A DNA stretch of 64,000 nucleotides from an uncultured Paracoccaceae bacterium (GTDB taxonomy: Bacteria; Pseudomonadota; Alphaproteobacteria; Rhodobacterales; Rhodobacteraceae): NCBI GenBank assembly GCA_934500835.1, contig CAKSTR010000006.1:124001-188000 (forward strand), read 5' to 3'. The translations under genes and the position numbers were made by a program. Below the pieces are notes generated by a model. The model was not told the DNA's origin. It did not search any database and worked only from the letters and a program-made list of their open reading frames with translations. Shown here piece after piece: positions 1 to 64,000 of this stretch; position 1 is the stretch's first letter, and every line of letters begins with the position of its first letter.

Positions 1-1423
1 ATTCGAAGCGCACATCGTAGCGGATCGTCGGCATCAGCCGGTCGATCGTCTCCTGCGAGCTGTGGTCGCCCGCCAGCCCCACCCGGCGCGCATGGCCGAT
101 CAGGTAGTCATCGGTGAAATCGCATTCGATCTCCAGAAGCCGCACCTTCGCCCGGTCATTGTAGAAATCCTGCATCAACTCGGTCGAGGCCGGGTCGATA
201 CAGAAGATCAGCCGGTCGGTCTGCCAGTAATCGAACAGCATCCGCACCAAGGCCCGGCGGTGCCGGGTGCGCTTCTCAAGGTCCGACTGGATGCCGCCCA
301 GATCGGGCAGCAGGGCCGATTCCTCGTTGAAAAGATAGTCCAGCGCCGGGGTGTTGGTCAGGTTGCGCACCCTGTCGACCAGCCGCTTTGCCACATGCCA
401 TTTCTTGCAGGTCACCATCATCAACGTGCGTTCCCGCCCGATGCTGGTCTCAGTCTCCCAGAACCGCGCGGCATAGCGCCGGCCGATCCGGCCGCGCCCG
501 GTCAGGAACCTGAACAGGCTGCGCCCCTCGTTGGTGATGTGGAACCGCTTGCCCGTCTCGGCATATAGCTGGCCCAGCCTGCCCTTCAGTTCCAGCGCCT
601 CGGGGCTGATCTTGCGGGCGAAGAGATAGTCCTGGCCCAGCAACAGGTCGTAGTGGTCGTTGTAGAAGGTCACCGGCATGCCGTAGTCGGTGAACATCAG
701 GAAGGTCAGCGGCCGGGTGCGGATCTCGGATTCCTTGACCAGATGGCGCACGATGGTCTGGAAGAAGGTCTCGTCCGGAATCCATGTGGTGCGGAAGAAG
801 CGCATCACATCGCGGCGCTTCTTGATGAACTCCAGCACCCATTCGATGGTCCGCCGCCGCAGGCACCACCACTGGCTGCCGATCTGCATCACCAGATCCG
901 CCGGCACCTTGCGCGCCAGCCCCAGCTTCTTCTGCCACTCCATCGAGCGATAGAAGAGGTCCTTGTTGTTCCGTTCGTTGAAGAAATGCCGGTAGATCAG
1001 CCGCTCTTCCTTGATGCCGGTCTTGATCCAGTCGGAATTGTAGAAATCGAAGCTTTCGATGTAGTCGACATCGTCGCGCTCCAGGAAGGCGCGGGCATAT
1101 TCGGCCGACTTGATCGGCATGCAGTCGCCCGAGAGCATGTAGAAATGCGTCGCCCGCGGGAAGGCATCGACGGCGGCGCGCACGGCCTGGATCGTCGCCT
1201 CGACCAGCGACCATTCGCCCCAGCCGCATTTGACCCGGCGCCTGGCAAGGACAACCGAAGGGTTCTGCGCCAGCGCCGTGCGGATCCGGTCGAAATCCTC
1301 TTGATTTGCATTGCCGTCGAAGTGGATGGCGATGAAGTCGCCTGCCGCCGTCAGGCGCTCGGCCTGGGCGATGATCCCGTCGGGATCCTTGTGGCACAGA
1401 AGGATGTAGGCGATCTTGGCCAT
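1..1423 (-). CDS. Branch-type (Core-2/I-like) glycosyltransferase with C-terminal extension, 3' end outside window
   Basis: Reading leftward from the ATG at 1421-1423, an open frame of about 474 codons runs off the window start, so the C-terminus is missing. The protein opens MAKIAYILLCHKDP and then shows motifs of the beta-1,6-N-acetylglucosaminyltransferase (Branch, PF02485) family: YMLSGDCMPI near residue 100, GSQWWCLRR near 185 and WIPDETFFQT near 220. The part after about residue 300 matches the extension (DUF5928) I associate with Rhodobacteraceae members. Likely role: transfer of a sugar to a surface polysaccharide or capsule; donor and acceptor are not deducible. The divergent neighbour is a sulfotransferase, so the pair may decorate the same glycan. 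The family call is firm, the reaction is inferred. Confidence 0.85.
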   Translation of the reverse strand, partial: MAKIAYILLCHKDPDGIIAQAERLTAAGDFIAIHFDGNANQEDFDRIRTALAQNPSVVLARRRVKCGWGEWSLVEATIQAVRAAVDAFPRATHFYMLSGDCMPIKSAEYARAFLERDDVDYIESFDFYNSDWIKTGIKEERLIYRHFFNERNNKDLFYRSMEWQKKLGLARKVPADLVMQIGSQWWCLRRRTIEWVLEFIKKRRDVMRFFRTTWIPDETFFQTIVRHLVKESEIRTRPLTFLMFTDYGMPVTFYNDHYDLLLGQDYLFARKISPEALELKGRLGQLYAETGKRFHITNEGRSLFRFLTGRGRIGRRYAARFWETETSIGRERTLMMVTCKKWHVAKRLVDRVRNLTNTPALDYLFNEESALLPDLGGIQSDLEKRTRHRRALVRMLFDYWQTDRLIFCIDPASTELMQDFYNDRAKVRLLEIECDFTDDYLIGHARRVGLAGDHSSQETIDRLMPTIRYDVRFE

Positions 1424-1584
1424 TGCGGCGGGTCTGTGGTGCTTCTACTGCTCATACTGCTCACTGTTTCCATAAAGTGCTTTGTGCTTCCTTGAAAAGC
1501 CAAAGTTTATTTGCTTTTTTGCCTTTCATTGGTTCCGGGGCGGAAATAATGCTCCCGAAGCAGACAAGAGCAGGAGTGTTTACG
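1424..1584. promoter_or_regulatory. AT-rich divergent promoter region
   Basis: This 161-base gap separates the divergent glycosyltransferase and sulfotransferase genes. It is strikingly AT-rich for this genome (for example the T-rich run near 1506-1530) and has TTGAAA at about 1493. It probably holds both promoters. No clear operator was seen. Confidence 0.45.
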
Positions 1585-2403
1585 ATGGGCTTTCCCGGCA
1601 CCTGGATGACGGCAAGCGAAAGTGTGGTTTACCGCGTTGTGCCGAAATGCGCCTGCTCGACCATTGGCCAGATCATGTATTACTCGGATCAGGGCGTGTT
1701 CTTCGACGGTGACATCCATGATGCCACCTCCGGCATGCACAAATGGGCCATGGAGGCCAGCCAGCCGCTGATCGAGAAGAACGTGAAGGCCCACAAGTCC
1801 TATGCCTTCACCTGCGTGCGCAACCCCTACACGCGCATCCTGTCCAGCTTCTTCGACAAGATCTGCGGCATCCAGCGGAACGGCAAACGCTATCGCGGCA
1901 ATCTGGTGCCGCTTCTGGTGCAGAAATACGGGGTGCAGGTCGGCGGGGATGACGGCAAGCAGGAGTTCGACCAGATCCAGTCGTTCCGCCGCTTCCTTCT
2001 CTTCGCCCGCGACACCATCCGCTTCAAGAAACCGATGGAGCCGGACATCCACTGGTCGGCGATGGCGGGGCATATCAGCACCTTCATCGTCAACGGCGGG
2101 CGCTATGACCACATCTTCTTCACCGAGGATTTCAATCCGGGGATGCAGGAGGTGCTGGACAACATCAAGGTCAGGCACAAGGTCGACCTGAAGAAGATCC
2201 CGCGCTTCAACGAAAGCGAAGGCCACGGGCCGAAGCGGCTGCACCCGGTCGAGGATTACTTCGACGACCTGTCGATGCATCTGATGTGGGAAATCTACAA
2301 ACGCGATTTCCAGCTGTTCAAGTATGACTTCGAGAACCCGGCCAACAAGATGCCGAAAGCTCCGGTCGATCTGGACGAGGTCCACGCCAAGCTGGGCGAC
2401 TGA
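1585..2403 (+). CDS. sulfotransferase family protein
   Basis: A 272-residue protein of the sulfotransferase family 2 type (PF03567-like), which moves sulfate from PAPS to a carbohydrate acceptor. The N-terminal VPKCACSTI resembles the PAPS 5'-phosphosulfate loop (family form VPKxAxTS), and VRNPYTRILSSF matches the 3'-phosphate loop. I chose the ATG at 1585 because AGGAG lies 8-9 bases upstream; in-frame ATGs at 1549 and 1423 lack this. There is no signal peptide or membrane segment. It is divergent from a glycosyltransferase, consistent with sulfated surface glycan synthesis, which is inference. Family confidence is good; the acceptor is unknown. Confidence 0.8.
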   Translation: MGFPGTWMTASESVVYRVVPKCACSTIGQIMYYSDQGVFFDGDIHDATSGMHKWAMEASQPLIEKNVKAHKSYAFTCVRNPYTRILSSFFDKICGIQRNGKRYRGNLVPLLVQKYGVQVGGDDGKQEFDQIQSFRRFLLFARDTIRFKKPMEPDIHWSAMAGHISTFIVNGGRYDHIFFTEDFNPGMQEVLDNIKVRHKVDLKKIPRFNESEGHGPKRLHPVEDYFDDLSMHLMWEIYKRDFQLFKYDFENPANKMPKAPVDLDEVHAKLGD

Positions 2404-2430
2404 CTCCGGTCGCGGATGCCGCCGAAGCAG

Positions 2431-2496
2431 CGGAGTTTTGAAAAACTCCGCTCCGGAGCCTTCAAAGGCTCCGGAACGATTTCTTCAAAGAAATCG
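2431..2496. repeat. three tandem perfect hairpins between convergent genes
   Basis: Three head-to-tail palindromes sit between the sulfotransferase and ilvD stop codons: 2431-2450 (arms CGGAGTTTT, centre GA), 2453-2474 (arms CCGGAGCCTT, centre CA) and 2477-2496 (arms CGATTTCTT, centre CA). Arm sequences differ but each has the same layout, 9-10 bp arms with a 2-base centre. They may terminate transcription from both sides. See findings. Confidence 0.85.
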
Positions 2497-2513
2497 GTGC
2501 AGGGGTTCCGGGC

Positions 2514-4355
2514 TCACGCCTCGTCGGGCAGTTGCCGCACGGCGCCCCGGTCGGCGCTGGTCGCCAGAAGCGCATAGGCCTTCAGTGCCGTCGTCACCTT
2601 GCGGCTGCGTTTTTCGACCGGCTTCCAGCCCTTTGCATCCTGCTCTGCCCGGCGCCGCAGCAGGTCGGCCTCGGGGATGCGCAGGCTGATGGTCCGGCCG
2701 GGGATGTCGATGTCGATCATGTCGCCCTCGCGCACCAGACCGATGGCGCCACCGGCTGCCGCCTCCGGGCTGACATGGCCGATCGACAGGCCCGACGTGC
2801 CGCCCGAGAACCGCCCGTCGGTCAGAAGCGCACAGGCTTTGCCAAGGCCTTTCGACTTCAGATAGCTGGTCGGATACAGCATCTCCTGCATCCCCGGCCC
2901 GCCTTTCGGCCCTTCGTAGCGGATGACGACCACGTCGCCTGCCTTGATCTTGTTGGTCAGGATGGCCGACACGGCGGAATCCTGCGACTCGAACACCCGC
3001 GCGGGGCCCGAGAACACCAGGATCGACTCATCCACCCCCGCCGTTTTCACGATGCAGCCGTCCAGCGCGATATTGCCCTTCAGCACCGCCAGCCCGCCGT
3101 CCTTCGAGAACGGATGCTGCGCCGAGCGGATCACGCCGTTCTCGCGGTCCAGGTCCAGCTCGACATAGCGCGCGGCCTGGCTGAAGGCGGTGGCCGAGCG
3201 TTTGTTGCCCGGCGCAGCCATGAAGAAATGGCGGACGTTTTCGTGGTTGGTGCGGCTGATATCCCAATGGTCCAGCGCGGCCCCCATGGTAGGGGCGTGG
3301 ACTGTGGTGCAATCGCGGTTCAGAAGGCCCGCGTTGTCCAGCTGGCCAAGGATCGCCATGATCCCGCCGGCACGGTGAACATCCTCCATATGGACGTCCT
3401 GCTTGGCCGGGGCCACCTTGCACAGGCAGGGCACCTTGCGCGACAGCCGGTCGATGTCCTCCATGGTGAAATCGACCCCGCCTTCATGCGCGGCGGCAAG
3501 GATGTGCAGCACGGTGTTGGTCGACCCGCCCATGGCGATGTCCAGGGCCATCGCGTTCTCAAACGCCTGCTTGTTCGCCACATTGCGCGGCAGAACCGAG
3601 GCGTCGTTCTGCTCATAGTAGCGCCGCGTCACATCGACGATCAGATGCCCGGCCTCGACGAAAAGCCGCTCGCGGTCCTTGTGGGTGGCCAGCGTGCTGC
3701 CATTGCCCGGCAGCGACAGGCCAAGCGCCTCGGTCAGGCAGTTCATCGAATTGGCGGTGAACATGCCCGAGCAGGACCCGCAGGTCGGGCAGGCGTTCTT
3801 CTCGATCTCGGCCACTTCCTCGTCGCTATAGGACTCATCGGCCGCCACGACCATGGCGTCGACCAGATCCAGCGCAATCTCCTTGCCCTTGATCACCGCC
3901 TTGCCGGCCTCCATCGGACCGCCGCTCACGAACACGGCGGGGATGTTCAGCCGCATCGCGGCCATCAGCATGCCGGGGGTGATCTTGTCGCAGTTCGAGA
4001 TGCAGACCATGGCGTCGGCGCAATGGGCGTTGACCATGTATTCGACGGAATCCGCGATGATCTCGCGCGAGGGCAGCGAATAGAGCATGCCGTCATGGCC
4101 CATGGCGATGCCGTCATCCACCGCGATGGTGTTGAATTCTTTCGCCACGCCGCCCGCCGCTTCGACCTCACGCGCGACAAGCTGGCCAAGGTCTTTCAGG
4201 TGGACATGGCCCGGCACGAACTGGGTGAAGCTGTTCACGATGGCGATGATCGGCTTGCCGAAATCGCCGTCCTTCATGCCGGTCGCGCGCCAGAGGCCAC
4301 GGGCCCCTGCCATGTTGCGGCCATGGGTGGTGGTGCGGGAACGGTAAGCGGGCAT
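2514..4355 (-). CDS. ilvD: dihydroxy-acid dehydratase
   Basis: A 613-residue enzyme that dehydrates 2,3-dihydroxy-isovalerate and -methylvalerate in valine and isoleucine synthesis using an iron-sulfur cluster. It opens [20 protein letters not shown] like the E. coli enzyme (616 residues). Cluster-associated cysteines are in CDKITPG and [11 protein letters not shown], and VSGGPMEAG and GRFSGGTSG are family motifs. I used the ATG at 4353-4355; a longer frame upstream adds residues the family does not have. It is monocistronic and convergent with the sulfotransferase gene. High certainty. Confidence 0.97.
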
Positions 4356-4454
4356 GGAAACCTCCGGGCGTCTGGCGCTTGGCTCCCCCGAGTTAGACCT
4401 GCGGGGCGGCAGAGACAATGGCCTCTTGCGCCATTGGCGGCCCCCGGTGTGCCG

Positions 4455-4498
4455 GTTTTCGACGAAAACGCGTGATCCGATCCTTCGTCGAAGGATCG
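4455..4498. repeat. two TTCGWCGAA-core palindromes after puuD
   Basis: Palindrome 4455-4469 has arms GTTTTCG around A. Palindrome 4478-4498 has perfect 10-bp arms CGATCCTTCG around T and directly abuts the puuD stop codon at 4499. They belong to the interspersed family also seen at 11997-12044, 25478-25498 and 55704-55724, and could act as a 3' terminator or mRNA stabiliser. Confidence 0.85.
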
Positions 4499-5722
4499 TC
4501 AGCCCCCGGCCGACCGGAACCAGGCCACGATGGCCTGCCGCTCCTGCGGCTCCATGAACGAAAGGTTGCCGGGCGGCATGGCGTGGGAATAGCCCGCCTG
4601 CATGGCGATGCGCCGGGCCTCATGCGCAATCTGGGCCTCGGTCTCAAGCACCACGCCTTTCGGCGGCCAGAGCATGCCGTCCCAGGCCGGTTCGGCCGCG
4701 TGGCACATGCTGCAGCGGCCCTGCACGATGCCCACCACATCCGAGAACCCCTCGGCGCTGGCGAACATCTGCGCGGCGGCATCCAGCTTCGCCTCGGCCT
4801 CGGGCACGGTGCGCATCGGCGCGGTGGACAGCCAGGCGATGATCAGGAACAGGATCACCGTGACGCCCCAGGTCCAGTGCGGGTTGCCCTTGCGGGCATG
4901 CTTGGTGTTGAACCAGTGCCGGATGGTGACGCCCATCAGAAAGACCAGCGCCGCGATGATCCAGTTGTACTTGGTCGCGAAGATCAGCGGATAGTGGTTC
5001 GACAGCATCAGGAAGATGACCGGCAGCGTCAGATAGTTGTTGTGGGTGGACCGCTGCTTGGCGATCTTGCCGTATTTCGGATCGGGCGCCCGGCCGGCCT
5101 TCAGATCGGCCACCACCACGCGCTGGTTCGGCATGATGATGAAGAACACGTTGGCCGACATGATGGTGGCCGTGAAGGCGCCAAGATGCAGCATCGCGGC
5201 GCGGCCACTGAAGACCTGGGTGTAGAACCAGCTCATCCCCACCAGCACCGCGAAAAGCGCCAGCATCAGGATGTTCTGATCGGCATTCACGAAGACCTTG
5301 CACAGGGTGTTGTAGGCCACCCAGCCGAAGGCCAGCGACGCCATGGAAATCGCGACGGCCTGCCAGACCTGCAGTTCCATCACCGCCGGGTCGATCAGGT
5401 AAAGCTCGGCCCCCAGATAATAGACCAGAATCAGCATGGTGAAGCCGCTGATCCAGGTCATGTAGCTTTCCCATTTGAACCAGATCAGGTGATCCGGCAT
5501 CTCGGACGGCGCCACGAGGTATTTCTGGATGTGGTAGAAGCCGCCGCCATGCACCTGCCATTCGTCGCCATCCGCCCCCGAGGGCAAGTTGCGGTCGCGG
5601 TGCAGACCAAGGTCCAGCGCAATGAAATAGAAGCTGGACCCGATCCAGGCGATTGCGGTGATGACATGTAGCCAGCGGACGGCCACTTCGATCCATTCCC
5701 AAAGAACGACCCAGTCATACAT
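4499..5722 (-). CDS. puuD: urate hydroxylase PuuD (membrane protein with cytochrome c domain)
   Basis: A 407-residue inner-membrane protein that oxidises urate to 5-hydroxyisourate, the step feeding UraH. The N-terminal part (about residues 1-305) has roughly eight hydrophobic segments and the family opening with [17 protein letters not shown]. The C-terminus is a small cytochrome c domain: haem motif CSMCH at 337-341 and a likely axial methionine in SHAMPPGN near 381. Electrons presumably go to the respiratory chain, unlike soluble cofactor-free uricase. It is divergent from a LysR gene and sits in a ureide catabolism locus. Good match in length and domain order. Confidence 0.95.
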
Positions 5723-5791
5723 GCGGCTCTCTCCCCCGATTGCTGCCGAAACGCTATACCCATGCGGGTTTTGCTGTTAATCCTGTCAAAT

Positions 5792-5822
5792 GCCGGATCA
5801 CTTTCAAGCCGGCACATATAAT
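5792..5822 (+). promoter_or_regulatory. dyad and -10 element in the puuD/LysR intergenic region
   Basis: GCCGG (5792-5796) and CCGGC (5809-5813) form an inverted repeat with a 12-base spacer, close to the T-N11-A architecture bound by LysR proteins. A consensus TATAAT (5817-5822) follows and lies 14 bases before the LysR start codon. Together they look like an autoregulatory operator and promoter that could also control the divergent puuD. Confidence 0.5.
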
Positions 5823-5836
5823 CGAAAGCGCAGCCC

Positions 5837-6754
5837 ATGAGCTACGTGAACAACATCCGCATGTTCGTCCGGGTTTACGAGCTGGGCAATATGTCTGCGG
5901 CAGCGCGGGATCAGCGAACCTCTCCGGCCGTCGCCTCGGCCCGGATCTCGGAACTTGAAAAGCACCTGGGCGTGCGCCTGTTCAACCGAACCACCCGCAG
6001 CCTGCAGGCAACCGAGAACGGCCGCATCTTCTATGACGGCGCGCGCAAGATCCTGGACGCGATAGACGAGGCCGAGGCGGCGGTGATGGATGTCACCCAG
6101 AACCCGCGCGGCACGATCTTTGTCGCCGCCCCCTTGGGGATCGGCCGGCGGCTGATCGCGCCGCATGTGCCTGCTTTCAAGGATCTTTATCCGCAGATCG
6201 ACGTGCGGCTGCGGCTTTCGGACCGGTCGATCGACGTGGTGTCGGAAGGCATCGACGTCGCCTTCCATCTTGGGCTGCTGGATGACAGCACGCTGAAGGT
6301 GCAGTTGATCGCCGACTGCCCGCGGCTTCTGTGCGCCTCGCCCGCCTATGTGGCCCGCCGGGGGATGCCCGAGGACGGGGCGGCACTGGTGGCCGAGCGG
6401 CACGATTGCCTGAACCTGCGTTTTCCCGGCGCCAAAGAGTTCCAGTGGACCCTGCAGACCCCCGACGGCCCGCGCCGGTTCGAAATCTCGGGGCCGTTCG
6501 AATCGGATGACGGCGATGTGCTGACCGGCTGGGCGCTGGACGGGCGCGGCATCGTGCTGAAGCCGATCTTCGACGTCGCCGACCACCTGCGCGCAGGACG
6601 GCTGATTCCGGTTGCGGACGCAACTCCGCCCCTGCCGACGCAACTGTCCAGCCTGTCGCAGCACCGCCGGCTGAAAGACCCCAAGGTGCGGCTTTTCACC
6701 GATTTCATGGCGGCACGGATCAAGGACGAATTGCGCCGCGCCGCTGCCGGCTGA
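5837..6754 (+). CDS. LysR-family transcriptional regulator
   Basis: A 305-residue LysR-type regulator. Residues 1-60 form the winged helix-turn-helix (MFVRVYELGNMSAAARDQ, then SPAVASARISELEKHLGVRL); residues 90-295 form the substrate-binding domain. It is divergent from puuD with a dyad in the 114-base gap, so control of urate oxidation genes is likely, with urate or a ureide as a possible effector (inference). A bidirectional hairpin follows it at 6765-6796. Confidence 0.9.
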   Translation: MSYVNNIRMFVRVYELGNMSAAARDQRTSPAVASARISELEKHLGVRLFNRTTRSLQATENGRIFYDGARKILDAIDEAEAAVMDVTQNPRGTIFVAAPLGIGRRLIAPHVPAFKDLYPQIDVRLRLSDRSIDVVSEGIDVAFHLGLLDDSTLKVQLIADCPRLLCASPAYVARRGMPEDGAALVAERHDCLNLRFPGAKEFQWTLQTPDGPRRFEISGPFESDDGDVLTGWALDGRGIVLKPIFDVADHLRAGRLIPVADATPPLPTQLSSLSQHRRLKDPKVRLFTDFMAARIKDELRRAAAG

Positions 6755-6764
6755 CCGCAAAAGG

Positions 6765-6796
6765 AAAAGGCGCGAGGTTTCCCCCGCGCCCCCTTT
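6765..6796. terminator. bidirectional terminator-like hairpin
   Basis: AAAAGGCGCG pairs with CGCGCCCCCTTTT across a short loop. The A tract on one side and T tract on the other allow termination from both the LysR gene and the convergent DUF2125 gene. Confidence 0.7.
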
Positions 6797-6813
6797 TGTC
6801 CGTCAGGACAGGA

Positions 6814-8328
6814 TCACATCGGCAGCGGCTGGCCGTTGACCAGGATCTGCATGCCTTCCTTGACCTCGATCTCCGAGACAAGGCTGTCGTCGCCATTGCC
6901 CGACGGCTTCATGAACATCGCCATCATCATGCGCACGCCCGAGGCATCGGCTTCCTGCACGAGGCCGGTCTTGATCAGCCCGTCGATCAGCGCATTGGCC
7001 CCGTCCACGTTCACGGTGGCATTGCCAAGCGGCATCATCATCTGGTCGAAGGTGAAGGCCCCGGTCGCGTTCAGCGCCGCCCCTGCCACCTTCAGCGTGA
7101 TGTCGTTGATGTCCAGCTTCTCGGCCTGCGGAATCGGAGGCTCGGCGCCGGTTTCTTCGGCCTCGGCCATGGCGATCAGGTCCAGCGTGCTGCGGCCGCT
7201 GACGTCGATGTTCAGGTCCATCGGATCACGCTTCAGCGCCGCACCGGGGTCGAACATGCCCCAGACGCCTTCGCTCAGCGCAAGCTGGTCCAGCTTGACC
7301 TTCAGCCACAGGTCCTGCGGCTCGGTCGCAATCACCGGGATGTTCATGTCCATCGACGATTGCGCAATTGTCAGTTCCATCGGCGCCGGGAAGGCCGCGC
7401 CGCTGGCAATCAGGTGGACGGCGCCGCTGCTCGAGACGGCGGTCATCTTGTCCTTGGCGAAGGCGATGTCAGCCTTGCCGCCGGCCGAGGTCATCGACAT
7501 CTCGTAGGGGAATGCCTCGGTCTCCTGCTTGGTCGTGCCCTTGCTTTCGCCCTGGCCGAACGTGCCGGTCAGCGCGAAACCTTCGTCCAGCGCCTTGCGG
7601 AAGCCGGCCATGCCCGGCAGTTCGCTGATCGGGGTGGTCGAGGGCAGCGTGACGTTGACACCTGCGGTGAAATCCGCGGTCTCGCTGGTCGAGACGACCT
7701 TCAGCTGCATGCCCGGATCGTCGGTTGCGCTGTCGAGGAGGAATTTCACGGCCTGCAGGTTCAGACCAAAGGCCCGGTTGGTGCCGGGCGTGTCGGTGTA
7801 GCTGCCGGTCAGGGTCTCGAAGCCGACCTTGCCGGTGTTCTTCACCACCGGCGGAGCGGCCTCGGGGTCGGCATCGAAGGAATACCCTTCCGAACCGACA
7901 TCGTAATTGACGTCCAGGCTGGCGGCCTGGAAGTCATATTTCACGCCACCGGCATTTTCCGAGGCGGTGATGACCAGACCGTCATGCACGACGTCGAACT
8001 TCGCAGCGGTAGCACCCTCGCCCGAGGCGATGCCGATGCTGGCGCCCGGCTCGATGGTGACGGTGCCATCGCTCTGCTCGGTCAGCTTCATGTCCGAGAT
8101 GGTCAGCGGCGAGGCGTCAGCCTTGTCGGTCGGAACGACGGTGACACCGTTCAGCGTCAGCACGCCGCCGGCATTCGATTCGGTTGCGGCGGCAACGGTC
8201 AGGCCGGCCTGTGCGGCGCCATCCTTCCACGATTGCCAGACCTGATCAGCGGTCAGCGCAGCGTGGGCGGTTCCCCCCATGAGAAATACAAGTGCCGGCA
8301 CGGCGGCCAAAGTCTTGAACTGAAACAT
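6814..8328 (-). CDS. DUF2125 domain-containing exported protein
   Basis: A 504-residue protein opening with a clear Sec signal peptide (MFQFKTLAAVPALVFLMGG, cleavage probably after GTAHA). The rest is beta-rich and acidic with repeated substrate-like strands, as in alphaproteobacterial DUF2125 proteins of unknown function. The start at 8326-8328 has AGGAG just upstream; the longer frame is a read-through. It is flanked by purine catabolism genes but nothing in it suggests a role there. Probably periplasmic or envelope-associated. Confidence 0.8.
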   Translation of the reverse strand: MFQFKTLAAVPALVFLMGGTAHAALTADQVWQSWKDGAAQAGLTVAAATESNAGGVLTLNGVTVVPTDKADASPLTISDMKLTEQSDGTVTIEPGASIGIASGEGATAAKFDVVHDGLVITASENAGGVKYDFQAASLDVNYDVGSEGYSFDADPEAAPPVVKNTGKVGFETLTGSYTDTPGTNRAFGLNLQAVKFLLDSATDDPGMQLKVVSTSETADFTAGVNVTLPSTTPISELPGMAGFRKALDEGFALTGTFGQGESKGTTKQETEAFPYEMSMTSAGGKADIAFAKDKMTAVSSSGAVHLIASGAAFPAPMELTIAQSSMDMNIPVIATEPQDLWLKVKLDQLALSEGVWGMFDPGAALKRDPMDLNIDVSGRSTLDLIAMAEAEETGAEPPIPQAEKLDINDITLKVAGAALNATGAFTFDQMMMPLGNATVNVDGANALIDGLIKTGLVQEADASGVRMMMAMFMKPSGNGDDSLVSEIEVKEGMQILVNGQPLPM

Positions 8329-8441
8329 ATCGCTCTCCTTGGGCAATTGCACTAAACGCGGCGGGAGAGAACATTTTTGACCCCGCTCTGCAAGGTATGG
8401 ATTCATCACGGCTGCGGCATCGGCGGAAAGGTGGTGCGGCA

Positions 8442-9209
8442 ATGGCAAAAGCCGCGGCGGACAGGGTGCCAAAGCCCAGAAACGGCGGCCAAAAGGCGGC
8501 TGACCCCGTGGTCTTTCAGCGGCTGCCCGCCCCCTTCCCCTGGGATCTGCAGCTGGTTCCGGGCACGGCCGGGGATCTTGTGATCTCATTCGCCTCGATC
8601 GGGCACGATCCGGCGCGTCTGCCGTCGCCCGAGTTTGTCGGCTCGGCCACGGCGGGCGGCAGGCCGGCGCTGTTCGTGGCGGATCATGGTCGAAGCTGGG
8701 CCAACGGGCCCGGCTTTGCCGAAATGCTGCTGGACGCGCTCGACCAGGTGAAATCCCGTCACGGGATCAACCGGACGCTGCTGATCGGGCAGTCCATGGG
8801 GGCCTTCTGCGCGCTTGTCGCAGCCAGCCTGATCCCGGCCGATGCCGTTCTGGCCATCGGCCCGCAATTCTCGGTCTGCCCCGCGGTCATCGACGAACAG
8901 CGGTGGTCAGGCTGGACCGGCCGGATCACGCACTTCCGTCAGCCGACCGCGCCCTTGCCCGAAGGCCCCCGCATCACATTGATGCACGGGCTGGCGGATG
9001 ACGGGCCGCAGGCGCTGGCCTTCCCGCAGCGCAAGGGGGTGGATCACATCCTGTTCCCCGGCCTGACCCATTCCGCGCTGGCCCCGCATCTGAAGTCCCG
9101 CGGCTGCCTTCCGGGGCTGGTCGCGGCCGCGCTTGCCGGCGACCGCCGCCGCCTTCTGCGCATCACCGCCGGCGCGGGGGGCCTGCGCCGCGATCAACTG
9201 CCGCGATAG
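8442..9209 (+). CDS. small alpha/beta-hydrolase fold protein
   Basis: About 255 residues. The nucleophile elbow GQSMGA (serine near residue 110) and a late GLTHSA histidine motif suggest an alpha/beta hydrolase. LMHGLADDGPQA may carry the acid residue. The substrate is unknown. I chose ATG 8442, which has GGAAAGGTGG upstream; an in-frame ATG at 8397 would add 15 residues. Its last 16 bases overlap the 3' end of convergent uraH. Similar proteins often come with glycosyltransferases or are annotated only as hydrolases, so function is open. Confidence 0.7.
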   Translation: MAKAAADRVPKPRNGGQKAADPVVFQRLPAPFPWDLQLVPGTAGDLVISFASIGHDPARLPSPEFVGSATAGGRPALFVADHGRSWANGPGFAEMLLDALDQVKSRHGINRTLLIGQSMGAFCALVAASLIPADAVLAIGPQFSVCPAVIDEQRWSGWTGRITHFRQPTAPLPEGPRITLMHGLADDGPQALAFPQRKGVDHILFPGLTHSALAPHLKSRGCLPGLVAAALAGDRRRLLRITAGAGGLRRDQLPR

Positions 9210-9562
9210 GTCGAATAGGCGAAGGGAGAGATCAGCAGGGGCACATGGTAGTGCTGCCCCGCATCCGGCACGCCGAAGCGGATCGGGATCTCGTCAAGGA
9301 ACAGGACATCGCCCGACGCCTGCCCGCTGGCGCGCAGATAGTCCCCGGCGAAGAAGACCAGCTCATAGCTGCCAACCATCAGCGTGTCGCCCGCCAGCAT
9401 CGGCGCATCGGTGCGCCCGTCGGCATTGGTCACCGTCTCGGCAACCTTCACGCGCGAAGCGCCGGTCACGCGATACAGCGCGATCTTCACCCCCGCCGCC
9501 GGCTTGCCCCGTGCCGTGTCCAGCACATGCGTCGACAGCCGTCCTGCCTTTTCGCCCGCCAT
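9194..9562 (-). CDS. uraH: 5-hydroxyisourate hydrolase (transthyretin-like)
   Basis: A 122-residue enzyme that hydrolyses 5-hydroxyisourate to OHCU, the product of PuuD. It has the N-terminal LSTHVLDTARGKPA motif with its conserved histidine, the GRTDAPML segment and the C-terminal YRGS signature of the HIU hydrolase family. The start is taken at the MAGEKAGRLSTHVL methionine (9560-9562), which gives the family length; an upstream extension to 9649 is unlikely. It overlaps the neighbouring hydrolase gene by 16 bases tail to tail. Confidence 0.95.
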   Translation of the reverse strand: MAGEKAGRLSTHVLDTARGKPAAGVKIALYRVTGASRVKVAETVTNADGRTDAPMLAGDTLMVGSYELVFFAGDYLRASGQASGDVLFLDEIPIRFGVPDAGQHYHVPLLISPFAYSTYRGS

Positions 9563-9726
9563 CCCTGTTCTCCCGATCCGGTTTCGGGGCCATACTAGCG
9601 CCGATTGCGGCGGGCAGGCGAGCGTGGCCGCGAAAGAAAGGTCTTTCATGGATTTCTTGAAAGAATATTCCTGTCGTGCCGACTAATCTTCCACCAAAGG
9701 CTGAAATGCCGTGAAGGAGCGCCCGA

Positions 9727-11138
9727 ATGAACCGCTATCCCCGCGATTTCCGAGGCCATGGCCCCAACCCGCCGGATGCGGCCTGGCCCGGCGGGGCGAA
9801 GATCGCCGTCTCCATCGTGCTGAACTATGAAGAGGGCGGCGAGAACAACCTTCTGCACGGCGATGCCCAGTCCGAGGCCTTCCTGTCCGACATCGCCGGC
9901 GCGGCGCCCTGGCCGGGGATGCGGCACTGGAACATGGAATCGATCTACGATTACGGCGCCCGCGCCGGGTTCTGGCGGCTGCACCGGCTGTTCACCGAAA
10001 AGTCGATCCCGGTGACGATCTACGGCGTCACCTCGGCCCTTGCGCGCAACCCCGATCAGGTGGCCGCGATGAAGGCCGCCGGGTGGGAGATCGCCAGCCA
10101 CGGGCTGAAATGGGTCGAGCACCGCGACATGCCGGCCGAGGAAGAGGCCCGTCAGATCGCCGAGTCGTTCCGCCTGCATGAGGAAGTGGTCGGAGAGCCG
10201 CCGCTTGGCTGGTATACCGGCCGTTGCAGCATGAACACCGTCCGCCTGACCGCCGAGACCGGGCGGCTGGCGTGGATCTCGGACACCTACGATGATGACC
10301 TGCCCTATTGGCTGGAAGTCGGCGACCGCGACCAGCTTGTGATCCCCTATACGCTGGAAGCCAACGACATGCGCTTCGCCACTGCCCCCGGCTACATCAC
10401 GGGCGAGCAGTTCTTCACCTATCTCAAGGACAGTTTCGACACGCTTTATGCCGAAGGCCAGGACGGGCGGGCCAAGATGTTCTCGATCGGGCTGCACAAC
10501 CGGCTGATCGGCCGCCCCGGCAAGTTTGCCGGCCTGAAGAAGTTCCTCGACTATGCCCAGGGCTTCGAGGGCGTCTGGTTCCCCCGCCGCATCGACATCG
10601 CGGACCATTGGGCGGCAAAGCACCCGCACCACCGGATCGAGCGGCCAAGCCGGATGAGCCGCGACCGCTTCGTCGAGCGCTTCGGTTCGATCTTCGAGCA
10701 TTCCCCCTGGATTGCCGACCGCGCCTTCGATCTGGAGCTGGGACCGGCGCATGACTGCGCCACCGGGCTGCACAATGCGCTGGCGCGGGTGTTCCGCTCT
10801 GCCTCGCAGGCCGAACGGCTGGGTGTTCTGAACCTCCACCCCGATCTGGCGGGCAAGCTGGCGGCGGCCAAGCGGCTGACGGCGGAAAGCACATCGGAAC
10901 AGGCCAGCGCCGCGCTGGATGCCCTGACCGATGAAGAGCGCAGCCTCTTCCAGCGCCTCAACGCCGAATACGTCGCCAAGCACGGCTTTCCCTTCATCAT
11001 CGCCGTGCGCGACAACACCAAGGCCTCGATCCTGGACGCCTTCAAGGCGCGGATCGGGAATGACACCGAAACCGAATTCGCCACCGCCTGCCGTCAGGTG
11101 GAGCGGATCGCCGAACTACGCCTGAAGGACCAATTGCC

Positions 11139-11142
<4 letters not shown>
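9727..11142 (+). CDS. puuE: fused allantoinase (PuuE) and OHCU decarboxylase (UraD)
   Basis: A 471-residue fusion. Residues 1 to about 305 are a polysaccharide-deacetylase-fold allantoinase (MNRYPRDFRGHG, NYEEGGE, ASHGLKW), which opens allantoin to allantoate without the metal amidohydrolase fold. From about residue 308 a UraD domain follows (HPDLAGK, TSEQASA, AKHGFPFIIAVR), which decarboxylates OHCU to S-allantoin. The order is the reverse of the pathway order. Fusion channels the UraH product to allantoate in one polypeptide. It overlaps the next gene by 4 bases (ATGA), so it is operonic. High confidence in both domains. Confidence 0.95.
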
Positions 11143-11993
<851 letters not shown>

Positions 11994-11996
11994 CCC

Positions 11997-12044
11997 CGGG
12001 TTTTCGTCGAAAACCCGCAGACCTTGAATTTTCGACGAAAATTC
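11997..12044. repeat. two TTCGWCGAA-core palindromes inside the ureide operon
   Basis: Palindrome 11997-12017 has 10-bp arms CGGGTTTTCG around T. Palindrome 12026-12044 has 9-bp arms GAATTTTCG around A. They sit between two co-directional genes of one pathway rather than at an operon end, so they may partly attenuate or process the message. Confidence 0.85.
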
Positions 12045-12062
12045 GTGCCCCCGGAGACTAAG

Positions 12063-12545
12063 ATGCGCCAGATCCTTGCCGCCCCGCTGACTGCCGAAGC
12101 CTTCGCCCCCTTCGGCGACGTGCTTGAGGCGACGGGGGATTTCCGTCCGATCAACGATGGCCTCTGCCACCGTCACCACGACCGGGCAAAGCTGGATTTC
12201 GGCGCCGAGACCGCAGGCCGCACCGGCATATCGATCTTCAATGCCGAGCCCCGCGCCCTGCCCTATGCCTTCGATCTGGTCGAGCGCCACCCCGAAGGCT
12301 CTCAGGCCTTCCTGCCGATGACCGCACATCCGTTTCTGGTCATCGTGGCCGCCGACCTCGCCTCCGCGCCGCTGGCCTTCCTGACCAATGGCGCGCAGGG
12401 CATCAACCTGCATCGCGGCACCTGGCACGGTGTGCTGGCCCCGCTGGCCAGCCCCGGCCTTTTCGCCGTTGTGGACCGGATCGGCACCACGCCGAACCTT
12501 GAGGAACACCGCTACGGAACTCCGTGGACGGTTCTGGCCCCCTGA
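12063..12545 (+). CDS. allA: ureidoglycolate lyase
   Basis: A 160-residue protein that splits ureidoglycolate into glyoxylate and urea, ending the ureide pathway. It shows the family order PLTAEAFAPFGDVLE, SIFNAEPRALPY, VERHPEGSQAF, FLVIVA and NLHRGTWHGVLAPL, the last carrying conserved histidines. The length equals E. coli AllA. It lies 69 bases after the aminohydrolase gene with two palindromes in between. Confidence 0.96.
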   Translation: MRQILAAPLTAEAFAPFGDVLEATGDFRPINDGLCHRHHDRAKLDFGAETAGRTGISIFNAEPRALPYAFDLVERHPEGSQAFLPMTAHPFLVIVAADLASAPLAFLTNGAQGINLHRGTWHGVLAPLASPGLFAVVDRIGTTPNLEEHRYGTPWTVLAP

Positions 12546-12626
12546 AGGCTCCTAACCGGATCGCACCAGGGGGCAGTGCGAAGACGGCGCGAAGATAATC
12601 AGCCCCTGAGGGAAAGGATGAAGGGG

Positions 12627-14105
12627 ATGACCACGCAAGTGCATCCGGTGGACGAGATTCTCGCTCCACCCAAGCTGTTTACGCTGGGGCTCCAGCATGT
12701 TCTTGTCATGTATGCCGGCGCCGTTGCCGTGCCTTTGATCATCGGTCGCGCGCTGAAACTGGAACCGGCCGACGTGGCCTTTCTGATCTCGGCCGACCTC
12801 TTCGTCTGCGGCGTCGCCACGCTGATCCAGTCGATGGGTGCGACGCAATGGTTCGGCATCCGTCTGCCGGTGATGATGGGCGTGACCTTCGCCGCCGTCG
12901 GCCCGATGGTCGCCATGGCCAACGCGAACCCGGGGCCCGATGGGGCCCGCGCCATCTTTGGCGCCATCATCGCGGCAGGCTTCCTCTCGATCCTGATCGC
13001 GCCCCTGATGTCACGCCTTCTGCGGTTCTTCCCGCCGGTGGTGACAGGGACCATCATCCTTGTGATCGGGGTCAGCCTGATGCGGATCGGCGTCAACTGG
13101 GTCTTCGGCAATCCCGTCGGCCCCACCGCGCCGCAGATCGTCGACCCGGCCCATGCCGAGTGGCTGAAGACAGTGACCGAAAGCGCCGTTGCCGCCGGCC
13201 TGCCCGAGGCCCCTGCCGGCCTTGCGCTGGCACCGAAGCTGGACAATCCGGCCTATGCGCCCCTGTCGAACATCCTCGTCTCGGCCGTCGTGCTGCTGTC
13301 GATCCTGCTGATCGCACGCTTCGCCAAGGGCTTCATTGCCAATATCTCGGTGCTTCTGGGCATCGTGATCGGTGCGGTCATCGCCATCCTGATGGGCACG
13401 ATGACCTTCTCGAAGGTAGCCGGCGCTGCGTGGTTCGACATCGTCACGCCCTTCCACTTCGGCATGCCCAGTTTCGAGCTGGTTCCCGTCATCACCATGA
13501 CGCTGGTGATGATCGTGGTGATGATCGAATCCACCGGCATGTTCCTGGCCCTGGCCGAGATGACCGGGCGCAAGGTCACCCAGCCGATGCTTTCGGCGGG
13601 CCTGCGCACCGATGGTCTGGGCACCGTGATCGGCGGCATCTTCAACACCTTCCCCTATACCTCCTTCAGCCAGAATGTCGGGCTGGTCGGCGTCACGGGC
13701 ATCCGCTCGCGCTATGTCTGCGTGGCGGGGGGCATCATCCTGATCGTTCTGGGGCTGATCCCCAAGATGGGCGCGCTGGTGGAATCGGTGCCGACGATGG
13801 TTCTGGGCGGCGCGGGCCTGGTGATGTTCGGCATGGTCGCCGCGACCGGCATCCGCATCCTGTCGGGCGTCGATTTCGCCAAGAACCGCAGCAATCTTTT
13901 CATCGTCGCGGTCTCGCTCGGCTTCGGGATGATCCCGCTGGTGGCACCCAGCTTCAAGATGTGGATCTGGCACGACCTGCATCCGCTGATCGAATCCGGC
14001 ATCCTTCTGGCCTCGATCGCCGCGGTGGTGCTGAATGCCTTCTTCAACGGCGCCTCGGGTTCTCTGGACGAGATCAAGGCAGCGGCATCCAAGGCCGATC
14101 ACTGA
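12627..14105 (+). CDS. nucleobase:cation symporter-2 (xanthine/uracil permease family)
   Basis: About 492 residues with 12-14 hydrophobic segments, typical of the NCS2 family that imports xanthine, urate or uracil with protons. Family landmarks are GLQHVLVMYAGAVAVP at the N-terminus, a long hydrophobic core, and FNTFPYTSFSQNVGL (QN-containing motif) around residue 345. The urate/xanthine group is favoured by the genomic context and VIESTGMFLALAEM. Start: ATG 12627 with AGGGAAAGG upstream; ATG 12618 or 12576 are alternatives. It probably feeds the catabolic genes beside it. Confidence 0.92.
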   Translation: MTTQVHPVDEILAPPKLFTLGLQHVLVMYAGAVAVPLIIGRALKLEPADVAFLISADLFVCGVATLIQSMGATQWFGIRLPVMMGVTFAAVGPMVAMANANPGPDGARAIFGAIIAAGFLSILIAPLMSRLLRFFPPVVTGTIILVIGVSLMRIGVNWVFGNPVGPTAPQIVDPAHAEWLKTVTESAVAAGLPEAPAGLALAPKLDNPAYAPLSNILVSAVVLLSILLIARFAKGFIANISVLLGIVIGAVIAILMGTMTFSKVAGAAWFDIVTPFHFGMPSFELVPVITMTLVMIVVMIESTGMFLALAEMTGRKVTQPMLSAGLRTDGLGTVIGGIFNTFPYTSFSQNVGLVGVTGIRSRYVCVAGGIILIVLGLIPKMGALVESVPTMVLGGAGLVMFGMVAATGIRILSGVDFAKNRSNLFIVAVSLGFGMIPLVAPSFKMWIWHDLHPLIESGILLASIAAVVLNAFFNGASGSLDEIKAAASKADH

Positions 14106-14134
14106 GACCGAAGATCACCGAGACCGGAAAAGCA

Positions 14135-14160
14135 AAAGGCCCCGCATCTGCGGGGCCTTT
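14135..14160. terminator. bidirectional Rho-independent-type terminator
   Basis: AAAGGCCCCG and CGGGGCCTTT pair perfectly around a 6-base loop, 30 bases after the permease stop and 25 before the convergent cspA stop. Confidence 0.85.
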
Positions 14161-14184
14161 CCCATTCGCCCGCAGGCGAAAGGC

Positions 14185-14391
14185 TTATGCGAGAGCGAGG
14201 TTGATCGCCGATTCGCGGCCGTCGCGGCCTTTTTCGACGTCGAAGGTCACGGCTTGCCCATCGGGCAGCTCGCGCAGACCAGCGCGCTCAACGGCAGAGA
14301 TGTGGACGAAAACGTCCTTCGAGCCACCCTCGGGGGCGATGAAGCCGAAACCCTTGGTGGTATTGAACCATTTCACGGTGCCCTTGGCCAT
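14185..14391 (-). CDS. cspA: cold-shock protein (CspA family)
   Basis: A 68-residue single cold-shock domain that binds single-stranded nucleic acid. RNP1 (KGFGFI) and RNP2 (VFVHIS) are intact, and [10 protein letters not shown] is the standard opening. The start at 14389-14391 was chosen over an upstream in-frame ATG on this basis. A long 5' region (14392-14591) precedes it, as is common for csp genes. Which paralogue it is cannot be told. Confidence 0.95.
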
Positions 14392-14591
14392 CGTGCTTAC
14401 TCCTGTCATGCGCCACCCACAGGATGCGGTGGCCCGGCTTTTCACTAGAAAGATCGAGAGTGCTGAAGCCGTGAGGAGCCAGTTTTCGATGATCGGGTGG
14501 TGTAGCCGTTTCTACATGGCGGCAAAACCGCGATTTTGCAAGACCCGAGCAGGTTTGGCGCCCGAAACCGGCGGTTGTGTTCCGACCCGCG

Positions 14592-15038
14592 TCACAGCTT
14601 GATGTCATAGGTTGCCCAGCGGGTCTTTTCGGCCAGCCGGTCATACAGGCCGCGGGCGCGGTAGTTGTCCTCGGCGGTGATCCAGCGGATCACGGTCCAG
14701 CCCCGGACGCGACCCTCATCCCAGAGGGTCTTGATCAGCGCCTCGGCCGCGCCGGACCCCCGCGCTTCGGGGTCCACGAATAGATCATCGAGAAAACCGC
14801 CGGTCGAGGCCGACAAGGGCCGCGCAAAGGCCCGGAAATGCGCCAGCCCGATCAGCCTGCCGCCCTGTTCGGCAACCAGCCCCTCGGTCTCATGCGCCGG
14901 ATCGTGCAGCCAGCCCCAGACCCGGTCGCGCATCGCCGGGGTCTGATCGACGCGGTAGAAGGCGGCATAGCCCTGATACAGCCGGTCCCAGCCTTCACGG
15001 TCGCCTTCGCCGGTCTTGCGGATTGTCAGCTGTCCCAT
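14592..15038 (-). CDS. GNAT-family N-acetyltransferase
   Basis: A 148-residue acetyl-CoA-dependent acetyltransferase. The acetyl-CoA loop reads DPEARGSGAAEAL (form RxxGxA), after the strand GGFLDDLFV; the C-terminal AEDNYRARGLYDRL matches the family motif B. The ATG at 15036-15038 lies 5 bases after the nrdJ stop with AAGGTG between, so it is very likely co-transcribed with nrdJ. The substrate is unknown and no functional link to nucleotide reduction is evident. Confidence 0.88.
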   Translation of the reverse strand: MGQLTIRKTGEGDREGWDRLYQGYAAFYRVDQTPAMRDRVWGWLHDPAHETEGLVAEQGGRLIGLAHFRAFARPLSASTGGFLDDLFVDPEARGSGAAEALIKTLWDEGRVRGWTVIRWITAEDNYRARGLYDRLAEKTRWATYDIKL

Positions 15039-15042
15039 CACC

Positions 15043-17313
15043 TTACCCGCATTTGGAATGGCCGCAGGCGGCGCAGGTCATGCAGCCCTCGACCATCCGC
15101 ATGTCAAACGATCCGCAGGACGGGCAGGATGCCCCCTTCGGCATGCCGATGGCGACGACCGCCGCCGCCTTCGGGTCGGTCTTCAGCCCAAGACCTTCGC
15201 CCGCGATAAAGCCGATGTCGATCAGGTGCCGCTCGATCACGCCGCCGATGGCCGCAAGGATCGACGGGATATACCTGCCCTCCATCCACGCCCCGCCGCG
15301 GGGATCGAAGACCGCCTTCAGCTCTTCGACGACGAAAGAGATGTCGCCGCCGCGCCGGAACACCGCGCTGATCATCCGGGTCAGCGCCACGGTCCAGGCG
15401 AAATGCTCCATGTTCTTGGAATTGATGAAAACCTCGAACGGGCGGCGGTGCCCCGCGATCACGATGTCATTGATGGTGATATACAGCGCGTGCTCGGACC
15501 CCGGCCATTTCACCTTGTAGGTCTGGCCCTCCAGCGCAGCGGGCCGGTCCAGGGGTTCGGACAGATAGACCACCTCGCCCCCGGTCTCGGGCTGGGCGGC
15601 GGCAGGCACGGCGGCATCCTCGGAGACCGTCAGGACCGATCCGGTCACGTCGTTCGGCCGATAGGTGGTGCAGCCTTTGCAGCCCTGATCCCAGGCGGCC
15701 ATGTAGACCTGCTTGAAATCGTCAAAGGAAATGTCGGCCGGGCAGTTGATCGTCTTCGAAATGCTGGAATCGACCCATTTCTGCGCCGCCGCCTGCATTC
15801 GGACATGGTCCAGCGGCGCCAGCGTCTGCGCATCGACGAAATGGTCGGGCAAGGGCGCATCGCCGAACTTCTCGCGCCACAGGCGGACGGCATAGTCGAC
15901 CACCTCTTCCTCGGTCCGGCTGCCATCCTTCTGCAGGACCTTGCGGGTATAGGCATAGGCAAAGACCGGCTCGATCCCCGAGGACACGTTGCCCGCGTAA
16001 AGCGAGATCGTCCCGGTGGGCGCCACCGAGGTCAGCAGCGCATTGCGGATGCCATGGGCGGCGATCGCGTCGCGCACATCGCCGTCCATCTGCCGCATGT
16101 TCCCCGATGCCAGATAACCCGCCGCATCGAACAGCGGGAAGGCGCCCTTTTCCCGCGCCAGATCGACGCTTGCCAGATAGGACGAGCGTGCAATCGCATG
16201 CATCCAGATCCCGGTCGCCTGCGCCGCCTCTTCGCTGCCATAGCGCAGCCCCAGCATCAGCAGGGCATCGGCCAGCCCGGTAACGCCAAGCCCGATCCGG
16301 CGCTTGGCCGCCGCCTCCTGCGCCTGTTCGGGCAGCGGGAAGCGGCTGGCGTCAACCACATTGTCCATCATCCGCACGGCAACCCGGACCAGCCGGTCCA
16401 GCGCCGCCATATCCAGCGTGGAGTGGGGCTCGAAGGCGTTCCGCACCAGCCGGGTCAGGTTGATCGAGCCCAGAAGACAGGCGCCATAGGGCGGCAGGGG
16501 CTGCTCGCCGCAGGGGTTGGTCGCGGCGATGGTCTCGGCATAGCCAAGGTTGTTCATCGCGTTGATCCGGTCGATGAAGATCACCCCCGGTTCGGCATAG
16601 TCATAGGTCGAGCGCATGATCCGGTTCCACAGATCGCGCGCCTGCAACGTGCGAAAGACCTTGCCGCCGAACACCAGCTCCCACGGGCCATCGGCCTTGA
16701 CCGCTGCCATGAAGGCGTCCGTCACCAGCACCGACAGGTTGAACATGCGCAGCCGGGCAGGGTCGCGCTTGGCCTCGATGAAACTCTCGATGTCGGGGTG
16801 GTCGCAGCGCATCGTGGCCATCATCGCACCGCGGCGCGAGCCTGCGGACATGATGGTGCGGCACATGGCGTCCCAGACATCCATGAAGGACAGCGGGCCG
16901 GAGGCATCCGCCGCCACCCCCTTCACCTCTGCGCCGCGCGGCCGGATGGTCGAGAAATCGTACCCGATCCCGCCGCCCTGCTGCATGGTCAGCGCGGCCT
17001 CCTTCAGCGCGTCGAAGATGCCGCCCATACTGTCCGGTATGGTGCCCATGACAAAGCAGTTGAACAGGGTCACCTGCCGCCCGGTGCCGGCACCCGCCGC
17101 GATCCTGCCGGCGGGCAGGAAACGGAAATCCTCAAGCGCGGCGTAAAACTCGGCCTCCCATCGGGCCGGCTCCGCCTCGGCTTCGGCCAGGGCCCGCGCG
17201 ATCCGGCGCCAGCTGTCCTCGACCGAGCCGTCGATGGCTGTGCCATCGGCCGCGCGGAAGCGGTACTTCATGTCCCATATCTGTTCGGCAATAGGCGTAT
17301 CGAAGCGCGACAT
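15043..17313 (-). CDS. nrdJ: adenosylcobalamin-dependent (class II) ribonucleotide reductase
   Basis: A 756-residue enzyme that reduces ribonucleotides to deoxyribonucleotides with a B12 radical and no oxygen or second subunit. TLFNCFVM carries the first active-site cysteine, NPCGEQPLPPYGACLLGS the finger-loop cysteine region, and the C-terminus is a zinc-ribbon-like CPSCG...CMTCAACG that shuttles reducing equivalents. I chose the ATG at 17311-17313 (MSRFDTPIAEQIW); an upstream start adds unconserved residues. The 111-base upstream gap is too short for a full cobalamin riboswitch and contains a perfect DnaA box. Confidence 0.96.
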   Translation of the reverse strand: MSRFDTPIAEQIWDMKYRFRAADGTAIDGSVEDSWRRIARALAEAEAEPARWEAEFYAALEDFRFLPAGRIAAGAGTGRQVTLFNCFVMGTIPDSMGGIFDALKEAALTMQQGGGIGYDFSTIRPRGAEVKGVAADASGPLSFMDVWDAMCRTIMSAGSRRGAMMATMRCDHPDIESFIEAKRDPARLRMFNLSVLVTDAFMAAVKADGPWELVFGGKVFRTLQARDLWNRIMRSTYDYAEPGVIFIDRINAMNNLGYAETIAATNPCGEQPLPPYGACLLGSINLTRLVRNAFEPHSTLDMAALDRLVRVAVRMMDNVVDASRFPLPEQAQEAAAKRRIGLGVTGLADALLMLGLRYGSEEAAQATGIWMHAIARSSYLASVDLAREKGAFPLFDAAGYLASGNMRQMDGDVRDAIAAHGIRNALLTSVAPTGTISLYAGNVSSGIEPVFAYAYTRKVLQKDGSRTEEEVVDYAVRLWREKFGDAPLPDHFVDAQTLAPLDHVRMQAAAQKWVDSSISKTINCPADISFDDFKQVYMAAWDQGCKGCTTYRPNDVTGSVLTVSEDAAVPAAAQPETGGEVVYLSEPLDRPAALEGQTYKVKWPGSEHALYITINDIVIAGHRRPFEVFINSKNMEHFAWTVALTRMISAVFRRGGDISFVVEELKAVFDPRGGAWMEGRYIPSILAAIGGVIERHLIDIGFIAGEGLGLKTDPKAAAVVAIGMPKGASCPSCGSFDMRMVEGCMTCAACGHSKCG

Positions 17314-17335
17314 GAGGGTGAGTCGTCCTTGAACT

Positions 17336-17344
17336 TGTGGATAA
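17336..17344 (-). promoter_or_regulatory. consensus DnaA box in the nrdJ promoter region
   Basis: On the minus strand this reads TTATCCACA, the full E. coli consensus DnaA 9-mer, 23 bases upstream of the nrdJ start codon. Roughly half a match is expected by chance in 64 kb, so the position rather than the match itself is what draws attention. Confidence 0.4.
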
Positions 17345-17424
17345 GCCGGGCGGAGGACCCAAGATACGCCCGCCCCTGCCACGGGTCAACTTGCGCCTGC
17401 CATGCCTGGGGCTATGCTTGGGCC

Positions 17425-17853
17425 ATGGAACAGCTGCACATCCTCAAGCTCTGCGTCGGTGCCGAAAGCGTCGAGGATCTGGAACAGTGGCAGGCGGCGA
17501 ATGCCGAACGTTGGCCGAAAGGCTGCTCGGTCCATGTCACCCGCATGTGGCCCAGGCGCGAAGCGGAACTGTTGTCCGGCGGCTCGCTCTACTGGGTGAT
17601 CAAGGGCGTGATCCTGTGCCGGCAGCGGCTGGTCGGGCTTGAGGAGCGGCGCGGCGACGACGGCATCTCCCGCTGCGCCATCGTGATGGACCGCGAGATC
17701 ATCCGCACCGAGGCCGCCCCCCGCCGCCCCTTCCAGGGCTGGCGCTACATGCAGGGCAAGGATGCGCCGCGCGATCTGGCCAAGGCCCGCAACGGCGACG
17801 ATACCATCCCGGTCGAACTGGCCCGCGCCCTGGCCGAGATCGGACTGCGCTAG
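17425..17853 (+). CDS. DUF1489 family protein
   Basis: A 142-residue soluble protein of the alphaproteobacterial DUF1489 family, function unknown. It opens MEQLHILKLCVGAESVEDL and has the motifs HVTRMWPRR, GSLYWVIKG and QGWRYMQGKDAPRDL that I associate with the family. It is divergent from nrdJ. A much longer frame beginning at 15016 reads through into it, but that part is antisense to nrdJ. Confidence 0.85.
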   Translation: MEQLHILKLCVGAESVEDLEQWQAANAERWPKGCSVHVTRMWPRREAELLSGGSLYWVIKGVILCRQRLVGLEERRGDDGISRCAIVMDREIIRTEAAPRRPFQGWRYMQGKDAPRDLAKARNGDDTIPVELARALAEIGLR

Positions 17854-18099
17854 GGTCACGACTCGTTCCCTTTCCGCACCCCGAAGACGACTGTGGCAGC
17901 GCCTGCGATGGCCGCGAGGACGGGCACGCCGGCATCCCGCCGCAAGGGGCGGCATTCCGGCTGCGGTCAAAGGCGCCAACGCCACACAAGGGGCCGAAGC
18001 GGAAAACGCCGCGGACCGACTCAAGATTGTCTGGCTGTCTGTATGAAAAGCGCGAAACGATCCACGCCGGCCCGGAAGCGGACGCGCTTCCTGAAGGCA
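17854..18099. other. intergenic stretch with no supported gene
   Basis: About 250 bases between the DUF1489 gene and the tRNA-Lys element. On the minus strand a frame ending at about 17857 would encode a very short hydrophobic peptide (VPVLAAIAGAATVVFG then RKGNES and stop) after a TTG or GTG, but it has no convincing ribosome site. No RNA or repeat was recognised. Confidence 0.4.
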
Positions 18100-18130
18100 C
18101 TGATTTTCTGCCATTTCAGGCGAAAATCAG
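18100..18130 (-). terminator. hairpin downstream of tRNA-Lys
   Basis: CTGATTTTC (18100-18108) pairs with GAAAATCAG (18122-18130), and inside it GCC pairs with GGC past a one-base bulge around a 6-base loop. It begins 5 bases after the tRNA 3' end in transcription order. Its outer arm equals that of the palindrome at 55704-55724, so it may be a member of the same element family recruited as a terminator. Confidence 0.55.
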
Positions 18131-18135
18131 ATCAG

Positions 18136-18211
18136 TGGTGAGCCCGACAGGATTCGAACCTGTGACCCACTGATTAAAAGTCAGTTGCTCTACCAACTGA
18201 GCTACGGGCCC
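18136..18211 (-). tRNA. tRNA-Lys (anticodon TTT)
   Basis: A 76-base cloverleaf read leftward: acceptor GGGCCCG pairs with CGGGCTC before A and an encoded CCA, D-arm GCTCAGTTGGTAGAGC, anticodon loop CTTTTAA giving TTT, and T-arm with GGTTCGAATCC. The sequence supports all arms. Confidence 0.97.
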
Positions 18212-18308
18212 ACGACAGGGGCGGTGATTAGGGCCGTGCAGGGCGGGGGTCAAGGGACAAAATGCGCCGTCTCTGGCAAAATCCTTGCAGCGGGCGTATA
18301 TGCGCGGC

Positions 18309-19160
18309 ATGAGCCGGATAGACCCTCAGGACGGCACGCCCTTCATCAAGATGCATGGGGCAGGCAACGACTTCGTCGTGATCGACTCGCGCCGCCGCGG
18401 GGCCGGGTTCGCGGGGCTGACCACGGCCGGGCTGGCCCGCGCGCTTGGCGACCGCCATCGCGGCGTGGGCTTCGACCAGCTGGCCGAGATCAGGGCCAGC
18501 GGCGACTCGGACATCGCGCTGGACTTCTGGAACACCGATGGCAGCCGCGCCGGCGCCTGCGGCAACGCCACCCGCTGCGTGGCCGACCATGTGATGCGCG
18601 ACACCGGCCGCGACCGGATCACCATCCGCACCCTGCGCGGCCTGCTGCACGCCCGGCGTCTGGCCTCGGGACAGGTCAGCGTCAACATGGGGGCGCCGCA
18701 ACTGGATTGGGCCGATGTGCCGCTGGCCCGCGCCACCGATACCCTTCACCTGCCGCTGCCCGGCGATCCAGTGGCCGTGGGCATGGGCAATCCGCATTGC
18801 GTCCATTTCATCGCCGATGCCGAGTCGGTGGACCTTGCCGCCCTTGGGCCGGGCATCGAGAATGATCCCCTTTTTCCCCAGCGGACCAATGTCGAATTCG
18901 CCAGCCTCGCCGGCACCGACCACCTTCGCATGCGGGTGTGGGAACGGGGGGCCGGCATCACCCTTGCCTGCGGGTCGGGCGCTTGCGCGACCGCCGTCGC
19001 GGCCCATTTGCGCGGTCTGACGGGCCGCCAGGTCACGCTGGACATGGACGGCGGCCGGTTGCAGGTCGACTGGCGCGACGATGGCGTCTGGCTGACCGGA
19101 CCCGTCGCCCGCGTCTTTGACGGCTGGCTCCCCTCGGACCTTCTGGCCGCCCATGCGTGA
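18309..19160 (+). CDS. dapF: diaminopimelate epimerase
   Basis: A 283-residue cofactor-free racemase converting LL- to meso-diaminopimelate for lysine and peptidoglycan synthesis. The two catalytic cysteines are at residue 84 (GACGNATRC) and 221 (ACGSGACA). [13 protein letters not shown] is the classic opening. I chose ATG 18309 (MSRIDPQDG); ATG 18285 is possible. It overlaps mtaB by 8 bases, so the two are one operon. Confidence 0.97.
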
Positions 19161-20427
19161 CGGTGCCAACTTCCGCCCGCCGGTCTTTGCGACCCTTGGC
19201 TGCCGCCTCAACGCCTATGAATCCGAGGCGATGAAGGAAATGGCCGAGGCTGCCGGCCTCGAAGGCGCCGTCATCGTGAACACCTGCGCCGTAACGGCCG
19301 AGGCCGTGCGCAAGGCCAAGCAGGAAATCCGCCGCCTGTCGCGCGAAAATCCCGGTGCGCAGGTCATCGTCACCGGTTGCGCGGCGCAGACCGAGCCAGA
19401 AACCTTTGCCGAAATGCCCGAAGTCTCGCGCGTGATCGGCAACCACGAAAAGATGCAGGCCGAGACGTGGAAAGGCCTCTCGGTTCCCGATCTGATCGGC
19501 ACGACGGAACGGGTTCAGGTCGATGACATCATGTCCGTGCGCGAGACCGCAGGCCATCTGATCGACGGCTTCGGCCGGCATCGTGCCTATGTTCAGGTGC
19601 AGAACGGCTGCGACCACCGTTGCACCTTCTGCATTATCCCTTTCGGCCGTGGCAACTCTCGTTCGGTGCCGGCCGGTGTGGTGATCGAACAGATCAAGCG
19701 TCTGGTCGACAAGGGTTTTCTTGAAGTCGTTCTGACCGGCGTGGACCTGACGTCCTGGGGGGCGGACCTGCCCGGAACCCCGCGTCTGGGGGATCTGGTC
19801 ATGCGCATCCTGCGGCTGGTGCCGGACCTGCCGCGGCTGCGGATCTCTTCCATCGACTCGATCGAGGCGGATCAGAATCTGATGCTGGCGATCGCCACCG
19901 AACCCCGGCTGATGCCGCATCTGCACCTGTCGCTTCAGGCCGGGGATGACCTGATCCTGAAGCGGATGAAGCGTCGCCACCTGCGCGATGACGCCATCCG
20001 CTTCTGCGACGAGGCGCGCCGTCTGCGCCCCGACATGGTCTTTGGCGCCGACATCATCGCCGGCTTCCCGACCGAAACCGAAGAGATGTTCAGCAACTCG
20101 CTGGCCTTGGTGCAGGACTGCGGGCTGACCTTCCTGCACGTCTTCCCCTACAGCCCGCGCAAGGGCACCCCGGCGGCGCGGATGCCACAGGTCCGCGGCC
20201 CGGCAATCAAGGACCGCGCGGCCCGGCTGCGCGCGGCGGGCGATGTCGCGCTGGCCCGCCATCTGTCGGCACAGGCCGGCGTCACGCACAACGTGCTGAC
20301 CGAAGGCCCGCGCATCGGCCGGACCGAGCAGTTCACCGAAGTCGCCTTCGCCTCCGATCAGCCCGAGGGCCGGATTGTGACCGCCCGGATCTCCGGCCAT
20401 CAGGGTGAACGGTTGCTCGCCGGCTGA
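19153..20427 (+). CDS. mtaB: tRNA t6A37 methylthiotransferase
   Basis: A 424-residue radical-SAM enzyme that adds methylthio to t6A37 of ANN-decoding tRNAs. The N-terminal domain has cysteines 17, 45 and 76 (TLGCRLN, NTCAVT, VTGCAAQ) for one 4Fe-4S cluster; the radical-SAM triad is CDHRCTFC at 153, 157 and 160; [10 protein letters not shown] and a C-terminal TRAM-like segment follow. The TLGCRLN form favours MtaB over MiaB or RimO. The start lies within the end of dapF. Confidence 0.95.
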
Positions 20428-20503
20428 TCCCGTGCCGCGCTGCGCCCGATGGGCTGCGGCGCAGGTCACGCCCGCTCCCGCGTTTCGGTGTATGCACGCG
20501 GAT

Positions 20504-20547
20504 CATACCCGTGTCATACGTGGATCATACCTTGGCCATACCCGGAA
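20504..20547. repeat. four CATAC units at exact 11-base spacing
   Basis: CATAC occurs at 20504, 20515, 20526 and 20537, each 11 bases apart, in the gap between convergent mtaB and the LacI gene. The flanks vary (CCGTGT, GTGGAT, CTTGGC, CCGGAA). Spacing close to one helical turn could suit cooperative protein binding, but no promoter is expected here. Confidence 0.7.
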
Positions 20548-20592
20548 AATCCCGCGGAATCAGACCATTGAACGGCGGCACGCCGGCGGGTG

Positions 20593-21630
20593 TCAGGCGC
20601 GGCGGATGGTGTCGCCAAGATCCAGCGTCGGGGTCAGTTCGACCACCTCGCCGCCGATCACCCCGCCGGGGCGCTTGCCCGCGATGATCTCGGCCGACTT
20701 CTGGCCGATCTCCAGCCGGCAGGCGTCCATCGTCGCCAGTTTGCGCGGCAGACCGTCCAGAAGCTCCATCCCGTTGAAGCCCGCCAGCCCGATCTTGCCC
20801 GGCACGTCCAGCCCCTGGTCAAGGCACCACAAAAGCCCGCCCGCGCCGATCATGTCATTGGAAAAATACAGGAAATCGACATCTGGCGTCCGATCCAGCA
20901 GCGCCTTGGTCATCGCCCTTCCCTGCAGCAGCGACGACCCGCCGCGGTAATACTCGCGGTCGACCAGCGCGAGTCCGGCCTTCGACAGCGCCTCTTCGAA
21001 CCCTTCCAGCCGCTTGCGCGCCCGGGTGTCCTGCTCCGGCATATGGGTGCCCAGAAAGGCGATGCGGCGGTAGCCGGCGGCAATGATCGCCTCCGCCATC
21101 TGCCTCCCCGCCCGCCGGTGCGAGATTCCAACAGCGGAATCAACCGGTTGCCCGTCTACATCCATAATCTCGACGATCGGAACCCCCGCCTGCGCCAACA
21201 TGGCACGCGAGGTCTCGGAATGCTCCAGCCCGGCAAGGATCAACCCCGAGGGCCGCCAGGACAGCATCTCGTAGATCACCTGTTCCTCACGGTCATGGTG
21301 ATAGTTCGAGACACCGACAACGGGCTGAAGCCCTGTATCTTCAAGCACTTCCGAGATTCCGGTCATCACTTCGGGGAAGACCATGTTCGACAGCGACGGG
21401 ATGATGACCCCGACCAGATTGACCCTTTGGCTGGCCAGCGCCCCGGCGATCTTGTTCGGCACATAGCCAAGACTGCGGGCGGCTTCCAGAACCCGTTCCC
21501 GCGTGGTGCCCGACACATCCCCGCGGTTTCGCAGCACCCGGCTGACCGTCATCTCGCTGACGCCAGACGCTTCGGAGACATCCCTGAGGGTCAGGGCACG
21601 GCGCGGGTCTGGACTGGGAGGTTTCGACAA
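20593..21630 (-). CDS. LacI-family transcriptional regulator, probable TTG start
   Basis: About 345 residues. An N-terminal LacI helix-turn-helix (LTLRDVSEASGVSEMTVSRVL, in which the DNA-binding helix is recognisable, then the hinge LGYVPNKIAGALAS) is followed by a periplasmic-binding-protein-like effector domain (VGVIIPSLSNMVFPE onward). It resembles gluconate-type repressors. No ATG lies at the expected place; the TTG at 21628-21630 gives the family length. An open frame continues to 21780 but covers the putative operator at 21705-21718. It stands alone, next to tRNA-Arg, and its targets beyond itself are unknown. Confidence 0.85.
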   Translation of the reverse strand: MSKPPSPDPRRALTLRDVSEASGVSEMTVSRVLRNRGDVSGTTRERVLEAARSLGYVPNKIAGALASQRVNLVGVIIPSLSNMVFPEVMTGISEVLEDTGLQPVVGVSNYHHDREEQVIYEMLSWRPSGLILAGLEHSETSRAMLAQAGVPIVEIMDVDGQPVDSAVGISHRRAGRQMAEAIIAAGYRRIAFLGTHMPEQDTRARKRLEGFEEALSKAGLALVDREYYRGGSSLLQGRAMTKALLDRTPDVDFLYFSNDMIGAGGLLWCLDQGLDVPGKIGLAGFNGMELLDGLPRKLATMDACRLEIGQKSAEIIAGKRPGGVIGGEVVELTPTLDLGDTIRRA

Positions 21631-21704
21631 TTCTGGCGTCCCGCTGGGATTTTCCCTAGTTAGCCCCAAAGCCGCCCCTTGTCCAAGAGCCAATTCAGCG
21701 GTAA

Positions 21705-21718
21705 TGTTATCGCTAACA
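21705..21718. promoter_or_regulatory. LacI/GntR-type operator
   Basis: TGTTATCGCTAACA, with perfect TGTTA/TAACA arms, closely resembles the core of operators bound by gluconate-type LacI-family repressors. It lies about 75 bases upstream of the chosen LacI start codon, which suggests autoregulation. Confidence 0.6.
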
Positions 21719-21780
21719 GTCGCAAGGCTGCCAGTGTCGTTGCCTTCGGCAAGCTCTCGGCAAAGGAGCAACGACGACAA

Positions 21781-21811
21781 GGGGGAGCGGTGGGCCAGAC
21801 TTCGCTCCCCC
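21781..21811. repeat. inverted repeat with 9-bp G/C-rich arms
   Basis: GGGGGAGCG (21781-21789) pairs with CGCTCCCCC (21803-21811) across a 13-base loop, between the LacI promoter region and tRNA-Arg. No T tract follows on either strand, so it is not a standard terminator. Confidence 0.55.
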
Positions 21812-21875
21812 GATCCATTTGCAGGATACAGAAGCAGTTGCCTTGCCCGCCGGCATTGTGCATTGAAGGGGTGCC

Positions 21876-21951
21876 GGCCCCGTAGCTCAACGGATAGAGC
21901 GTCCCCCTCCTAAGGGGAAGGTTGCAGGTTCAAGTCCTGCCGGGGTCGCCA
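21876..21951 (+). tRNA. tRNA-Arg (anticodon CCT)
   Basis: A 76-base tRNA: acceptor GGCCCCG pairs with CGGGGTC followed by G and an encoded CCA, D-arm GCTCAACGGATAGAGC, anticodon arm CCCCTCCTAAGGGG with anticodon CCT, and T-arm with GGTTCAAGTCC. It reads AGG codons. Confidence 0.97.
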
Positions 21952-22005
21952 GAACCCGATGACTGCCACTCCGTAAGCTTGCCGGACGACACGGATTCTA
22001 GGGCC

Positions 22006-22041
22006 GGCGACAGTTTTCCGCAACTGGCGACAGGTTTCCGC
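22006..22041. repeat. 16-base direct repeat in the fliF leader
   Basis: GGCGACAGTTTTCCGC (22006-22021) and GGCGACAGGTTTCCGC (22026-22041) differ at one base and are exactly 20 bases apart. They lie in the 272-base gap between tRNA-Arg and fliF, where the flagellar promoter must be. No sigma-54 (GG-N10-GC) element was found there. Confidence 0.7.
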
Positions 22042-22223
22042 CACGGATCGCGCGTAGTCCCACAGGCAGGGCGCGCGGATCGGGCCCGCTTGCTGTCTCC
22101 TGCCGCCGGGCCGGTTCCGCCTTCGGTATTTTCCAAGACATTTTCGGACTCCGATAACCGATTGGTAAGGCAAACGCCTCAAGACTGGCGCCCTGGGAGA
22201 ACCCCTGGCGGAGCGGAATCATC

Positions 22224-23813
22224 GTGCAGAATATGATGTCCATCTGGTCGGCGCTGGCCATACGCAGGAAGATCATCGTCGTCGGCGCCACGCTTGCGAT
22301 GTTCCTGGCCATTCTGGCACTGGCGCGGATGGCCGGCACCCCGCGGATGGACCTGCTCTATGCCGGGCTGGAACCCGGAACCGCCGGGCAGATCGTCACT
22401 GCGCTGGAACAGCGGGGCGTCGCGCATGAGGTGCGAGGCGATTCGATCTATGTCGACCAGTTCCAGCGGGACAGCCTGCGCATGGCTCTGGCCGCCGAAG
22501 GCCTGCCCGCCGCCGGCGGCGCAGGATATGAATTGCTTGATTCGCTTTCGGGTTTCGGCACCACCAGCCAGATGTTTGACGCCGCCTACTGGCGTGCCAA
22601 AGAGGGGGAACTGGCAAGGACCATCCTTGCCGTGCCCGAGGTCAAGACTGCCCGCGTCCACATCGCACAGGCTCCTGACAACCCGTTCCGCCGCGACGAA
22701 CGGCCCACCGCCAGCGTGACCGTGGCCACGACCGGCGGCAGCCTGACCGAATCCCAGGCCGATGCGCTGCGGCATCTGGTGGCATCGGCCGTGGCCGGCA
22801 TGCGCCCGGACGATGTACAGGTGATCGACACCGTCGGCGGCCTGATCGCCGGGCCTCAGGTGTCGGGCACCGGCCCCGCCGCCGAGGCCCGGGCCGAAGA
22901 AATCCGCCGCAACGTGCAGCGCCTGCTTGAGGCGCGTGTCGGCGCCGGCAAGGCGGTGGTCGAGGTGTCTCTGGACCTGATCACCGACAGCGAACAGATC
23001 ACCGAGCGCAAGTTCGACCCGCAGGGGCGGGTGCCGATCTCCTCGGAAACATCCGAGCGCAGCGAAAGCGTCACCCGGCCCGGCGGCGATGTCACCGTGG
23101 CCTCCAACCTGCCCGAGGGCGATGCGGCGCCCGGCAGCGACGGCAAGTCGCAATCGGCGGAAACCACCGAACGGGTGAATTACGAGGTCTCGGAAACCCA
23201 GCGCGAGGTTCTGCGGGTGCCGGGTGGTGTGCGGCGGATGACTGTCGCCGTGCTGATCGACGGCCAGGTGATCACCGCCCAAGACGGGTCGCAAAGCTGG
23301 CAGCCCCGCAGCGAGGAAGAGATGGGCATCCTTCGCGAACTGGTGGCCTCCGCCATCGGACTGGACGAGTCGCGCGGCGATGTGTTGACGCTGAAGTCGC
23401 TGGAATTCCAGCCCATCGCCGTGCAGGGCACCGAGGCCGCCACCAGCCTTCTGCCGGCCATGGGTCCGGTCAATCTGATGGCCCTGCTCCAGATTGCCGC
23501 GCTGGCGATCGTCGCGCTGATCCTTGGGCTGTTCGTGATCCGCCCGGTGCTGAAAACCGGCGCTGCGTCGGCCCTTCCGGCCCCGGCCGGGCAGCTTGCC
23601 CTGCTCGGGCTTGGCCCATCGGAGGTCTTGACCGGAGAGATTGACGACGGCTTCCAGCTGGCCGACCTGCCCGCGGTGGATTTCATGGGCGAGATGGGGG
23701 GCCAGCCGGTCGAGGATGCCGCAACCCGCCTGCGCCGCCTGATCGAAGAGCGTCAGGCCGAGTCGATCGAGATCCTGCGCGCATGGCTGGAACCCGAAGA
23801 GGAGCGCGCCTGA
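22224..23813 (+). CDS. fliF: flagellar M-ring protein FliF
   Basis: A 529-residue inner-membrane protein that forms the MS ring of the flagellar basal body. Membrane segments occur near residues 16-36 and 415-440, bracketing the periplasmic ring-building domains (FGTTSQMFDAAYWRAKEGELART). The C-terminal acidic tail ending EILRAWLEPEEE would bind FliG. The GTG at 22224 with GGAG upstream is used; ATGs at 22233 and 22236 are alternatives. It starts a tight operon with FliH-like, FliN and FliP genes. fliG is not nearby. Confidence 0.94.
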   Translation: MQNMMSIWSALAIRRKIIVVGATLAMFLAILALARMAGTPRMDLLYAGLEPGTAGQIVTALEQRGVAHEVRGDSIYVDQFQRDSLRMALAAEGLPAAGGAGYELLDSLSGFGTTSQMFDAAYWRAKEGELARTILAVPEVKTARVHIAQAPDNPFRRDERPTASVTVATTGGSLTESQADALRHLVASAVAGMRPDDVQVIDTVGGLIAGPQVSGTGPAAEARAEEIRRNVQRLLEARVGAGKAVVEVSLDLITDSEQITERKFDPQGRVPISSETSERSESVTRPGGDVTVASNLPEGDAAPGSDGKSQSAETTERVNYEVSETQREVLRVPGGVRRMTVAVLIDGQVITAQDGSQSWQPRSEEEMGILRELVASAIGLDESRGDVLTLKSLEFQPIAVQGTEAATSLLPAMGPVNLMALLQIAALAIVALILGLFVIRPVLKTGAASALPAPAGQLALLGLGPSEVLTGEIDDGFQLADLPAVDFMGEMGGQPVEDAATRLRRLIEERQAESIEILRAWLEPEEERA

Positions 23814-24415
23814 TGGCGATGCCCAGGCTTGAGGTTTTCGACACCGGCCCGCCGCAAAAGCCGGCTTCGGACACCGTGGTCACGCAGATCAGCGCCATCG
23901 AAGAGGCCAGGCTCGCCTCATACGAACAGGGCTACCGCGCCGGCTGGGACGACGCTGCCGCTGCCCATACCGAAGAGCAGGGCCGGATCCAGGCCGATCT
24001 GGCGTGCAACCTGCAGAAGCTGTCCTTCACCTACCAGGAGGCCCGCGCGCATATCCTGAAGGCGGTCGAGCCGCTTCTCGAAGGGATGATCGGCCGCCTT
24101 TTGCCGGCGACCGCCCGCGAAACCCTGGCGCCGATGGTGCTGGCACAGGTGATGCCGCTGGCCAAAGATCTGACCGACCAGCCCGTCATGCTGGTGCTGA
24201 ACCCTGCGGCACGGCCCGCAGTGGAATCTCTGATCGCACAGGCCACCGGCCTGCCGGTGGTGATCGACGAGGAACCGACCCTGCCCGAAGGCCAGGTCTA
24301 CATCCGGCTGGGCACAGCCGAGGTGCTGGTCGACCTGACCCGCGCCACCACCGAAATCGCCGCCGCCGTGCGCGGCTTCTTCAGTCTTGCCGAGGAGGGC
24401 AGACACGATGGATGA
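23813..24415 (+). CDS. FliH-like flagellar assembly protein
   Basis: About 200 residues, probably the FliH-type regulator of the export ATPase FliI. An N-terminal helical region rich in Glu, Ala and Gln (ARLASYEQGYRAGWDDAAAAH) includes a GxxxG-like pattern, and the C-terminal half (VYIRLGTAEVLVDL) resembles FliH. Databases often leave such rhodobacterial proteins vaguely named. The identity rests mainly on position between fliF and fliN, with 1-base and 8-base overlaps, so confidence is moderate. Confidence 0.7.
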   Translation: MAMPRLEVFDTGPPQKPASDTVVTQISAIEEARLASYEQGYRAGWDDAAAAHTEEQGRIQADLACNLQKLSFTYQEARAHILKAVEPLLEGMIGRLLPATARETLAPMVLAQVMPLAKDLTDQPVMLVLNPAARPAVESLIAQATGLPVVIDEEPTLPEGQVYIRLGTAEVLVDLTRATTEIAAAVRGFFSLAEEGRHDG

Positions 24416-24677
24416 CGCCGCCGGGATGAACCCTTTCAGCCAGGTCCCGATCGAGATCACCATCTCGGTCGGCAAGGCCCGGCCTCTGGTCAAAGACCTC
24501 TTGCGCCTGTCGCGCGACGCCGTCCTCCCGCTGGACCGCCGGGTGGATGACCCGGTGGAGCTTTACGTCGGCGACCGCCTGATCGCCCGCGGCGAACTGA
24601 CCGAGCTTGAGGGCGAGATGGCCGGCCAGCTTGGTGTCCGCCTGACCGAGGTAGCCAATCTGCGGGGCGGTTTGTGA
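24408..24677 (+). CDS. fliN: flagellar motor switch protein FliN
   Basis: An 89-residue C-ring protein. The SpoA domain is clear: VPIEITISVGKARPLVKDLL, LSRDAVLPLDR, VDDPVELYVGDRLIARGEL. It starts at ATG 24408 after GGAGGGC, overlapping the previous gene by 8 bases. It is shorter than E. coli FliN (137) because the N-terminal extension is nearly absent, as in many alphaproteobacteria. Confidence 0.95.
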   Translation: MDDAAGMNPFSQVPIEITISVGKARPLVKDLLRLSRDAVLPLDRRVDDPVELYVGDRLIARGELTELEGEMAGQLGVRLTEVANLRGGL

Positions 24678-25432
24678 CAGCCGTTCACAGGACGCTGTCC
24701 TGCCACCTCACCCTGCTGGCCGCCGTGCTGGCGGTCGGACTGACTGTCGGGCTGGCCGGCCCCGCATTGGCGCAACAGGTCACGCTGGACATGGGCGAAG
24801 GCGGATCGCTCGCCACCCGGTCGGTTCAGTTGATGGTTCTGGTCACCATCCTCAGCATCGTGCCCGGCCTTGCGGTGATGGTGACCTGTTTTCCCTTCAT
24901 CGTGACGGTGCTCTCGATCTTGCGGCAGGGGCTGGGCCTGCAACAAGCCCCGCCCAACATGCTGATCGTCAGCCTGGCGATGTTCCTGACCTGGTTCGTG
25001 ATGGACCCCGTGCTGACCGCCGCCTGGCATCAGGGGGTGGAACCGTTCACCCGCGACCAGATCGACCTGGCCACCGCCTTCGCTCGCACGTCAGAGCCGT
25101 TCCGCGGCTTCATGGCCAACCGGATCGATCCCGACACCTTCGCCACGATGGATGCGTTGCGCCCGCGCGAAAGCCCCGGAATCCGGGACGCGCCCCTCTC
25201 GTTGCTGGTGCCCTCGTTCATGTTGTCCGAACTTCAAAGAGCCTTCGAGATCGGCTTCCTGATCTTCCTGCCCTTCCTGATCATCGACCTCGTCGTCTCG
25301 GCGATCCTGATGTCGATGGGGATGATGATGGTGCCACCCGCCGTGGTCTCGCTGCCCTTCAAGCTGGCCTTCTTCGTCGTGGCCGACGGGTGGAGCCTGA
25401 TCGCCGGTGCCTTGGTCCGAAGTTACATGTAG
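24674..25432 (+). CDS. fliP: flagellar export gate protein FliP
   Basis: A 252-residue component of the flagellar type III export gate. A signal peptide (residues 1 to about 34, ending PALAQQ) is followed by the signatures SIVPGLAVMVTCFPFIVTVLSILRQ and FLIFLPFLIIDLVVSAILMSMGMMM. It starts with GTG inside the fliN stop region. fliQ, fliR, flhA and flhB are not in the window. Confidence 0.96.
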   Translation: MTAVHRTLSCHLTLLAAVLAVGLTVGLAGPALAQQVTLDMGEGGSLATRSVQLMVLVTILSIVPGLAVMVTCFPFIVTVLSILRQGLGLQQAPPNMLIVSLAMFLTWFVMDPVLTAAWHQGVEPFTRDQIDLATAFARTSEPFRGFMANRIDPDTFATMDALRPRESPGIRDAPLSLLVPSFMLSELQRAFEIGFLIFLPFLIIDLVVSAILMSMGMMMVPPAVVSLPFKLAFFVVADGWSLIAGALVRSYM

Positions 25433-25477
25433 AGGGCGGTCCAACAGGGCCGCAAACCATAAGGCCAGACAAGCGCG

Positions 25478-25498
25478 CGATTTTTCGTCGAAAAATCG
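25478..25498. repeat. TTCGWCGAA-core palindrome between convergent operons
   Basis: Perfect 10-bp arms CGATTTTTCG around a central T, 45 bases after fliP and 45 before the end of the convergent HlyD gene. It is probably a shared 3' terminator or processing site. Confidence 0.85.
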
Positions 25499-25543
25499 TG
25501 CCCCTCGGGTTAGCCAACCGGAATACCCAGGCCGACCCTTGGC

Positions 25544-26716
25544 CTATCTTTCTCGAAAGGCTTCCTGGCTTTTGTACAGCGGCTTGGTCAGGTAGGTCAG
25601 GATCGTCTTGCCGCCGGTCTGCAGCTCCACCTCGGCCTGCATGCCGGGGCGGATCTCCATCTTCTTCTGCCGCTCGGTCAGCTTCGAAAGGTCCACCTTC
25701 AGTGTCACGATGTAATGCGGATCGCCATCCGCCGCCCGGGAGCGTTCGTCGATGAACGTGTCGGCCGAGACGAACGTCACTTCGCCCTTGAGGCTGCCCC
25801 AGATCGTGTAGTCATAGGCCGACAGTTTCACCGTGGCCTCCTGCCCCTGCCGCACTGCGGCGATGTCGCGGGGCTTGACCTTGGCGTCGACATAAAGCTG
25901 CTCGTCCAGCGGGATGATCTGCAGGATCGGCTCGCCCGGGCGCACCACGCCGCCGATTGTGGAAATGGCGATCTCGTTCACCACGCCGCGCATCGGTGCC
26001 GTCAGGGTCGTCCGCGCCAGCTGGTCCTGCGCCATCTTCAGGTTCTGCTTCAGCGAGGACAACTCCTTCAGCGTATCGGCATATTCGGCCGCCCGCTCCA
26101 GATCGGTCTGGGTGATGGTGTCCGAGAGCCGGTTTTCGGCATCGCTATGCGCCTTGCGAGCACGCGTCACCTCGATCAGCGGGGCAACATCCTGGGCATA
26201 CATACGCTCAAGAATGTCCAGTTCCTTGGCGGCCTGATCCAGCACAGCCTGCGCGCCGTCCCTACGGGCCGTGAAATCCTCGATCCGGGCCATCAGGAAG
26301 GTGGCTTCCGAGGCGACGATCTCGGGCACCCGGTTCGCCAGGTCCTGCGGGACCATGAAGCGGGACTCGCCGCGCATCTCGGCCTCGATCCGCAGCTTGC
26401 GGATTTCCAGCGCGGCGATCTGGTCGCTGAGATCGTCCACCGCCGCCTTGTACTGGGTGCCCTGCAGCCGGCCAAGGATCTGGCCCGGCTCCACCGTATC
26501 GCCCTCGGCAACTGCAAGTTCGGCCAGGATGCCCCCTTCCAGGTTCTGGATGATCTGCGGCCGGGACGAGGACACCACCGTCCCCTGCGCCCGCACGATC
26601 TCATCCACCCAGGCCACGGCAGTCCAACACAGGAAGACCACGAAGACCGCGCCGATCGCCCAGATCACGGCCGAGGGGCGGCCCTTGCGTTCGAACTCGT
26701 CGTCCCAGGTGGTCAT
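25544..26716 (-). CDS. type I secretion periplasmic adaptor (HlyD/LapC family)
   Basis: A 390-residue membrane-fusion protein linking the inner-membrane ABC transporter to the outer-membrane TolC-like protein. One membrane segment lies near residues 17-37 (AVIWAIGAVFVVFLCW); a lipoyl half-motif NLEGGILAELAVAEGDTV, a long coiled coil (about 90-230) and the C-terminal barrel strand APMRGVVNEI follow. It is the last gene of the operon, overlapping the ABC gene by 4 bases. Confidence 0.94.
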   Translation of the reverse strand: MTTWDDEFERKGRPSAVIWAIGAVFVVFLCWTAVAWVDEIVRAQGTVVSSSRPQIIQNLEGGILAELAVAEGDTVEPGQILGRLQGTQYKAAVDDLSDQIAALEIRKLRIEAEMRGESRFMVPQDLANRVPEIVASEATFLMARIEDFTARRDGAQAVLDQAAKELDILERMYAQDVAPLIEVTRARKAHSDAENRLSDTITQTDLERAAEYADTLKELSSLKQNLKMAQDQLARTTLTAPMRGVVNEIAISTIGGVVRPGEPILQIIPLDEQLYVDAKVKPRDIAAVRQGQEATVKLSAYDYTIWGSLKGEVTFVSADTFIDERSRAADGDPHYIVTLKVDLSKLTERQKKMEIRPGMQAEVELQTGGKTILTYLTKPLYKSQEAFRER

Positions 26717-28944
26717 TGCGCCCCCCCTGCAGCCTGCGCCTTGGCCAGATGGGCCAGCACGGCCTCTTTCGGCCCGTCAACGGCAAGCCGGCCGTTCTGC
26801 ATGATCAACGTCCGCGTCGTCAGCATCAGGATCGGCACGCGATGGGTGGCGATCACGGCGGTGCGGCCTTCCAGCCAGGTTGTCAGCCGGCTGACCAGTG
26901 TCGTCTCAAGCGTCTGGTCCAGCGCGGCGGTCGGCTCGTCCAGAAGCACCACCCGGGGGTTCTGCAGCCAGAGCCGCGCCCAGCCGATCGACTGGCGCTG
27001 TCCAACGGACAGACCCTCGCCCAGCTCGCGGATCTCAAGATCAAGACCGCGCGGGTTGTTGCGGATGAACGGGCCAAGGCCGGCGAAATCCAGCGCCTCC
27101 AGCAGGCGGTCGTCATCCCGCTCCAGCTGGCTCATGTTCAGGTTGTCGCGGATCGAGCCTGCGATCAGCCGAACTTCCTGGCCCAGATAGCCGATGCCGC
27201 GCCGCAGGTCGCGCGGATGCACCTGCCCCAGATCGATGCCGTCCAGAAGGACGCGGCCCTTGGTCGGCTCATAAAGCCCGGCCAGAAGGCGCAGAAGCGT
27301 GGACTTGCCCGAACCGTTGGCGCCCAGAACCGCGACATGCTGGCCTGCCGGAATGCTGATCCCCGCAATCTCGACCGAGGGCGCGGATTGCGGGTCATAG
27401 CGGAATTCCACCCCCCGCAACTCGAAGGCACCTGCCACACGATCGCGCCGCAGATACTTGCGGTCCTGCTCTTCGGCCTGCCGCGCATTGGCCACCGCCT
27501 CCAGCGCGACAAGGGCGGATTTCACCTGGCTCCAGCGCGCCATCATCGAGGCGACCTGTGCCAGCGGGCCAAGCGTGCGCCCGGTCAGGATGCCGATTGC
27601 GATGATCGTGCCCACCGTGAACTGGCCGGCAAAGACCATGTAGGTTCCGACCACCACGGCCGCGATGTAGGTGGCCTGCTGCACGCCCTGCGCCCAGGTC
27701 GAAAGCACTGTGGTCAGGTGGCGCTGTTCACTGCTTTTCACGGCAGTCAGCGTCACCAGTTCGGCCCAGATCCGCTTGATCCGGTCCTCGCCCCGCTGGG
27801 TGGTGACGGTCTCATGCTCGAAGACGCTTTCGTAAAGCAGCTTCGCCGATCTGGTCGATGCCCCCTGGGTAGAGGCGGCAATCGCCATCATCTTCTTCTG
27901 CATCAGGAAGCCGGGGGCGACCATCAGGATGCCGCCCAGGATCAGCACCCACACCAGATTGCCGCCGATCGAGGCGACAAGGGCCAGAAAGACGATCAGA
28001 AAGGGCAGGTCGGCCAGCATGCCGACGGTGGACGAGGTGAAAAACTCGCGCACCGCGCCGAAATCGCGCATCGCCGCGAAGATTTCCGAAGGTTTACGCT
28101 CGCCCGGCCCCATCTTCATGCCCAGAAGCCGGTTCATCAGCCGTTGCTGCACCGCGAGTTCGATCCGCTTGCCGGTGTTGTCCAGAAGCGTGGCGCGGGC
28201 GATCTTCAGCACCGCCTCTAACAGGACCGCCAGCAGAACGCCTAGCGCCAGCACCCATAGGGTCGGCTCTGACTGATAAGGGATCACCCGGTCGTAGATC
28301 TGCAGCGAGAACAGCGCGATCCCGACCGCAAGGATATTGGCGAACAGCGACCCGGCCGCGGCCTCGCCGAACTGGCGGCGATAATGACGGAATTCGCCCC
28401 AGAACCAATGCGGGGCTGCCGTGGACTCGACATGGCGTGTCTCAAGATCGGCCAGGGTGGCGCGGGCCTGCAACACGCGGCCGGTGTACAGCTGCAGGAA
28501 CTGCGGCATCGGCACTTCGGCCCGCATGTCGGGCGCAGAGGGATCGTAGATCTCGACTCCGCTCGCCGCCGGGCACAGCACCAGCACCATCTGGCCATTC
28601 GACATCTCGGCCAGCGCGGGCCAGAGGTCGTCGGACAACTCCGGCGCCTTGACGGTGCGGACCGTCATGCCCGAGGCCTTCAGCGCCGCCGAGACTTCGG
28701 CCAGGCCGATCTGGCCGCCTGCGGCATCGGCCGCCCGTTGCAGATGCTCCAGCAGGTCCGCGACCGAAATCTCATTGCCCAGTATCCCCGCGTAGGTCGA
28801 GGCAAGGCGGGCCCGGTTGATCGCCCGGTTGCTGTGCCGGGGCGGGGCGACACGGACCGCCGGGGCGGGGCGCGCGGGTCCGGCCGTGGCGGCGGACACC
28901 CGGGCTGCGTTCATGTCGAAGGCAATGATTCTGTCGCTGGTCAC
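26713..28944 (-). CDS. type I secretion ABC transporter (LapB-like) with degenerate peptidase domain
   Basis: A 743-residue export ATPase: an N-terminal C39-like domain lacking the catalytic cysteine (residues about 40-170), a six-helix membrane domain (about 200-470) and a nucleotide-binding domain. Walker A is GANGSGKST, Walker B VVLLDEPTAALD, and the H-loop ATHR is present. The signature motif reads LSVGQRQ rather than LSGGQRQ, an unusual change at the second position after LS. It overlaps both neighbours by 4 bases. It should energise export of the adhesin encoded upstream. Confidence 0.94.
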   Translation of the reverse strand: MTSDRIIAFDMNAARVSAATAGPARPAPAVRVAPPRHSNRAINRARLASTYAGILGNEISVADLLEHLQRAADAAGGQIGLAEVSAALKASGMTVRTVKAPELSDDLWPALAEMSNGQMVLVLCPAASGVEIYDPSAPDMRAEVPMPQFLQLYTGRVLQARATLADLETRHVESTAAPHWFWGEFRHYRRQFGEAAAGSLFANILAVGIALFSLQIYDRVIPYQSEPTLWVLALGVLLAVLLEAVLKIARATLLDNTGKRIELAVQQRLMNRLLGMKMGPGERKPSEIFAAMRDFGAVREFFTSSTVGMLADLPFLIVFLALVASIGGNLVWVLILGGILMVAPGFLMQKKMMAIAASTQGASTRSAKLLYESVFEHETVTTQRGEDRIKRIWAELVTLTAVKSSEQRHLTTVLSTWAQGVQQATYIAAVVVGTYMVFAGQFTVGTIIAIGILTGRTLGPLAQVASMMARWSQVKSALVALEAVANARQAEEQDRKYLRRDRVAGAFELRGVEFRYDPQSAPSVEIAGISIPAGQHVAVLGANGSGKSTLLRLLAGLYEPTKGRVLLDGIDLGQVHPRDLRRGIGYLGQEVRLIAGSIRDNLNMSQLERDDDRLLEALDFAGLGPFIRNNPRGLDLEIRELGEGLSVGQRQSIGWARLWLQNPRVVLLDEPTAALDQTLETTLVSRLTTWLEGRTAVIATHRVPILMLTTRTLIMQNGRLAVDGPKEAVLAHLAKAQAAGGAQ

Positions 28945-30272
28945 ATCGAGGTTCCGTCTACCAACACACCCCGTTCCCGCGCGATCTCGATCCGCGCGGA
29001 AGCAATCTGATACTTCAGCGACGCATAGTCGCGCTGCATGGCCACATAGGATTCGAACTGCGTCACCAGTTCGATCAGCGTGCGGCCGCCGGCCTTGTAC
29101 TGCTCGGTGAACAGATTGAGGTTCAGTTCCATCTGGCCCAGAACCCGGGCTTGCTGTGCCTCTTGCGAGGTCAGGCTGGCGATTTCGCGCTCCAGCGCCA
29201 CGATGCGGCGGTTGGCGGATTCAGTGGCCTCGCCGACACGGCGGTAGGCCGCTTCTTCAGCCTCGTCCAGCGCCTGCATGTTGTCCTTGCGGCCAAAACC
29301 GATGCCCTCGCCGTCAAACACCAGCGCGCCGTCCAGATCACCCCCCTTGTCAATCGAGGCCTGGGTCCCGAAGCCGGGCAGAAGGCCGGCCCGGGCCAGC
29401 TTGATCTCGGCCCTGGTGCGCGATGCCTCGCCCTTCGCCAGAAGCACGCCCAGCGGTTCCGGCGTGCCGGCATCGGCGGGAAGCGGGCTCAGCCCGCGCA
29501 ACGACTCCAGTCCGCCCTTGGACATGGCGGCCAGTTGCGCCCAGGCGGTGGTGGTGGCCTCGCGCTCCTGCGCCAGGGTCGCCTCCATCTCGGCGACCTT
29601 CTGTGCGATGATGCGGTATTCCGACCGATCCGACAGACCGCCCTCGACCCGCAGGTTCATGATGCGGTCGAAGTCGCGCATGCGCACCAGCGCCGTGTCG
29701 GTGATCCCGGCAAGCTCGGCCGCGCGCTGCGCCGAAAGATAGTGGTTCAGGCCATCGTAGACCCGCTGGTTCAGGTCTATGGCCAGCGAGACGGCGGCCA
29801 CTTCCACATCGGCCGCGGAATGGGCGCGTTCGGCCTTGCGGCGGCCATTGTCGAGAAGGGCCTGATCCAGCAGCAGGCTGGCGGCCAGAGACCCCAGCGA
29901 GTTCAGGCTGACATTCGGCCCGATGGAGGGCAGCCAGTTCTTCGATTTCGCCCGCGCGGTCAGCCGGGCGACCCGCAGTTCGGATTCCGCGGCACCGGCG
30001 CTTGCGGCCAGAACCGAGGCTGCCACCTCCGCGTAGGAACTGCCTTTCGGCAGAACCGACCGGCGGGCGGAAAGCCCGCCGATCAGTTCGGATTGCACGG
30101 TGCCTTTGCGATCCATCGTGGGCGAGACAAGCGCCGCCCGCGCCGGATCATTGGCCGAGCGCGTGGCGGTTGACTCACCGCCAAGGCACCCGGCCAGAAA
30201 GGCCGCCGACAGCAGGGCCAGAGCGGGGGGAAGAACCCCCACGCCCGGCTTGCGGTTGCGATGTGCGGGCAT
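28941..30272 (-). CDS. TolC-family outer-membrane protein, lipoprotein
   Basis: A 443-residue outer-membrane channel for the type I system. The N-terminus has a lipobox (FLAGC after ALALLSA), so it is likely lipidated. Long heptad-rich helices with two internal repeats (about 70-240 and 260-430) are typical of TolC. It is preceded by the adhesin gene (20-base gap) and followed by the ABC gene with a 4-base overlap. Confidence 0.92.
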   Translation of the reverse strand: MPAHRNRKPGVGVLPPALALLSAAFLAGCLGGESTATRSANDPARAALVSPTMDRKGTVQSELIGGLSARRSVLPKGSSYAEVAASVLAASAGAAESELRVARLTARAKSKNWLPSIGPNVSLNSLGSLAASLLLDQALLDNGRRKAERAHSAADVEVAAVSLAIDLNQRVYDGLNHYLSAQRAAELAGITDTALVRMRDFDRIMNLRVEGGLSDRSEYRIIAQKVAEMEATLAQEREATTTAWAQLAAMSKGGLESLRGLSPLPADAGTPEPLGVLLAKGEASRTRAEIKLARAGLLPGFGTQASIDKGGDLDGALVFDGEGIGFGRKDNMQALDEAEEAAYRRVGEATESANRRIVALEREIASLTSQEAQQARVLGQMELNLNLFTEQYKAGGRTLIELVTQFESYVAMQRDYASLKYQIASARIEIARERGVLVDGTSM

Positions 30273-30292
30273 GACCCGATCCCCCGATCCGA

Positions 30293-33200
30293 TCAGAAGA
30301 TCGTGGTCTGGATGTCCTCGTCCACCAGCACTGTCCCGTCGCCCAGCGTGTAGACGGCGTAGCTTTCTCCGTCGATCACCCGGACCCCGCCGGCGCCCAG
30401 GACGCGGCTGGCGTCGTCCAGTTTCACGACATCGTCGGTGCCGCCCTTGATGATCAGCTCGTGATCCGGGCCGGTCAGTTGGGCCAGGTCATTTGCCGTC
30501 AGCGTCAGGCTGCCGCTGGCCGAACTGAGGTCGATCGACGTGAAGTCGAAGTCCTGCAGGCCATTCAGCGTGGTGTCGATATGCACCGTCGTCGCGCTGG
30601 TGTTGCGGATGTAGAGCGTGCTCGACTCGTTGCCGGCGGCATCGGTGTCGCTGACGATCAGGTAGCTGCCGTCCGGAACCGACGTGCCGAAGGTGGCAAT
30701 CGCGCTGTTGCCGAGGTTGGTGACGGTGGTGCTGATGGCCGAGGCCGCACCGCTGCCGGAGACCGAGTGGAAGGTCAGCACCCCTTCGGCGTTCGACACC
30801 TGGATGCCGTTCAGCAGGTTGCCGTTGCCAAGGTCGTTGATGATCACCGGCGAGGTCGGCGCGACGGTGTCGACGTTGAACCCAAGGCTGCCGTTGTCAC
30901 CGATGACACCGACGTTGCCGGCCGCGTCCACGGCTTTCACCGTATAGGTCAGATGACCTTCGGCAAGATCCGCCGCAGTCAGGTTCGCCGTCCAGCTGGT
31001 GCCCGAGATCGTGGCGGTGATGACCTTGCCGTTCGACAGGGTCACAAGGACGGACTGGGCGCCGGCTTCGACCTGGCCGCCGATGTTGACACCGGCTGCG
31101 GCTTCGGCCGCGTTGATCACGCCGTCGCCGGCGATGGTCCCCGTCTGGCTCAGCGGCTTCACCACGGTATCGACGCGGACGGTTTCCGTCAGGGTCGAGG
31201 TGTTGCCCACCGCATCGGTCGCGGTGATGGTCAGCGGGACATTGTTCTCGCCGGCCGGAATCTGACCCGGCGGGATGGTGACCGTCCAGCTGCCGTCCGC
31301 GGCGACCGTGGCGGCAATCGTGGTGCCGTTGCCGAACTTCACCTGCACGGTGGAGCCGGCTTCGACCACGCCGGTAACGGTCAGGCCGGAAGAGGCTTCG
31401 ACCGCGTTCAGCACGTCGTCGGTGCCGGCGCTCAGCGTCAGGCGCTGGAAGGGCACGACTTCGGTGTCGACGTTCAGGCCATGGGTCGTGGTCGCGGTAT
31501 TGCCCGCAACATCCGTCGCCGTCACCTGCACCGTCGAGGTATAGGTGCCGGCGGGGTATTCGCCCGGAGCGTAGCTGGCTGTCCAGTTGCCCGAAGCATC
31601 GGCGGTGACCGTGCGGGTCACACCTTCGAAGACCACCTTGACGGTGGCGCCGGCCTCGGCGTGGCCGGTCAGGGTCAGGCTGGAGCCATGCTCGGCGCCC
31701 GAGACGATGTTGTCGCCACCGGCCTGGCCCGGATTGACCGACACGCTGGTTTCGGTATCGACATTGACCGTCTTGGTTTCCGAGGCAGTGTTGCCGGCGG
31801 CGTCGGTGGCGGTCACGGTCGCTGTCGTCGAATAGGTGCCGGCCGCGATCCCGGTCGACGGGAAGGTCACGGTCCAGCTGCCGTCAGCGGCCACGGTGGC
31901 CGGCAGGGTCGCCCCATTCCACGCCACCTGCACGGTGGCACCGGGCTGCGCGGTGCCGGTCATGGTGATACCCGAAGCCGCCTCGCTGGCGTTGACGATG
32001 CCGTCGCCGGCGATCGGGGCGGGGGCGAAGGCCACGAAGGTGCTGGTGTCGACCTGGAAGGTATGCGTCGTGTTGGTGACGTTGCCCGCCGCGTCGGTCG
32101 AGGTGGCGTTGATCGTGGCGTCGTATTCGCCTGCGGTCAGCGTGCCGGCCGCGAAGTTGACCGACCAGGTGCCATCGGCACCAACGGTCACCACCTGCTG
32201 AATGCCCTGCACGGTCACCGTCAGCGTGGCACCCGCAATCGAGGTGCCGGTGATGGTGAAGCCCGCAGCCGCCTCGGCCGCGTTGACCAGGTTGTCGGCG
32301 GTCACCGGGTTGAAGGCGATCGGGTTCGGCACGGTGTCGATCACAAGGATCTCGTTCAGCACCGTCTGGTTGCCCAGGGGATCGGTCGCGGTGACCGTGA
32401 ACGGAATCTCGTATTCGCCGGTCGCGATCTGCGTCGTCGGGAAGGTCACGGTCCAGGTGCCGTCGGTGCCGACAGTGGTGGTCTGGGTGAACTCGCCCAC
32501 CTGCACCACGATCTTCGCACCGACTTCGCCTTCGCCCCCGATCGTCACGCCATTGGCGTATTCGGCCAGGTTCTCGACATCACCGGTGCTCTTGGCGCCT
32601 TCGGTGACCTCGACATCCGGCGGAGTCAGGTCAAGGACGAAGGTCGGGCCGTCCAGGGTGGTTGTTGTGCCATCGGGCTGTTTGAAGTCCACGACGGTTT
32701 CATAGGTGCCGTCTGCGGGCAGATCGTCGCCCTCGAACACCACGTCCCATTTGCCATCGGGACCGATGGTGGTTTCCTGCGTCTCGTCACCGATCTTCAC
32801 GGTGACCGTATCGCCCGGCTCGCCGGTGCCCGAGACTTCAAGCACCTTCTCGTCGGTGTTGGTGGTCACGACATGCTTGGAGTCCGGCTCGTTCACGGTC
32901 GGGACGGCCCGGGTATCAACCGGAGTACCGCCACCGCCGCCGCCACCGCCGCCGATCACCGCGCCGATGACCCCAAGGCCGCCGATGACGGCAGCGCCGG
33001 TGCCAAGGCCAAGAAGGCCGGGAACAAAGGCCGCCATGCCGGCCGGATCATCCGAGACCGCACCCTGGGCCAGCGCCAGATCGTCGCCGTTGCCAAACCG
33101 CAGGTCATCCAGCGTCGAGAACTTGTCCCAACCGTCCGCCTGGCCATAGGAGGCCATCAGGTGGCCGTTGCCGGTGTTCTGGAACTCGACCCCGATCACC

Positions 33201-33463
33201 TCGCCGTTTTGCGAGAGATACAGCTGGTTCGGTTCGCCATTCTGGTTGAAATAGCCTGAGAGGACGATTTCCCGCCCGTCGATCAGCGTTACCACGAGGT
33301 CGCTGCCCCGCTGCTGATACCCGGCGACGCTTGTGCGCGCCAGATTGAGCGAGATTTCCTCGCCCGTGCCGAGTTGAACGAAGTTGCTGCCATTACCGGC
33401 AACGGAACCCCGCACCACACCGCCCGCAGAATCGCGGACGACGAAATCAATCGCCTTCACCAT
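30293..33463 (-). CDS. large Ig-repeat surface adhesin (BapA-like), probable type I substrate
   Basis: A 1056-residue acidic, Thr/Val/Gly-rich protein. Residues 1-130 resemble the BapA prefix domain (MVKAIDFVVRDSAGG). A hydrophobic glycine-rich segment ends in nine consecutive glycines near 170-180. Seven bacterial Ig-like domains follow (about 200-925), several introduced by (V/I)NAAEAAAG-like motifs and closed by TDAAGN strands. The C-terminus (about 1000-1056) has the GGTDDVVKLDD segment and ends QTTIF, fitting an uncleaved type I signal. No signal peptide, and no RTX nonapeptide repeats were seen. It leads the operon of its likely exporter, so a role in attachment or biofilm is inferred. 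Confidence 0.88.
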   Translation of the reverse strand: MVKAIDFVVRDSAGGVVRGSVAGNGSNFVQLGTGEEISLNLARTSVAGYQQRGSDLVVTLIDGREIVLSGYFNQNGEPNQLYLSQNGEVIGVEFQNTGNGHLMASYGQADGWDKFSTLDDLRFGNGDDLALAQGAVSDDPAGMAAFVPGLLGLGTGAAVIGGLGVIGAVIGGGGGGGGGTPVDTRAVPTVNEPDSKHVVTTNTDEKVLEVSGTGEPGDTVTVKIGDETQETTIGPDGKWDVVFEGDDLPADGTYETVVDFKQPDGTTTTLDGPTFVLDLTPPDVEVTEGAKSTGDVENLAEYANGVTIGGEGEVGAKIVVQVGEFTQTTTVGTDGTWTVTFPTTQIATGEYEIPFTVTATDPLGNQTVLNEILVIDTVPNPIAFNPVTADNLVNAAEAAAGFTITGTSIAGATLTVTVQGIQQVVTVGADGTWSVNFAAGTLTAGEYDATINATSTDAAGNVTNTTHTFQVDTSTFVAFAPAPIAGDGIVNASEAASGITMTGTAQPGATVQVAWNGATLPATVAADGSWTVTFPSTGIAAGTYSTTATVTATDAAGNTASETKTVNVDTETSVSVNPGQAGGDNIVSGAEHGSSLTLTGHAEAGATVKVVFEGVTRTVTADASGNWTASYAPGEYPAGTYTSTVQVTATDVAGNTATTTHGLNVDTEVVPFQRLTLSAGTDDVLNAVEASSGLTVTGVVEAGSTVQVKFGNGTTIAATVAADGSWTVTIPPGQIPAGENNVPLTITATDAVGNTSTLTETVRVDTVVKPLSQTGTIAGDGVINAAEAAAGVNIGGQVEAGAQSVLVTLSNGKVITATISGTSWTANLTAADLAEGHLTYTVKAVDAAGNVGVIGDNGSLGFNVDTVAPTSPVIINDLGNGNLLNGIQVSNAEGVLTFHSVSGSGAASAISTTVTNLGNSAIATFGTSVPDGSYLIVSDTDAAGNESSTLYIRNTSATTVHIDTTLNGLQDFDFTSIDLSSASGSLTLTANDLAQLTGPDHELIIKGGTDDVVKLDDASRVLGAGGVRVIDGESYAVYTLGDGTVLVDEDIQTTIF

Positions 33464-33687
33464 TTTACTGCTCCGCCTGTAACCGCCGGGTCGTTGCCCG
33501 ACATGTTGTGCTCAGGGCATTGTTCGCCCCTATTGCGGACAGGGTTAGCTAGGTTTTGATTAGATTTCTAGTAGGTGTGCAGGAAATTGACGTAAAGGTC
33601 GCCATTTTCCCCCCTTCTCCGCCACATGTGAGTCTTTTCGGCCATGCTTTCGGCGCGAATTACAACTAATGGTGGTATTGCATGCAC
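33464..33687. promoter_or_regulatory. upstream region of the adhesin-secretion operon
   Basis: A 224-base gap, AT-richer than its surroundings, between the adhesin start and the end of the sugar ABC gene. It must contain the adhesin promoter. No clear operator or terminator was recognised. Confidence 0.4.
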
Positions 33688-34686
33688 TTAGCGCAAACGA
33701 ATGCCTTGCGCATCGAAATGGAAAGTGCGGCGATTGTCGGGGGTCAGCCACAGGGTTTCGTCCACGACAAACTCATGCTCGCCGAACAGCCGGACGGTCA
33801 GAAGCCCGTGCACTTCGCTCCGCACATAGACCAGGGTTTCGCCGCCCAGCTTCTCGACATGGCTCACCCGGCCCTCGATGGCGCCCCGCTCGCGCGAGAC
33901 TGCAAGATGCTCGGGCCGGATGCCGGTGGTGTCGCCCTGCTGGCCCAGAGCGGCCGATTTCAGGAGGTTCATCTGCGGGCTGCCGATAAAGGCCGCGACA
34001 AAGGTATTGGCCGGGTCGTTGTACAACTCCATCGGCGCGCCGACCTGTTCCACCTGCCCCGCACGCAGAACCACGATCCGGTCGGCCAGCGTCATCGCCT
34101 CGACCTGATCATGCGTCACATAGATCATCGTCGCATCCAACTCGCGGTGCAGCCGGGCGATCTCGATCCGGGTCGCCACCCGCAGGGCGGCATCCAGGTT
34201 GGACAGGGGCTCGTCAAACAGGAACAGCTTGGGCGTGCGCACGATGGCCCGCCCGATGGCAACCCGCTGGCGCTGGCCGCCCGACAGTTCCGAGGGCCGC
34301 CGCTCCAGCAGCGGCTCCAGTGCCAGCATGGCGGCGGCCTTGTCCGTGGCCGCGCGGATCTCGGCCTTGGCAACGCCGGCCTGCTTCAACGCCAGTCCCA
34401 TGTTGTCGCGCACCGTCAGATGCGGGTAAAGCGCGTAGGACTGGAACACCATCGCAAGCTCGCGCTTGGCCGGGGCCACGTCATTCACCCGAATGCCGTC
34501 CAGCAGGATGTCGCCCGAGGTCGCATCCTCCAGCCCGGCGATGATCCGCAGAAGCGTGGACTTGCCACAGCCCGAGGGGCCCACGAAAACGCAGAACTCG
34601 CCGTCCTGCACCTCAAGATCGACGCCTTTTATGACATCGGTCACGCCAAAGGATTTGGTAACGGATTTCAGCTGCAGCGCGCCCAT
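33688..34686 (-). CDS. sugar ABC transporter ATP-binding protein (UgpC/MalK type)
   Basis: A 332-residue ATPase: Walker A GPSGCGKST, signature LSGGQRQRV, Walker B LFLFDEPLSNLDA, then a C-terminal MalK-like regulatory domain with IRPEHLAV. I start it at 34684-34686 (MGALQLKSVTKSFGV) with GAGG upstream; an upstream frame adds unrelated residues. It is the last gene of the leftward amino-sugar operon. Confidence 0.95.
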   Translation of the reverse strand: MGALQLKSVTKSFGVTDVIKGVDLEVQDGEFCVFVGPSGCGKSTLLRIIAGLEDATSGDILLDGIRVNDVAPAKRELAMVFQSYALYPHLTVRDNMGLALKQAGVAKAEIRAATDKAAAMLALEPLLERRPSELSGGQRQRVAIGRAIVRTPKLFLFDEPLSNLDAALRVATRIEIARLHRELDATMIYVTHDQVEAMTLADRIVVLRAGQVEQVGAPMELYNDPANTFVAAFIGSPQMNLLKSAALGQQGDTTGIRPEHLAVSRERGAIEGRVSHVEKLGGETLVYVRSEVHGLLTVRLFGEHEFVVDETLWLTPDNRRTFHFDAQGIRLR

Positions 34687-34693
34687 TCGGACC

Positions 34694-35716
34694 TCATAGT
34701 TTGACGGGTTTGCCGGACCGGACGCTTTCGTCGGCGGCAAGACAGATGGCAAGCGACTGCACGGCATCTTCCATATGGCGCGTCAGGTCCAGGTTCTCGG
34801 TGATCGCGCGCGCCACAAATGCCTGCTCGCGTTCACACAGGTCCTGATGGCCCGGCTCGTCGGCCATCGACAGATCCTCGTCGGGCTGGCCGACGCGGTG
34901 GACCCGCAGAAGCGAGGTCTTGGTATGGGTGTCGTGATCGTCGGATTTCGCATTCTCGGGCATGCGGATCGACACCGCCCCCCGGGGCGACACGACATCC
35001 TTCACGAAAAAGGCGGTGTCGGACATCATCGGACCCCATCCCGCCTCATACCAGCCAAGACTGCCATCCTCGAACAGCACCTGGAAATGGCCGTAGTTGT
35101 ACATGTCGGGCGCGATCTCATCGGACAGGCGCAATCCCATGCCCCGCACCTCGACCGGCTTGGCATCGGTGATCTGGCACATGACGTCGACGTAATGCAC
35201 CCCGCAATCGACGATGGGCGGAGTGGTCTGCATCAGCGTCTTGTGCACCTCCCATGTCGGGCCGTTCGACTGCTGGTTCAGGTTCAGGCGGAACACATAG
35301 GGCCCGCCAAGCGCGCGCGCCTCGGCGATCAGCCGCATCCAGCTGGGATGGTGGCGCAGGATATAGCCGACCACCAGCTTCTTGCCGTTTGCCTTTGCGG
35401 CATCCACCACCCGGCGCGCATCCCTGGCGGTTGTCGCCAGCGGCTTTTCCACAAAGACATGCGCGCCCGCTTCAAGCGCCGCCACGGCGAAATCGGCATG
35501 GCTGTCGGAATAGGTCGAGACGTTCACCAGATCCGGCTTCAGCCGCGCCAGCGCCGCCTTGAAATCCGGCTCCACCGCATAGCCCGCCAGCTCCGGGTCC
35601 AGCCGGGGGGTAGAGCGGTTGACCAGCCCGACCAGATCGAAGGCCGGATTGCGGTGATAGGCCAAGGCATGGCTGCGCCCCATGGTGCCCAGACCTGCGA
35701 CAAGCGTTCGGATCAT
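34694..35716 (-). CDS. Gfo/Idh/MocA-family oxidoreductase
   Basis: A 340-residue NAD(P)-dependent sugar-oxidising or epimerising enzyme. The nucleotide-binding turn is VAGLGTMGRSHA, VFVEKPLA carries the conserved EKP lysine, and DCGVHYVDVM the likely catalytic DxxxHxxD-like motif. It overlaps the permease gene by 4 bases. In this operon it presumably acts on the imported sugar or derivative, but the substrate is unknown. Confidence 0.92.
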   Translation of the reverse strand: MIRTLVAGLGTMGRSHALAYHRNPAFDLVGLVNRSTPRLDPELAGYAVEPDFKAALARLKPDLVNVSTYSDSHADFAVAALEAGAHVFVEKPLATTARDARRVVDAAKANGKKLVVGYILRHHPSWMRLIAEARALGGPYVFRLNLNQQSNGPTWEVHKTLMQTTPPIVDCGVHYVDVMCQITDAKPVEVRGMGLRLSDEIAPDMYNYGHFQVLFEDGSLGWYEAGWGPMMSDTAFFVKDVVSPRGAVSIRMPENAKSDDHDTHTKTSLLRVHRVGQPDEDLSMADEPGHQDLCEREQAFVARAITENLDLTRHMEDAVQSLAICLAADESVRSGKPVKL

Positions 35717-36549
35717 TTCACAGCCCCCGCCGTAATGCCGCGGATCAGCTGCCGCGAGAAGATGAGGTAAAGCACCAGCACCGGAACGATGGCCAGGCTC
35801 AGCGCCGCCAGCACCGCGTTCCAGTTGGTGACGAATTGCCCGATGAAGACCTGCGCCCCCAGCGTCACCGTCTTGGTGCTTTCGGCCGGCGCCAGGATCA
35901 GCGGGAACCACAGATCGTTCCAGATCGGGATCATGGTGAAGACCGCCACGGTCGCCATCGCGGGGCGCACCAGCGGCAGCACGAGGCTGAAGAAGATGCG
36001 GTACTCCGACAGCCCGTCAATCCGGCCTGCGTTCTTCAGATCGTCCGAGACGCTCCGCATGAACTCGGACAGGATGAACACCGCCAGCGGCAGACCTTGC
36101 GCGGTATAGACAAGGATCAGGGCCGTCAGCGTGTTGACCAGACCGGAGACGACCATGATCTCCAGAATCGCCACCGTACCCAGCCGGATCGGGATCATGA
36201 TCCCCAGCGCCAGATACAGCCCCATCAGCGTATTGCCCCGGAAACGGTATTCGCTCAGCGCAAAGGCGGCCATGGCGCCGAACAGCAGCACGCAGAACAG
36301 GCTGACGCAGGTGACGATCAGGCTGTTCTGGAAATACAGGAAGAAATCCCCCTGCTTCAACACCGTCTCGTATCCCACCGGGTCGAAACTGCCCGGCAAC
36401 GGCAGGGCCAGCGGGTCGGCAAAGATCGCCTTGCGGCTCTTGAAGCTGTTGACCACGATCACGAAGACCGGGAACAGCGCGATCAGCGTATAGGTCAGCA
36501 GCACCGCATGGGCCGCCACCGTCCGCCCTGTGGACATCCGCGCGCTCAT
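35713..36549 (-). CDS. sugar ABC transporter permease (MalG type)
   Basis: A 278-residue inner-membrane permease with six hydrophobic segments. The EAA-loop motif (DDLKNAGRIDGLSEYRIFFSLVLPL, of which the core is GRIDGLSEYRIFF) contacts the ATPase. It overlaps the MalF-type gene by one base. Confidence 0.95.
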   Translation of the reverse strand: MSARMSTGRTVAAHAVLLTYTLIALFPVFVIVVNSFKSRKAIFADPLALPLPGSFDPVGYETVLKQGDFFLYFQNSLIVTCVSLFCVLLFGAMAAFALSEYRFRGNTLMGLYLALGIMIPIRLGTVAILEIMVVSGLVNTLTALILVYTAQGLPLAVFILSEFMRSVSDDLKNAGRIDGLSEYRIFFSLVLPLVRPAMATVAVFTMIPIWNDLWFPLILAPAESTKTVTLGAQVFIGQFVTNWNAVLAALSLAIVPVLVLYLIFSRQLIRGITAGAVK

Positions 36550-37469
36550 CAGAACTGATACCTCCGCAGGCGGGTCTGGATACCGAAGAGGTAGACGCAG
36601 ACCCCGACAAGGATGATGGCGAACATGGCCCCGGCGATGGCAGATCCCATATAGGGATCGCCCAGTTGCAGCTGGAAGCCAAAGAAGGTGCGATACAGGA
36701 ACGTGCCCAGGATATCGGTGCTGAAGTCCGGCCCAGCCAGCGCGCCCTGCGCCACATAGATCAGGTCGAACGCATTGAAATTGCCGACAAAGGTCAAGAC
36801 CGAGATGATGCCGATCGACGGCAGGATCAACGGCAGCTTGATCTTCCAGAACTGGCTCATCCCCGTGATGCCGTCCATCTCTGCCGCCTCGATCACCTCA
36901 TCGGGGATCGACAGCAGGGCGGCGTAGATCAGCATCATCGGTATGCCGACGAACTGCCAGACCGAGACCAGCGCCAGCGCCGTCAGCGCATATTCCTCTT
37001 TCCCCAGCCAGGGGGCGAACAGGGATTTCAGCCCCACCATGTCCAGCATGCCGGGCGCGATTCCCCAGATCGGCGACAGGATCAGCTTCCAGACGAAGCC
37101 GACGATCACAAAGCTCAGGATCGTCGGGATGAAGATCGCGGTGCGGTAGAACGCCGCCATCCGCAGGCGCGGCGTCGAAAGGATCGCCGCCAAGGCAATA
37201 CCGACCGGGTTCTGCACCAGCATATGGATCAGGAAGAACCAGGCATTGTTCCCCAGCGCATTCCAGAACTGCCTGGACCACAACGCGTCGCCGAACAGCG
37301 TGGCAAAGTTGCGCAGGCCCACGAACATCCGCCCGCCCTGACCGTCGCTGTTGAACAGCGACTGCGCCAGCGTGCCGAACAGTGGAATGATCATGACGGC
37401 CGTATAAACCGCCACCGCCGGGGCCAGAAACACGGCGATGTGCCATCGCACGGGCCTACGCGCAGCCAT
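36549..37469 (-). CDS. sugar ABC transporter permease (MalF/UgpA type)
   Basis: A 306-residue permease with six membrane segments and the EAA loop EVIEAAEMDGITGMSQFWKI (core EAAEMDGI). It forms the channel with the MalG-type partner. Between it and the binding-protein gene lies an 84-base gap with a family-B inverted repeat. Confidence 0.95.
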   Translation of the reverse strand: MAARRPVRWHIAVFLAPAVAVYTAVMIIPLFGTLAQSLFNSDGQGGRMFVGLRNFATLFGDALWSRQFWNALGNNAWFFLIHMLVQNPVGIALAAILSTPRLRMAAFYRTAIFIPTILSFVIVGFVWKLILSPIWGIAPGMLDMVGLKSLFAPWLGKEEYALTALALVSVWQFVGIPMMLIYAALLSIPDEVIEAAEMDGITGMSQFWKIKLPLILPSIGIISVLTFVGNFNAFDLIYVAQGALAGPDFSTDILGTFLYRTFFGFQLQLGDPYMGSAIAGAMFAIILVGVCVYLFGIQTRLRRYQF

Positions 37470-37482
37470 GCCCTTCTCCCCT

Positions 37483-37536
37483 ATTTTCTGTCCAGAAATA
37501 TCCCACGGGGGGTCCGGGGGGTGTGAAACCCCCCGG
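37483..37536. repeat. family-B inverted repeat, copy 1
   Basis: ATTTTCTGTCCAGAAATATCC leads into a G-rich stretch and a hairpin at 37514-37536 with arms CCGGGGGG around TGTGAAA. It sits between the binding-protein and permease genes. Related copies occur at 47658-47708 and 61565-61602. Confidence 0.85.
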
Positions 37537-37553
37537 CCTTTGCCAGCAGGCGC

Positions 37554-38807
37554 TTACTTCGCCTTCTGCGGCTCATACCAGCTCGCCAGACCGTCCTGCA
37601 GACGCTTGGCCGCATCCTCGGGGCTCTCGGACCCGCGGATCACGTTGGCCGAGGCGTTCCAGGTCTCGTTCTCCAGGTTCGGCGTGCCGCGCGACAGGAT
37701 CTGGTAGGTCGAACGGATCGTCGGCTGGCACTTCTCACGCCAGGACACGAATTCCTGCGCCAGCGGGTCTTCCATCGCGACCGGGGTCGAGTTCAGGCTG
37801 AAGAACCCCGGCAGGGCGTTGGCGTAAAGCGTCGCGAACTCGGGGCTGCCGACCCACTCCAGGAACACCTTGGCCGCTTCGGCATTCGGCGACTTGGCGT
37901 TCATGCCCATGGCAATGTCGGTGTGGTCCGAGATGTAGCAGGTGTCCCCCGCCGCCCCGACCGGAGGCGCGAATGCCCCCATCTTGAAGCCGACCTGGGC
38001 GTTGAAGACCGAGATTTCCCACGATCCGGCGGGGTAGATCGCCGCGCGGCCAAGGGTGAACAGGTTCTGGCTGTCGGGATAGGTCTGCGCCTCGAAGCCG
38101 TCGCCCAGATAGTCCTTCCAGCGGGCCAGTTCGGCGAAGGGTTCAACCCATTGCGGATCGGTCAGCTTCTGCTCGCCCTTGATCAGCGCCAGACGACCCT
38201 CTTCGCCCTTCCAGTAGTTCGGCCCGATGTTCTGATAGCCCATCGTGGCGGCTTCCCACTGGTCATTCGTCCCCATCGCCATCGGGATATAGGTGCCGTC
38301 CGCCTTGATCTTGTCCAGCGCGGCGAAGAATTCGTCGCGCGTGGTCGGAACCGCGATGCCCAGCGCCTCGAAGGCGTCGGCATTGTAGATGAATCCGTGG
38401 ATCACCGAAGCCATCGGCACGCAGAAGGTGGCAGCACCATCATCGGTCTGCCAGGCCGACTTGGCCACCGGCGAGAAGTTGGCCATGGCGCCAAGGCTGG
38501 TCAGATCGGCCAGATTGCCCTGGTTGTACAACTCAAGGCTGGCGTCGAAGGGCCGGCAGGTGATCAGATCGCCCGCCGAACCGGCGGCAAGTTTCGAGTT
38601 CAGGACAGCGTTGTATTCCGCCGGCGCGGTGGGCGCGAAAACCACCTTGATGTCGGGATGCGCGGCTTCGAACGCCGGGATCAGCGTGTCCTGCCAGATC
38701 GTCAGATCATCGTTGCGCCAGCTTTCGATGGTCAGCGTGGTCTCGGCCAGCGCCGGACCGGCCAGCAGCGTGCTGGTCAGAAGCGCCACGCGGAAGGTCT
38801 TGGTCAT
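37554..38807 (-). CDS. sugar ABC transporter substrate-binding protein
   Basis: A 417-residue periplasmic binding protein of the extracellular solute-binding family 1. The signal peptide MTKTFRVALLTSTLLAGPALA is followed by TTLTIESWRNDDLTIWQDT, then FEAAHPDIKVVF, typical of sugar binders. It lies 43 bases after murQ. Likely ligands, from the neighbours, are GlcNAc, its oligomers or MurNAc-containing sugars (inference). Confidence 0.95.
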   Translation of the reverse strand: MTKTFRVALLTSTLLAGPALAETTLTIESWRNDDLTIWQDTLIPAFEAAHPDIKVVFAPTAPAEYNAVLNSKLAAGSAGDLITCRPFDASLELYNQGNLADLTSLGAMANFSPVAKSAWQTDDGAATFCVPMASVIHGFIYNADAFEALGIAVPTTRDEFFAALDKIKADGTYIPMAMGTNDQWEAATMGYQNIGPNYWKGEEGRLALIKGEQKLTDPQWVEPFAELARWKDYLGDGFEAQTYPDSQNLFTLGRAAIYPAGSWEISVFNAQVGFKMGAFAPPVGAAGDTCYISDHTDIAMGMNAKSPNAEAAKVFLEWVGSPEFATLYANALPGFFSLNSTPVAMEDPLAQEFVSWREKCQPTIRSTYQILSRGTPNLENETWNASANVIRGSESPEDAAKRLQDGLASWYEPQKAK

Positions 38808-38850
38808 TTGTCTTCTCCCTGTTTCGGGGCGTCCCTGCGCCCCCTTTGCT

Positions 38851-39735
38851 TCACCGCTTCAGCCAGGGGGCAAGGTGCCCGCCACTGGCCGTCAAATCCC
38901 CGGCCGCCTCTGCCACGCTGCGCCCGCGCGCCACCAGGATTGCGGGCTTCACCGCACCGCCCGTGGCCTGCAGCGCCGCCAGCGCGGCTTCGGTTCCCTC
39001 GCCCGACAACGCCGAGACGATCCGCCCCGCCCGGTCCCGCAGCTTGGCGTTGTCAGCCACGACATTGACCATATAGCCATCATGCACATGGCCAAGCCGG
39101 ATGCCCACCAGCACAGAGATCATGTTCAGAGCCACCTTCTGCGCCGTCGCCGCTCCCATCCTTGTGGAACCGTTCACCACCTCGGGCCCGGTGTCCAGCA
39201 GGATAGGCAGGTCGGCGGCCTGCAACAGTGCCGAACCGGCGACATTGGCGATCCCGGCCACCGTCGCGCCGACCGCCCGGCACAGCGCCGCCACTTCCAG
39301 CGCATAGGGCGTTGTCCCCGAGGCCGAGAGGCAGATCGCCACGTCGCCCTTCGTCAACCCGGCTGCGTTGAAATCCGCGCGCGCCAGCGTCAGATCGTCC
39401 TCGACCGCGCCCACCATATGCAACAGCGCCGCGGCACCCCCCGCGAACAGCATCGGGGTGCGCTCGGGCAGGATGCCAAAGGTGCCGGCCAGCTCAAGAC
39501 TGTCGGACAGTGCCATCAGGCCCGAAGATCCGGCGCCGACATAGGCCAGCTTGCCGCCGCTTCGCAGGGCATTGGCCGCAGCCTCTGCGGCCTGCTCCAA
39601 CATCGGAAAGGCCGGGCGAACAGCTTGCATCGCGGCCGCTTGCGCATCCAGTATCCGGGAGAAGACCTCAGCCGCAGCGGCGGCATGAAGCCCGGCAGAG
39701 CTTGCGTGGCGTCCTTCTGTCGGCGCGTCGGCCAT
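38851..39735 (-). CDS. murQ: N-acetylmuramic acid 6-phosphate etherase
   Basis: A 294-residue SIS-domain lyase that removes D-lactate from MurNAc-6-P to yield GlcNAc-6-P. Motifs: AYVGAGSSGLMALSDSLEL, CLSASGTTPYALEV, NGSTRMGAATAQKVALNM. The start is MADAPTEGRH at 39733-39735. It heads the leftward transporter operon and its product would be the NagA substrate encoded by the divergent operon. Confidence 0.92.
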   Translation of the reverse strand: MADAPTEGRHASSAGLHAAAAAEVFSRILDAQAAAMQAVRPAFPMLEQAAEAAANALRSGGKLAYVGAGSSGLMALSDSLELAGTFGILPERTPMLFAGGAAALLHMVGAVEDDLTLARADFNAAGLTKGDVAICLSASGTTPYALEVAALCRAVGATVAGIANVAGSALLQAADLPILLDTGPEVVNGSTRMGAATAQKVALNMISVLVGIRLGHVHDGYMVNVVADNAKLRDRAGRIVSALSGEGTEAALAALQATGGAVKPAILVARGRSVAEAAGDLTASGGHLAPWLKR

Positions 39736-39760
39736 CTGATTCCCCCCGTTCCAATCATTA

Positions 39761-39777
39761 ATGCCAAAATAATACCA
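39761..39777 (-). promoter_or_regulatory. operator motif facing murQ
   Basis: Minus strand reads TGGTATTATTTTGGCAT, 25 bases before the murQ start. It matches the motif at 39851-39867 at 15 of 17 positions. Both are probably bound by the GntR-type regulator encoded at 40734-41498. Confidence 0.6.
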
Positions 39778-39850
39778 CTTGTAAAGACCCGGCCGCAATC
39801 AGGCGCATTTCCGGCGGTTTCCATCCTGCATCAAGCAGGGAGCTTGCAAA

Positions 39851-39867
39851 TGGTATTATCTTGGTAT
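39851..39867 (+). promoter_or_regulatory. operator motif facing the kinase operon
   Basis: Plus strand reads TGGTATTATCTTGGTAT, 24 bases before the kinase start. The mirror placement with the copy at 39761-39777 (25 and 24 bases from the start codons) points to coordinated control of both operons. Confidence 0.6.
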
Positions 39868-39891
39868 CCTCTCCATGACAGGGGATTCGCC

Positions 39892-40734
39892 ATGGTGTTG
39901 ATGATCGGAGTGGACGGAGGAGGAAGCGGCTGCCGCGTCGTTGTGGCAGAGGCCGCCGGCACCGTACTGTCCCGCGCCGAAGGCGGCCCGGCCAATATCG
40001 CAACCGATCCCGAAGGGGCGCAGCGCAGGATTCTTGACTGCTGCGAAGGCGCCGTGCGGCAGGCTGCCGGATCGGCCGCGGCTGCCGAAATGCGCCGGGC
40101 ACATGCCGGGCTGGGCCTCGCCGGCGCAAATGCGCAAGGTGCGGCCGATCGGCTGATCGCCGCCCTGCCCTTCGCCCGCTGCCGGATCGAGACCGACGCC
40201 ATGACCGCAGCCCGCGGTGCCCTTGGGCCCGACGACGGCATCCTTGCCGCCATCGGCACCGGCTCGGTCTTCGTGCGGCAAATGGCAGGCCGGTTGCGCC
40301 AGTTCGGCGGCTGGGGAATCGTGCTGGGTGACGAAGGCTCTGGCGCAAGGCTGGGCCGGTCGGCCCTGCGCCGCGCCTTGCTGGCGGACGAAGGTTTCGT
40401 GCCGATGACCGCCTTGCTGTCGGACCTGTTGCAGCGGCACGGCGGGCCGTCCGGCGTGATCGCCTTTTCGCTGGCCGCCACCCCGGCTGACCTGGCACCG
40501 ATGGCGCGCGAGATTGCCGGCTCCGGCGATCCGGCCTGCGCCGCGATCTGGGCCGAAAGCGTCTCTGACATTGCGGGAATGCTGGCCTCGCTTGGCGCCG
40601 GGCGCAGCTTGCCCGTCACCTTTGCCGGCGGCATGGCCCGCCCCTATGCCGACGCCCTGCCGCAGCTTCCGCAGCGGCCCGCAAGGGGCACCTCGCTGGA
40701 CGGCGCGCTGATGCTGGCCCGGGGGCTGACGTGA
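39892..40734 (+). CDS. BadF/BadG/BcrA-type amino-sugar kinase
   Basis: A 280-residue ASKHA-fold protein resembling N-acetylglucosamine kinases. ATP-site motifs are GVDGGGSGCR near the N-terminus, AIGTGSVFV near 120 and GWGIVLGDEGSG near 140. Phosphorylation of GlcNAc or MurNAc would supply MurQ and NagA. It starts the rightward operon (ATG 39892; ATG 39901 is possible) and shares one base with the next gene. Confidence 0.88.
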   Translation: MVLMIGVDGGGSGCRVVVAEAAGTVLSRAEGGPANIATDPEGAQRRILDCCEGAVRQAAGSAAAAEMRRAHAGLGLAGANAQGAADRLIAALPFARCRIETDAMTAARGALGPDDGILAAIGTGSVFVRQMAGRLRQFGGWGIVLGDEGSGARLGRSALRRALLADEGFVPMTALLSDLLQRHGGPSGVIAFSLAATPADLAPMAREIAGSGDPACAAIWAESVSDIAGMLASLGAGRSLPVTFAGGMARPYADALPQLPQRPARGTSLDGALMLARGLT

Positions 40735-41498
40735 TGGAGCAGCTTTTCAGCCCCGAAGGCTTTGATGATCCCGGCTCTGGTCCGCTGTATCTGCAACTGC
40801 AGCGGCGCATCGCGGATGCCATCGCCGCAGGCCGCCTTGTGCCAGGTGACAGCCTTCCGGCCGAACGGGACATGGCCACGATGACCGGCCTGTCGCGCGT
40901 CACCGTGCGCAACGCCATTCAGGCGCTGGTCGTGTCAGGCCAACTGGTGCAGCGCCGCGGCTCCGGCACCTTCATCGCGCAGAAGGTCGAACGGCTGGAG
41001 CAGGCGCTGTCCCTGCTGACCTCCTTCACCGAGGACATGGCCCGGCGCGGCAGATCTGTCGACTCGCAGTGGATCTCGCGCCGTATCGACGCGCCTGCGC
41101 CCGAAGAGGTCATGGCGCTTGGGCTTGGCGGCGATGAACATGTCGCGCGGCTGGAACGGGTCCGCCGTTCGGACGGCCTGCCCCTGGCGATCGAGCGCGC
41201 CTCGATCCCGGCCTCGGTCCTGCCCGATCCGGGCGCCGTCGAAGGCTCGCTTTACAAGACGCTCGAAGGGCTTGGCGCGCGTCCGGTCCGCGCGGTGCAG
41301 CGCATCTCGGCCGCCAACCTTGGCCCGCGCGACGCCGAATTGCTGGGCGTGACGCCCGGCGTGGCCGGTCTGCGGATCGAAAGGATCGGCTATCTGGCCT
41401 CGGGGCGCGTCGTGGAATTCACCCGCTCACTCTATCGCGGCGATGCCTATGACTTCGCCGTGGAACTGAAACTGTCACCGGAAGGACCGGCAAGATGA
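40734..41498 (+). CDS. GntR-family (HutC/NagR subfamily) regulator
   Basis: A 254-residue regulator: an N-terminal winged helix (PLYLQLQRRIADAI, LPAERDMATMTGLSRVTVRNAI) and a C-terminal UTRA ligand domain (about 85-250, ending FTRSLYRGDAYDFAVEL). Related NagR proteins respond to GlcNAc-6-P or GlcN-6-P. It is within the operon it probably controls through the paired motifs at 39761 and 39851. Confidence 0.93.
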   Translation: MEQLFSPEGFDDPGSGPLYLQLQRRIADAIAAGRLVPGDSLPAERDMATMTGLSRVTVRNAIQALVVSGQLVQRRGSGTFIAQKVERLEQALSLLTSFTEDMARRGRSVDSQWISRRIDAPAPEEVMALGLGGDEHVARLERVRRSDGLPLAIERASIPASVLPDPGAVEGSLYKTLEGLGARPVRAVQRISAANLGPRDAELLGVTPGVAGLRIERIGYLASGRVVEFTRSLYRGDAYDFAVELKLSPEGPAR

Positions 41499-42517
41499 TC
41501 ACGCAGATGGCCCGCGAAGTGGCCGAGATTCCCGCAGCCGCCCGCCGCTTTCTGGACCTGTCCGCCGCGCAGCTGCAAGAGGCCGGGGCCGCGCTGCGGC
41601 AGGCCGATCCGCGCATCGTTCTGACCGTCGCGCGCGGCTCGTCCGACCATGCCGCGACCTATCTGAAATACGCGACCGAACTGGTGGCCGGCCTGCCGGT
41701 CGCCTCGATCGGGCCTTCCATCGCCTCGATCTACCGGCGGCCGCTGTCGCTGGCGGGGGGGGCCTGCATCGGCATCTCGCAATCGGGGCAAAGCCCCGAC
41801 ATCGTGCAGATGTTGCAGACGGCGCGGCAGGGGGGTGCCCTGACCGTGGCGATCACCAATCACGCGGCCAGCCCCCTGGCCACCGCCGCCGCGCATTGCC
41901 TGCCGCTGCACGCCGGGACCGAAGCCGCCGTTGCCGCCACCAAGACCTTCGTCTGTTCGGTGCTGGCGGGCCTGTCGCTTCTGGCAGAATGGCGGCAGGA
42001 CCGCCCTCTGCAGGCTGCCATCGCGGCAGCGCCGAAGGCGATGGAACAGGCTCTGACGCTGGACTGGTCGCCGTTGTCGGCCCGGCTGTCGCGGGCGCAA
42101 TCGGCCTATGTGCTGGGGCGCGGCCCGGCCATCGGCATCGCGGCCGAAGCGGCGCTGAAGCTGAAGGAAACCTGCGGCCTGCACGCCGAGGGCTATTCGG
42201 CGGCCGAAGTTCTGCACGGCCCCTCCGCCATCGTCCATGCCGGCTTCCCGATCTTCGCGCTGGCCCCCGATGACGAGGCGCAGCCCCATGTCGTGGCAAC
42301 GGCCGAACGCCTTGCCGCCCAGGGCGCAGACGTGTTCCTGGTCGGGGCCGCGGCGAAGGGCGCCGTGACCCTGTCTGCCGTGCCGGACCTGCATCCGCTG
42401 ATCGCCCCCATCGTGCTTTCCGTGGCCTTTTACGCGTTTGTAGAGACACTTTCGCGCCGCCGCGGTTTCGATCCGGATACGCCCCCCCATCTGCGCAAGG
42501 TAACGGAAACCCTGTGA
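41495..42517 (+). CDS. SIS-domain aminosugar isomerase/deaminase (NagB-II type)
   Basis: A 340-residue two-SIS-domain protein related to the isomerase half of GlmS, lacking the glutaminase domain. Motifs: ARGSSDHAATYLKY, GISQSGQSPD, ATKTFVCSVLAGL and AAEVLHGPSAIV. In amino-sugar operons such proteins deaminate GlcN-6-P to fructose-6-P. It overlaps neighbours by 4 and 1 bases. The NagB-II role is inferred from context. Confidence 0.88.
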   Translation: MITQMAREVAEIPAAARRFLDLSAAQLQEAGAALRQADPRIVLTVARGSSDHAATYLKYATELVAGLPVASIGPSIASIYRRPLSLAGGACIGISQSGQSPDIVQMLQTARQGGALTVAITNHAASPLATAAAHCLPLHAGTEAAVAATKTFVCSVLAGLSLLAEWRQDRPLQAAIAAAPKAMEQALTLDWSPLSARLSRAQSAYVLGRGPAIGIAAEAALKLKETCGLHAEGYSAAEVLHGPSAIVHAGFPIFALAPDDEAQPHVVATAERLAAQGADVFLVGAAAKGAVTLSAVPDLHPLIAPIVLSVAFYAFVETLSRRRGFDPDTPPHLRKVTETL

Positions 42518-43626
42518 TGTCCACTTACAGCGGCGCTGCGCTTTTCGACGGAACCGCGTTCATCGACGGCCCGCTGTGCGTGGCCGGCGGGCGGGTCGCA
42601 GACAGATCCGACGGGCCGGCAATCCAGCTCGACGGCGGCTATCTGCTGCCCGGCCTGCTGGATCTGCAGGTCAACGGCGCGGGCGGGCATCAGGTCTCGG
42701 GGGCGACCACGGCCGACGATCTGCGACGGATGTGCCAGACCCACGCCCGGCTTGGCGCGACGGGCATCCTGCCGACGCTGATCACCGACACGCCCGAGGC
42801 GACCGCCGCCGTCCTTGCCGCCGGTGCCAGCGCCACAAGGGACGGGCTGCCGGGCTTTCTGGGCCTGCATCTGGAGGGGCCGCATCTGGACCCGCGGCGC
42901 AAGGGCGCGCATGATCCCGCATTGATCCGGCCGATGACCGATGCCGATGTGAACAGGCTCTGTGAAGGCAGAAAGGGCCTGCCCTCGCTGTTGGTCACGC
43001 TGGCGCCCGAAAATGCCACCTCGGCCCAGATCGCCACCCTAGCAGCGGCAGGCGTGACGGTCAGCCTTGGCCATACCGACTGCGCGCTGGCCACGGCGCA
43101 GAGCGCCTTCGATGCCGGCGCCACGGTTGTCACGCACCTTTTCAACGCCATGAGCCAGCTGGGCAACCGCGAACCCGGCCTGGTCGGTGCCGCGCTGACC
43201 GGCGCGCCGTTCTGCGGCCTGATCGCCGATGGCATCCATGTGGCACCACAGGCGATGCGGATTGCCATGGCGGCGGCTTCCGACCGGCTTTTCCTTGTGT
43301 CGGACTGCATGGCCCCCGCCGGCACCGATGTCACCGAATTCACGCTGGGCGGCCGCCGCATCCTGCGCCGGGACGGGCGGCTGACGCTGGAGGACGGCAC
43401 TCTCGCCGGGGCCGACTTGACGCTGCCGCAGGCGATCGCGGTGATGGTCGACCGGGTCGGCACCGCGCCGGAGGTGGCCTTCGCCATGGCAACGTCGCGC
43501 CCCGCCGCCTGTCTGGGCCGCGATGACATCGGCCATCTGCGGCACGGGGATCGGGCGGATTTCGTCCATCTCGGGCCGGACTTCAGCCTGCGCGGTGTCT
43601 GGCGCGATGGGGAAAGGGTGCTCTGA
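42517..43626 (+). CDS. nagA: N-acetylglucosamine-6-phosphate deacetylase
   Basis: A 369-residue amidohydrolase that makes GlcN-6-P from GlcNAc-6-P. Metal and catalytic motifs: LDLQVNGAGG, HLEGPHLDPRRKGAH, SLGHTDC, VTHLFNAMSQ and the catalytic aspartate in LVSDCMAPAG. It links MurQ and the kinase to the SIS deaminase. The start ATG shares one base with the preceding stop codon. Confidence 0.95.
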   Translation: MSTYSGAALFDGTAFIDGPLCVAGGRVADRSDGPAIQLDGGYLLPGLLDLQVNGAGGHQVSGATTADDLRRMCQTHARLGATGILPTLITDTPEATAAVLAAGASATRDGLPGFLGLHLEGPHLDPRRKGAHDPALIRPMTDADVNRLCEGRKGLPSLLVTLAPENATSAQIATLAAAGVTVSLGHTDCALATAQSAFDAGATVVTHLFNAMSQLGNREPGLVGAALTGAPFCGLIADGIHVAPQAMRIAMAAASDRLFLVSDCMAPAGTDVTEFTLGGRRILRRDGRLTLEDGTLAGADLTLPQAIAVMVDRVGTAPEVAFAMATSRPAACLGRDDIGHLRHGDRADFVHLGPDFSLRGVWRDGERVL

Positions 43627-43669
43627 CTTCCGCCTTTACAGGGCCGGAATTCTGCGGCTTACCTCTGGC

Positions 43670-44320
43670 ATGGCCGGACAGACCGACACCCTTATCGCCG
43701 CGATCATGGACTGGATCGACATCGGCCGCCTGAATCCGGGCGACCCGATTGACGAGGCCCTGCTGGCGGCCGAGTTCGGCACCTCGCGCACGCCCATCCG
43801 CGAGGCGATCCTGAAGCTTGAGGCCATGGGCCTGATCCGGCGTGAACCCCGCAAGGGCGCCAGCCTGTTCCGCCCGACGCTGGAAGAGTTCCTCGCCATC
43901 CTTGAGGTCCACGCAAAGCTTGAGGGACAGGCCGCCGGCCTTGCCGCCCGCCGCCTGTCGAAATCAGGGGCCGAGGCGCTGCAGCGCGTGGTGGCGCAAT
44001 GTCAGGACCATGCCGCCCGCCACGGCGACGGCAACCCGGACGGCTATTATCAGCTGAACCTGCGCTTTCACGAAACGGTCGCGGTTGCCGCCGGCAACCC
44101 TTTCCTGACCGAGATGATCAAGACCAACGCCCGCAAGCTCTTGGCCTATTACCGCGCGCGCTACCGCTATGCGGGGGCCATCGCCGCCTCGGCCGCCGAA
44201 CATGGCCAGTTGGCGCGGCTGATGCTGGATCGGGATTCAGCCGGGGCCGAGGCGATGATGCAGAACCACGTCCAGTTCGACCAGATCACCGCGATGGACC
44301 TGCTGGCGGCGCTGTCCTGA
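43670..44320 (+). CDS. GntR-family regulator (FadR/FCD subfamily)
   Basis: A 216-residue regulator with a winged helix (EALLAAEFGTSRTPIREAILKL) and a helical FCD ligand domain (about 80-210) whose conserved histidines and aspartate (LRFHETV, AAEHGQL) would bind a metal and an organic acid. Its last 35 bases overlap the convergent amidotransferase gene. It could serve the amino-sugar locus or, by proximity, the P450 cluster. Confidence 0.9.
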   Translation: MAGQTDTLIAAIMDWIDIGRLNPGDPIDEALLAAEFGTSRTPIREAILKLEAMGLIRREPRKGASLFRPTLEEFLAILEVHAKLEGQAAGLAARRLSKSGAEALQRVVAQCQDHAARHGDGNPDGYYQLNLRFHETVAVAAGNPFLTEMIKTNARKLLAYYRARYRYAGAIAASAAEHGQLARLMLDRDSAGAEAMMQNHVQFDQITAMDLLAALS

Positions 44321-44993
44321 CCCCTTCGAAGAAATCGACGATCCGCTGCGCCATCCGATCCGTCTCTGCCGGCCGGTTCAGAGACGCTTTGGCAGCGGCC
44401 GCCACTTGCGGCGGCAGCTTGGTTTCATATTCCGCCACCAGCGCCGTCGCGAAATCTTCCGTGATTTCGGGGTGATATTGCGTGGTCAGCACGCTCTGCC
44501 CGATGCGATAGGCGCCGACCGGACAGCCGGCGTTCCCGCCAAGAGCCTCGGCCTCCGGGGGAAGTTGCGTCACCTGTTCGACGTGGGCGGCATAAAGCCG
44601 GATCGGCGCGCCCTCCATCTGCGTCTCGGCCAGCCCGAACACCCATCCGCCGGGATTCTTCCCGACCTTGCCGCCCAGTGCCTTGGCAATGGCCTGATGC
44701 CCGAAACAGGCGCCGAAAACCGGCTGGCCCCTGGCCCTGATGTCCCGAATCACCTGCATCAGCCGATGCACCCAAGGCGCATCATCATGGACGGAAGCCG
44801 GGCTGCCGGTGATGATGAACCCGTCATAGGCGGCCAGATCGTCGGGAAACCGGCCATCCTTCACCGCGATGGTGGTGAACTGCCAGCCGGGCCGCAAGGG
44901 CAGAAGAAGATTGGTGAATTTCTCGCCATCCTTGGGGTGCTTCCGCGCGAAATCGCTCTCGTCGGTGTTCGCCATCAGGATCGCGATATGCAT
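44286..44993 (-). CDS. class I glutamine amidotransferase-like hydrolase
   Basis: A 235-residue GATase1 domain with the complete catalytic triad: Cys96 in FGACFGHQ, His174 and Glu176 in TQYHPEIT. No synthase domain is attached, as in gamma-glutamyl hydrolases of amine catabolism. It is divergent from the P450 gene across 74 bases and near a GS-like ligase, which would fit removal of a gamma-glutamyl group. GMP-synthase-like proteins of unknown role are an alternative. Confidence 0.85.
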   Translation of the reverse strand: MHIAILMANTDESDFARKHPKDGEKFTNLLLPLRPGWQFTTIAVKDGRFPDDLAAYDGFIITGSPASVHDDAPWVHRLMQVIRDIRARGQPVFGACFGHQAIAKALGGKVGKNPGGWVFGLAETQMEGAPIRLYAAHVEQVTQLPPEAEALGGNAGCPVGAYRIGQSVLTTQYHPEITEDFATALVAEYETKLPPQVAAAAKASLNRPAETDRMAQRIVDFFEGVRTAPPAGPSR

Positions 44994-45010
44994 GGGTCTG
45001 CGGCCTTTAC

Positions 45011-45042
45011 ATATTTATGAACACGTTTAGTATATTTATAAC
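45011..45042. promoter_or_regulatory. direct repeats in the amidotransferase/P450 promoter
   Basis: ATATTTATGAAC (45011-45022) and ATATTTATAAC (45032-45042) lie 21 bases apart, two helical turns, in an unusually AT-rich 74-base divergent promoter. Candidate operator for one of the nearby GntR regulators. Confidence 0.55.
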
Positions 45043-45067
45043 TCAGCTTCAGGCAAGGGAGTGGTGC

Positions 45068-46324
45068 ATGACGGTCTGGACCCCCACGGATGACGGCCAT
45101 GCCGATCTTTCCAGCCATGACACCTTCCTGCAGGGCCCACCGCACAACACCTTCGCCCGCCTGCGCCGCGAAGACCCGATGGCCTGGACCGAATATGCCG
45201 GCGGGCAGGGTTTCTGGTCGGTCACCCGCCATGCCGACATCCTTGATCTGAACGGCAAGCCCGATCTTCTGTCCAGCGCCCGTGGTATCAGGATGGAGGA
45301 CCAGACCTATGAGGAATACCTTGCCCGTCGCACCTTTCAGGAGACCGACGCCCCGGACCACATGAAGACGCGGGTCAAGGTCGCCAAAGCGTTCTCCAAG
45401 CCGGTGATCGCCCAGTTCGAGGGCATCATCCGCGATCTTTGCGGCCCGATTCTTGACGAGGCCCTTGCGAAGGGCAGTTTCGACGCCACCAAGGACATCG
45501 CGCGCCAGTTGCCGATGCGGATGCTGGGCCGGATCGTCGGTCTGCCAGAGCAGGATCTGCCCTGGCTGGTGGAAAAGGGCGATGCGCTGATCGCCAACAC
45601 CGACCCGGATTTCACCCAGCACGTCTTGGACAAGATGACGACGGACGAATTCCGCATGATGCCCTTCAACTCTCCGGCCGGGGCCGAGCTTTTCGTCTAT
45701 GCCAAGGATCTGATGCGGCAAAGGGCGGCAAGCGGTGACACCTCGGGCGTGCTGCACCTGATGTTGCAGCCCGGGTCCGACGGCTCGGTGATGCCCGAGC
45801 ATGAGTTCCGCAATCTCTTCTGCCTTCTGGTGGCGGCAGGCAATGACACCACCCGCTATTCGATCGCGGCCGGAATGCAGGCGCTGTGCCATCAACCCGA
45901 GCTTCTGGGCCAGATCCAGCGCGGCGAGGTGACCGAGACCATGGCCGACGAGATCATCCGCTGGGCCAGTCCCACCAGCTATTTCCGTCGCACCGCAGCC
46001 CGCGATTTCGAATACCACGGCAAGCAGGTGCGCGAAGGCGACAAGGTTCTTTACTGGTTCACCAGCGGCAACCGCGACGAGACCGCCTTCGACCAGCCGA
46101 TGCGCGTCGACCTTGGCCGCACGCCCAACCGGCATGTCTCCTTCGGGCAGGGCGGGCCGCATGTCTGCCTTGGCATGTGGCTGGCGCGGCTGGAGGTGCG
46201 CGTCCTTTTCGAGGAGCTTGCCAAGCGCCTTCGCGGCATCGAACCTGCGGGCGAACAGAAATTCCTGCGGTCGAACTTCATCGGCGGCATCAAGGAAATG
46301 CCCGTCAGGGTCACGCTTCAATAA
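45068..46324 (+). CDS. cytochrome P450
   Basis: A 418-residue soluble bacterial P450. I-helix AGNDTT (257-262), K-helix EIIR (295-298), and haem loop FGQGGPHVCLG with the thiolate Cys367. The haem loop has the longer GGPH form I know from the CYP124/CYP125 type rather than the standard FGxGxHxC. Start at ATG 45068; an upstream in-frame ATG at 45017 lies in the promoter. Electrons likely come from the ferredoxin two genes downstream. No ferredoxin reductase is visible. The substrate is unknown. Confidence 0.93.
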   Translation: MTVWTPTDDGHADLSSHDTFLQGPPHNTFARLRREDPMAWTEYAGGQGFWSVTRHADILDLNGKPDLLSSARGIRMEDQTYEEYLARRTFQETDAPDHMKTRVKVAKAFSKPVIAQFEGIIRDLCGPILDEALAKGSFDATKDIARQLPMRMLGRIVGLPEQDLPWLVEKGDALIANTDPDFTQHVLDKMTTDEFRMMPFNSPAGAELFVYAKDLMRQRAASGDTSGVLHLMLQPGSDGSVMPEHEFRNLFCLLVAAGNDTTRYSIAAGMQALCHQPELLGQIQRGEVTETMADEIIRWASPTSYFRRTAARDFEYHGKQVREGDKVLYWFTSGNRDETAFDQPMRVDLGRTPNRHVSFGQGGPHVCLGMWLARLEVRVLFEELAKRLRGIEPAGEQKFLRSNFIGGIKEMPVRVTLQ

Positions 46325-46357
46325 GCGGCGCAAGACCGCACCACAGGGAGACTACCG

Positions 46358-47650
46358 ATGTCCGAGCGCCTGCGCGCCATGTTCTGCGATCACCTCTCGA
46401 TCATGCGGGGGAAATACCTGCCCGCCTCGAAGATGCAGGATGACGAAAGCCGCTTTGCCCAGCCCACCTTCAGCGTTCATTTCGACAAGGATCTTTTGCT
46501 GGAGGCGCCGGGCACCAGATGCCTTCAGGGCCTGCCCGACATGACGCTGCGCTGGAAGGGCGATCAGATCCGGCCGGGCTGGGAACCCGCCACCCGCGTC
46601 GTTCTGGGCGACCTCTACGAAGGCGACGGCTCTCCGCTGCCGATGTGCCCGCGCGGCGCGCTGAAACGCGCGGTGGCGGGATGGAACAGGCACGGCCTGA
46701 CCCCGAAAGTCGGGATCGAACTGGAAGCTTACGCCTTCATGCGCAACGACAGCGGCCAGATCGTCCCCTATGACAATGCCGGCGGTGTGGTCTACGGCAC
46801 CGGCAATTTCGCCGATCCGCGCCGCTTCACGGATGCGATCTGGAACAAGGCACATGAAATCGGCCTGCCCCTGGACCTGATCACTGCCGAATATGACGCG
46901 CCGCAGTTCGAATTCACCCTGGCCTGCGACACCGCGGTCGAACATGTCGACACCGTCGTCCTTTTCCGCCAGATGGCGCGCGAGATCGCACTCGATCATG
47001 GCATCCTGCTGACCTTCCTGCCGAAACCCATTGCGGGCAAGGGCGGGTCAGGCCTGCATGTCAACCTGTCCTTCACCGACAGCCGCGGCGTGAACGCGCT
47101 GGCGAATGGCGAAAAGGGCGACCCCGACAACCTGAACGATCTGGCCAGAGGCTGCATCGCCGGCTGGATGACGCATCACAAGGGCATCGCCGGCCTCGTG
47201 GCACCGAACGCCCTGTCCTATGCCCGGCTGCAACCCGCCAGCCTGTCCGGCTTCTGGTGCAACTGGGGCGGCGACAACCGCAACGTCACGGCAAGGGTCA
47301 GCGCCGAGGGCGGCAAGAAGGCCCGGCTGGAGCACCGGATGCCCGACGCCGCAGCCAATCCCTATACCGCTGTCGCAACCGTGCTTCAGGCCGCGTTGCT
47401 GGGCCATGAAGGCAAGTATGACCTGCCGCCGAAGGAAACCGGCGACGGTTTCACCGGCAATGACGCGGCGCATGGCACCGCCGCCAGCCTGTCCGAGGCA
47501 CTGGACGACCTTGCCGCCGACACCGCCCTCACCGCAGCCGTGGGCCAGGGCCTTGTCGACAACCACATCTTCATGAAGCGCGCCGAGGTTGAGAAAACCG
47601 CCAACCTGGAAGGCGACGCCCTGCGCGACTGGTATATCTGGTACCTCTGA
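46358..47650 (+). CDS. glutamine-synthetase-like (gamma-glutamyl ligase) enzyme
   Basis: A 430-residue member of the GS fold family. Metal and glutamate-site motifs are present: GIELEAYAF, SGLHVNLSF, NWGGDNRNVTARV, ARLEHRMPDAAANPYTA. It is close to GS length but diverges from GlnA, so it is more likely a gamma-glutamyl-amine ligase. It sits 33 bases after the P450 gene and before ferredoxin, suggesting it conjugates an amine connected to the P450 reaction (inference). Confidence 0.88.
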   Translation: MSERLRAMFCDHLSIMRGKYLPASKMQDDESRFAQPTFSVHFDKDLLLEAPGTRCLQGLPDMTLRWKGDQIRPGWEPATRVVLGDLYEGDGSPLPMCPRGALKRAVAGWNRHGLTPKVGIELEAYAFMRNDSGQIVPYDNAGGVVYGTGNFADPRRFTDAIWNKAHEIGLPLDLITAEYDAPQFEFTLACDTAVEHVDTVVLFRQMAREIALDHGILLTFLPKPIAGKGGSGLHVNLSFTDSRGVNALANGEKGDPDNLNDLARGCIAGWMTHHKGIAGLVAPNALSYARLQPASLSGFWCNWGGDNRNVTARVSAEGGKKARLEHRMPDAAANPYTAVATVLQAALLGHEGKYDLPPKETGDGFTGNDAAHGTAASLSEALDDLAADTALTAAVGQGLVDNHIFMKRAEVEKTANLEGDALRDWYIWYL

Positions 47651-47657
47651 CCCGGCC

Positions 47658-47708
47658 ATTTTCTGTCCCCAAATATCCTGCGGGGGTCCGGGGGTGCAAA
47701 ACCCCCGG
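47658..47708. repeat. family-B inverted repeat, copy 2
   Basis: ATTTTCTGTCC...AAATATCC followed by a G-rich stretch and a hairpin at 47688-47708 (arms CCGGGGG around TGCAAAA), lying between the GS-like and ferredoxin genes. It has the same order and almost the same sequence as the copy at 37483-37536. Confidence 0.85.
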
Positions 47709-47738
47709 CTTCCCTCCCCACACATCCCGGAGCCACCC

Positions 47739-48053
47739 ATGAAAGCCACCTGGATCCTGCCCGACGGCCGCCAGATCACCGCCGAGGTGAAGGAAGGTCT
47801 GAACCTGATGGCGGCCGCGGTCGCCAACAACGTCCCCAATGTCATCGGGGAATGCGGCGGCAACCTTTCCTGCGCCACCTGCCACGTCTATGTCGCCGAC
47901 GACTGGGTCGCCACGACGGGCGAGGCCGGGGATTTCGAGGACCCGATGCTGGATGTCGCCGAGGCCGAGCGCCGGCCGACCTCGCGCCTGTCGTGCCAGC
48001 TGAAAATGTCGCCCGCGCTGGACGGCATCGTCCTGATCGTGCCCCAGCCCTAG
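47739..48053 (+). CDS. 2Fe-2S ferredoxin (adrenodoxin/putidaredoxin type)
   Basis: A 104-residue electron carrier. Cluster cysteines are at 39, 45, 48 and 86 (CGGNLSCATC and LSCQL), the C-x5-C-x2-C-x37-C spacing of P450-partner ferredoxins. The ATG at 47739 has a GGAG upstream. It is the third gene after the P450, with a family-B repeat before it. Confidence 0.95.
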   Translation: MKATWILPDGRQITAEVKEGLNLMAAAVANNVPNVIGECGGNLSCATCHVYVADDWVATTGEAGDFEDPMLDVAEAERRPTSRLSCQLKMSPALDGIVLIVPQP

Positions 48054-48072
48054 GGCCGGGGCCGCAAGGGAC

Positions 48073-48576
48073 TCAGTTCGGCGCGGTGGTCGGGGCGGCT
48101 TGCGAAGCCTGCGCGCGGCGCGCCAGTTCCTGGCGGTAAAGCCCCAGGAAATCGACATTGTCGACGTTCAGCGGCGGGAAGCCCCCGTCGCGGGTGACGT
48201 CGCTGATGATCCGGCGCACGAAGGGGAACAAAAGCCGCGGGCATTCGATCATCAGGAACGGGTGCAGCTGGTCTTCCGGCACGCCCTCGACATGGAAGGT
48301 GCCGCCGTATTCCAGCTCCATCAGGAACAGGGTGTCGCCGTTGACCTTGTTCTTCGAGGTCACCTTGAACTTGGTGATCACGTCATACTGGTGTTCGGTC
48401 TGCCGCTTGCGGGCATCCAGGCTGACGGCAACCTGAATGTCGGGCTGAACCTCGCCGGTGCTCAGGCCCTTCTGCGCAACGATATTCTCGAAGCTCATGT
48501 CGCGGATGTACTGCGCCAGCACCTGCATCCGCAGCTGTGGAGCAGTCCCGTTCTGGGCCGGGGTTTCGTCGGTCAT
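48073..48576 (-). CDS. secB: protein-export chaperone SecB
   Basis: A 167-residue tetrameric chaperone that delivers precursors to SecA. Motifs: QYIRDMSFEN, MELEYGGTFHVEG, PFLMIECPRLLFPFVR, GGFPPLNVDNVDF. The start at MTDETPAQNG has AGGAG upstream. It is a housekeeping gene between two catabolic clusters. Confidence 0.97.
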   Translation of the reverse strand: MTDETPAQNGTAPQLRMQVLAQYIRDMSFENIVAQKGLSTGEVQPDIQVAVSLDARKRQTEHQYDVITKFKVTSKNKVNGDTLFLMELEYGGTFHVEGVPEDQLHPFLMIECPRLLFPFVRRIISDVTRDGGFPPLNVDNVDFLGLYRQELARRAQASQAAPTTAPN

Positions 48577-48726
48577 CGTCAACTCCTCTGGCGCGGGCCG
48601 CGCCCTCACTGTCGGTCCCGTGCTTAGCAGAGCGGCCCGGCCCGCTCAATGCCGTGCGGGTGCCCGCGGATTCTCGACAACCCGCCGGCAGATCGGTAAT
48701 CCTGAGATCCAACGCAAGGATCGACG

Positions 48727-49395
48727 ATGCCCCGCAGCACGACTCTCACCGAAGACGCCTATCGCAGCCTGCGCCGCGACATCCTGCGCGGCCATTGGAA
48801 ACCGCAGGAACCCTTGCGGATGCACCAGCTTTCCGACCGCTACGGCATGGGCCAGTCCCCCCTGCGCGAGGCTCTCAGCCGCCTGCAGGCCGAACGGCTG
48901 GTGGTGCTGATGCCGCTCAAGGGATTCACCGTGGCCCCCCTGACCCCGGCCGAGATGTGGGACGCCATCAGTTTCCGCATCCTGCTTGAGACCGAAGCCC
49001 TGCGCCGCTCGATCCGCGATGGCGATGACCTGTGGGAAGGCGCGATTGTCGCGGCGCTGCACGCGCTGGTCCTGCAAAGCAAACGCCTGGAGGACAGCGG
49101 GACCGAGGCCGATCAGGACGAATTCGAGACCCGCCACCACGCCTTCCATCACGCGCTGATCGCCGCCTGCAACTCGCCCCGGATGCTGGAGCAGTTCGAC
49201 CGGCTTTATGCCGAATGCGAACGCTATCGCCTGCCGGCCATGGGAACGGGCGCAAGGCGGGATGTGCAGGGCGAACATCGCGCCATCGCCGATGCCACCC
49301 TGGCCCGCGATGCAGACAGGGCCAGCGACCTGCTTGCACGCCACTACCGCGCCACCGCCGAACGGGTCGAGGCGCGCTTCCGCGAAATGGCCTAG
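48727..49395 (+). CDS. GntR-family regulator (FCD subfamily)
   Basis: A 222-residue regulator with the winged helix QLSDRYGMGQSPLREALSRL and an FCD helical domain (ETRHHAFHHALIAACNS, GEHRAIADATLARD). Its stop overlaps the convergent flavin reductase gene by 4 bases. It is the nearest candidate, besides TetR, for control of the leftward catabolic operon. Confidence 0.92.
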   Translation: MPRSTTLTEDAYRSLRRDILRGHWKPQEPLRMHQLSDRYGMGQSPLREALSRLQAERLVVLMPLKGFTVAPLTPAEMWDAISFRILLETEALRRSIRDGDDLWEGAIVAALHALVLQSKRLEDSGTEADQDEFETRHHAFHHALIAACNSPRMLEQFDRLYAECERYRLPAMGTGARRDVQGEHRAIADATLARDADRASDLLARHYRATAERVEARFREMA

Positions 49396-49898
49396 CCCTT
49401 CGGCTCGATCCCCACCGCCCGGCGATAGGCGCGCTGCCCGTAAAGCAGCGCATGGGGGTTGTCGGCCAGCACCACCTTCGTCACCCGGCCGACGATGATG
49501 TGATGCGTCTCCCACAGGACCGAGGTTGCCAGCCTGCACTCGAACGTTGCCGTCGCCCCGGCCAGCACCGGCTGCCCCAGGGGGCCGGGCTGCCATTCCG
49601 CCCGGTCGAACCGCGCGCCATGGTCATCCCCGCCCCGCCCGGCGAAAAGGTCGGACAATGGCTGCTGGTCCTCGGCCAGAAGATTGGCGCAGAAGGCGCG
49701 GTTCTTCATGATCGCCGTGGCCGCGGGGGACAGGTGATGGATGCAGGCCAGAAGCGAGGGATGCTCCCCGTCCGCCGAGACCGAGGTCAGCGACGAAATC
49801 GTCACCCCTGCCCTGCCGCCCGGCCCATCGGTGGTGGCGACCGCGACAAAAGTCGCGGCCCGGCTCATCCCTTCCAGAAAGGCGGTGCGCAGGTCCAT
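49392..49898 (-). CDS. flavin reductase (FMN-binding split-barrel)
   Basis: A 168-residue NAD(P)H:flavin reductase of the HpaC/FRP type. It shows FVAVATTDGPGGRAGVTISSLTSVSADGEHPSLL in the fold core (best-known part AGVTISSLTSVSA), FCANLLAEDQ and HHIIVGRV. It would supply reduced flavin to a two-component monooxygenase, the best candidate being the protein at 53215-54522. It is the last gene of the operon, 11 bases after the GS-like gene. Confidence 0.9.
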   Translation of the reverse strand: MDLRTAFLEGMSRAATFVAVATTDGPGGRAGVTISSLTSVSADGEHPSLLACIHHLSPAATAIMKNRAFCANLLAEDQQPLSDLFAGRGGDDHGARFDRAEWQPGPLGQPVLAGATATFECRLATSVLWETHHIIVGRVTKVVLADNPHALLYGQRAYRRAVGIEPKG

Positions 49899-49909
49899 CC
49901 TGTTCTCCC

Positions 49910-51250
49910 TCAGCCCAGATCGAAGAAGCGTTCCAGTTCCACATCCGGCACGCGGCGGCGGAACTCGTCATACTGGCTTTGACGGGTGGCGGTGAAGGCA
50001 TCGACGAAGCGCTGCCCCAGCCAGTCCTTCGCGAAGGCCGATCCGCGCAGCCGCTCGATCGCCTCGGGCATCGAGCGGGCAAAGTCGCGGGCGGGTTCCT
50101 GCGCATAGCCCGAACCGATGACCTCCGGGTCCGGTTCGATCTTGCCCATGATGCCGGCCACCCCGGCGGCAATGGTGGCGGCGGCCGACAGATAGGGGTT
50201 GGAATCGGCACCGGGAAGGCGGTTTTCTACCCGCAGCGACCCGGCGTCATGCCCGACCAGCCGGAAGCAGGTGGTGCGGTTCTCGTAGCCCCAGGTCAGG
50301 CCCGGAGGCGCGAAGGTGCCCGGCGCAAAGCGGCGGTAGCTGTTCACCGTCGGCTGGAAGATCAGCGTCATGTCGCCGATATAGGCCTGCAGACCGCCAA
50401 GGAACCAGCGGAAGGTCTGGCTGATGCCGTTTTTCTGGTCCTTGTCCCAGAACAGCGACTTTCCGGCGGTGTCCTTCATGCTGATATGCAAGTGGATCGA
50501 CTGGCTGTCGGCGTTCTCGCTCCAGCGCGGCATGAAGGTGACGGATTTGCCCTGACGCAGCGCCAGCGCACGGATGAAGTTCTTCAGCAGCACCAGTTGA
50601 TCCGCCGGCTCCACCCCGGTGCCTGCGCCGATGCAGGCCTCCATGAAGCCCGCGCCGATCTCTTCGTGCATCTTGGCAAGGTCGATCCGCAGCGGCTCGC
50701 ACATGGCCGACATCGCCTCGTACCATTCGGTCTGCACCACCTGATACAGGATCAGGTCATGGCTGGCATGCAGCGTCGCCGGTTTCAGATTGCGATAGCC
50801 CTTCGCCTTGGCGCTTTCGGGCGTCTCGTCGAACAGGGTGTATTCCAGTTCCATGCCGTATTTCGGCTCCAGCCCGGCCTTTTCGGCCCGTGCGAGCACC
50901 TTCTTCAGCAGCGCCCGCGGGCAGATCTCGGCCGAGGCGCCCGAGTAGTTGGACAGCACCAGAAGATCGTGCCCGGCCCTGGACCACGGCAGGCGGCGGG
51001 CAGAGGACGGGTCCACCACCAGGGGATCGTCATGAAAATCCCCGGTGTCGTCATTCACCCCCGGCATGTTCAGATGCACATCCGTCGGGTCCAGTGCCAG
51101 CTGCGCAGGCGCCATCCCCATGCCGTTCTTCGCAATCCCCTTCAGGCTGCCGGCCGAGACCATCTGGCCCCGCAAAAGCCCGTTGGTATCGGTCATCGCA
51201 ACCGTGGCAAAGCGGCTTGCCGGATCGGCAAGGAAGTCGTCAAGCGTCAT
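49910..51250 (-). CDS. second glutamine-synthetase-like ligase
   Basis: A 446-residue GS-fold enzyme with YGMELEYTLFDE, SIHLHISMKD, PTVNSYRRFAPGTFAPPG, WGYENRTTCFRL and VENRLPGADSNPYL. Closest in style to PuuA/GlnA3-like gamma-glutamyl ligases rather than GlnA. It overlaps the TetR gene by 4 bases and is translationally coupled. A role in glutamylating an amine or amino intermediate is inferred. Confidence 0.9.
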   Translation of the reverse strand: MTLDDFLADPASRFATVAMTDTNGLLRGQMVSAGSLKGIAKNGMGMAPAQLALDPTDVHLNMPGVNDDTGDFHDDPLVVDPSSARRLPWSRAGHDLLVLSNYSGASAEICPRALLKKVLARAEKAGLEPKYGMELEYTLFDETPESAKAKGYRNLKPATLHASHDLILYQVVQTEWYEAMSAMCEPLRIDLAKMHEEIGAGFMEACIGAGTGVEPADQLVLLKNFIRALALRQGKSVTFMPRWSENADSQSIHLHISMKDTAGKSLFWDKDQKNGISQTFRWFLGGLQAYIGDMTLIFQPTVNSYRRFAPGTFAPPGLTWGYENRTTCFRLVGHDAGSLRVENRLPGADSNPYLSAAATIAAGVAGIMGKIEPDPEVIGSGYAQEPARDFARSMPEAIERLRGSAFAKDWLGQRFVDAFTATRQSQYDEFRRRVPDVELERFFDLG

Positions 51251-51927
51251 GTCTCACCTGTTTGGGAAGGCGCGCCTGTCAGCGCGTTCAGTTGTTCGAT
51301 GTCCGTCTTTGCGGCGGTTGAATAGGCGCGCAGGAACACCCGCAGGCCGTTGTCGATATAGCGGGCCAGCGTGGCCCGGTCCGGGACCGCATCCGGCATG
51401 TACAGAGCCTGAGTCCGCGGGGCCGAAAGGATCAGGCCCCACAGGTCCTGCGCGGCAAGTTCGGGGTCCTCGAACGCCAGCCGCCCAATGGCGCGCTGGC
51501 TGTCGAGATAGCGCATGATGCCGCGCAGAAGGTGATCGGGGCCTGCGGCCTGATAGGCGCGCCCGATTTCGGGAAAACGCTGGACCTCGCCGATGACCAG
51601 CCGGGCCAGCGACAAAAGGTCGGGGCGCATCACGGTATCGGCATAGTCCCAGGCGAAGATGTGCAGGTCCTGCACCATACCTTCGGGCGACGGATGTTCG
51701 AACACATCCAGCATCCGGTCGCGCTTGCCCAGCATCATCGCCTGGAACAGCGATTCCTTGGACGGGAAATAGGTGTAAAGCGTTGGCTTGGTCAGCCCGG
51801 CCTCGGCGGCCACCGCATCCATGGTGCAGCCAGAGTAGCCCATCTCGGCGAAGACCTTCAAAGCCGCATCCAGAATGCGCTTTTCGCGGTCAAGCCGGTT
51901 CTGCTGGCGGCGGGGAAGCGGAGTCAT
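51247..51927 (-). CDS. TetR-family regulator
   Basis: A 226-residue repressor: RILDAALKVFAEMGYSGCTM, then AEAGLTKPTLYTYFPSKESLF form the helix-turn-helix domain, followed by an all-helical ligand domain. It lies inside the operon, overlapping neighbours by 4 bases on both sides, so it probably controls this operon through dyads in the promoter at 55602-55700. Confidence 0.93.
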   Translation of the reverse strand: MTPLPRRQQNRLDREKRILDAALKVFAEMGYSGCTMDAVAAEAGLTKPTLYTYFPSKESLFQAMMLGKRDRMLDVFEHPSPEGMVQDLHIFAWDYADTVMRPDLLSLARLVIGEVQRFPEIGRAYQAAGPDHLLRGIMRYLDSQRAIGRLAFEDPELAAQDLWGLILSAPRTQALYMPDAVPDRATLARYIDNGLRVFLRAYSTAAKTDIEQLNALTGAPSQTGET

Positions 51928-53213
51928 GGCAGCTTGCGCAGAAAGGCCAGAAGGGCGCGATTGTAGGGGCCGGGCTGTTCCACGTTGCAGACATGGCCGG
52001 CGTTGGCGATCACCTCGAACCGCACATCGGGGCGGGGGGCATTGTCCCAGATCCGGCCGCCGACATTGCGGATCTCGGCCGGGGGGGCCAGCCGGTCATG
52101 TTCGCCCGTCATCAGCAGGACCGGCATGGTCAGCCTGGCGAAATCGAACTTCTCAAGCGGGTTGGTAAAGCAGACCAGCGCATCGCGGTAGGTGGCCGCA
52201 GGAATGGCCGCCATGCTGTCATAGAGCCGCTTTCTGGCGTCGTCCGAAGCGTCCGGCCCGGCCAGAACCTTGACCACCGCAGGCGCAAAGTCGCGCGGGG
52301 TCTGCCCTGCATCCATCGGCACCTCGCGGCTGATGCGAAAAGCCTCACGTTCGTCGGGTCCGGCTTCGGACATGCCGGTGCAGCCGCCCGACAGCACCAG
52401 CCCATCCAGCAGATGCGGGTGGCGCATAGCGAAAGAGGTGGCGATCCACGACCCGTAGGACAGACCCGCAAGAACCAGCCGCTCCGCGCCAAGAACCTGC
52501 ATCACCCGCAGGATGTCGCCGCAATAGTCATCCACCGTGGACTGGCGCGGACCAAGCGTGCTGCCGCCATAGCCCCGCAGATCCAGTGCGGCCGCAGGCA
52601 TCACGCCGCTGGCCGCCGCAAGCTGGTTGTCCCAGTTGTCGCGATTGCCGCCAATGCCATGCAGGAACAGGCACAGCCGTTTTCCCGGTCCGCCCGCCGT
52701 GGTCAGCGCAAGGCGCGGCAGGTCATCGATCAGCCGCTCTTCGACGGGCGGCAAGGGCGTGTCCTCGAAGCGATCCATGTTCGGAATGTGCCTCTGCGCC
52801 AGCGTTTCCAGCGCCCCGATCCCTGCCTGAAAGACCGCTTTCGTGCCCTCGCAGATCGCGCCCAGCCGTGCCGACGGCGCGCGCACCACCGCCGACCAGC
52901 TGACCACCGCGCCTCCTTCGCTCGCCGCAGTCACCGTCACCCGGGCGTCATAGGCCTCGCAGCCCGCGATGCCTTCCAGGTGGGTGTAGCCAAGCACGCG
53001 GTCAGAGTCGGAGAACCAGGTCAGCTGCTCGCGGTAAAGCGTGTCCTCCCCCTTCACGGTGAAGGCGCGGATCTGCGCTCCGCGCGGGTCGCGCTCTTCG
53101 CGGATGGCGTCCATCCAGGGATGCCAAAGCCCGCAGAAATCGCGCAACACGGCCCAGACCTGATCCGGGTCGGCCGCAACGCGCCCCGTGACCTGCACCG
53201 TGTCGCGCGGCAT
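51924..53213 (-). CDS. SRPBCC domain fused to alpha/beta hydrolase
   Basis: A 429-residue two-domain protein. Residues 1 to about 150 look like a START/polyketide-cyclase-type SRPBCC domain (VWAVLRDFCGLWHPWMDAI, then VVSWSAVVRAP). Residues about 165-429 are an alpha/beta hydrolase: oxyanion HGIGGN, nucleophile Ser252 in GLSYGS, Asp373 in GEHDRLAP, His407 in NAGHVCN. It begins 1 base after the upstream gene. A ring-opened product of the NicX-like enzyme is a plausible substrate. The fusion is uncommon in my experience. Confidence 0.88.
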   Translation of the reverse strand: MPRDTVQVTGRVAADPDQVWAVLRDFCGLWHPWMDAIREERDPRGAQIRAFTVKGEDTLYREQLTWFSDSDRVLGYTHLEGIAGCEAYDARVTVTAASEGGAVVSWSAVVRAPSARLGAICEGTKAVFQAGIGALETLAQRHIPNMDRFEDTPLPPVEERLIDDLPRLALTTAGGPGKRLCLFLHGIGGNRDNWDNQLAAASGVMPAAALDLRGYGGSTLGPRQSTVDDYCGDILRVMQVLGAERLVLAGLSYGSWIATSFAMRHPHLLDGLVLSGGCTGMSEAGPDEREAFRISREVPMDAGQTPRDFAPAVVKVLAGPDASDDARKRLYDSMAAIPAATYRDALVCFTNPLEKFDFARLTMPVLLMTGEHDRLAPPAEIRNVGGRIWDNAPRPDVRFEVIANAGHVCNVEQPGPYNRALLAFLRKLP

Positions 53214-53214
53214 C

Positions 53215-54522
53215 TCAGCGAACGCCCTTGATGCTGCCTTCGCTGCCCCGCCACAGCGAGGTCCGCGCGCCACCCTCATCGCCGGGGGCGTTGTCCACCT
53301 CGTCCATGTCGTAAAGCGCGAGGACACCGATATAGTCCTCCATGATCTCCGACGTGTAGGGCAGCATCAGCGCGCCGCAGCGGCTGTCGCGATACATCCG
53401 CTCCAGCGGCAGGCTTTTCAGCATCGACTGGCCGCCGCAGGTGCGGATCGCCAGCGCGGCCAGTTCCTGCACCCCCTCCATGACGTTGTATTGCGCGGCA
53501 TACATGCGCATCACCTCGCCCTTGGTCGGGAAGCCCTTCGCCTCGCCAAAGGCCTGCCACCAGAGGGCGCGCATGTTCGCCAGACGGGCATACATCTTCG
53601 ACACGGCAACGCGCTTGGTCGCGAACATCCGGCGGTCGATCGGCGGCTGGCCGGGGATGCGGCCCTGCAGATAGGCCACGGTGAAATCGAAGGCCCCCTG
53701 CGCCACGCCCATGTAGGTTGGCGAAAGGGTGGCCATCATATGCGGCCAGTTCGCCAGCGTCTTGCCGAAGATCCCTTTCGGCATCAGCAGATCCTCGCGG
53801 GTCACAAAGACATCCTTCAGGATCAGATCGCGGCTGTTGGTGCCGCGCATCCCCAGCGGGTCCCAGTCCCCCTTCACCGACAGGCCGGGATTGTCCTTGT
53901 GCACAACGAAGATCATCGTGTCTTCGTGGCGCGGCTCCACCCCCTCGAACACCTCGGTGCAGACGATGGTGTAGTAGTCGCAATACCCGGCCAGCGAGGC
54001 GAATTTCTTGAACCCGTTGATCTTCCAGCCGCCCTCGACCTCGCGGCACTGGGTCTGGTTCGGCTTCGAGGTCCAGTTCTGCCCGCCTTCCGAGATCGGC
54101 TGCGAATAGATCGCGCGTTCGGCAATCGCCCGACGGAACTGGCGTTCGCGCAAGGGGGCGAATTCGGCCTTCTCCTCGGGCGTGAGGTTCGGCATCTCGA
54201 ACATGAACCGCGACCAGGCCATGGACGAGTTGTGCATGTTGAAGGTCAGCGCGGTGGCGCCGCAGTACTTGCCGATCTCGGCCCCGACCATGGCGTATTC
54301 GCCCATGGTAAAGCCCATGCCGCCGAATTCGACCGGGATGCACAGCGTCAGGAAGCCCTCATCCGCCAGATCCTTGTAATTCTCGACCGGAAAGGACGCA
54401 TCGTCATCCACCGCCTTCGCCCGCTCGGCGAATCTCGGCCCCAGTTCGTTCACCCGGCGCAGGATCTTCTGCACTTCGGGCCGGATGCGGGAGAGGTCAT
54501 AGTAGTCGGCAATATCGCTCAT
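53215..54522 (-). CDS. acyl-CoA-dehydrogenase-fold flavoprotein, possible monooxygenase
   Basis: A 435-residue protein with ACAD landmarks: IPVEFGGMGFTMGEYAM, the middle beta domain with GFKKFASLAGYCDYY, and the C-terminal helical domain AIRTCGGQSMLKSL followed by RMYRDSRCGAL. Where medium-chain ACADs have the catalytic glutamate (YEGTS) this reads LPYTS (387-391), so the usual dehydrogenase base is absent. With flavin reductases on both sides, an HpaB/DszC-like monooxygenase role fits better than dehydrogenation, though some ACADs place the glutamate elsewhere. Start at 54520-54522. Confidence 0.85.
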   Translation of the reverse strand: MSDIADYYDLSRIRPEVQKILRRVNELGPRFAERAKAVDDDASFPVENYKDLADEGFLTLCIPVEFGGMGFTMGEYAMVGAEIGKYCGATALTFNMHNSSMAWSRFMFEMPNLTPEEKAEFAPLRERQFRRAIAERAIYSQPISEGGQNWTSKPNQTQCREVEGGWKINGFKKFASLAGYCDYYTIVCTEVFEGVEPRHEDTMIFVVHKDNPGLSVKGDWDPLGMRGTNSRDLILKDVFVTREDLLMPKGIFGKTLANWPHMMATLSPTYMGVAQGAFDFTVAYLQGRIPGQPPIDRRMFATKRVAVSKMYARLANMRALWWQAFGEAKGFPTKGEVMRMYAAQYNVMEGVQELAALAIRTCGGQSMLKSLPLERMYRDSRCGALMLPYTSEIMEDYIGVLALYDMDEVDNAPGDEGGARTSLWRGSEGSIKGVR

Positions 54523-54548
54523 CACGGGTCTCTCTTGCGAAAAGGGGA

Positions 54549-55601
54549 TCAGAGGGCCAGCTCGCCCTGCAGCACGCCGTCCTTCACGACGACACGGCCG
54601 TCCAGCGCGATGGTGCAGTTGCGCATCGGCAGGTCGAAATGGCCAAGGGTGTAGCGGCCGGCATATTGGTTGGCGCCGGTGGACCACAGGAAGCTGCCCG
54701 CCAGCGCGCGGAACTCCACCGCCTGCATGTCGCGCTTGTCATACATCGCGGCGGTGATCCATTTCGCGCCGGGATGCATCCCCCAGCCGACATGGCTCAT
54801 GCCGTAAGCGTTCTTGTCGTCCCAGGCTTCCATGTATTCGCGGAAGTGCAGGGCATCGATGCCGTCGCCCTTGATGGCGGTGACGAAATCGTTCTCGATG
54901 GTGAAGTCGATCTGGCTGGTCAGGTAGGTCTTGAACGTCAGGTTCATGTCGCCGACGCCCATGACGATGCGGCCGTTGACCGCATTCTTGCCGGGGAAGG
55001 CCAGGCACAGCCCGCCCGGCCAATGCGCCACGGCACCCGGCGTGGTGCCGAAGCCCGCCGTGCCACCGCAGGGCGCGCCGCGCAGGTCCACCGTCAGATC
55101 GGTGCCAAGGGCCGAAGTGACCCGCATCTGCGACGCTTCCTTCAGCATCTGGATACCGGCCTGCACCTTTGGCCCGTGTTCGGCCTTCGGCTCGGTCCGC
55201 TCAAGGATCTCGGGGTGTTCGTTGGTGATCACCAGAAGGCGGGTGCGTCCGGCGTCTTCGATCTCGGGCCATTCAGGGGCGTGGATCAGCCCCTCCACCG
55301 TGCAATCGACGATCACCTCACACAGTTTCAGCGCCTCGATCACGGCACGGTTGCCCTGGATCGCCCAGCTTGTGCCGGTGGATTTCACCGGAACCGGCGC
55401 CGATTGCGGCGGCGTCGGCATCTGGATCATGCAGAACTCGGCGCCCAGATCATAGGCGGCAAGCTCGCTCAGTTGCACCAGCACCGGGCGCGACTGGGTT
55501 TCGGACAGGATCGCGATGCGCGTGCCCGTCCCGATACCGTTCAAAGCGAAGACCCGGCGAAAGGCGGCCAGCCATTTGCCTTCGATGCGTTCCTGAAGCA
55601 T
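54549..55601 (-). CDS. NicX-like 2,5-dihydroxypyridine 5,6-dioxygenase family protein
   Basis: A 350-residue protein, the same length as Pseudomonas NicX, with the C-terminal pattern YGMSHVGWGMHPGAKW, STGANQYAG, GHFDLPMRNC. Expected Fe(II)-site residues His270, Ser307, His321 and Asp323 fall at spacings close to those I recall for NicX (His265, Ser302, His318, Asp320). NicX opens 2,5-dihydroxypyridine to N-formylmaleamate. The family shares its fold with M29 aminopeptidases, so an aminopeptidase-like role is the main alternative. First gene of the six-gene operon. Confidence 0.8.
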   Translation of the reverse strand: MLQERIEGKWLAAFRRVFALNGIGTGTRIAILSETQSRPVLVQLSELAAYDLGAEFCMIQMPTPPQSAPVPVKSTGTSWAIQGNRAVIEALKLCEVIVDCTVEGLIHAPEWPEIEDAGRTRLLVITNEHPEILERTEPKAEHGPKVQAGIQMLKEASQMRVTSALGTDLTVDLRGAPCGGTAGFGTTPGAVAHWPGGLCLAFPGKNAVNGRIVMGVGDMNLTFKTYLTSQIDFTIENDFVTAIKGDGIDALHFREYMEAWDDKNAYGMSHVGWGMHPGAKWITAAMYDKRDMQAVEFRALAGSFLWSTGANQYAGRYTLGHFDLPMRNCTIALDGRVVVKDGVLQGELAL

Positions 55602-55612
55602 CGCGAGATTCC

Positions 55613-55690
55613 CTGTTGACGATTCGCGTCGTCCGCGAATTTCTTTACTCTGGAGTTAAAGTTTCACAGGGCAAGCGAATCTGTCAACAG
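55613..55690. promoter_or_regulatory. nested inverted repeats in the promoter of the NicX-like operon
   Basis: CTGTTGACGATTCGC (55613-55627) is mirrored by GCGAATCTGTCAACAG (55675-55690). Inside lie ATTCGCG-N5-CGCGAAT (55622-55640, perfect) and CTTTACTC-TG-GAGTTAAAG (55643-55661, one-base asymmetry). The minus strand carries a consensus TTGACA at the outer repeat. Likely operators for the TetR or GntR regulator. Confidence 0.6.
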
Positions 55691-55703
55691 GATTTTCGAG
55701 AAT

Positions 55704-55724
55704 CTGATTTTCGACGAAAATCAG
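55704..55724. repeat. TTCGWCGAA-core palindrome overlapping a stop codon
   Basis: Perfect 10-bp arms CTGATTTTCG around A. The stop codon of the leftward flavin reductase gene (55721-55723) lies in its right arm. Confidence 0.85.
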
Positions 55725-56353
55725 GAAGTTCCGCCGGTCAGTTGCTTCCAGGTCGGCCGCGCCAGGCTGAACGTGTCCCGGCTGCGCACATAGTCGCTGC
55801 CGAAAGAGCGTGCCACAAGATCCAGCGCCGGCGTGTCGATATGCGCCCGCTCGGCATCCAGCAGGAAGCGGTCCTCGATATGCACTGCCAGCACCCGGCC
55901 GATCACCACGGTCTGGTTCGGCCCGGTCACCACCGATGACAGCGCCCGGCATTCATAGCTGACCGGGCTGTCGGCGATCCGGGGCGGCGCGACATGCTGC
56001 GAGGGCGCCGTCGCCACCCCCGCAAAGGCCAGTTCGTCCACTCCGCGCGGCGCGTCGGCCGAGGTCACGTTCATCACCTCCACCAGCCGTTCGGGCACCA
56101 GATTGACCACGAACTCCCCGGTGTCGAGGATGTTCCTTGCGGTATCCTTGAACCCGCGGTCCGGCGCCTTCATCAGCCCCAGCGCAATGGTGGGCGGGGC
56201 AGAGCCCATCACGTTGAAGAAGGAATAGGGCGCTGCGTTCAGCGCACCATCGGTGCCCTTGGTCACGACCCAGGCAATCGGGCGCGGAATCGTGGTCGCC
56301 GCCAGAAGCTTGTAGGCGATCGGCTCGGCCACCTCGTCCAGATCGTATCGCAT
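55721..56353 (-). CDS. flavin reductase family protein (second)
   Basis: A 210-residue split-barrel flavoprotein related to the flavin-reductase-like domain family: IPRPIAWVVTKGTDGALNAAPYS (core IPRPIAWV), TGEFVVNLVPERL, VIGRVLAVHIEDRFL. It precedes the NicX-like operon in the same direction with 119 bases and a palindrome between, so it may be a separate transcript. It could serve the same monooxygenase as the reductase at 49392. Confidence 0.88.
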   Translation of the reverse strand: MRYDLDEVAEPIAYKLLAATTIPRPIAWVVTKGTDGALNAAPYSFFNVMGSAPPTIALGLMKAPDRGFKDTARNILDTGEFVVNLVPERLVEVMNVTSADAPRGVDELAFAGVATAPSQHVAPPRIADSPVSYECRALSSVVTGPNQTVVIGRVLAVHIEDRFLLDAERAHIDTPALDLVARSFGSDYVRSRDTFSLARPTWKQLTGGTS

Positions 56354-56423
56354 CGGCTTGCCCCGCAGGTTTCCACATCACCAGCCTTTTGGCAAAGAGC
56401 GCAAGGCATCCGCAAGAGATTTT

Positions 56424-56444
56424 CGATAATTCGCAGAATTATCG
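56424..56444. repeat. palindrome overlapping the pip stop codon
   Basis: Arms CGATAATTC and GAATTATCG around GCA. The TAA of the proline iminopeptidase gene (56439-56441, minus strand) lies in its right arm. Size and position match the other palindromes, but the core differs. Confidence 0.75.
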
Positions 56445-57410
56445 TGCACGCAGGGCATCGGTCGCCTGCACCAGCGCCTCGCTGATGCCCGGCTCGGACA
56501 GCGCATGGCCGGCCATGCCCACCATCTTCAGCTGGCAACGATCCCAGCCTTGCGCCAGTTTCCATGCAGATGTCGGCGGGCAGACCATGTCATAGCGCCC
56601 CTGCACCACCGTCGCGCCGATATGCTCGATCCGGTGCCGTTCCTGCAGGATCCAGCCGTCGCTTTCCAGAAAGCCGGCGTTCAGGAAATAGTGGTTCTCC
56701 AGCCGCGAGAAGGCGCGGGCATAGTCCGAAGGCCCCTCGCCGAAGCTCGCTTCGGACTGGATCGAGGCCAGCGCGTTTTCCCATTGCGCCCAGATGCGCG
56801 CATGACGGCCCTCTTCCACCAGATTGCCGCTGAACAGCCGCCGGTGATAGGCCGCGATCATGTCCCCCCGCTCTTCGGGCGGGATCGGCGCGACGAAGCG
56901 CTGCCACAGATCGGGGAAGAAAAGACCCGCCCCGCCGCCATAGAACCAGTCCAGCTCGGCCCTGGTCATCAGGAAGACGCCGCGCAGGACCAGATGGCGC
57001 ACCCGCTCGGGGTGGGTCAGCGCATAGATCAGCGCCAGCGTTGCCCCCCAGCTGCCGCCGAAGGCAACAAAGCTGTCGATCCCAAGCACCATGCGGATCC
57101 GTTCGACATCGGCAACCAGATGCCAGGTCGTGTTGTCCACCACCGAGGCATGCGGCCGCGACCGCCCGCAGCCGCGCTGGTCGAACAGGACCACCCGGTA
57201 ATGCGCCGGGTCGAAATACCGCCGCATCGCCGGCGAACAGCCGCCCCCCGGCCCGCCGTGGAAGACGAAGGCCGGCACCCCGTCCGGGTTGCCGCATTGC
57301 TCGACATAGACCGTATGGCCGTCGCCCATATCGATGACGCGCTGGTCGAACGGGTCGACCTGCGGGTAAAGATACTCGATTGCGCGCTTTTGGCCTGATC
57401 TGTGATCCAT
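56439..57410 (-). CDS. pip: proline iminopeptidase
   Basis: A 323-residue alpha/beta hydrolase (S33) that removes N-terminal proline. Motifs: HGGPGGGCSP, FDQRGCGRSRPH, nucleophile in GGSWGATLAL, WEN, QGRYDMVCPP with the aspartate, and GMAGHALSEPG with the histidine. I start it at 57408-57410 (MDHRSGQKRAIEYLYPQ); the longer upstream frame is antisense to ubiG. Confidence 0.95.
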   Translation of the reverse strand: MDHRSGQKRAIEYLYPQVDPFDQRVIDMGDGHTVYVEQCGNPDGVPAFVFHGGPGGGCSPAMRRYFDPAHYRVVLFDQRGCGRSRPHASVVDNTTWHLVADVERIRMVLGIDSFVAFGGSWGATLALIYALTHPERVRHLVLRGVFLMTRAELDWFYGGGAGLFFPDLWQRFVAPIPPEERGDMIAAYHRRLFSGNLVEEGRHARIWAQWENALASIQSEASFGEGPSDYARAFSRLENHYFLNAGFLESDGWILQERHRIEHIGATVVQGRYDMVCPPTSAWKLAQGWDRCQLKMVGMAGHALSEPGISEALVQATDALRAR

Positions 57411-57464
57411 CAACACCCTATATAACCCGTGCAAGGCCCGAGTCGAAGTGCAAAGGAACGGCGT

Positions 57465-58199
57465 ATGGAAACCACCGTCGATAGCGCGGAAGTTGCGAAA
57501 TTCGAGGCGATGGCCGCCGAATGGTGGGATCCGAACGGCAAGTTCAGACCGCTTCACCTGATGAACCCCTGCCGGCTGGACTATATCACCCGCCAGATCG
57601 CCGCCGAATATGGCCGCGATCTGACCGGCAATCTGCCCTTCAAGGGGTTGCGCATTCTGGACATCGGCTGCGGCGGCGGGCTTCTGTCCGAACCCATGGC
57701 CCGGCTTGGCGCCACGGTTGTCGGCGCCGACGCCGCCCCGCGCAACATCCCCGTGGCCCGCATCCATGCCGAACAGTCCGGCCTGACCATCGACTACCGC
57801 CACACCACCGCCGAGGCGCTGGCCGCGGCGGGCGAGCGGTTCGACGTGGTGCTGAACATGGAGGTCATCGAGCATGTGGCCGATCCGCTGGCCTATCTTG
57901 CGGCCTGCCATGATCTCTTGAAGCCCGGCGGGCTGATGCTTTGCTCGACCCTCAACCGCAACGCCAAAAGCTTTGCCCTGGCCATTGTCGGCGCCGAATG
58001 GGTGATGCGCTGGCTGCCCAAGGGCACGCATGACTGGCAGAAATTCGTCACCCCGGATGAGCTTTATACCCTGATCCGCCGTGCCGGGCTGGACCCGGTG
58101 GACCGCAAGGGCATGGTCTTCAACCCGGTCAGCTGGCGCTGGAGCCTGTCTGACCGCGATCTTTCGGTGAACTACGTCACCACCAGCATCCGCCGGTGA
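57465..58199 (+). CDS. ubiG: ubiquinone biosynthesis O-methyltransferase
   Basis: A 244-residue SAM-dependent methyltransferase performing both O-methylations of ubiquinone synthesis. [19 protein letters not shown] is the family opening, [13 protein letters not shown] the SAM loop, and [13 protein letters not shown] the lipid-facing insertion. It overlaps the next gene by 4 bases. Confidence 0.97.
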
Positions 58200-59170
58200 G
58201 GGCCTTGGCCTTGGCCCTGCTGTTCTGGGCGATCCTGCCGGTCTTTTCGATCTGGGCAGGGCTGGCGCTCTGGGTGCAGTTCCCACAGGCCCGCGGCCTG
58301 ATGCTTGCCCTGCTGGCTGCCCTGCTTGCGCTGGTGATCTGGCAACGGCTGTCCGGCGGCTGGGGCTGGACCGGGCTTGCCGTGCTGATGGCGGTGACGC
58401 TGGGCTGGTTCTTCAGCCTTGCCCCCCGGCAGGACCGGGACTGGGCCGACGATGTCTCGCGCATCGTGCAGGGCCGGGTCGACGGCGATCTGGTTCATCT
58501 TGAGAACATCCGCAACTTCCGCTGGTCCGGCCCCGAGACCGCGACGCAGGAACAGTGGATCAGCCGCACGCTCGATCTGTCCGCGCTGCAAGGTGTCGAT
58601 GTGATCACCTCGGTCTGGGGCAACCCCGACATCGCGCATGTGTTGATCAGCTTCCGCTTCACCGGCGCCGATCCGCTGACCTTCTCGGTCGAGATCCGCC
58701 GCGAGAAGGGCGAGAGTTTCTCGACCATCGGCGGCTTTTTCCGCCAGTTCGAGCTGGCGCTGATCGCGGCCGAAGAGGCTGACATCGTGCAATGGCGCGC
58801 CGTGCCCCGGGCCGAGGAGGTGCGGCTATACCCCCTGACCCTGACGCCTGACCAGGCCCGACAGGTCTTCCTGCGCTTCGTGGATCTGGGGAACGAGCTG
58901 AACGAAAACCCACGCTGGTACAACACCGTCACCGCCAACTGCACCACGGTGGTCTGGCGGCTGTCGCGGGTGCTTTCGCCCGACCTGCCGCTATCGCCCA
59001 GTCTGCTGCTGTCGGGCCGGCTGCCGGGCTATCTTGACCGTCTGGGCGTGCTGGCCGGCCCCGGATCGCTGGCCGAGAAGCAGGATGCCGCGCTGATCTC
59101 GGACCGGGCAAGGGCCATGCCGGCCGGGGTCGGCTTTTCCGACTGGATCAGGGGCGGACCGCGTCCCTAA
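58196..59170 (+). CDS. DUF4105 domain membrane protein
   Basis: A 324-residue protein with three hydrophobic segments in the first 85 residues and a soluble DUF4105 (Lnb N-terminal-like) domain containing the conserved [15 protein letters not shown] motif, with a possible catalytic cysteine. It starts with GTG in the ubiG stop. Function unknown; probably an envelope enzyme. Confidence 0.85.
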
Positions 59171-59220
59171 AATCCCCGTGCCGCGTTGCACTGCCGGCGC
59201 GATCATAGGAAGGTGGACCC

Positions 59221-60081
59221 ATGTCGCGCGTGCTGAAACACCTGTGGAGATTCATCACCGCGGTCTGGACCCGGGTCTCGGACGGCCATTTCGGGCTGGT
59301 GGCGGCCGGAGTCGCCTTCTACGCCATGTTCGCCGTGTTTCCGGGCCTGGCCGCCGTGGTGGCGATCTGGAGCCTGATGTCCGATCCCCAGGTCATTGCC
59401 GGCTATCTCTCCGTGGCCGAGCGTTTCCTGCCCCCCGATGCCGCCAAGCTGATCCATGATCAGGTCATGGGCCTGTTGAGCGCCCCGGCGGCCACTCTGG
59501 GCTGGACCACCTTCGTTTCGCTGATGCTGGCGCTTTACTCGGCCCGCGCCGGGGTTTCGGCGCTGGTGCAGGGCCTGGACGTGGTGCATCGCACGGTGCC
59601 GCGCGGCTGGCTGCGGGGCTGGCTGGTGGATTTCGTGCTGACCTTCGCGCTGATCGCCGCCCTGATTGCGGCGCTGGCCACGGTTGTGATCGTGCCCCTG
59701 GTGTTCGACTATATCAGCCTTGGCAATCTGGAATCGGGCCTGCTGCGGGTGATGCCCTGGCTGGCCATGTTCCTTCTGGTGCTGACCTGCCTGTCGATCC
59801 TGTACCGCTTCGGCCCCAATGTGCCGGGCGGGTTCAAGTCCGGCTGGATCACCGTCGGCGTGGTCTTTGCCGCATTGGCCTGGGCCGGCGTGTCCATCGG
59901 ATTTTCGACCTACCTGTCGAACTTCAACAGCTACAACCGGATCTACGGATCGATCGGCGCCGTCATCATCCTGATGATGTGGCTTTACCTTTCGGTCTGG
60001 GCCATCCTTGTCGGCGGCGCCATCAACGCCGAACTGGATGAGCGGGTGCGGATGCTGCGTTCGATGGGGCGGCGGCGCTGA
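59221..60081 (+). CDS. YihY/BrkB-family inner-membrane protein
   Basis: A 286-residue membrane protein with about six hydrophobic segments: GVAFYAMFAVFPGLAAVV, LALYSARAGVSALVQGLD, YRFGPNVPGGFKSGW and LMMWLYLSVWAILVGGAINAEL. These match the BrkB family, whose function is uncertain despite the historical virulence-factor name. The start has a GGAAGGTGG ribosome site. It abuts the convergent xylB gene with no spacer. Confidence 0.92.
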   Translation: MSRVLKHLWRFITAVWTRVSDGHFGLVAAGVAFYAMFAVFPGLAAVVAIWSLMSDPQVIAGYLSVAERFLPPDAAKLIHDQVMGLLSAPAATLGWTTFVSLMLALYSARAGVSALVQGLDVVHRTVPRGWLRGWLVDFVLTFALIAALIAALATVVIVPLVFDYISLGNLESGLLRVMPWLAMFLLVLTCLSILYRFGPNVPGGFKSGWITVGVVFAALAWAGVSIGFSTYLSNFNSYNRIYGSIGAVIILMMWLYLSVWAILVGGAINAELDERVRMLRSMGRRR

Positions 60082-61515
60082 TCACAACTGGCTGATTTGG
60101 CTCTGTGCCGCCCGGAATCGCGCATGCCCCTCATCCATGGCGGCGGCAAGGGCGCGGTCGGGTTCGACCACACGGGCGATCTGCGGCAGGGTGGCGATCT
60201 CGGCCCCAGCCTCGGTTGCCGCCATCAGCGCCAGCCGCGCCGCGCCGAAGGCCCCGCCGAAATCGCCCGCCACGGGCAGCTGGACCGGCACCCCCAGCGC
60301 GGTGGCGATCAGCCGCAGCCAGTAGTCGGACCGGGACCCGCCGCCCACAGCCAGCACCTGGTTCAGCCGGGTCCCCGTCGCCGCCAGCGCATCGCGGCTG
60401 TCACGGATGGCAAAGGTCACGCCCTCCAGCACCGCGCGCGTGGCCGCCGCCCTGTCGGTCGCATGCTCCAGCCCGGTGAAGGCGCCGCGCACGGTGGCCG
60501 AGTTCAGCGGAGTCCGCTCGCCGCCCAGATAGGGCAGGAACACCGTCTTGCCGGGGGGCTGCAGCGGGCCAAGGTCGCCGGTCAGGGTGGCGGCATCGGC
60601 CCCCACCAGGCGGGCGAACCAGTTCAGCGCGTCCGAGGCGGCAAGGATCACCCCCATCTGATGCCAGGTGCCGGGCAGCGCATGGCAGAAGGTATGCACG
60701 GCGGTGGCCGGGTCGGGCTGATAGCCGTCATTCGCCGCAAACAGCACCCCGCTGGTGCCAAGCGAGACGAAAGCCTCCCCCGCCCGCACCACGCCGACGC
60801 CAACGCCCGAGGCCGCATTGTCGCCGCCGCCACCCGCCACGACGACACCTTTCGGCAGGCCCCAACGCGCGGCCAATGTGTCTCTGACATGGCCCGAAAC
60901 GGCAGATCCCTCGACCAGACGCGGCATCTGATCGCGTCCAAGGCCGGTGGCCGACAGCAGCGCATCCGACCAATCGCGCGCGCCGGTGTCGAACCAGCTG
61001 GTGCCGGCGGCATCGGACATGTCGCTGGCATGCTCTCCCGTCAGCCAAAGGCGCAGATAGTCTTTCGGCAACAGCACCTTCGCCACCCGCGCGCGCAGCG
61101 CGGGTTCGTGACGGGCAAGCCACAGCAGTTTCGGCGCGGTGAAGCCGGGAAAGACGATATTGCCCGAGATGCGGCGAAACATCGGGTCGGCATCCAGTTC
61201 TGCGGCCTCGGCATGGGCGCGGCTGTCGTTCCACAGGATGCAGGGCCGCAGCACCTGGTCCGAGGCATCCAGCAGTGTGGCGCCATGCATATGGCCGGAC
61301 AGCCCGATCCCCCGCACCGCACCCAGTCCCTGCGCCGACAGCTTCTGCATCACCGCCTCGGCCGCCGTGATCCAGTCGGCGGGGGATTGCTCGCTCCACC
61401 CTTCCTGGGGGCGCTGCACGGTCAGGGGCACGGCGGCTTCGGCCAGGACCTTCTGATCGTCGCCGATCAGCACGCCTTTCAGGCCCGAGGTTCCAAGATC
61501 CAGCCCGATATACAT
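60082..61515 (-). CDS. xylB: xylulokinase
   Basis: A 477-residue FGGY-family sugar kinase that phosphorylates D-xylulose. MYIGLDLGTSGLKGVL is the N-terminal phosphate loop, GLSGHMHGATLLDA a family signature, VVAGGGGDNAASGVGVG the second loop and LAVGGGSRSDYWLRL the C-terminal ATP motif. I start at 61513-61515. No xylA or xylose transporter is visible, so the sugar could also be another ketose. Confidence 0.93.
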   Translation of the reverse strand: MYIGLDLGTSGLKGVLIGDDQKVLAEAAVPLTVQRPQEGWSEQSPADWITAAEAVMQKLSAQGLGAVRGIGLSGHMHGATLLDASDQVLRPCILWNDSRAHAEAAELDADPMFRRISGNIVFPGFTAPKLLWLARHEPALRARVAKVLLPKDYLRLWLTGEHASDMSDAAGTSWFDTGARDWSDALLSATGLGRDQMPRLVEGSAVSGHVRDTLAARWGLPKGVVVAGGGGDNAASGVGVGVVRAGEAFVSLGTSGVLFAANDGYQPDPATAVHTFCHALPGTWHQMGVILAASDALNWFARLVGADAATLTGDLGPLQPPGKTVFLPYLGGERTPLNSATVRGAFTGLEHATDRAAATRAVLEGVTFAIRDSRDALAATGTRLNQVLAVGGGSRSDYWLRLIATALGVPVQLPVAGDFGGAFGAARLALMAATEAGAEIATLPQIARVVEPDRALAAAMDEGHARFRAAQSQISQL

Positions 61516-61564
61516 CTTCGATCCGCCCCTTCGCTGCTTCTCCCATGATGAGCACAGCAATAGC

Positions 61565-61602
61565 GCGGGGGCCAGCCCCCGCACCCCCGGGATATTTGTG
61601 CC
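61565..61602. repeat. family-B inverted repeat, copy 3 (minus strand, diverged)
   Basis: Read on the minus strand, GGCACAAATATCC leads into GGGGGTGC and a hairpin GCGGGGG-CTGG-CCCCCGC (61582-61565). The order (AAATATCC, G tract, G/C hairpin) matches copies 1 and 2. It lies between two leftward genes. Confidence 0.7.
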
Positions 61603-61614
61603 AAAGTGAAGGGG

Positions 61615-62460
61615 TCAGGAACCGGGGGTGGAATCGGCCAGCAGGGCCGCAAGGCCGCTGCGGTAATCGGGGTGGCGCAGGGTGACGCCAAGCTCCTGCT
61701 TGATCCGGTCATTCCTGACCCGTTTCGATTCCCCGTAGAAGCTGCGCGCCATAGGCGTCATCTGCGCCTCTTCGAAGGGAATCGCCGGCGGGACGGGCAG
61801 GTTCAACAGGCGCGCGGCCTCGGCCAGCACGTCTTCGGGCGGGGCGGGGTCGTCGTCGGTCAGGTTGTAGATCGCGCCGGGATCGGGCCGGGCGATCGAG
61901 AGGCGCAATGTGGCGGCGATGTCATCGACATGGATGCGGCCAAAGACCTGACCGGGCTTGATGATCCGTCGCGCGGTGCCGTTGCGCACCTTCTCGAACG
62001 GGCCGCGGCCGGGGCCGTAGATGCCGGCGAGGCGGAAGACATGGACCGGCAGGCCGGTGGCCAGCCATTCCGCCTCGGCCGCCAGGCGCCAACGGCCGCG
62101 TTCCGAGGCGGGGGCGGCGGGGGTGGTCTCATCGACCCAGCCGCCCTGATGGTCGCCATAGACGGCCGTCGTCGACAGATAGCCGACCCACGCGGGTTTC
62201 GCCTGCAGAAGCTGCGGGGCGGCGCGCAGGAAGGGATCGCCGTCTGCATCCGGCGCGGCAGAGATCAGGATATGCGTCGCCCCGGCCAGCGCGCCATCCA
62301 GATCGCCGGGCCAGAGGATCGGCGCGACACCGGCCTGCCGCAAGGCTCCGGCCTTCGCCTCCGAACGGGTGGTGCCGGCCACCTGCCAGCCCAGGGGCAA
62401 CAGCAGGCGGGCAAGGGCGGCGGCGGAATAGCCGTGACCAAGGGAAAGCAGCGTCGGCAT
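61615..62460 (-). CDS. NAD-dependent epimerase/dehydratase-like protein (YeeZ type)
   Basis: A 281-residue extended-SDR protein: LSLGHGYSAAALARLL is the dinucleotide-binding loop, YLSTTAVYGDHQGGWVDE carries the SDR tyrosine region but the usual YxxxK lysine is not evident, and VFRLAGIYGPGR follows. Similar YeeZ-like proteins have no assigned reaction. The start is MPTLLSLGHG at 62458-62460. It is separated from xylB by a family-B repeat. Confidence 0.85.
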   Translation of the reverse strand: MPTLLSLGHGYSAAALARLLLPLGWQVAGTTRSEAKAGALRQAGVAPILWPGDLDGALAGATHILISAAPDADGDPFLRAAPQLLQAKPAWVGYLSTTAVYGDHQGGWVDETTPAAPASERGRWRLAAEAEWLATGLPVHVFRLAGIYGPGRGPFEKVRNGTARRIIKPGQVFGRIHVDDIAATLRLSIARPDPGAIYNLTDDDPAPPEDVLAEAARLLNLPVPPAIPFEEAQMTPMARSFYGESKRVRNDRIKQELGVTLRHPDYRSGLAALLADSTPGS

Positions 62461-62586
62461 GGGTGCAGTATCGTGGCAAGCGGGCGGCGCTTCAAGTCGC
62501 GGCGAAGCCGGCGCCACGGGCCAGATCAGGGTTGATTTGTATCGGTCAGGCTGTACCCTTGCCGCGCATTTTCAATGGAGGCCTGC

Positions 62587-62967
62587 ATGTCTCTGACTTT
62601 TGCATTCAAGTGGAATTACGACTACGAGAACGCCGACACGATCATCGTGAACAACGCGACTTTCGGCTATGCGGCCGCGCGCAAGTTGCTGCGCGATGCC
62701 GCCGCCTTCCCCGCGGGTGCCAGCCTGCGGGACTACATCGACAAGCACAATGCCCGCGTCATCAACGGACCGCACAAGTCGGATGCCGACAAGCGGCCGC
62801 ACATGACGGTGCTGGGGAGGGTGAATGGCGTCACCTGCGCCTGCTACCACGTCTATATTTCCGCGCAGGGAAATGCCTCGGGCGTGGCGGCCGAAGCGAC
62901 GCTCAAGACCGGACACAAGAATGACGACCGGCATGCGCCGATGATCAACTCGTTCAAGGATCTCTAG
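62587..62967 (+). CDS. uncharacterised 126-residue protein
   Basis: I do not recognise this protein. The ATG at 62587 has a good ribosome site (GGAGG, 6 bases upstream). It has no signal peptide or membrane segment; it is Ala/Asn/His-rich, with an aromatic start (FAFKWNYDYENADT) and the internal VNGVTCACYHVYIS. The repeated His/Lys/Asp stretches near the end (TGHKNDDRHAP) are unusual. It stands alone between two housekeeping-type genes, with its own promoter likely. The frame is probably real because of its ribosome site and GC-biased third positions. Confidence 0.65.
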   Translation: MSLTFAFKWNYDYENADTIIVNNATFGYAAARKLLRDAAAFPAGASLRDYIDKHNARVINGPHKSDADKRPHMTVLGRVNGVTCACYHVYISAQGNASGVAAEATLKTGHKNDDRHAPMINSFKDL

Positions 62968-63068
62968 CCCGGCCCCCGCTGACAAGGCAGCCCCCGCGTC
63001 ACCAAGCCTTCACTTGCATGCGCGGGGGAGAGTCGGGTTATATGGCTGACCCATTTGACGGATATGCC

Positions 63069-64000
63069 ATGACTGACGACGCGCGCGACTACCTGCTTCC
63101 CGATTGCCCCGGCCGCGCAAGCTTTGACAATGCCGAACTGGCGGTGAACCGGCTGGAAGAGCTTTACGGCCGGGCCACGGCGCATCTGTCGCATTACTTC
63201 AACCTTGCTGTCAGCAAGGGGCGGCCCGCCATGCGCGTCCGCGCCTTCTACCCCGAGATCCGTCTGACCGTCTCGACCTTCAGCCGGGCCGACACGCGCC
63301 TGTCCTTCGGCCATGTCTCGGGGCCGGGCACCTATGGCACCACGGTCACCCGGCCGGACCTGTTCCGTCAGTATCTGATCCAGCAGATCGATCTTCTGAT
63401 GGGGAACCACGGGGTCCCGGTCGAGATCGGGCCTTCGACGACGCCGATTCCGGTGCATTTCGCGGTGGCGGGCAATCCCGGTGTCTCGGTCCCGCAAGAA
63501 GGGGTGCTGGACTTCAGCCTGCGCGACATCTTCGACGTGCCGGACCTGGCAACGACGAATGACGACATCGTCAACGGCACCATGACGACCTATCCCGACG
63601 GGTCGATGCCGCTGGCGCCCTTTACCGCGCAACGGGTGGATTACTCGCTGGCCCGGCTGGCCCATTACACCGCGACGGACCCGGCGCATTTCCAGAACCA
63701 CGTCCTTTTCACCAACTACCAGTTCTATGTGGACGAGTTCGAGGCCATGGCCCGCGCCGCGCTGGCCGATCCGGCCAGCGGCTACAGCGCCTTTGTCGCC
63801 ACCGGGAACCAGATCATCACCAGCGCCGACGGGATGCTGCAGCCCATCGCCAAACTGCCGCAGATGCCGACCTATCACCTGAAGCGCGACGACGGGCAGG
63901 GCATCACCCTGGTCAACATCGGCGTCGGGCCGTCCAACGCCAAGACCGCCACCGACCATATCGCCGTGTTGCGACCTCATGCCTGGATGATGGTCGGCCA
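63069..64000 (+). CDS. amn: AMP nucleosidase, 3' end outside window
   Basis: At least 310 residues of an enzyme that hydrolyses AMP to adenine and ribose-5-phosphate. Family motifs visible: FNLAVSKGRPAMRVRAFYPEIRLTV, of which AFYPEIR is characteristic, then RPDLFRQYLIQQ, HFAVAGNPGVSVPQ and TLVNIGVGPSNAKT. The C-terminal phosphorylase-like domain is cut off. The start is uncertain: ATG 63069 gives MTDDARDYL, while ATG 63042 has a stronger purine-rich upstream (GGGGGAG). Confidence 0.9.
   Translation, partial: MTDDARDYLLPDCPGRASFDNAELAVNRLEELYGRATAHLSHYFNLAVSKGRPAMRVRAFYPEIRLTVSTFSRADTRLSFGHVSGPGTYGTTVTRPDLFRQYLIQQIDLLMGNHGVPVEIGPSTTPIPVHFAVAGNPGVSVPQEGVLDFSLRDIFDVPDLATTNDDIVNGTMTTYPDGSMPLAPFTAQRVDYSLARLAHYTATDPAHFQNHVLFTNYQFYVDEFEAMARAALADPASGYSAFVATGNQIITSADGMLQPIAKLPQMPTYHLKRDDGQGITLVNIGVGPSNAKTATDHIAVLRPHAWMMVG

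Follow-up and report, generated by a model that had tools for sequence, protein, structure and literature searches.

A conserved, uncharacterised operon led by a NicX-family dioxygenase homologue and possibly serving the degradation of a tryptophan-related aromatic compound

Six genes on the minus strand of the window (the whole stretch of DNA analysed, 64 kb) form a tight operon, encoding in this order a NicX-like protein, an ACAD-fold flavoprotein, a fusion of SRPBCC and alpha/beta hydrolase domains, a TetR-family regulator, a GS-like ligase and a flavin reductase (FlrB). The operon is conserved, yet uncharacterised, in bacteria, and a search of open-licence papers, supplements excluded, returned no paper recognised as describing it. 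With a probability of roughly 0.45 it is a TetR-controlled operon for degrading an amine or acid that is aromatic and probably related to tryptophan (indole- or kynurenine-like); the protein families, the residues, the operon, an operator-like site and a genomic association are observed directly, and the substrate and every reaction are what we infer.

A sequence-only reading of this DNA had proposed a leftward six-gene operon with small gaps or overlaps, which is confirmed: the intergenic gaps are, from the NicX-like gene to FlrB, 26, 1, -4, -4 and 11 bases, and the order recurs across 85 loci of the window type, several of them truncated by contig ends, with the NicX-like gene present in 85, the ACAD gene in 83, the hydrolase in 82, the TetR gene in 78 and the GS-like gene in 76 (gene calls in the relatives, made by script, are heuristic). 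Such an order is far from chance; the carriers are mostly Rhodobacterales and Rhizobiales. The span then given for the operon, 49392..55601, holds for the six genes but not for the unit, which is wider, as a second flavin reductase-domain protein, FlrA (55721..56353, minus strand; PF01613), is encoded 119 bases upstream on the same strand. FlrA adjoins NicX directly upstream in 37 loci, and in many relatives the GDO module ends with it. Also beside the operon lie a convergent gene for a GntR/FCD regulator (48727..49395, plus strand; domain scan), relatives of which, in many loci, are oriented divergently from the GDO module, and a P450/GS/ferredoxin/GATase module (44286..48053).

The lead gene (54549..55601, minus strand) encodes a NicX-family Fe(II) dioxygenase homologue of 350 aa, which matches P. 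putida NicX (7cn3) over residues 13-342 with an E value of 2.5e-55 and is 36-38% identical to the NicX proteins of three nic operons. NicX is described as the member that defines its subtype among ring-cleaving non-heme iron enzymes, and its iron-site residues are His265, Ser302, His318 and Asp320 (PMC7910607); their counterparts in the window protein are H270, S307, H321 and D323, which bears out the earlier claim that four putative iron-site residues are kept. Across 112 clade sequences (at most 110 distinct ones, L134 and L136 probably duplicating L048 and L047) both His and the Ser are invariant (112/112 each), and the Asp is found in 111, with one Val. The pyridine-binding residue is lost: Glu177 of NicX forms hydrogen bonds with the pyridine N1 and O1, the E177A variant retaining 2.7% activity (PMC7910607), and its counterpart is T181 in the window protein and Thr (94), Val (12), Gly (3) or Asn (3) in the clade, Glu being found in none of the 112 and in all three nic-operon proteins. 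Because this Glu is absent throughout the clade, 2,5-dihydroxypyridine is an unlikely substrate of the NicX-like protein. A predicted structure was too poor for docking (pLDDT 47.6); a Foldseek search with it, to which no weight is given here, listed NicX first (rmsd 20.8), then M29 peptidases.

The ACAD-fold protein (53215..54522, minus strand, 435 aa; ACAD domain) carries, as read by eye, LPYTS in place of the YEG(A/T)S motif of acyl-CoA dehydrogenases, the Glu of which is their catalytic residue. ACAD fold and flavin reductase stand in the same operon, the combination expected of a two-component flavin monooxygenase, and the protein is predicted to be one, with FlrB (49392..49898, minus strand; Flavin_Reduct, PF01613) as its probable partner; the best NCBIfam match of FlrB is RutF, at 118 bits and thus under the cut-off of 255. 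No paper turned up when the literature was searched by PDB code for the nearest ACAD structures. The fusion protein (51924..53213, minus strand, 429 aa; Polyketide_cyc2 plus Abhydrolase_1) has the Ser-Asp-His triad of a serine alpha/beta hydrolase, S253, D374 and H408, invariant in 13/13; these residues were assigned by motif, by eye, and are given in alignment numbering, which counts one leading codon too many. The regulator (51247..51927, minus strand; TetR_N/TetR_C_7, with an AefR-like C-domain) is joined with the hydrolase in one reading frame in L102, L103 and L104 (domains scanned for L103). Comparison of upstream regions yielded a conserved palindrome, CTTAACT-N4-AGTTAAG, which 71 of the 85 NicX upstream regions carry with no more than 3 mismatches; the site at 55643..55660, with 2 mismatches, is the sole one in the window, and all 64 sites with at most 2 mismatches in the 3.0 Mb of DNA compared, in which some records repeat, precede NicX. 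The palindrome is operator-like, and the TetR protein is probably an autoregulator.

The GS-like ligase (49910..51250, minus strand, 446 aa; Gln-synt_C) had been thought to act on an amino or acid intermediate, which can be sharpened, since its residue pattern is that of organic-amine glutamylases (glutamyl-organic-amine synthetases): D50 of E. coli GlnA is replaced by Ala and E327 by Phe, and the metal and glutamate residues are kept. The comparison set this ligase (GS1) from six loci and the second one (GS2) from three against GlnA and PuuA. In GlnA, D50 and E327 belong to the ammonium site. The GS orthologue is absent in 4 of 7 genomes checked, so glutamylation would not be universal.

The scheme of hydroxylation, ring cleavage and hydrolysis suggested earlier fits this gene set, with its NicX family member, intact iron site, monooxygenase and hydrolase. 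A substrate taken up via an APC or other transporter would be gamma-glutamylated at its amino group by the GS-like enzyme, and the pair of ACAD-fold protein and FlrB would hydroxylate its ring; the NicX-family Fe(II) enzyme would then open a ring other than 2,5-dihydroxypyridine, and the SRPBCC-hydrolase would cleave the ring-opened product to a free (hydroxy)anthranilate-type acid. This acid might enter a 2-aminobenzoyl-CoA route or a route of gentisate dioxygenase and FAA-hydrolase, for which some carriers would have the genes close to the operon or at another place in the genome. It is a rather unlikely extension that the clade is a new NicX-family ring-cleavage class opening the N-ring of an oxidised indole or quinoline, derived from tryptophan, tryptamine, serotonin or compounds like kynurenate, to give anthranilate. 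A clade that is widespread, shares the iron site and lacks the residue for pyridine binding would demonstrate that the NicX fold opens other rings; if the anthranilate link is true, genes for a further tryptophan- or indole-type route would be at hand in soil, freshwater and marine bacteria.

This link comes from the genomic neighbourhood. In a wider draw of 22 loci (from 43 distinct genomes found, L122 and 20 of the other 42; L123 from a separate search), 2-aminobenzoyl-CoA-type genes or tryptophan 2,3-dioxygenase (TDO) lie about 10 kb or less from NicX in 10, against 0 of 20 arbitrary stretches which the analyst placed in 16 of the genomes (Fisher p 0.0006, the loci not being independent); the gene list was drawn up after some loci had been seen, and leaving out L122 gives 9/21. 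Most of this draw belongs to a sister subclade: the added proteins are 56-76% identical to that of L122, itself 54% identical to the window protein, and its loci mostly lack GS and SRPBCC, so their substrate may differ from that of the window type. Among the 85 window-type loci only 10 have an anthranilate-CoA or TDO gene; none is found in the DNA covered for the other 75, nor in that for any of the five of the 70% subgroup. A CoA ligase follows the operon immediately downstream in 10 of the 85, and relatives of this ligase adjoin (L109, L112), or lie no more than about 13 kb from (L108, L111), genes of the 2-aminobenzoyl-CoA monooxygenase/reductase type (PRK08255 at 1270-1354 bits in L109, L111 and L112, cut-off 1078; L108 assigned by homology), and directly precede TDO in Shinella loci (L111, 433.9 with a cut-off of 390.7; also L004, L073, L076 and L108); near the ligase in L105, L106, L107, L110 and L113, where neighbours were partly scanned, no clear pathway was seen. 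TDO is near NicX also in L122, L131 and L137. Each of the two nearest relatives has in its genome a GDO-FAH-NIT-APC module divergent from a 2-aminobenzoyl-CoA-type operon; a GDO match is absent genome-wide in 8 of 12 checked genomes lacking an adjacent GDO. TDO and CoA ligase could be mere neighbours of the operon. A PLP enzyme of L122, considered as a kynureninase, matched only cysteine-desulfurase-type chains, weakly, and was rejected.

The TDO genes near NicX in L122, L131, L137 and the Shinella loci would also suit the reverse direction, in which the ring that the NicX-like enzyme opens is the benzene ring of a hydroxyanthranilate and the operon consumes tryptophan-derived anthranilate instead of producing it. 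A para-aminophenol ring would, judging from the loss of E177, need no pyridine-binding Glu, and L122-type operons have transporter genes of the TRAP type, which suit carboxylates; the nearby CoA ligase and 2-aminobenzoyl-CoA-type operon, however, would then be a second anthranilate route and GDO a third, and the proposal seems doubtful.

Similarly improbable is a pathway in which an amine, aromatic or cyclic but with no relation to tryptophan, would be gamma-glutamylated, oxidised by P450 or ACAD, cleaved by the NicX-like enzyme and hydrolysed. The companion module of the window comprises a cytochrome P450 (45017..46324, plus strand; domain scan), a second GS-like ligase, GS2 (46358..47650, plus strand; domain scan and residue comparison), with Asn at the position of GlnA His271, a 2Fe-2S ferredoxin (47736..48053, plus strand; PF00111) and a class-I glutamine-amidotransferase-like protein (GATase; 44286..44993, minus strand; PF00117), possibly a gamma-glutamyl hydrolase by its Cys and His-Pro-Glu motifs, read by eye. 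The module is a recurrent companion, and L005, L006, L038, L079, L084 and L103 likewise have the P450 in the vicinity of the NicX operon. Amine modules vary by locus, as this proposal would have it (GS with APC; P450 with GS2, and GATase in some), a flavin amine oxidase is found in L077 and L102, DAO and sarcosine-oxidase-like genes in L104 and a betaine-type ABC transporter in L083, and GDO resembles gentisate dioxygenase; but the enrichment of anthranilate-CoA genes and TDO is left unexplained.

A pyridine or hydroxypyridine route like that of nicotinate or picolinate, in line with the sequence-only reading, was rejected as first choice in its nicotinate form owing to the E177 loss and to neighbourhoods pointing to anthranilate and tryptophan, and is quite improbable overall: NicX is the nearest characterised relative found, but the operon lacks a NicC-type monooxygenase and NicF, and the three nic operons have another gene set. 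NicE and NicF are absent from the window operon, as had been said, but a NicE-type isomerase stands within the operon in 2 of the 85 loci (L028 and L035), 65-71% identical to those of the three nic operons, whose Nic names are an interpretation of their annotation. A nitrilase-family hydrolase beside the operon in 25 of the 85 (NIT 23, NIT2 2) may serve as an amidase for a maleamate intermediate, in concert with the NicE-type isomerase seen in L028 and L035. For homarine and trigonelline, considered as alternatives, the literature search gave nothing useful. Public records label orthologues "peptidase M29" or "2,5-dihydroxypyridine 5,6-dioxygenase". That the lead gene encodes an M29-type aminopeptidase, as the first name has it, is rejected as extremely improbable, because it has no match to the PF02073 (M29) profile, true M29 genes, found by profile search in 2 of 5 relative genomes (G012 and G168) without the NicX-like gene among the matches, lack counterparts of H270, R298 and S307, and tree and residues place it with NicX.

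Compared with known systems, the window protein shares with NicX full-length homology, all four iron ligands and counterparts of His105, His189 and Arg293; it differs in the replacement of Glu177 and Glu308, in indels near the Cys76 and His105 counterparts and in the absence of nic-operon partners. The nic operon (NicC, NicE, NicD, NicX, NicF) likewise has NicX adjoining an alpha/beta hydrolase, whereas the window operon has neither a NicC-type FAD monooxygenase nor an isochorismatase-type NicF, and a maleate isomerase occurs only in L028 and L035 of the 85 loci. GoaS enzymes (NpaA1, AtdA1, PuuA) resemble the GS-like ligase in lacking counterparts of GlnA Asp50 and Glu327, a loss seen in PuuA too, and in keeping metal and glutamate sites (available text of PMC11335346); the NCBIfam GGputSyn score of the ligase is 176, however, far under the cut-off of 650. 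The pip/mor clusters for cyclic amines combine P450, GS-like and ferredoxin-system genes as the window module does (PMC9477822, as far as available), the latter having a GATase in addition, on a comparison by gene content; the molinate/morpholine paper is relevant to the P450 module only. The 2-aminobenzoyl-CoA and gentisate routes, known lower routes of anthranilate, have gene types that some of the relatives carry close to the operon or to its partner module (PMC4539516, available part); they are lower pathways, and the window was found to contain no gene of theirs. Like the operon proposed here, the iif/ind pathway of indole uses a flavin monooxygenase with a reductase, and its product is anthranilate, but no NicX-family gene is named for it in the available text of the 2018 review (PMC6221969), nor a peptidase-type gene in the available text of two indole papers. 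The same review mentions, without a gene, a dihydroxyindole oxygenase purified in 1968; on the rather unlikely reading of a class that opens the N-ring of indoles or quinolines, the clade gene could encode such an enzyme.

The six leftward, close-set genes proposed in the sequence-only reading are present in the window, all on the minus strand with gaps of 26, 1, -4, -4 and 11 bases; they encode the NicX-like protein (54549-55601), an ACAD-fold flavoprotein (ACAD; 53215-54522), an SRPBCC-hydrolase (51924-53213), a TetR regulator (51247-51927), a GS-like ligase (49910-51250) and the flavin reductase FlrB (49392-49898). FlrA, a second flavin reductase-domain gene (55721-56353, minus strand), lies 119 bases upstream of the operon, and a GntR/FCD gene (48727-49395) is convergent with it. 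A perfect 10-base inverted repeat (CTGATTTTCG/CGAAAATCAG, 55704-55724) at the FlrA end is present in L005, too. The window also holds an apparent amino-sugar-type cluster (37554-44320) of genes for a solute-binding protein, a BadF/BadG-type ATPase, GntR-UTRA, SIS domain and FCD regulator proteins, and an amidohydrolase.

The operon is real and conserved, a new variant composed of known component families; no assigned function was found for it in the literature and databases searched. The 85 window-type loci compared (80 genome loci, being the best 80 of 350, four plasmids and the window; several are cut at contig ends) contain NicX (85), ACAD (83), hydrolase (82), TetR (78) and GS (76), as well as APC permease (57), FlrA and FAA hydrolase (FAH; 39 each), a gentisate-dioxygenase-like gene (GDO; 36), a nitrilase-family gene (NIT; 23) and a CoA ligase (10). 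The NicX-like protein is patchily distributed: at E up to 1e-120, a family draw of 149 genomes gave matches in 10, and an order draw of 199 gave matches in 3.

Upstream of NicX, the palindrome CTTAACT-N4-AGTTAAG occurs with up to three mismatches in 71 of 85 loci, compared with 28 of 3400 stretches drawn at random from these loci (true sites can be among them) and 9 of 1700 shuffles. With at most two mismatches, 64 sites were found in the 3.0 Mb of DNA examined (a few records repeat), and every one precedes NicX; thus the palindrome is not shared with the companion modules in this DNA. We infer that it is bound by TetR. In L103 (6537-8537, minus strand), L102 and L104, a single frame of 653-667 codons encodes SRPBCC, alpha/beta hydrolase and TetR, and thus enzyme and regulator in one protein (domains scanned in L103). 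Immediately upstream of NicX, five loci (L029, L032, L064, L066, L070) encode a copper-exporting-type ATPase and a CueR-type regulator (families scanned in L029). L028 (15694-16866) and 15 other Rhizobiales loci have the operon flavin reductase fused to a LysR-type substrate-binding domain lacking the DNA-binding part (domain scan of L028 only); a flavin reductase able to sense a ligand would be an unusual protein.

A GDO-FAH-NIT(-FlrA) module adjoins the operon in part of the loci; GDO resembles gentisate dioxygenase 3bu7 (563 bits) and NIT the NIT4 nitrilase 6i00 (353 bits). Of 12 genomes checked that lack the module beside NicX, four encode GDO elsewhere and eight gave no GDO match. Two of the four, the genomes of the nearest relatives (L005 and L006), have GDO-FAH-NIT-APC divergent from a 2-aminobenzoyl-CoA-type operon; this arrangement was not found within the 20 kb examined in L116 and L117. 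The CoA ligase lies directly downstream of the operon in its 10 loci, convergent in one (L068). Its relatives adjoin PRK08255-type (2-aminobenzoyl-CoA) monooxygenase/reductase genes in L109 and L112, lie at most about 13 kb from them in L108 and L111, and directly precede tryptophan 2,3-dioxygenase (TDO) in the Shinella loci.

A sister subclade was sought with the L122 protein as query (E up to 1e-95), which matched 19 genomes of 398 in one search and 26 of 385 in another, two being common to both; in this wider draw 22 loci (L122-L143) were examined, four of them window-type. The sister subclade typically has the order NicX-hydrolase-ACAD-ligase, and some of its loci also carry TRAP-type genes and a fusion of a flavin reductase to a MarR-like part; L122 has two such fusions (10367-11311 and 11715-12809; MarR part recognised by eye), divergent from NicX-alpha/beta hydrolase-ACAD. 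Within the DNA examined, anthranilate-CoA-type genes or TDO occur in 10 of the 22 loci (9 of 21 without L122) and the monooxygenase/reductase in 6, versus 0 of 20 stretches chosen arbitrarily from 16 of these genomes (Fisher p 0.0006 and 0.02, kinship uncorrected and gene list partly post hoc). Such genes or TDO were not found in the five loci of the 70% subgroup; among the 85 window-type loci, the only ones with any of them are the 10 with CoA ligase, three of which have TDO.

Gentisate (via 5-hydroxyanthranilate) and 2-aminobenzoyl-CoA are two of four aerobic anthranilate routes given in PMC4539516. Since both kinds of lower module accompany the operon in part of its carriers, we think that the operon core would act on a tryptophan-related amine or acid and free a (hydroxy)anthranilate. 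According to PMC6221969, the gene for the gentisate branch of indole degradation was still unrevealed in 2018; the same paper names a dihydroxyindole oxygenase of 1968. Alternatively, the core may consume hydroxyanthranilate, or it may serve another amine: P450-GS2 (a second GS-like ligase) is close to the operon in the window (there additionally with ferredoxin and GATase), L005, L006, L038, L079, L084 and L103, and amine oxidases or DAO-type genes are nearby in L077, L102 and L104. A GS orthologue was not found in four of seven genomes checked.

That the lead gene is NicX-like is borne out by Pseudomonas putida NicX (7cn3; E 2.5e-55, residues 13-342), the only match among solved chains up to E 1 and again the single match of a 12-orthologue profile; PF02073 (M29) gave no match up to E 5. 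Orthologues are publicly named peptidase M29 or 2,5-dihydroxypyridine 5,6-dioxygenase. The former is contradicted by the sequence, and true M29 genes are separate genes in two of five relatives checked; the latter is doubtful for this clade. For NicX, PMC7910607 gives His265, Ser302, His318 and Asp320 as iron ligands and Glu177 and His189 as pyridine contacts, with roles also for Leu104, His105, Arg293 and Glu308. Across 112 sequences of the clade (85 from window-type loci, 5 from the 70% subgroup and 22 from the wider draw; two are probably repeats), the four iron-site residues, already noted as conserved from the window, are kept in 112, 112, 112 and 111, and the counterparts of Arg293, His105 and His189 in 112, 112 and 110; the His105 position is not diagnostic because two of three NicX proteins from nicotinate (nic) operons have F there. 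We read the clade, from its residues, as having an intact ring-cleaving iron site and a pocket that probably takes another ring. At the position of Glu177, the contact to the pyridine nitrogen, 94 sequences have T, 12 have V, 3 have G and 3 have N; whereas glutamate is present in all three nic-operon NicX proteins, it is found in none of the 112.
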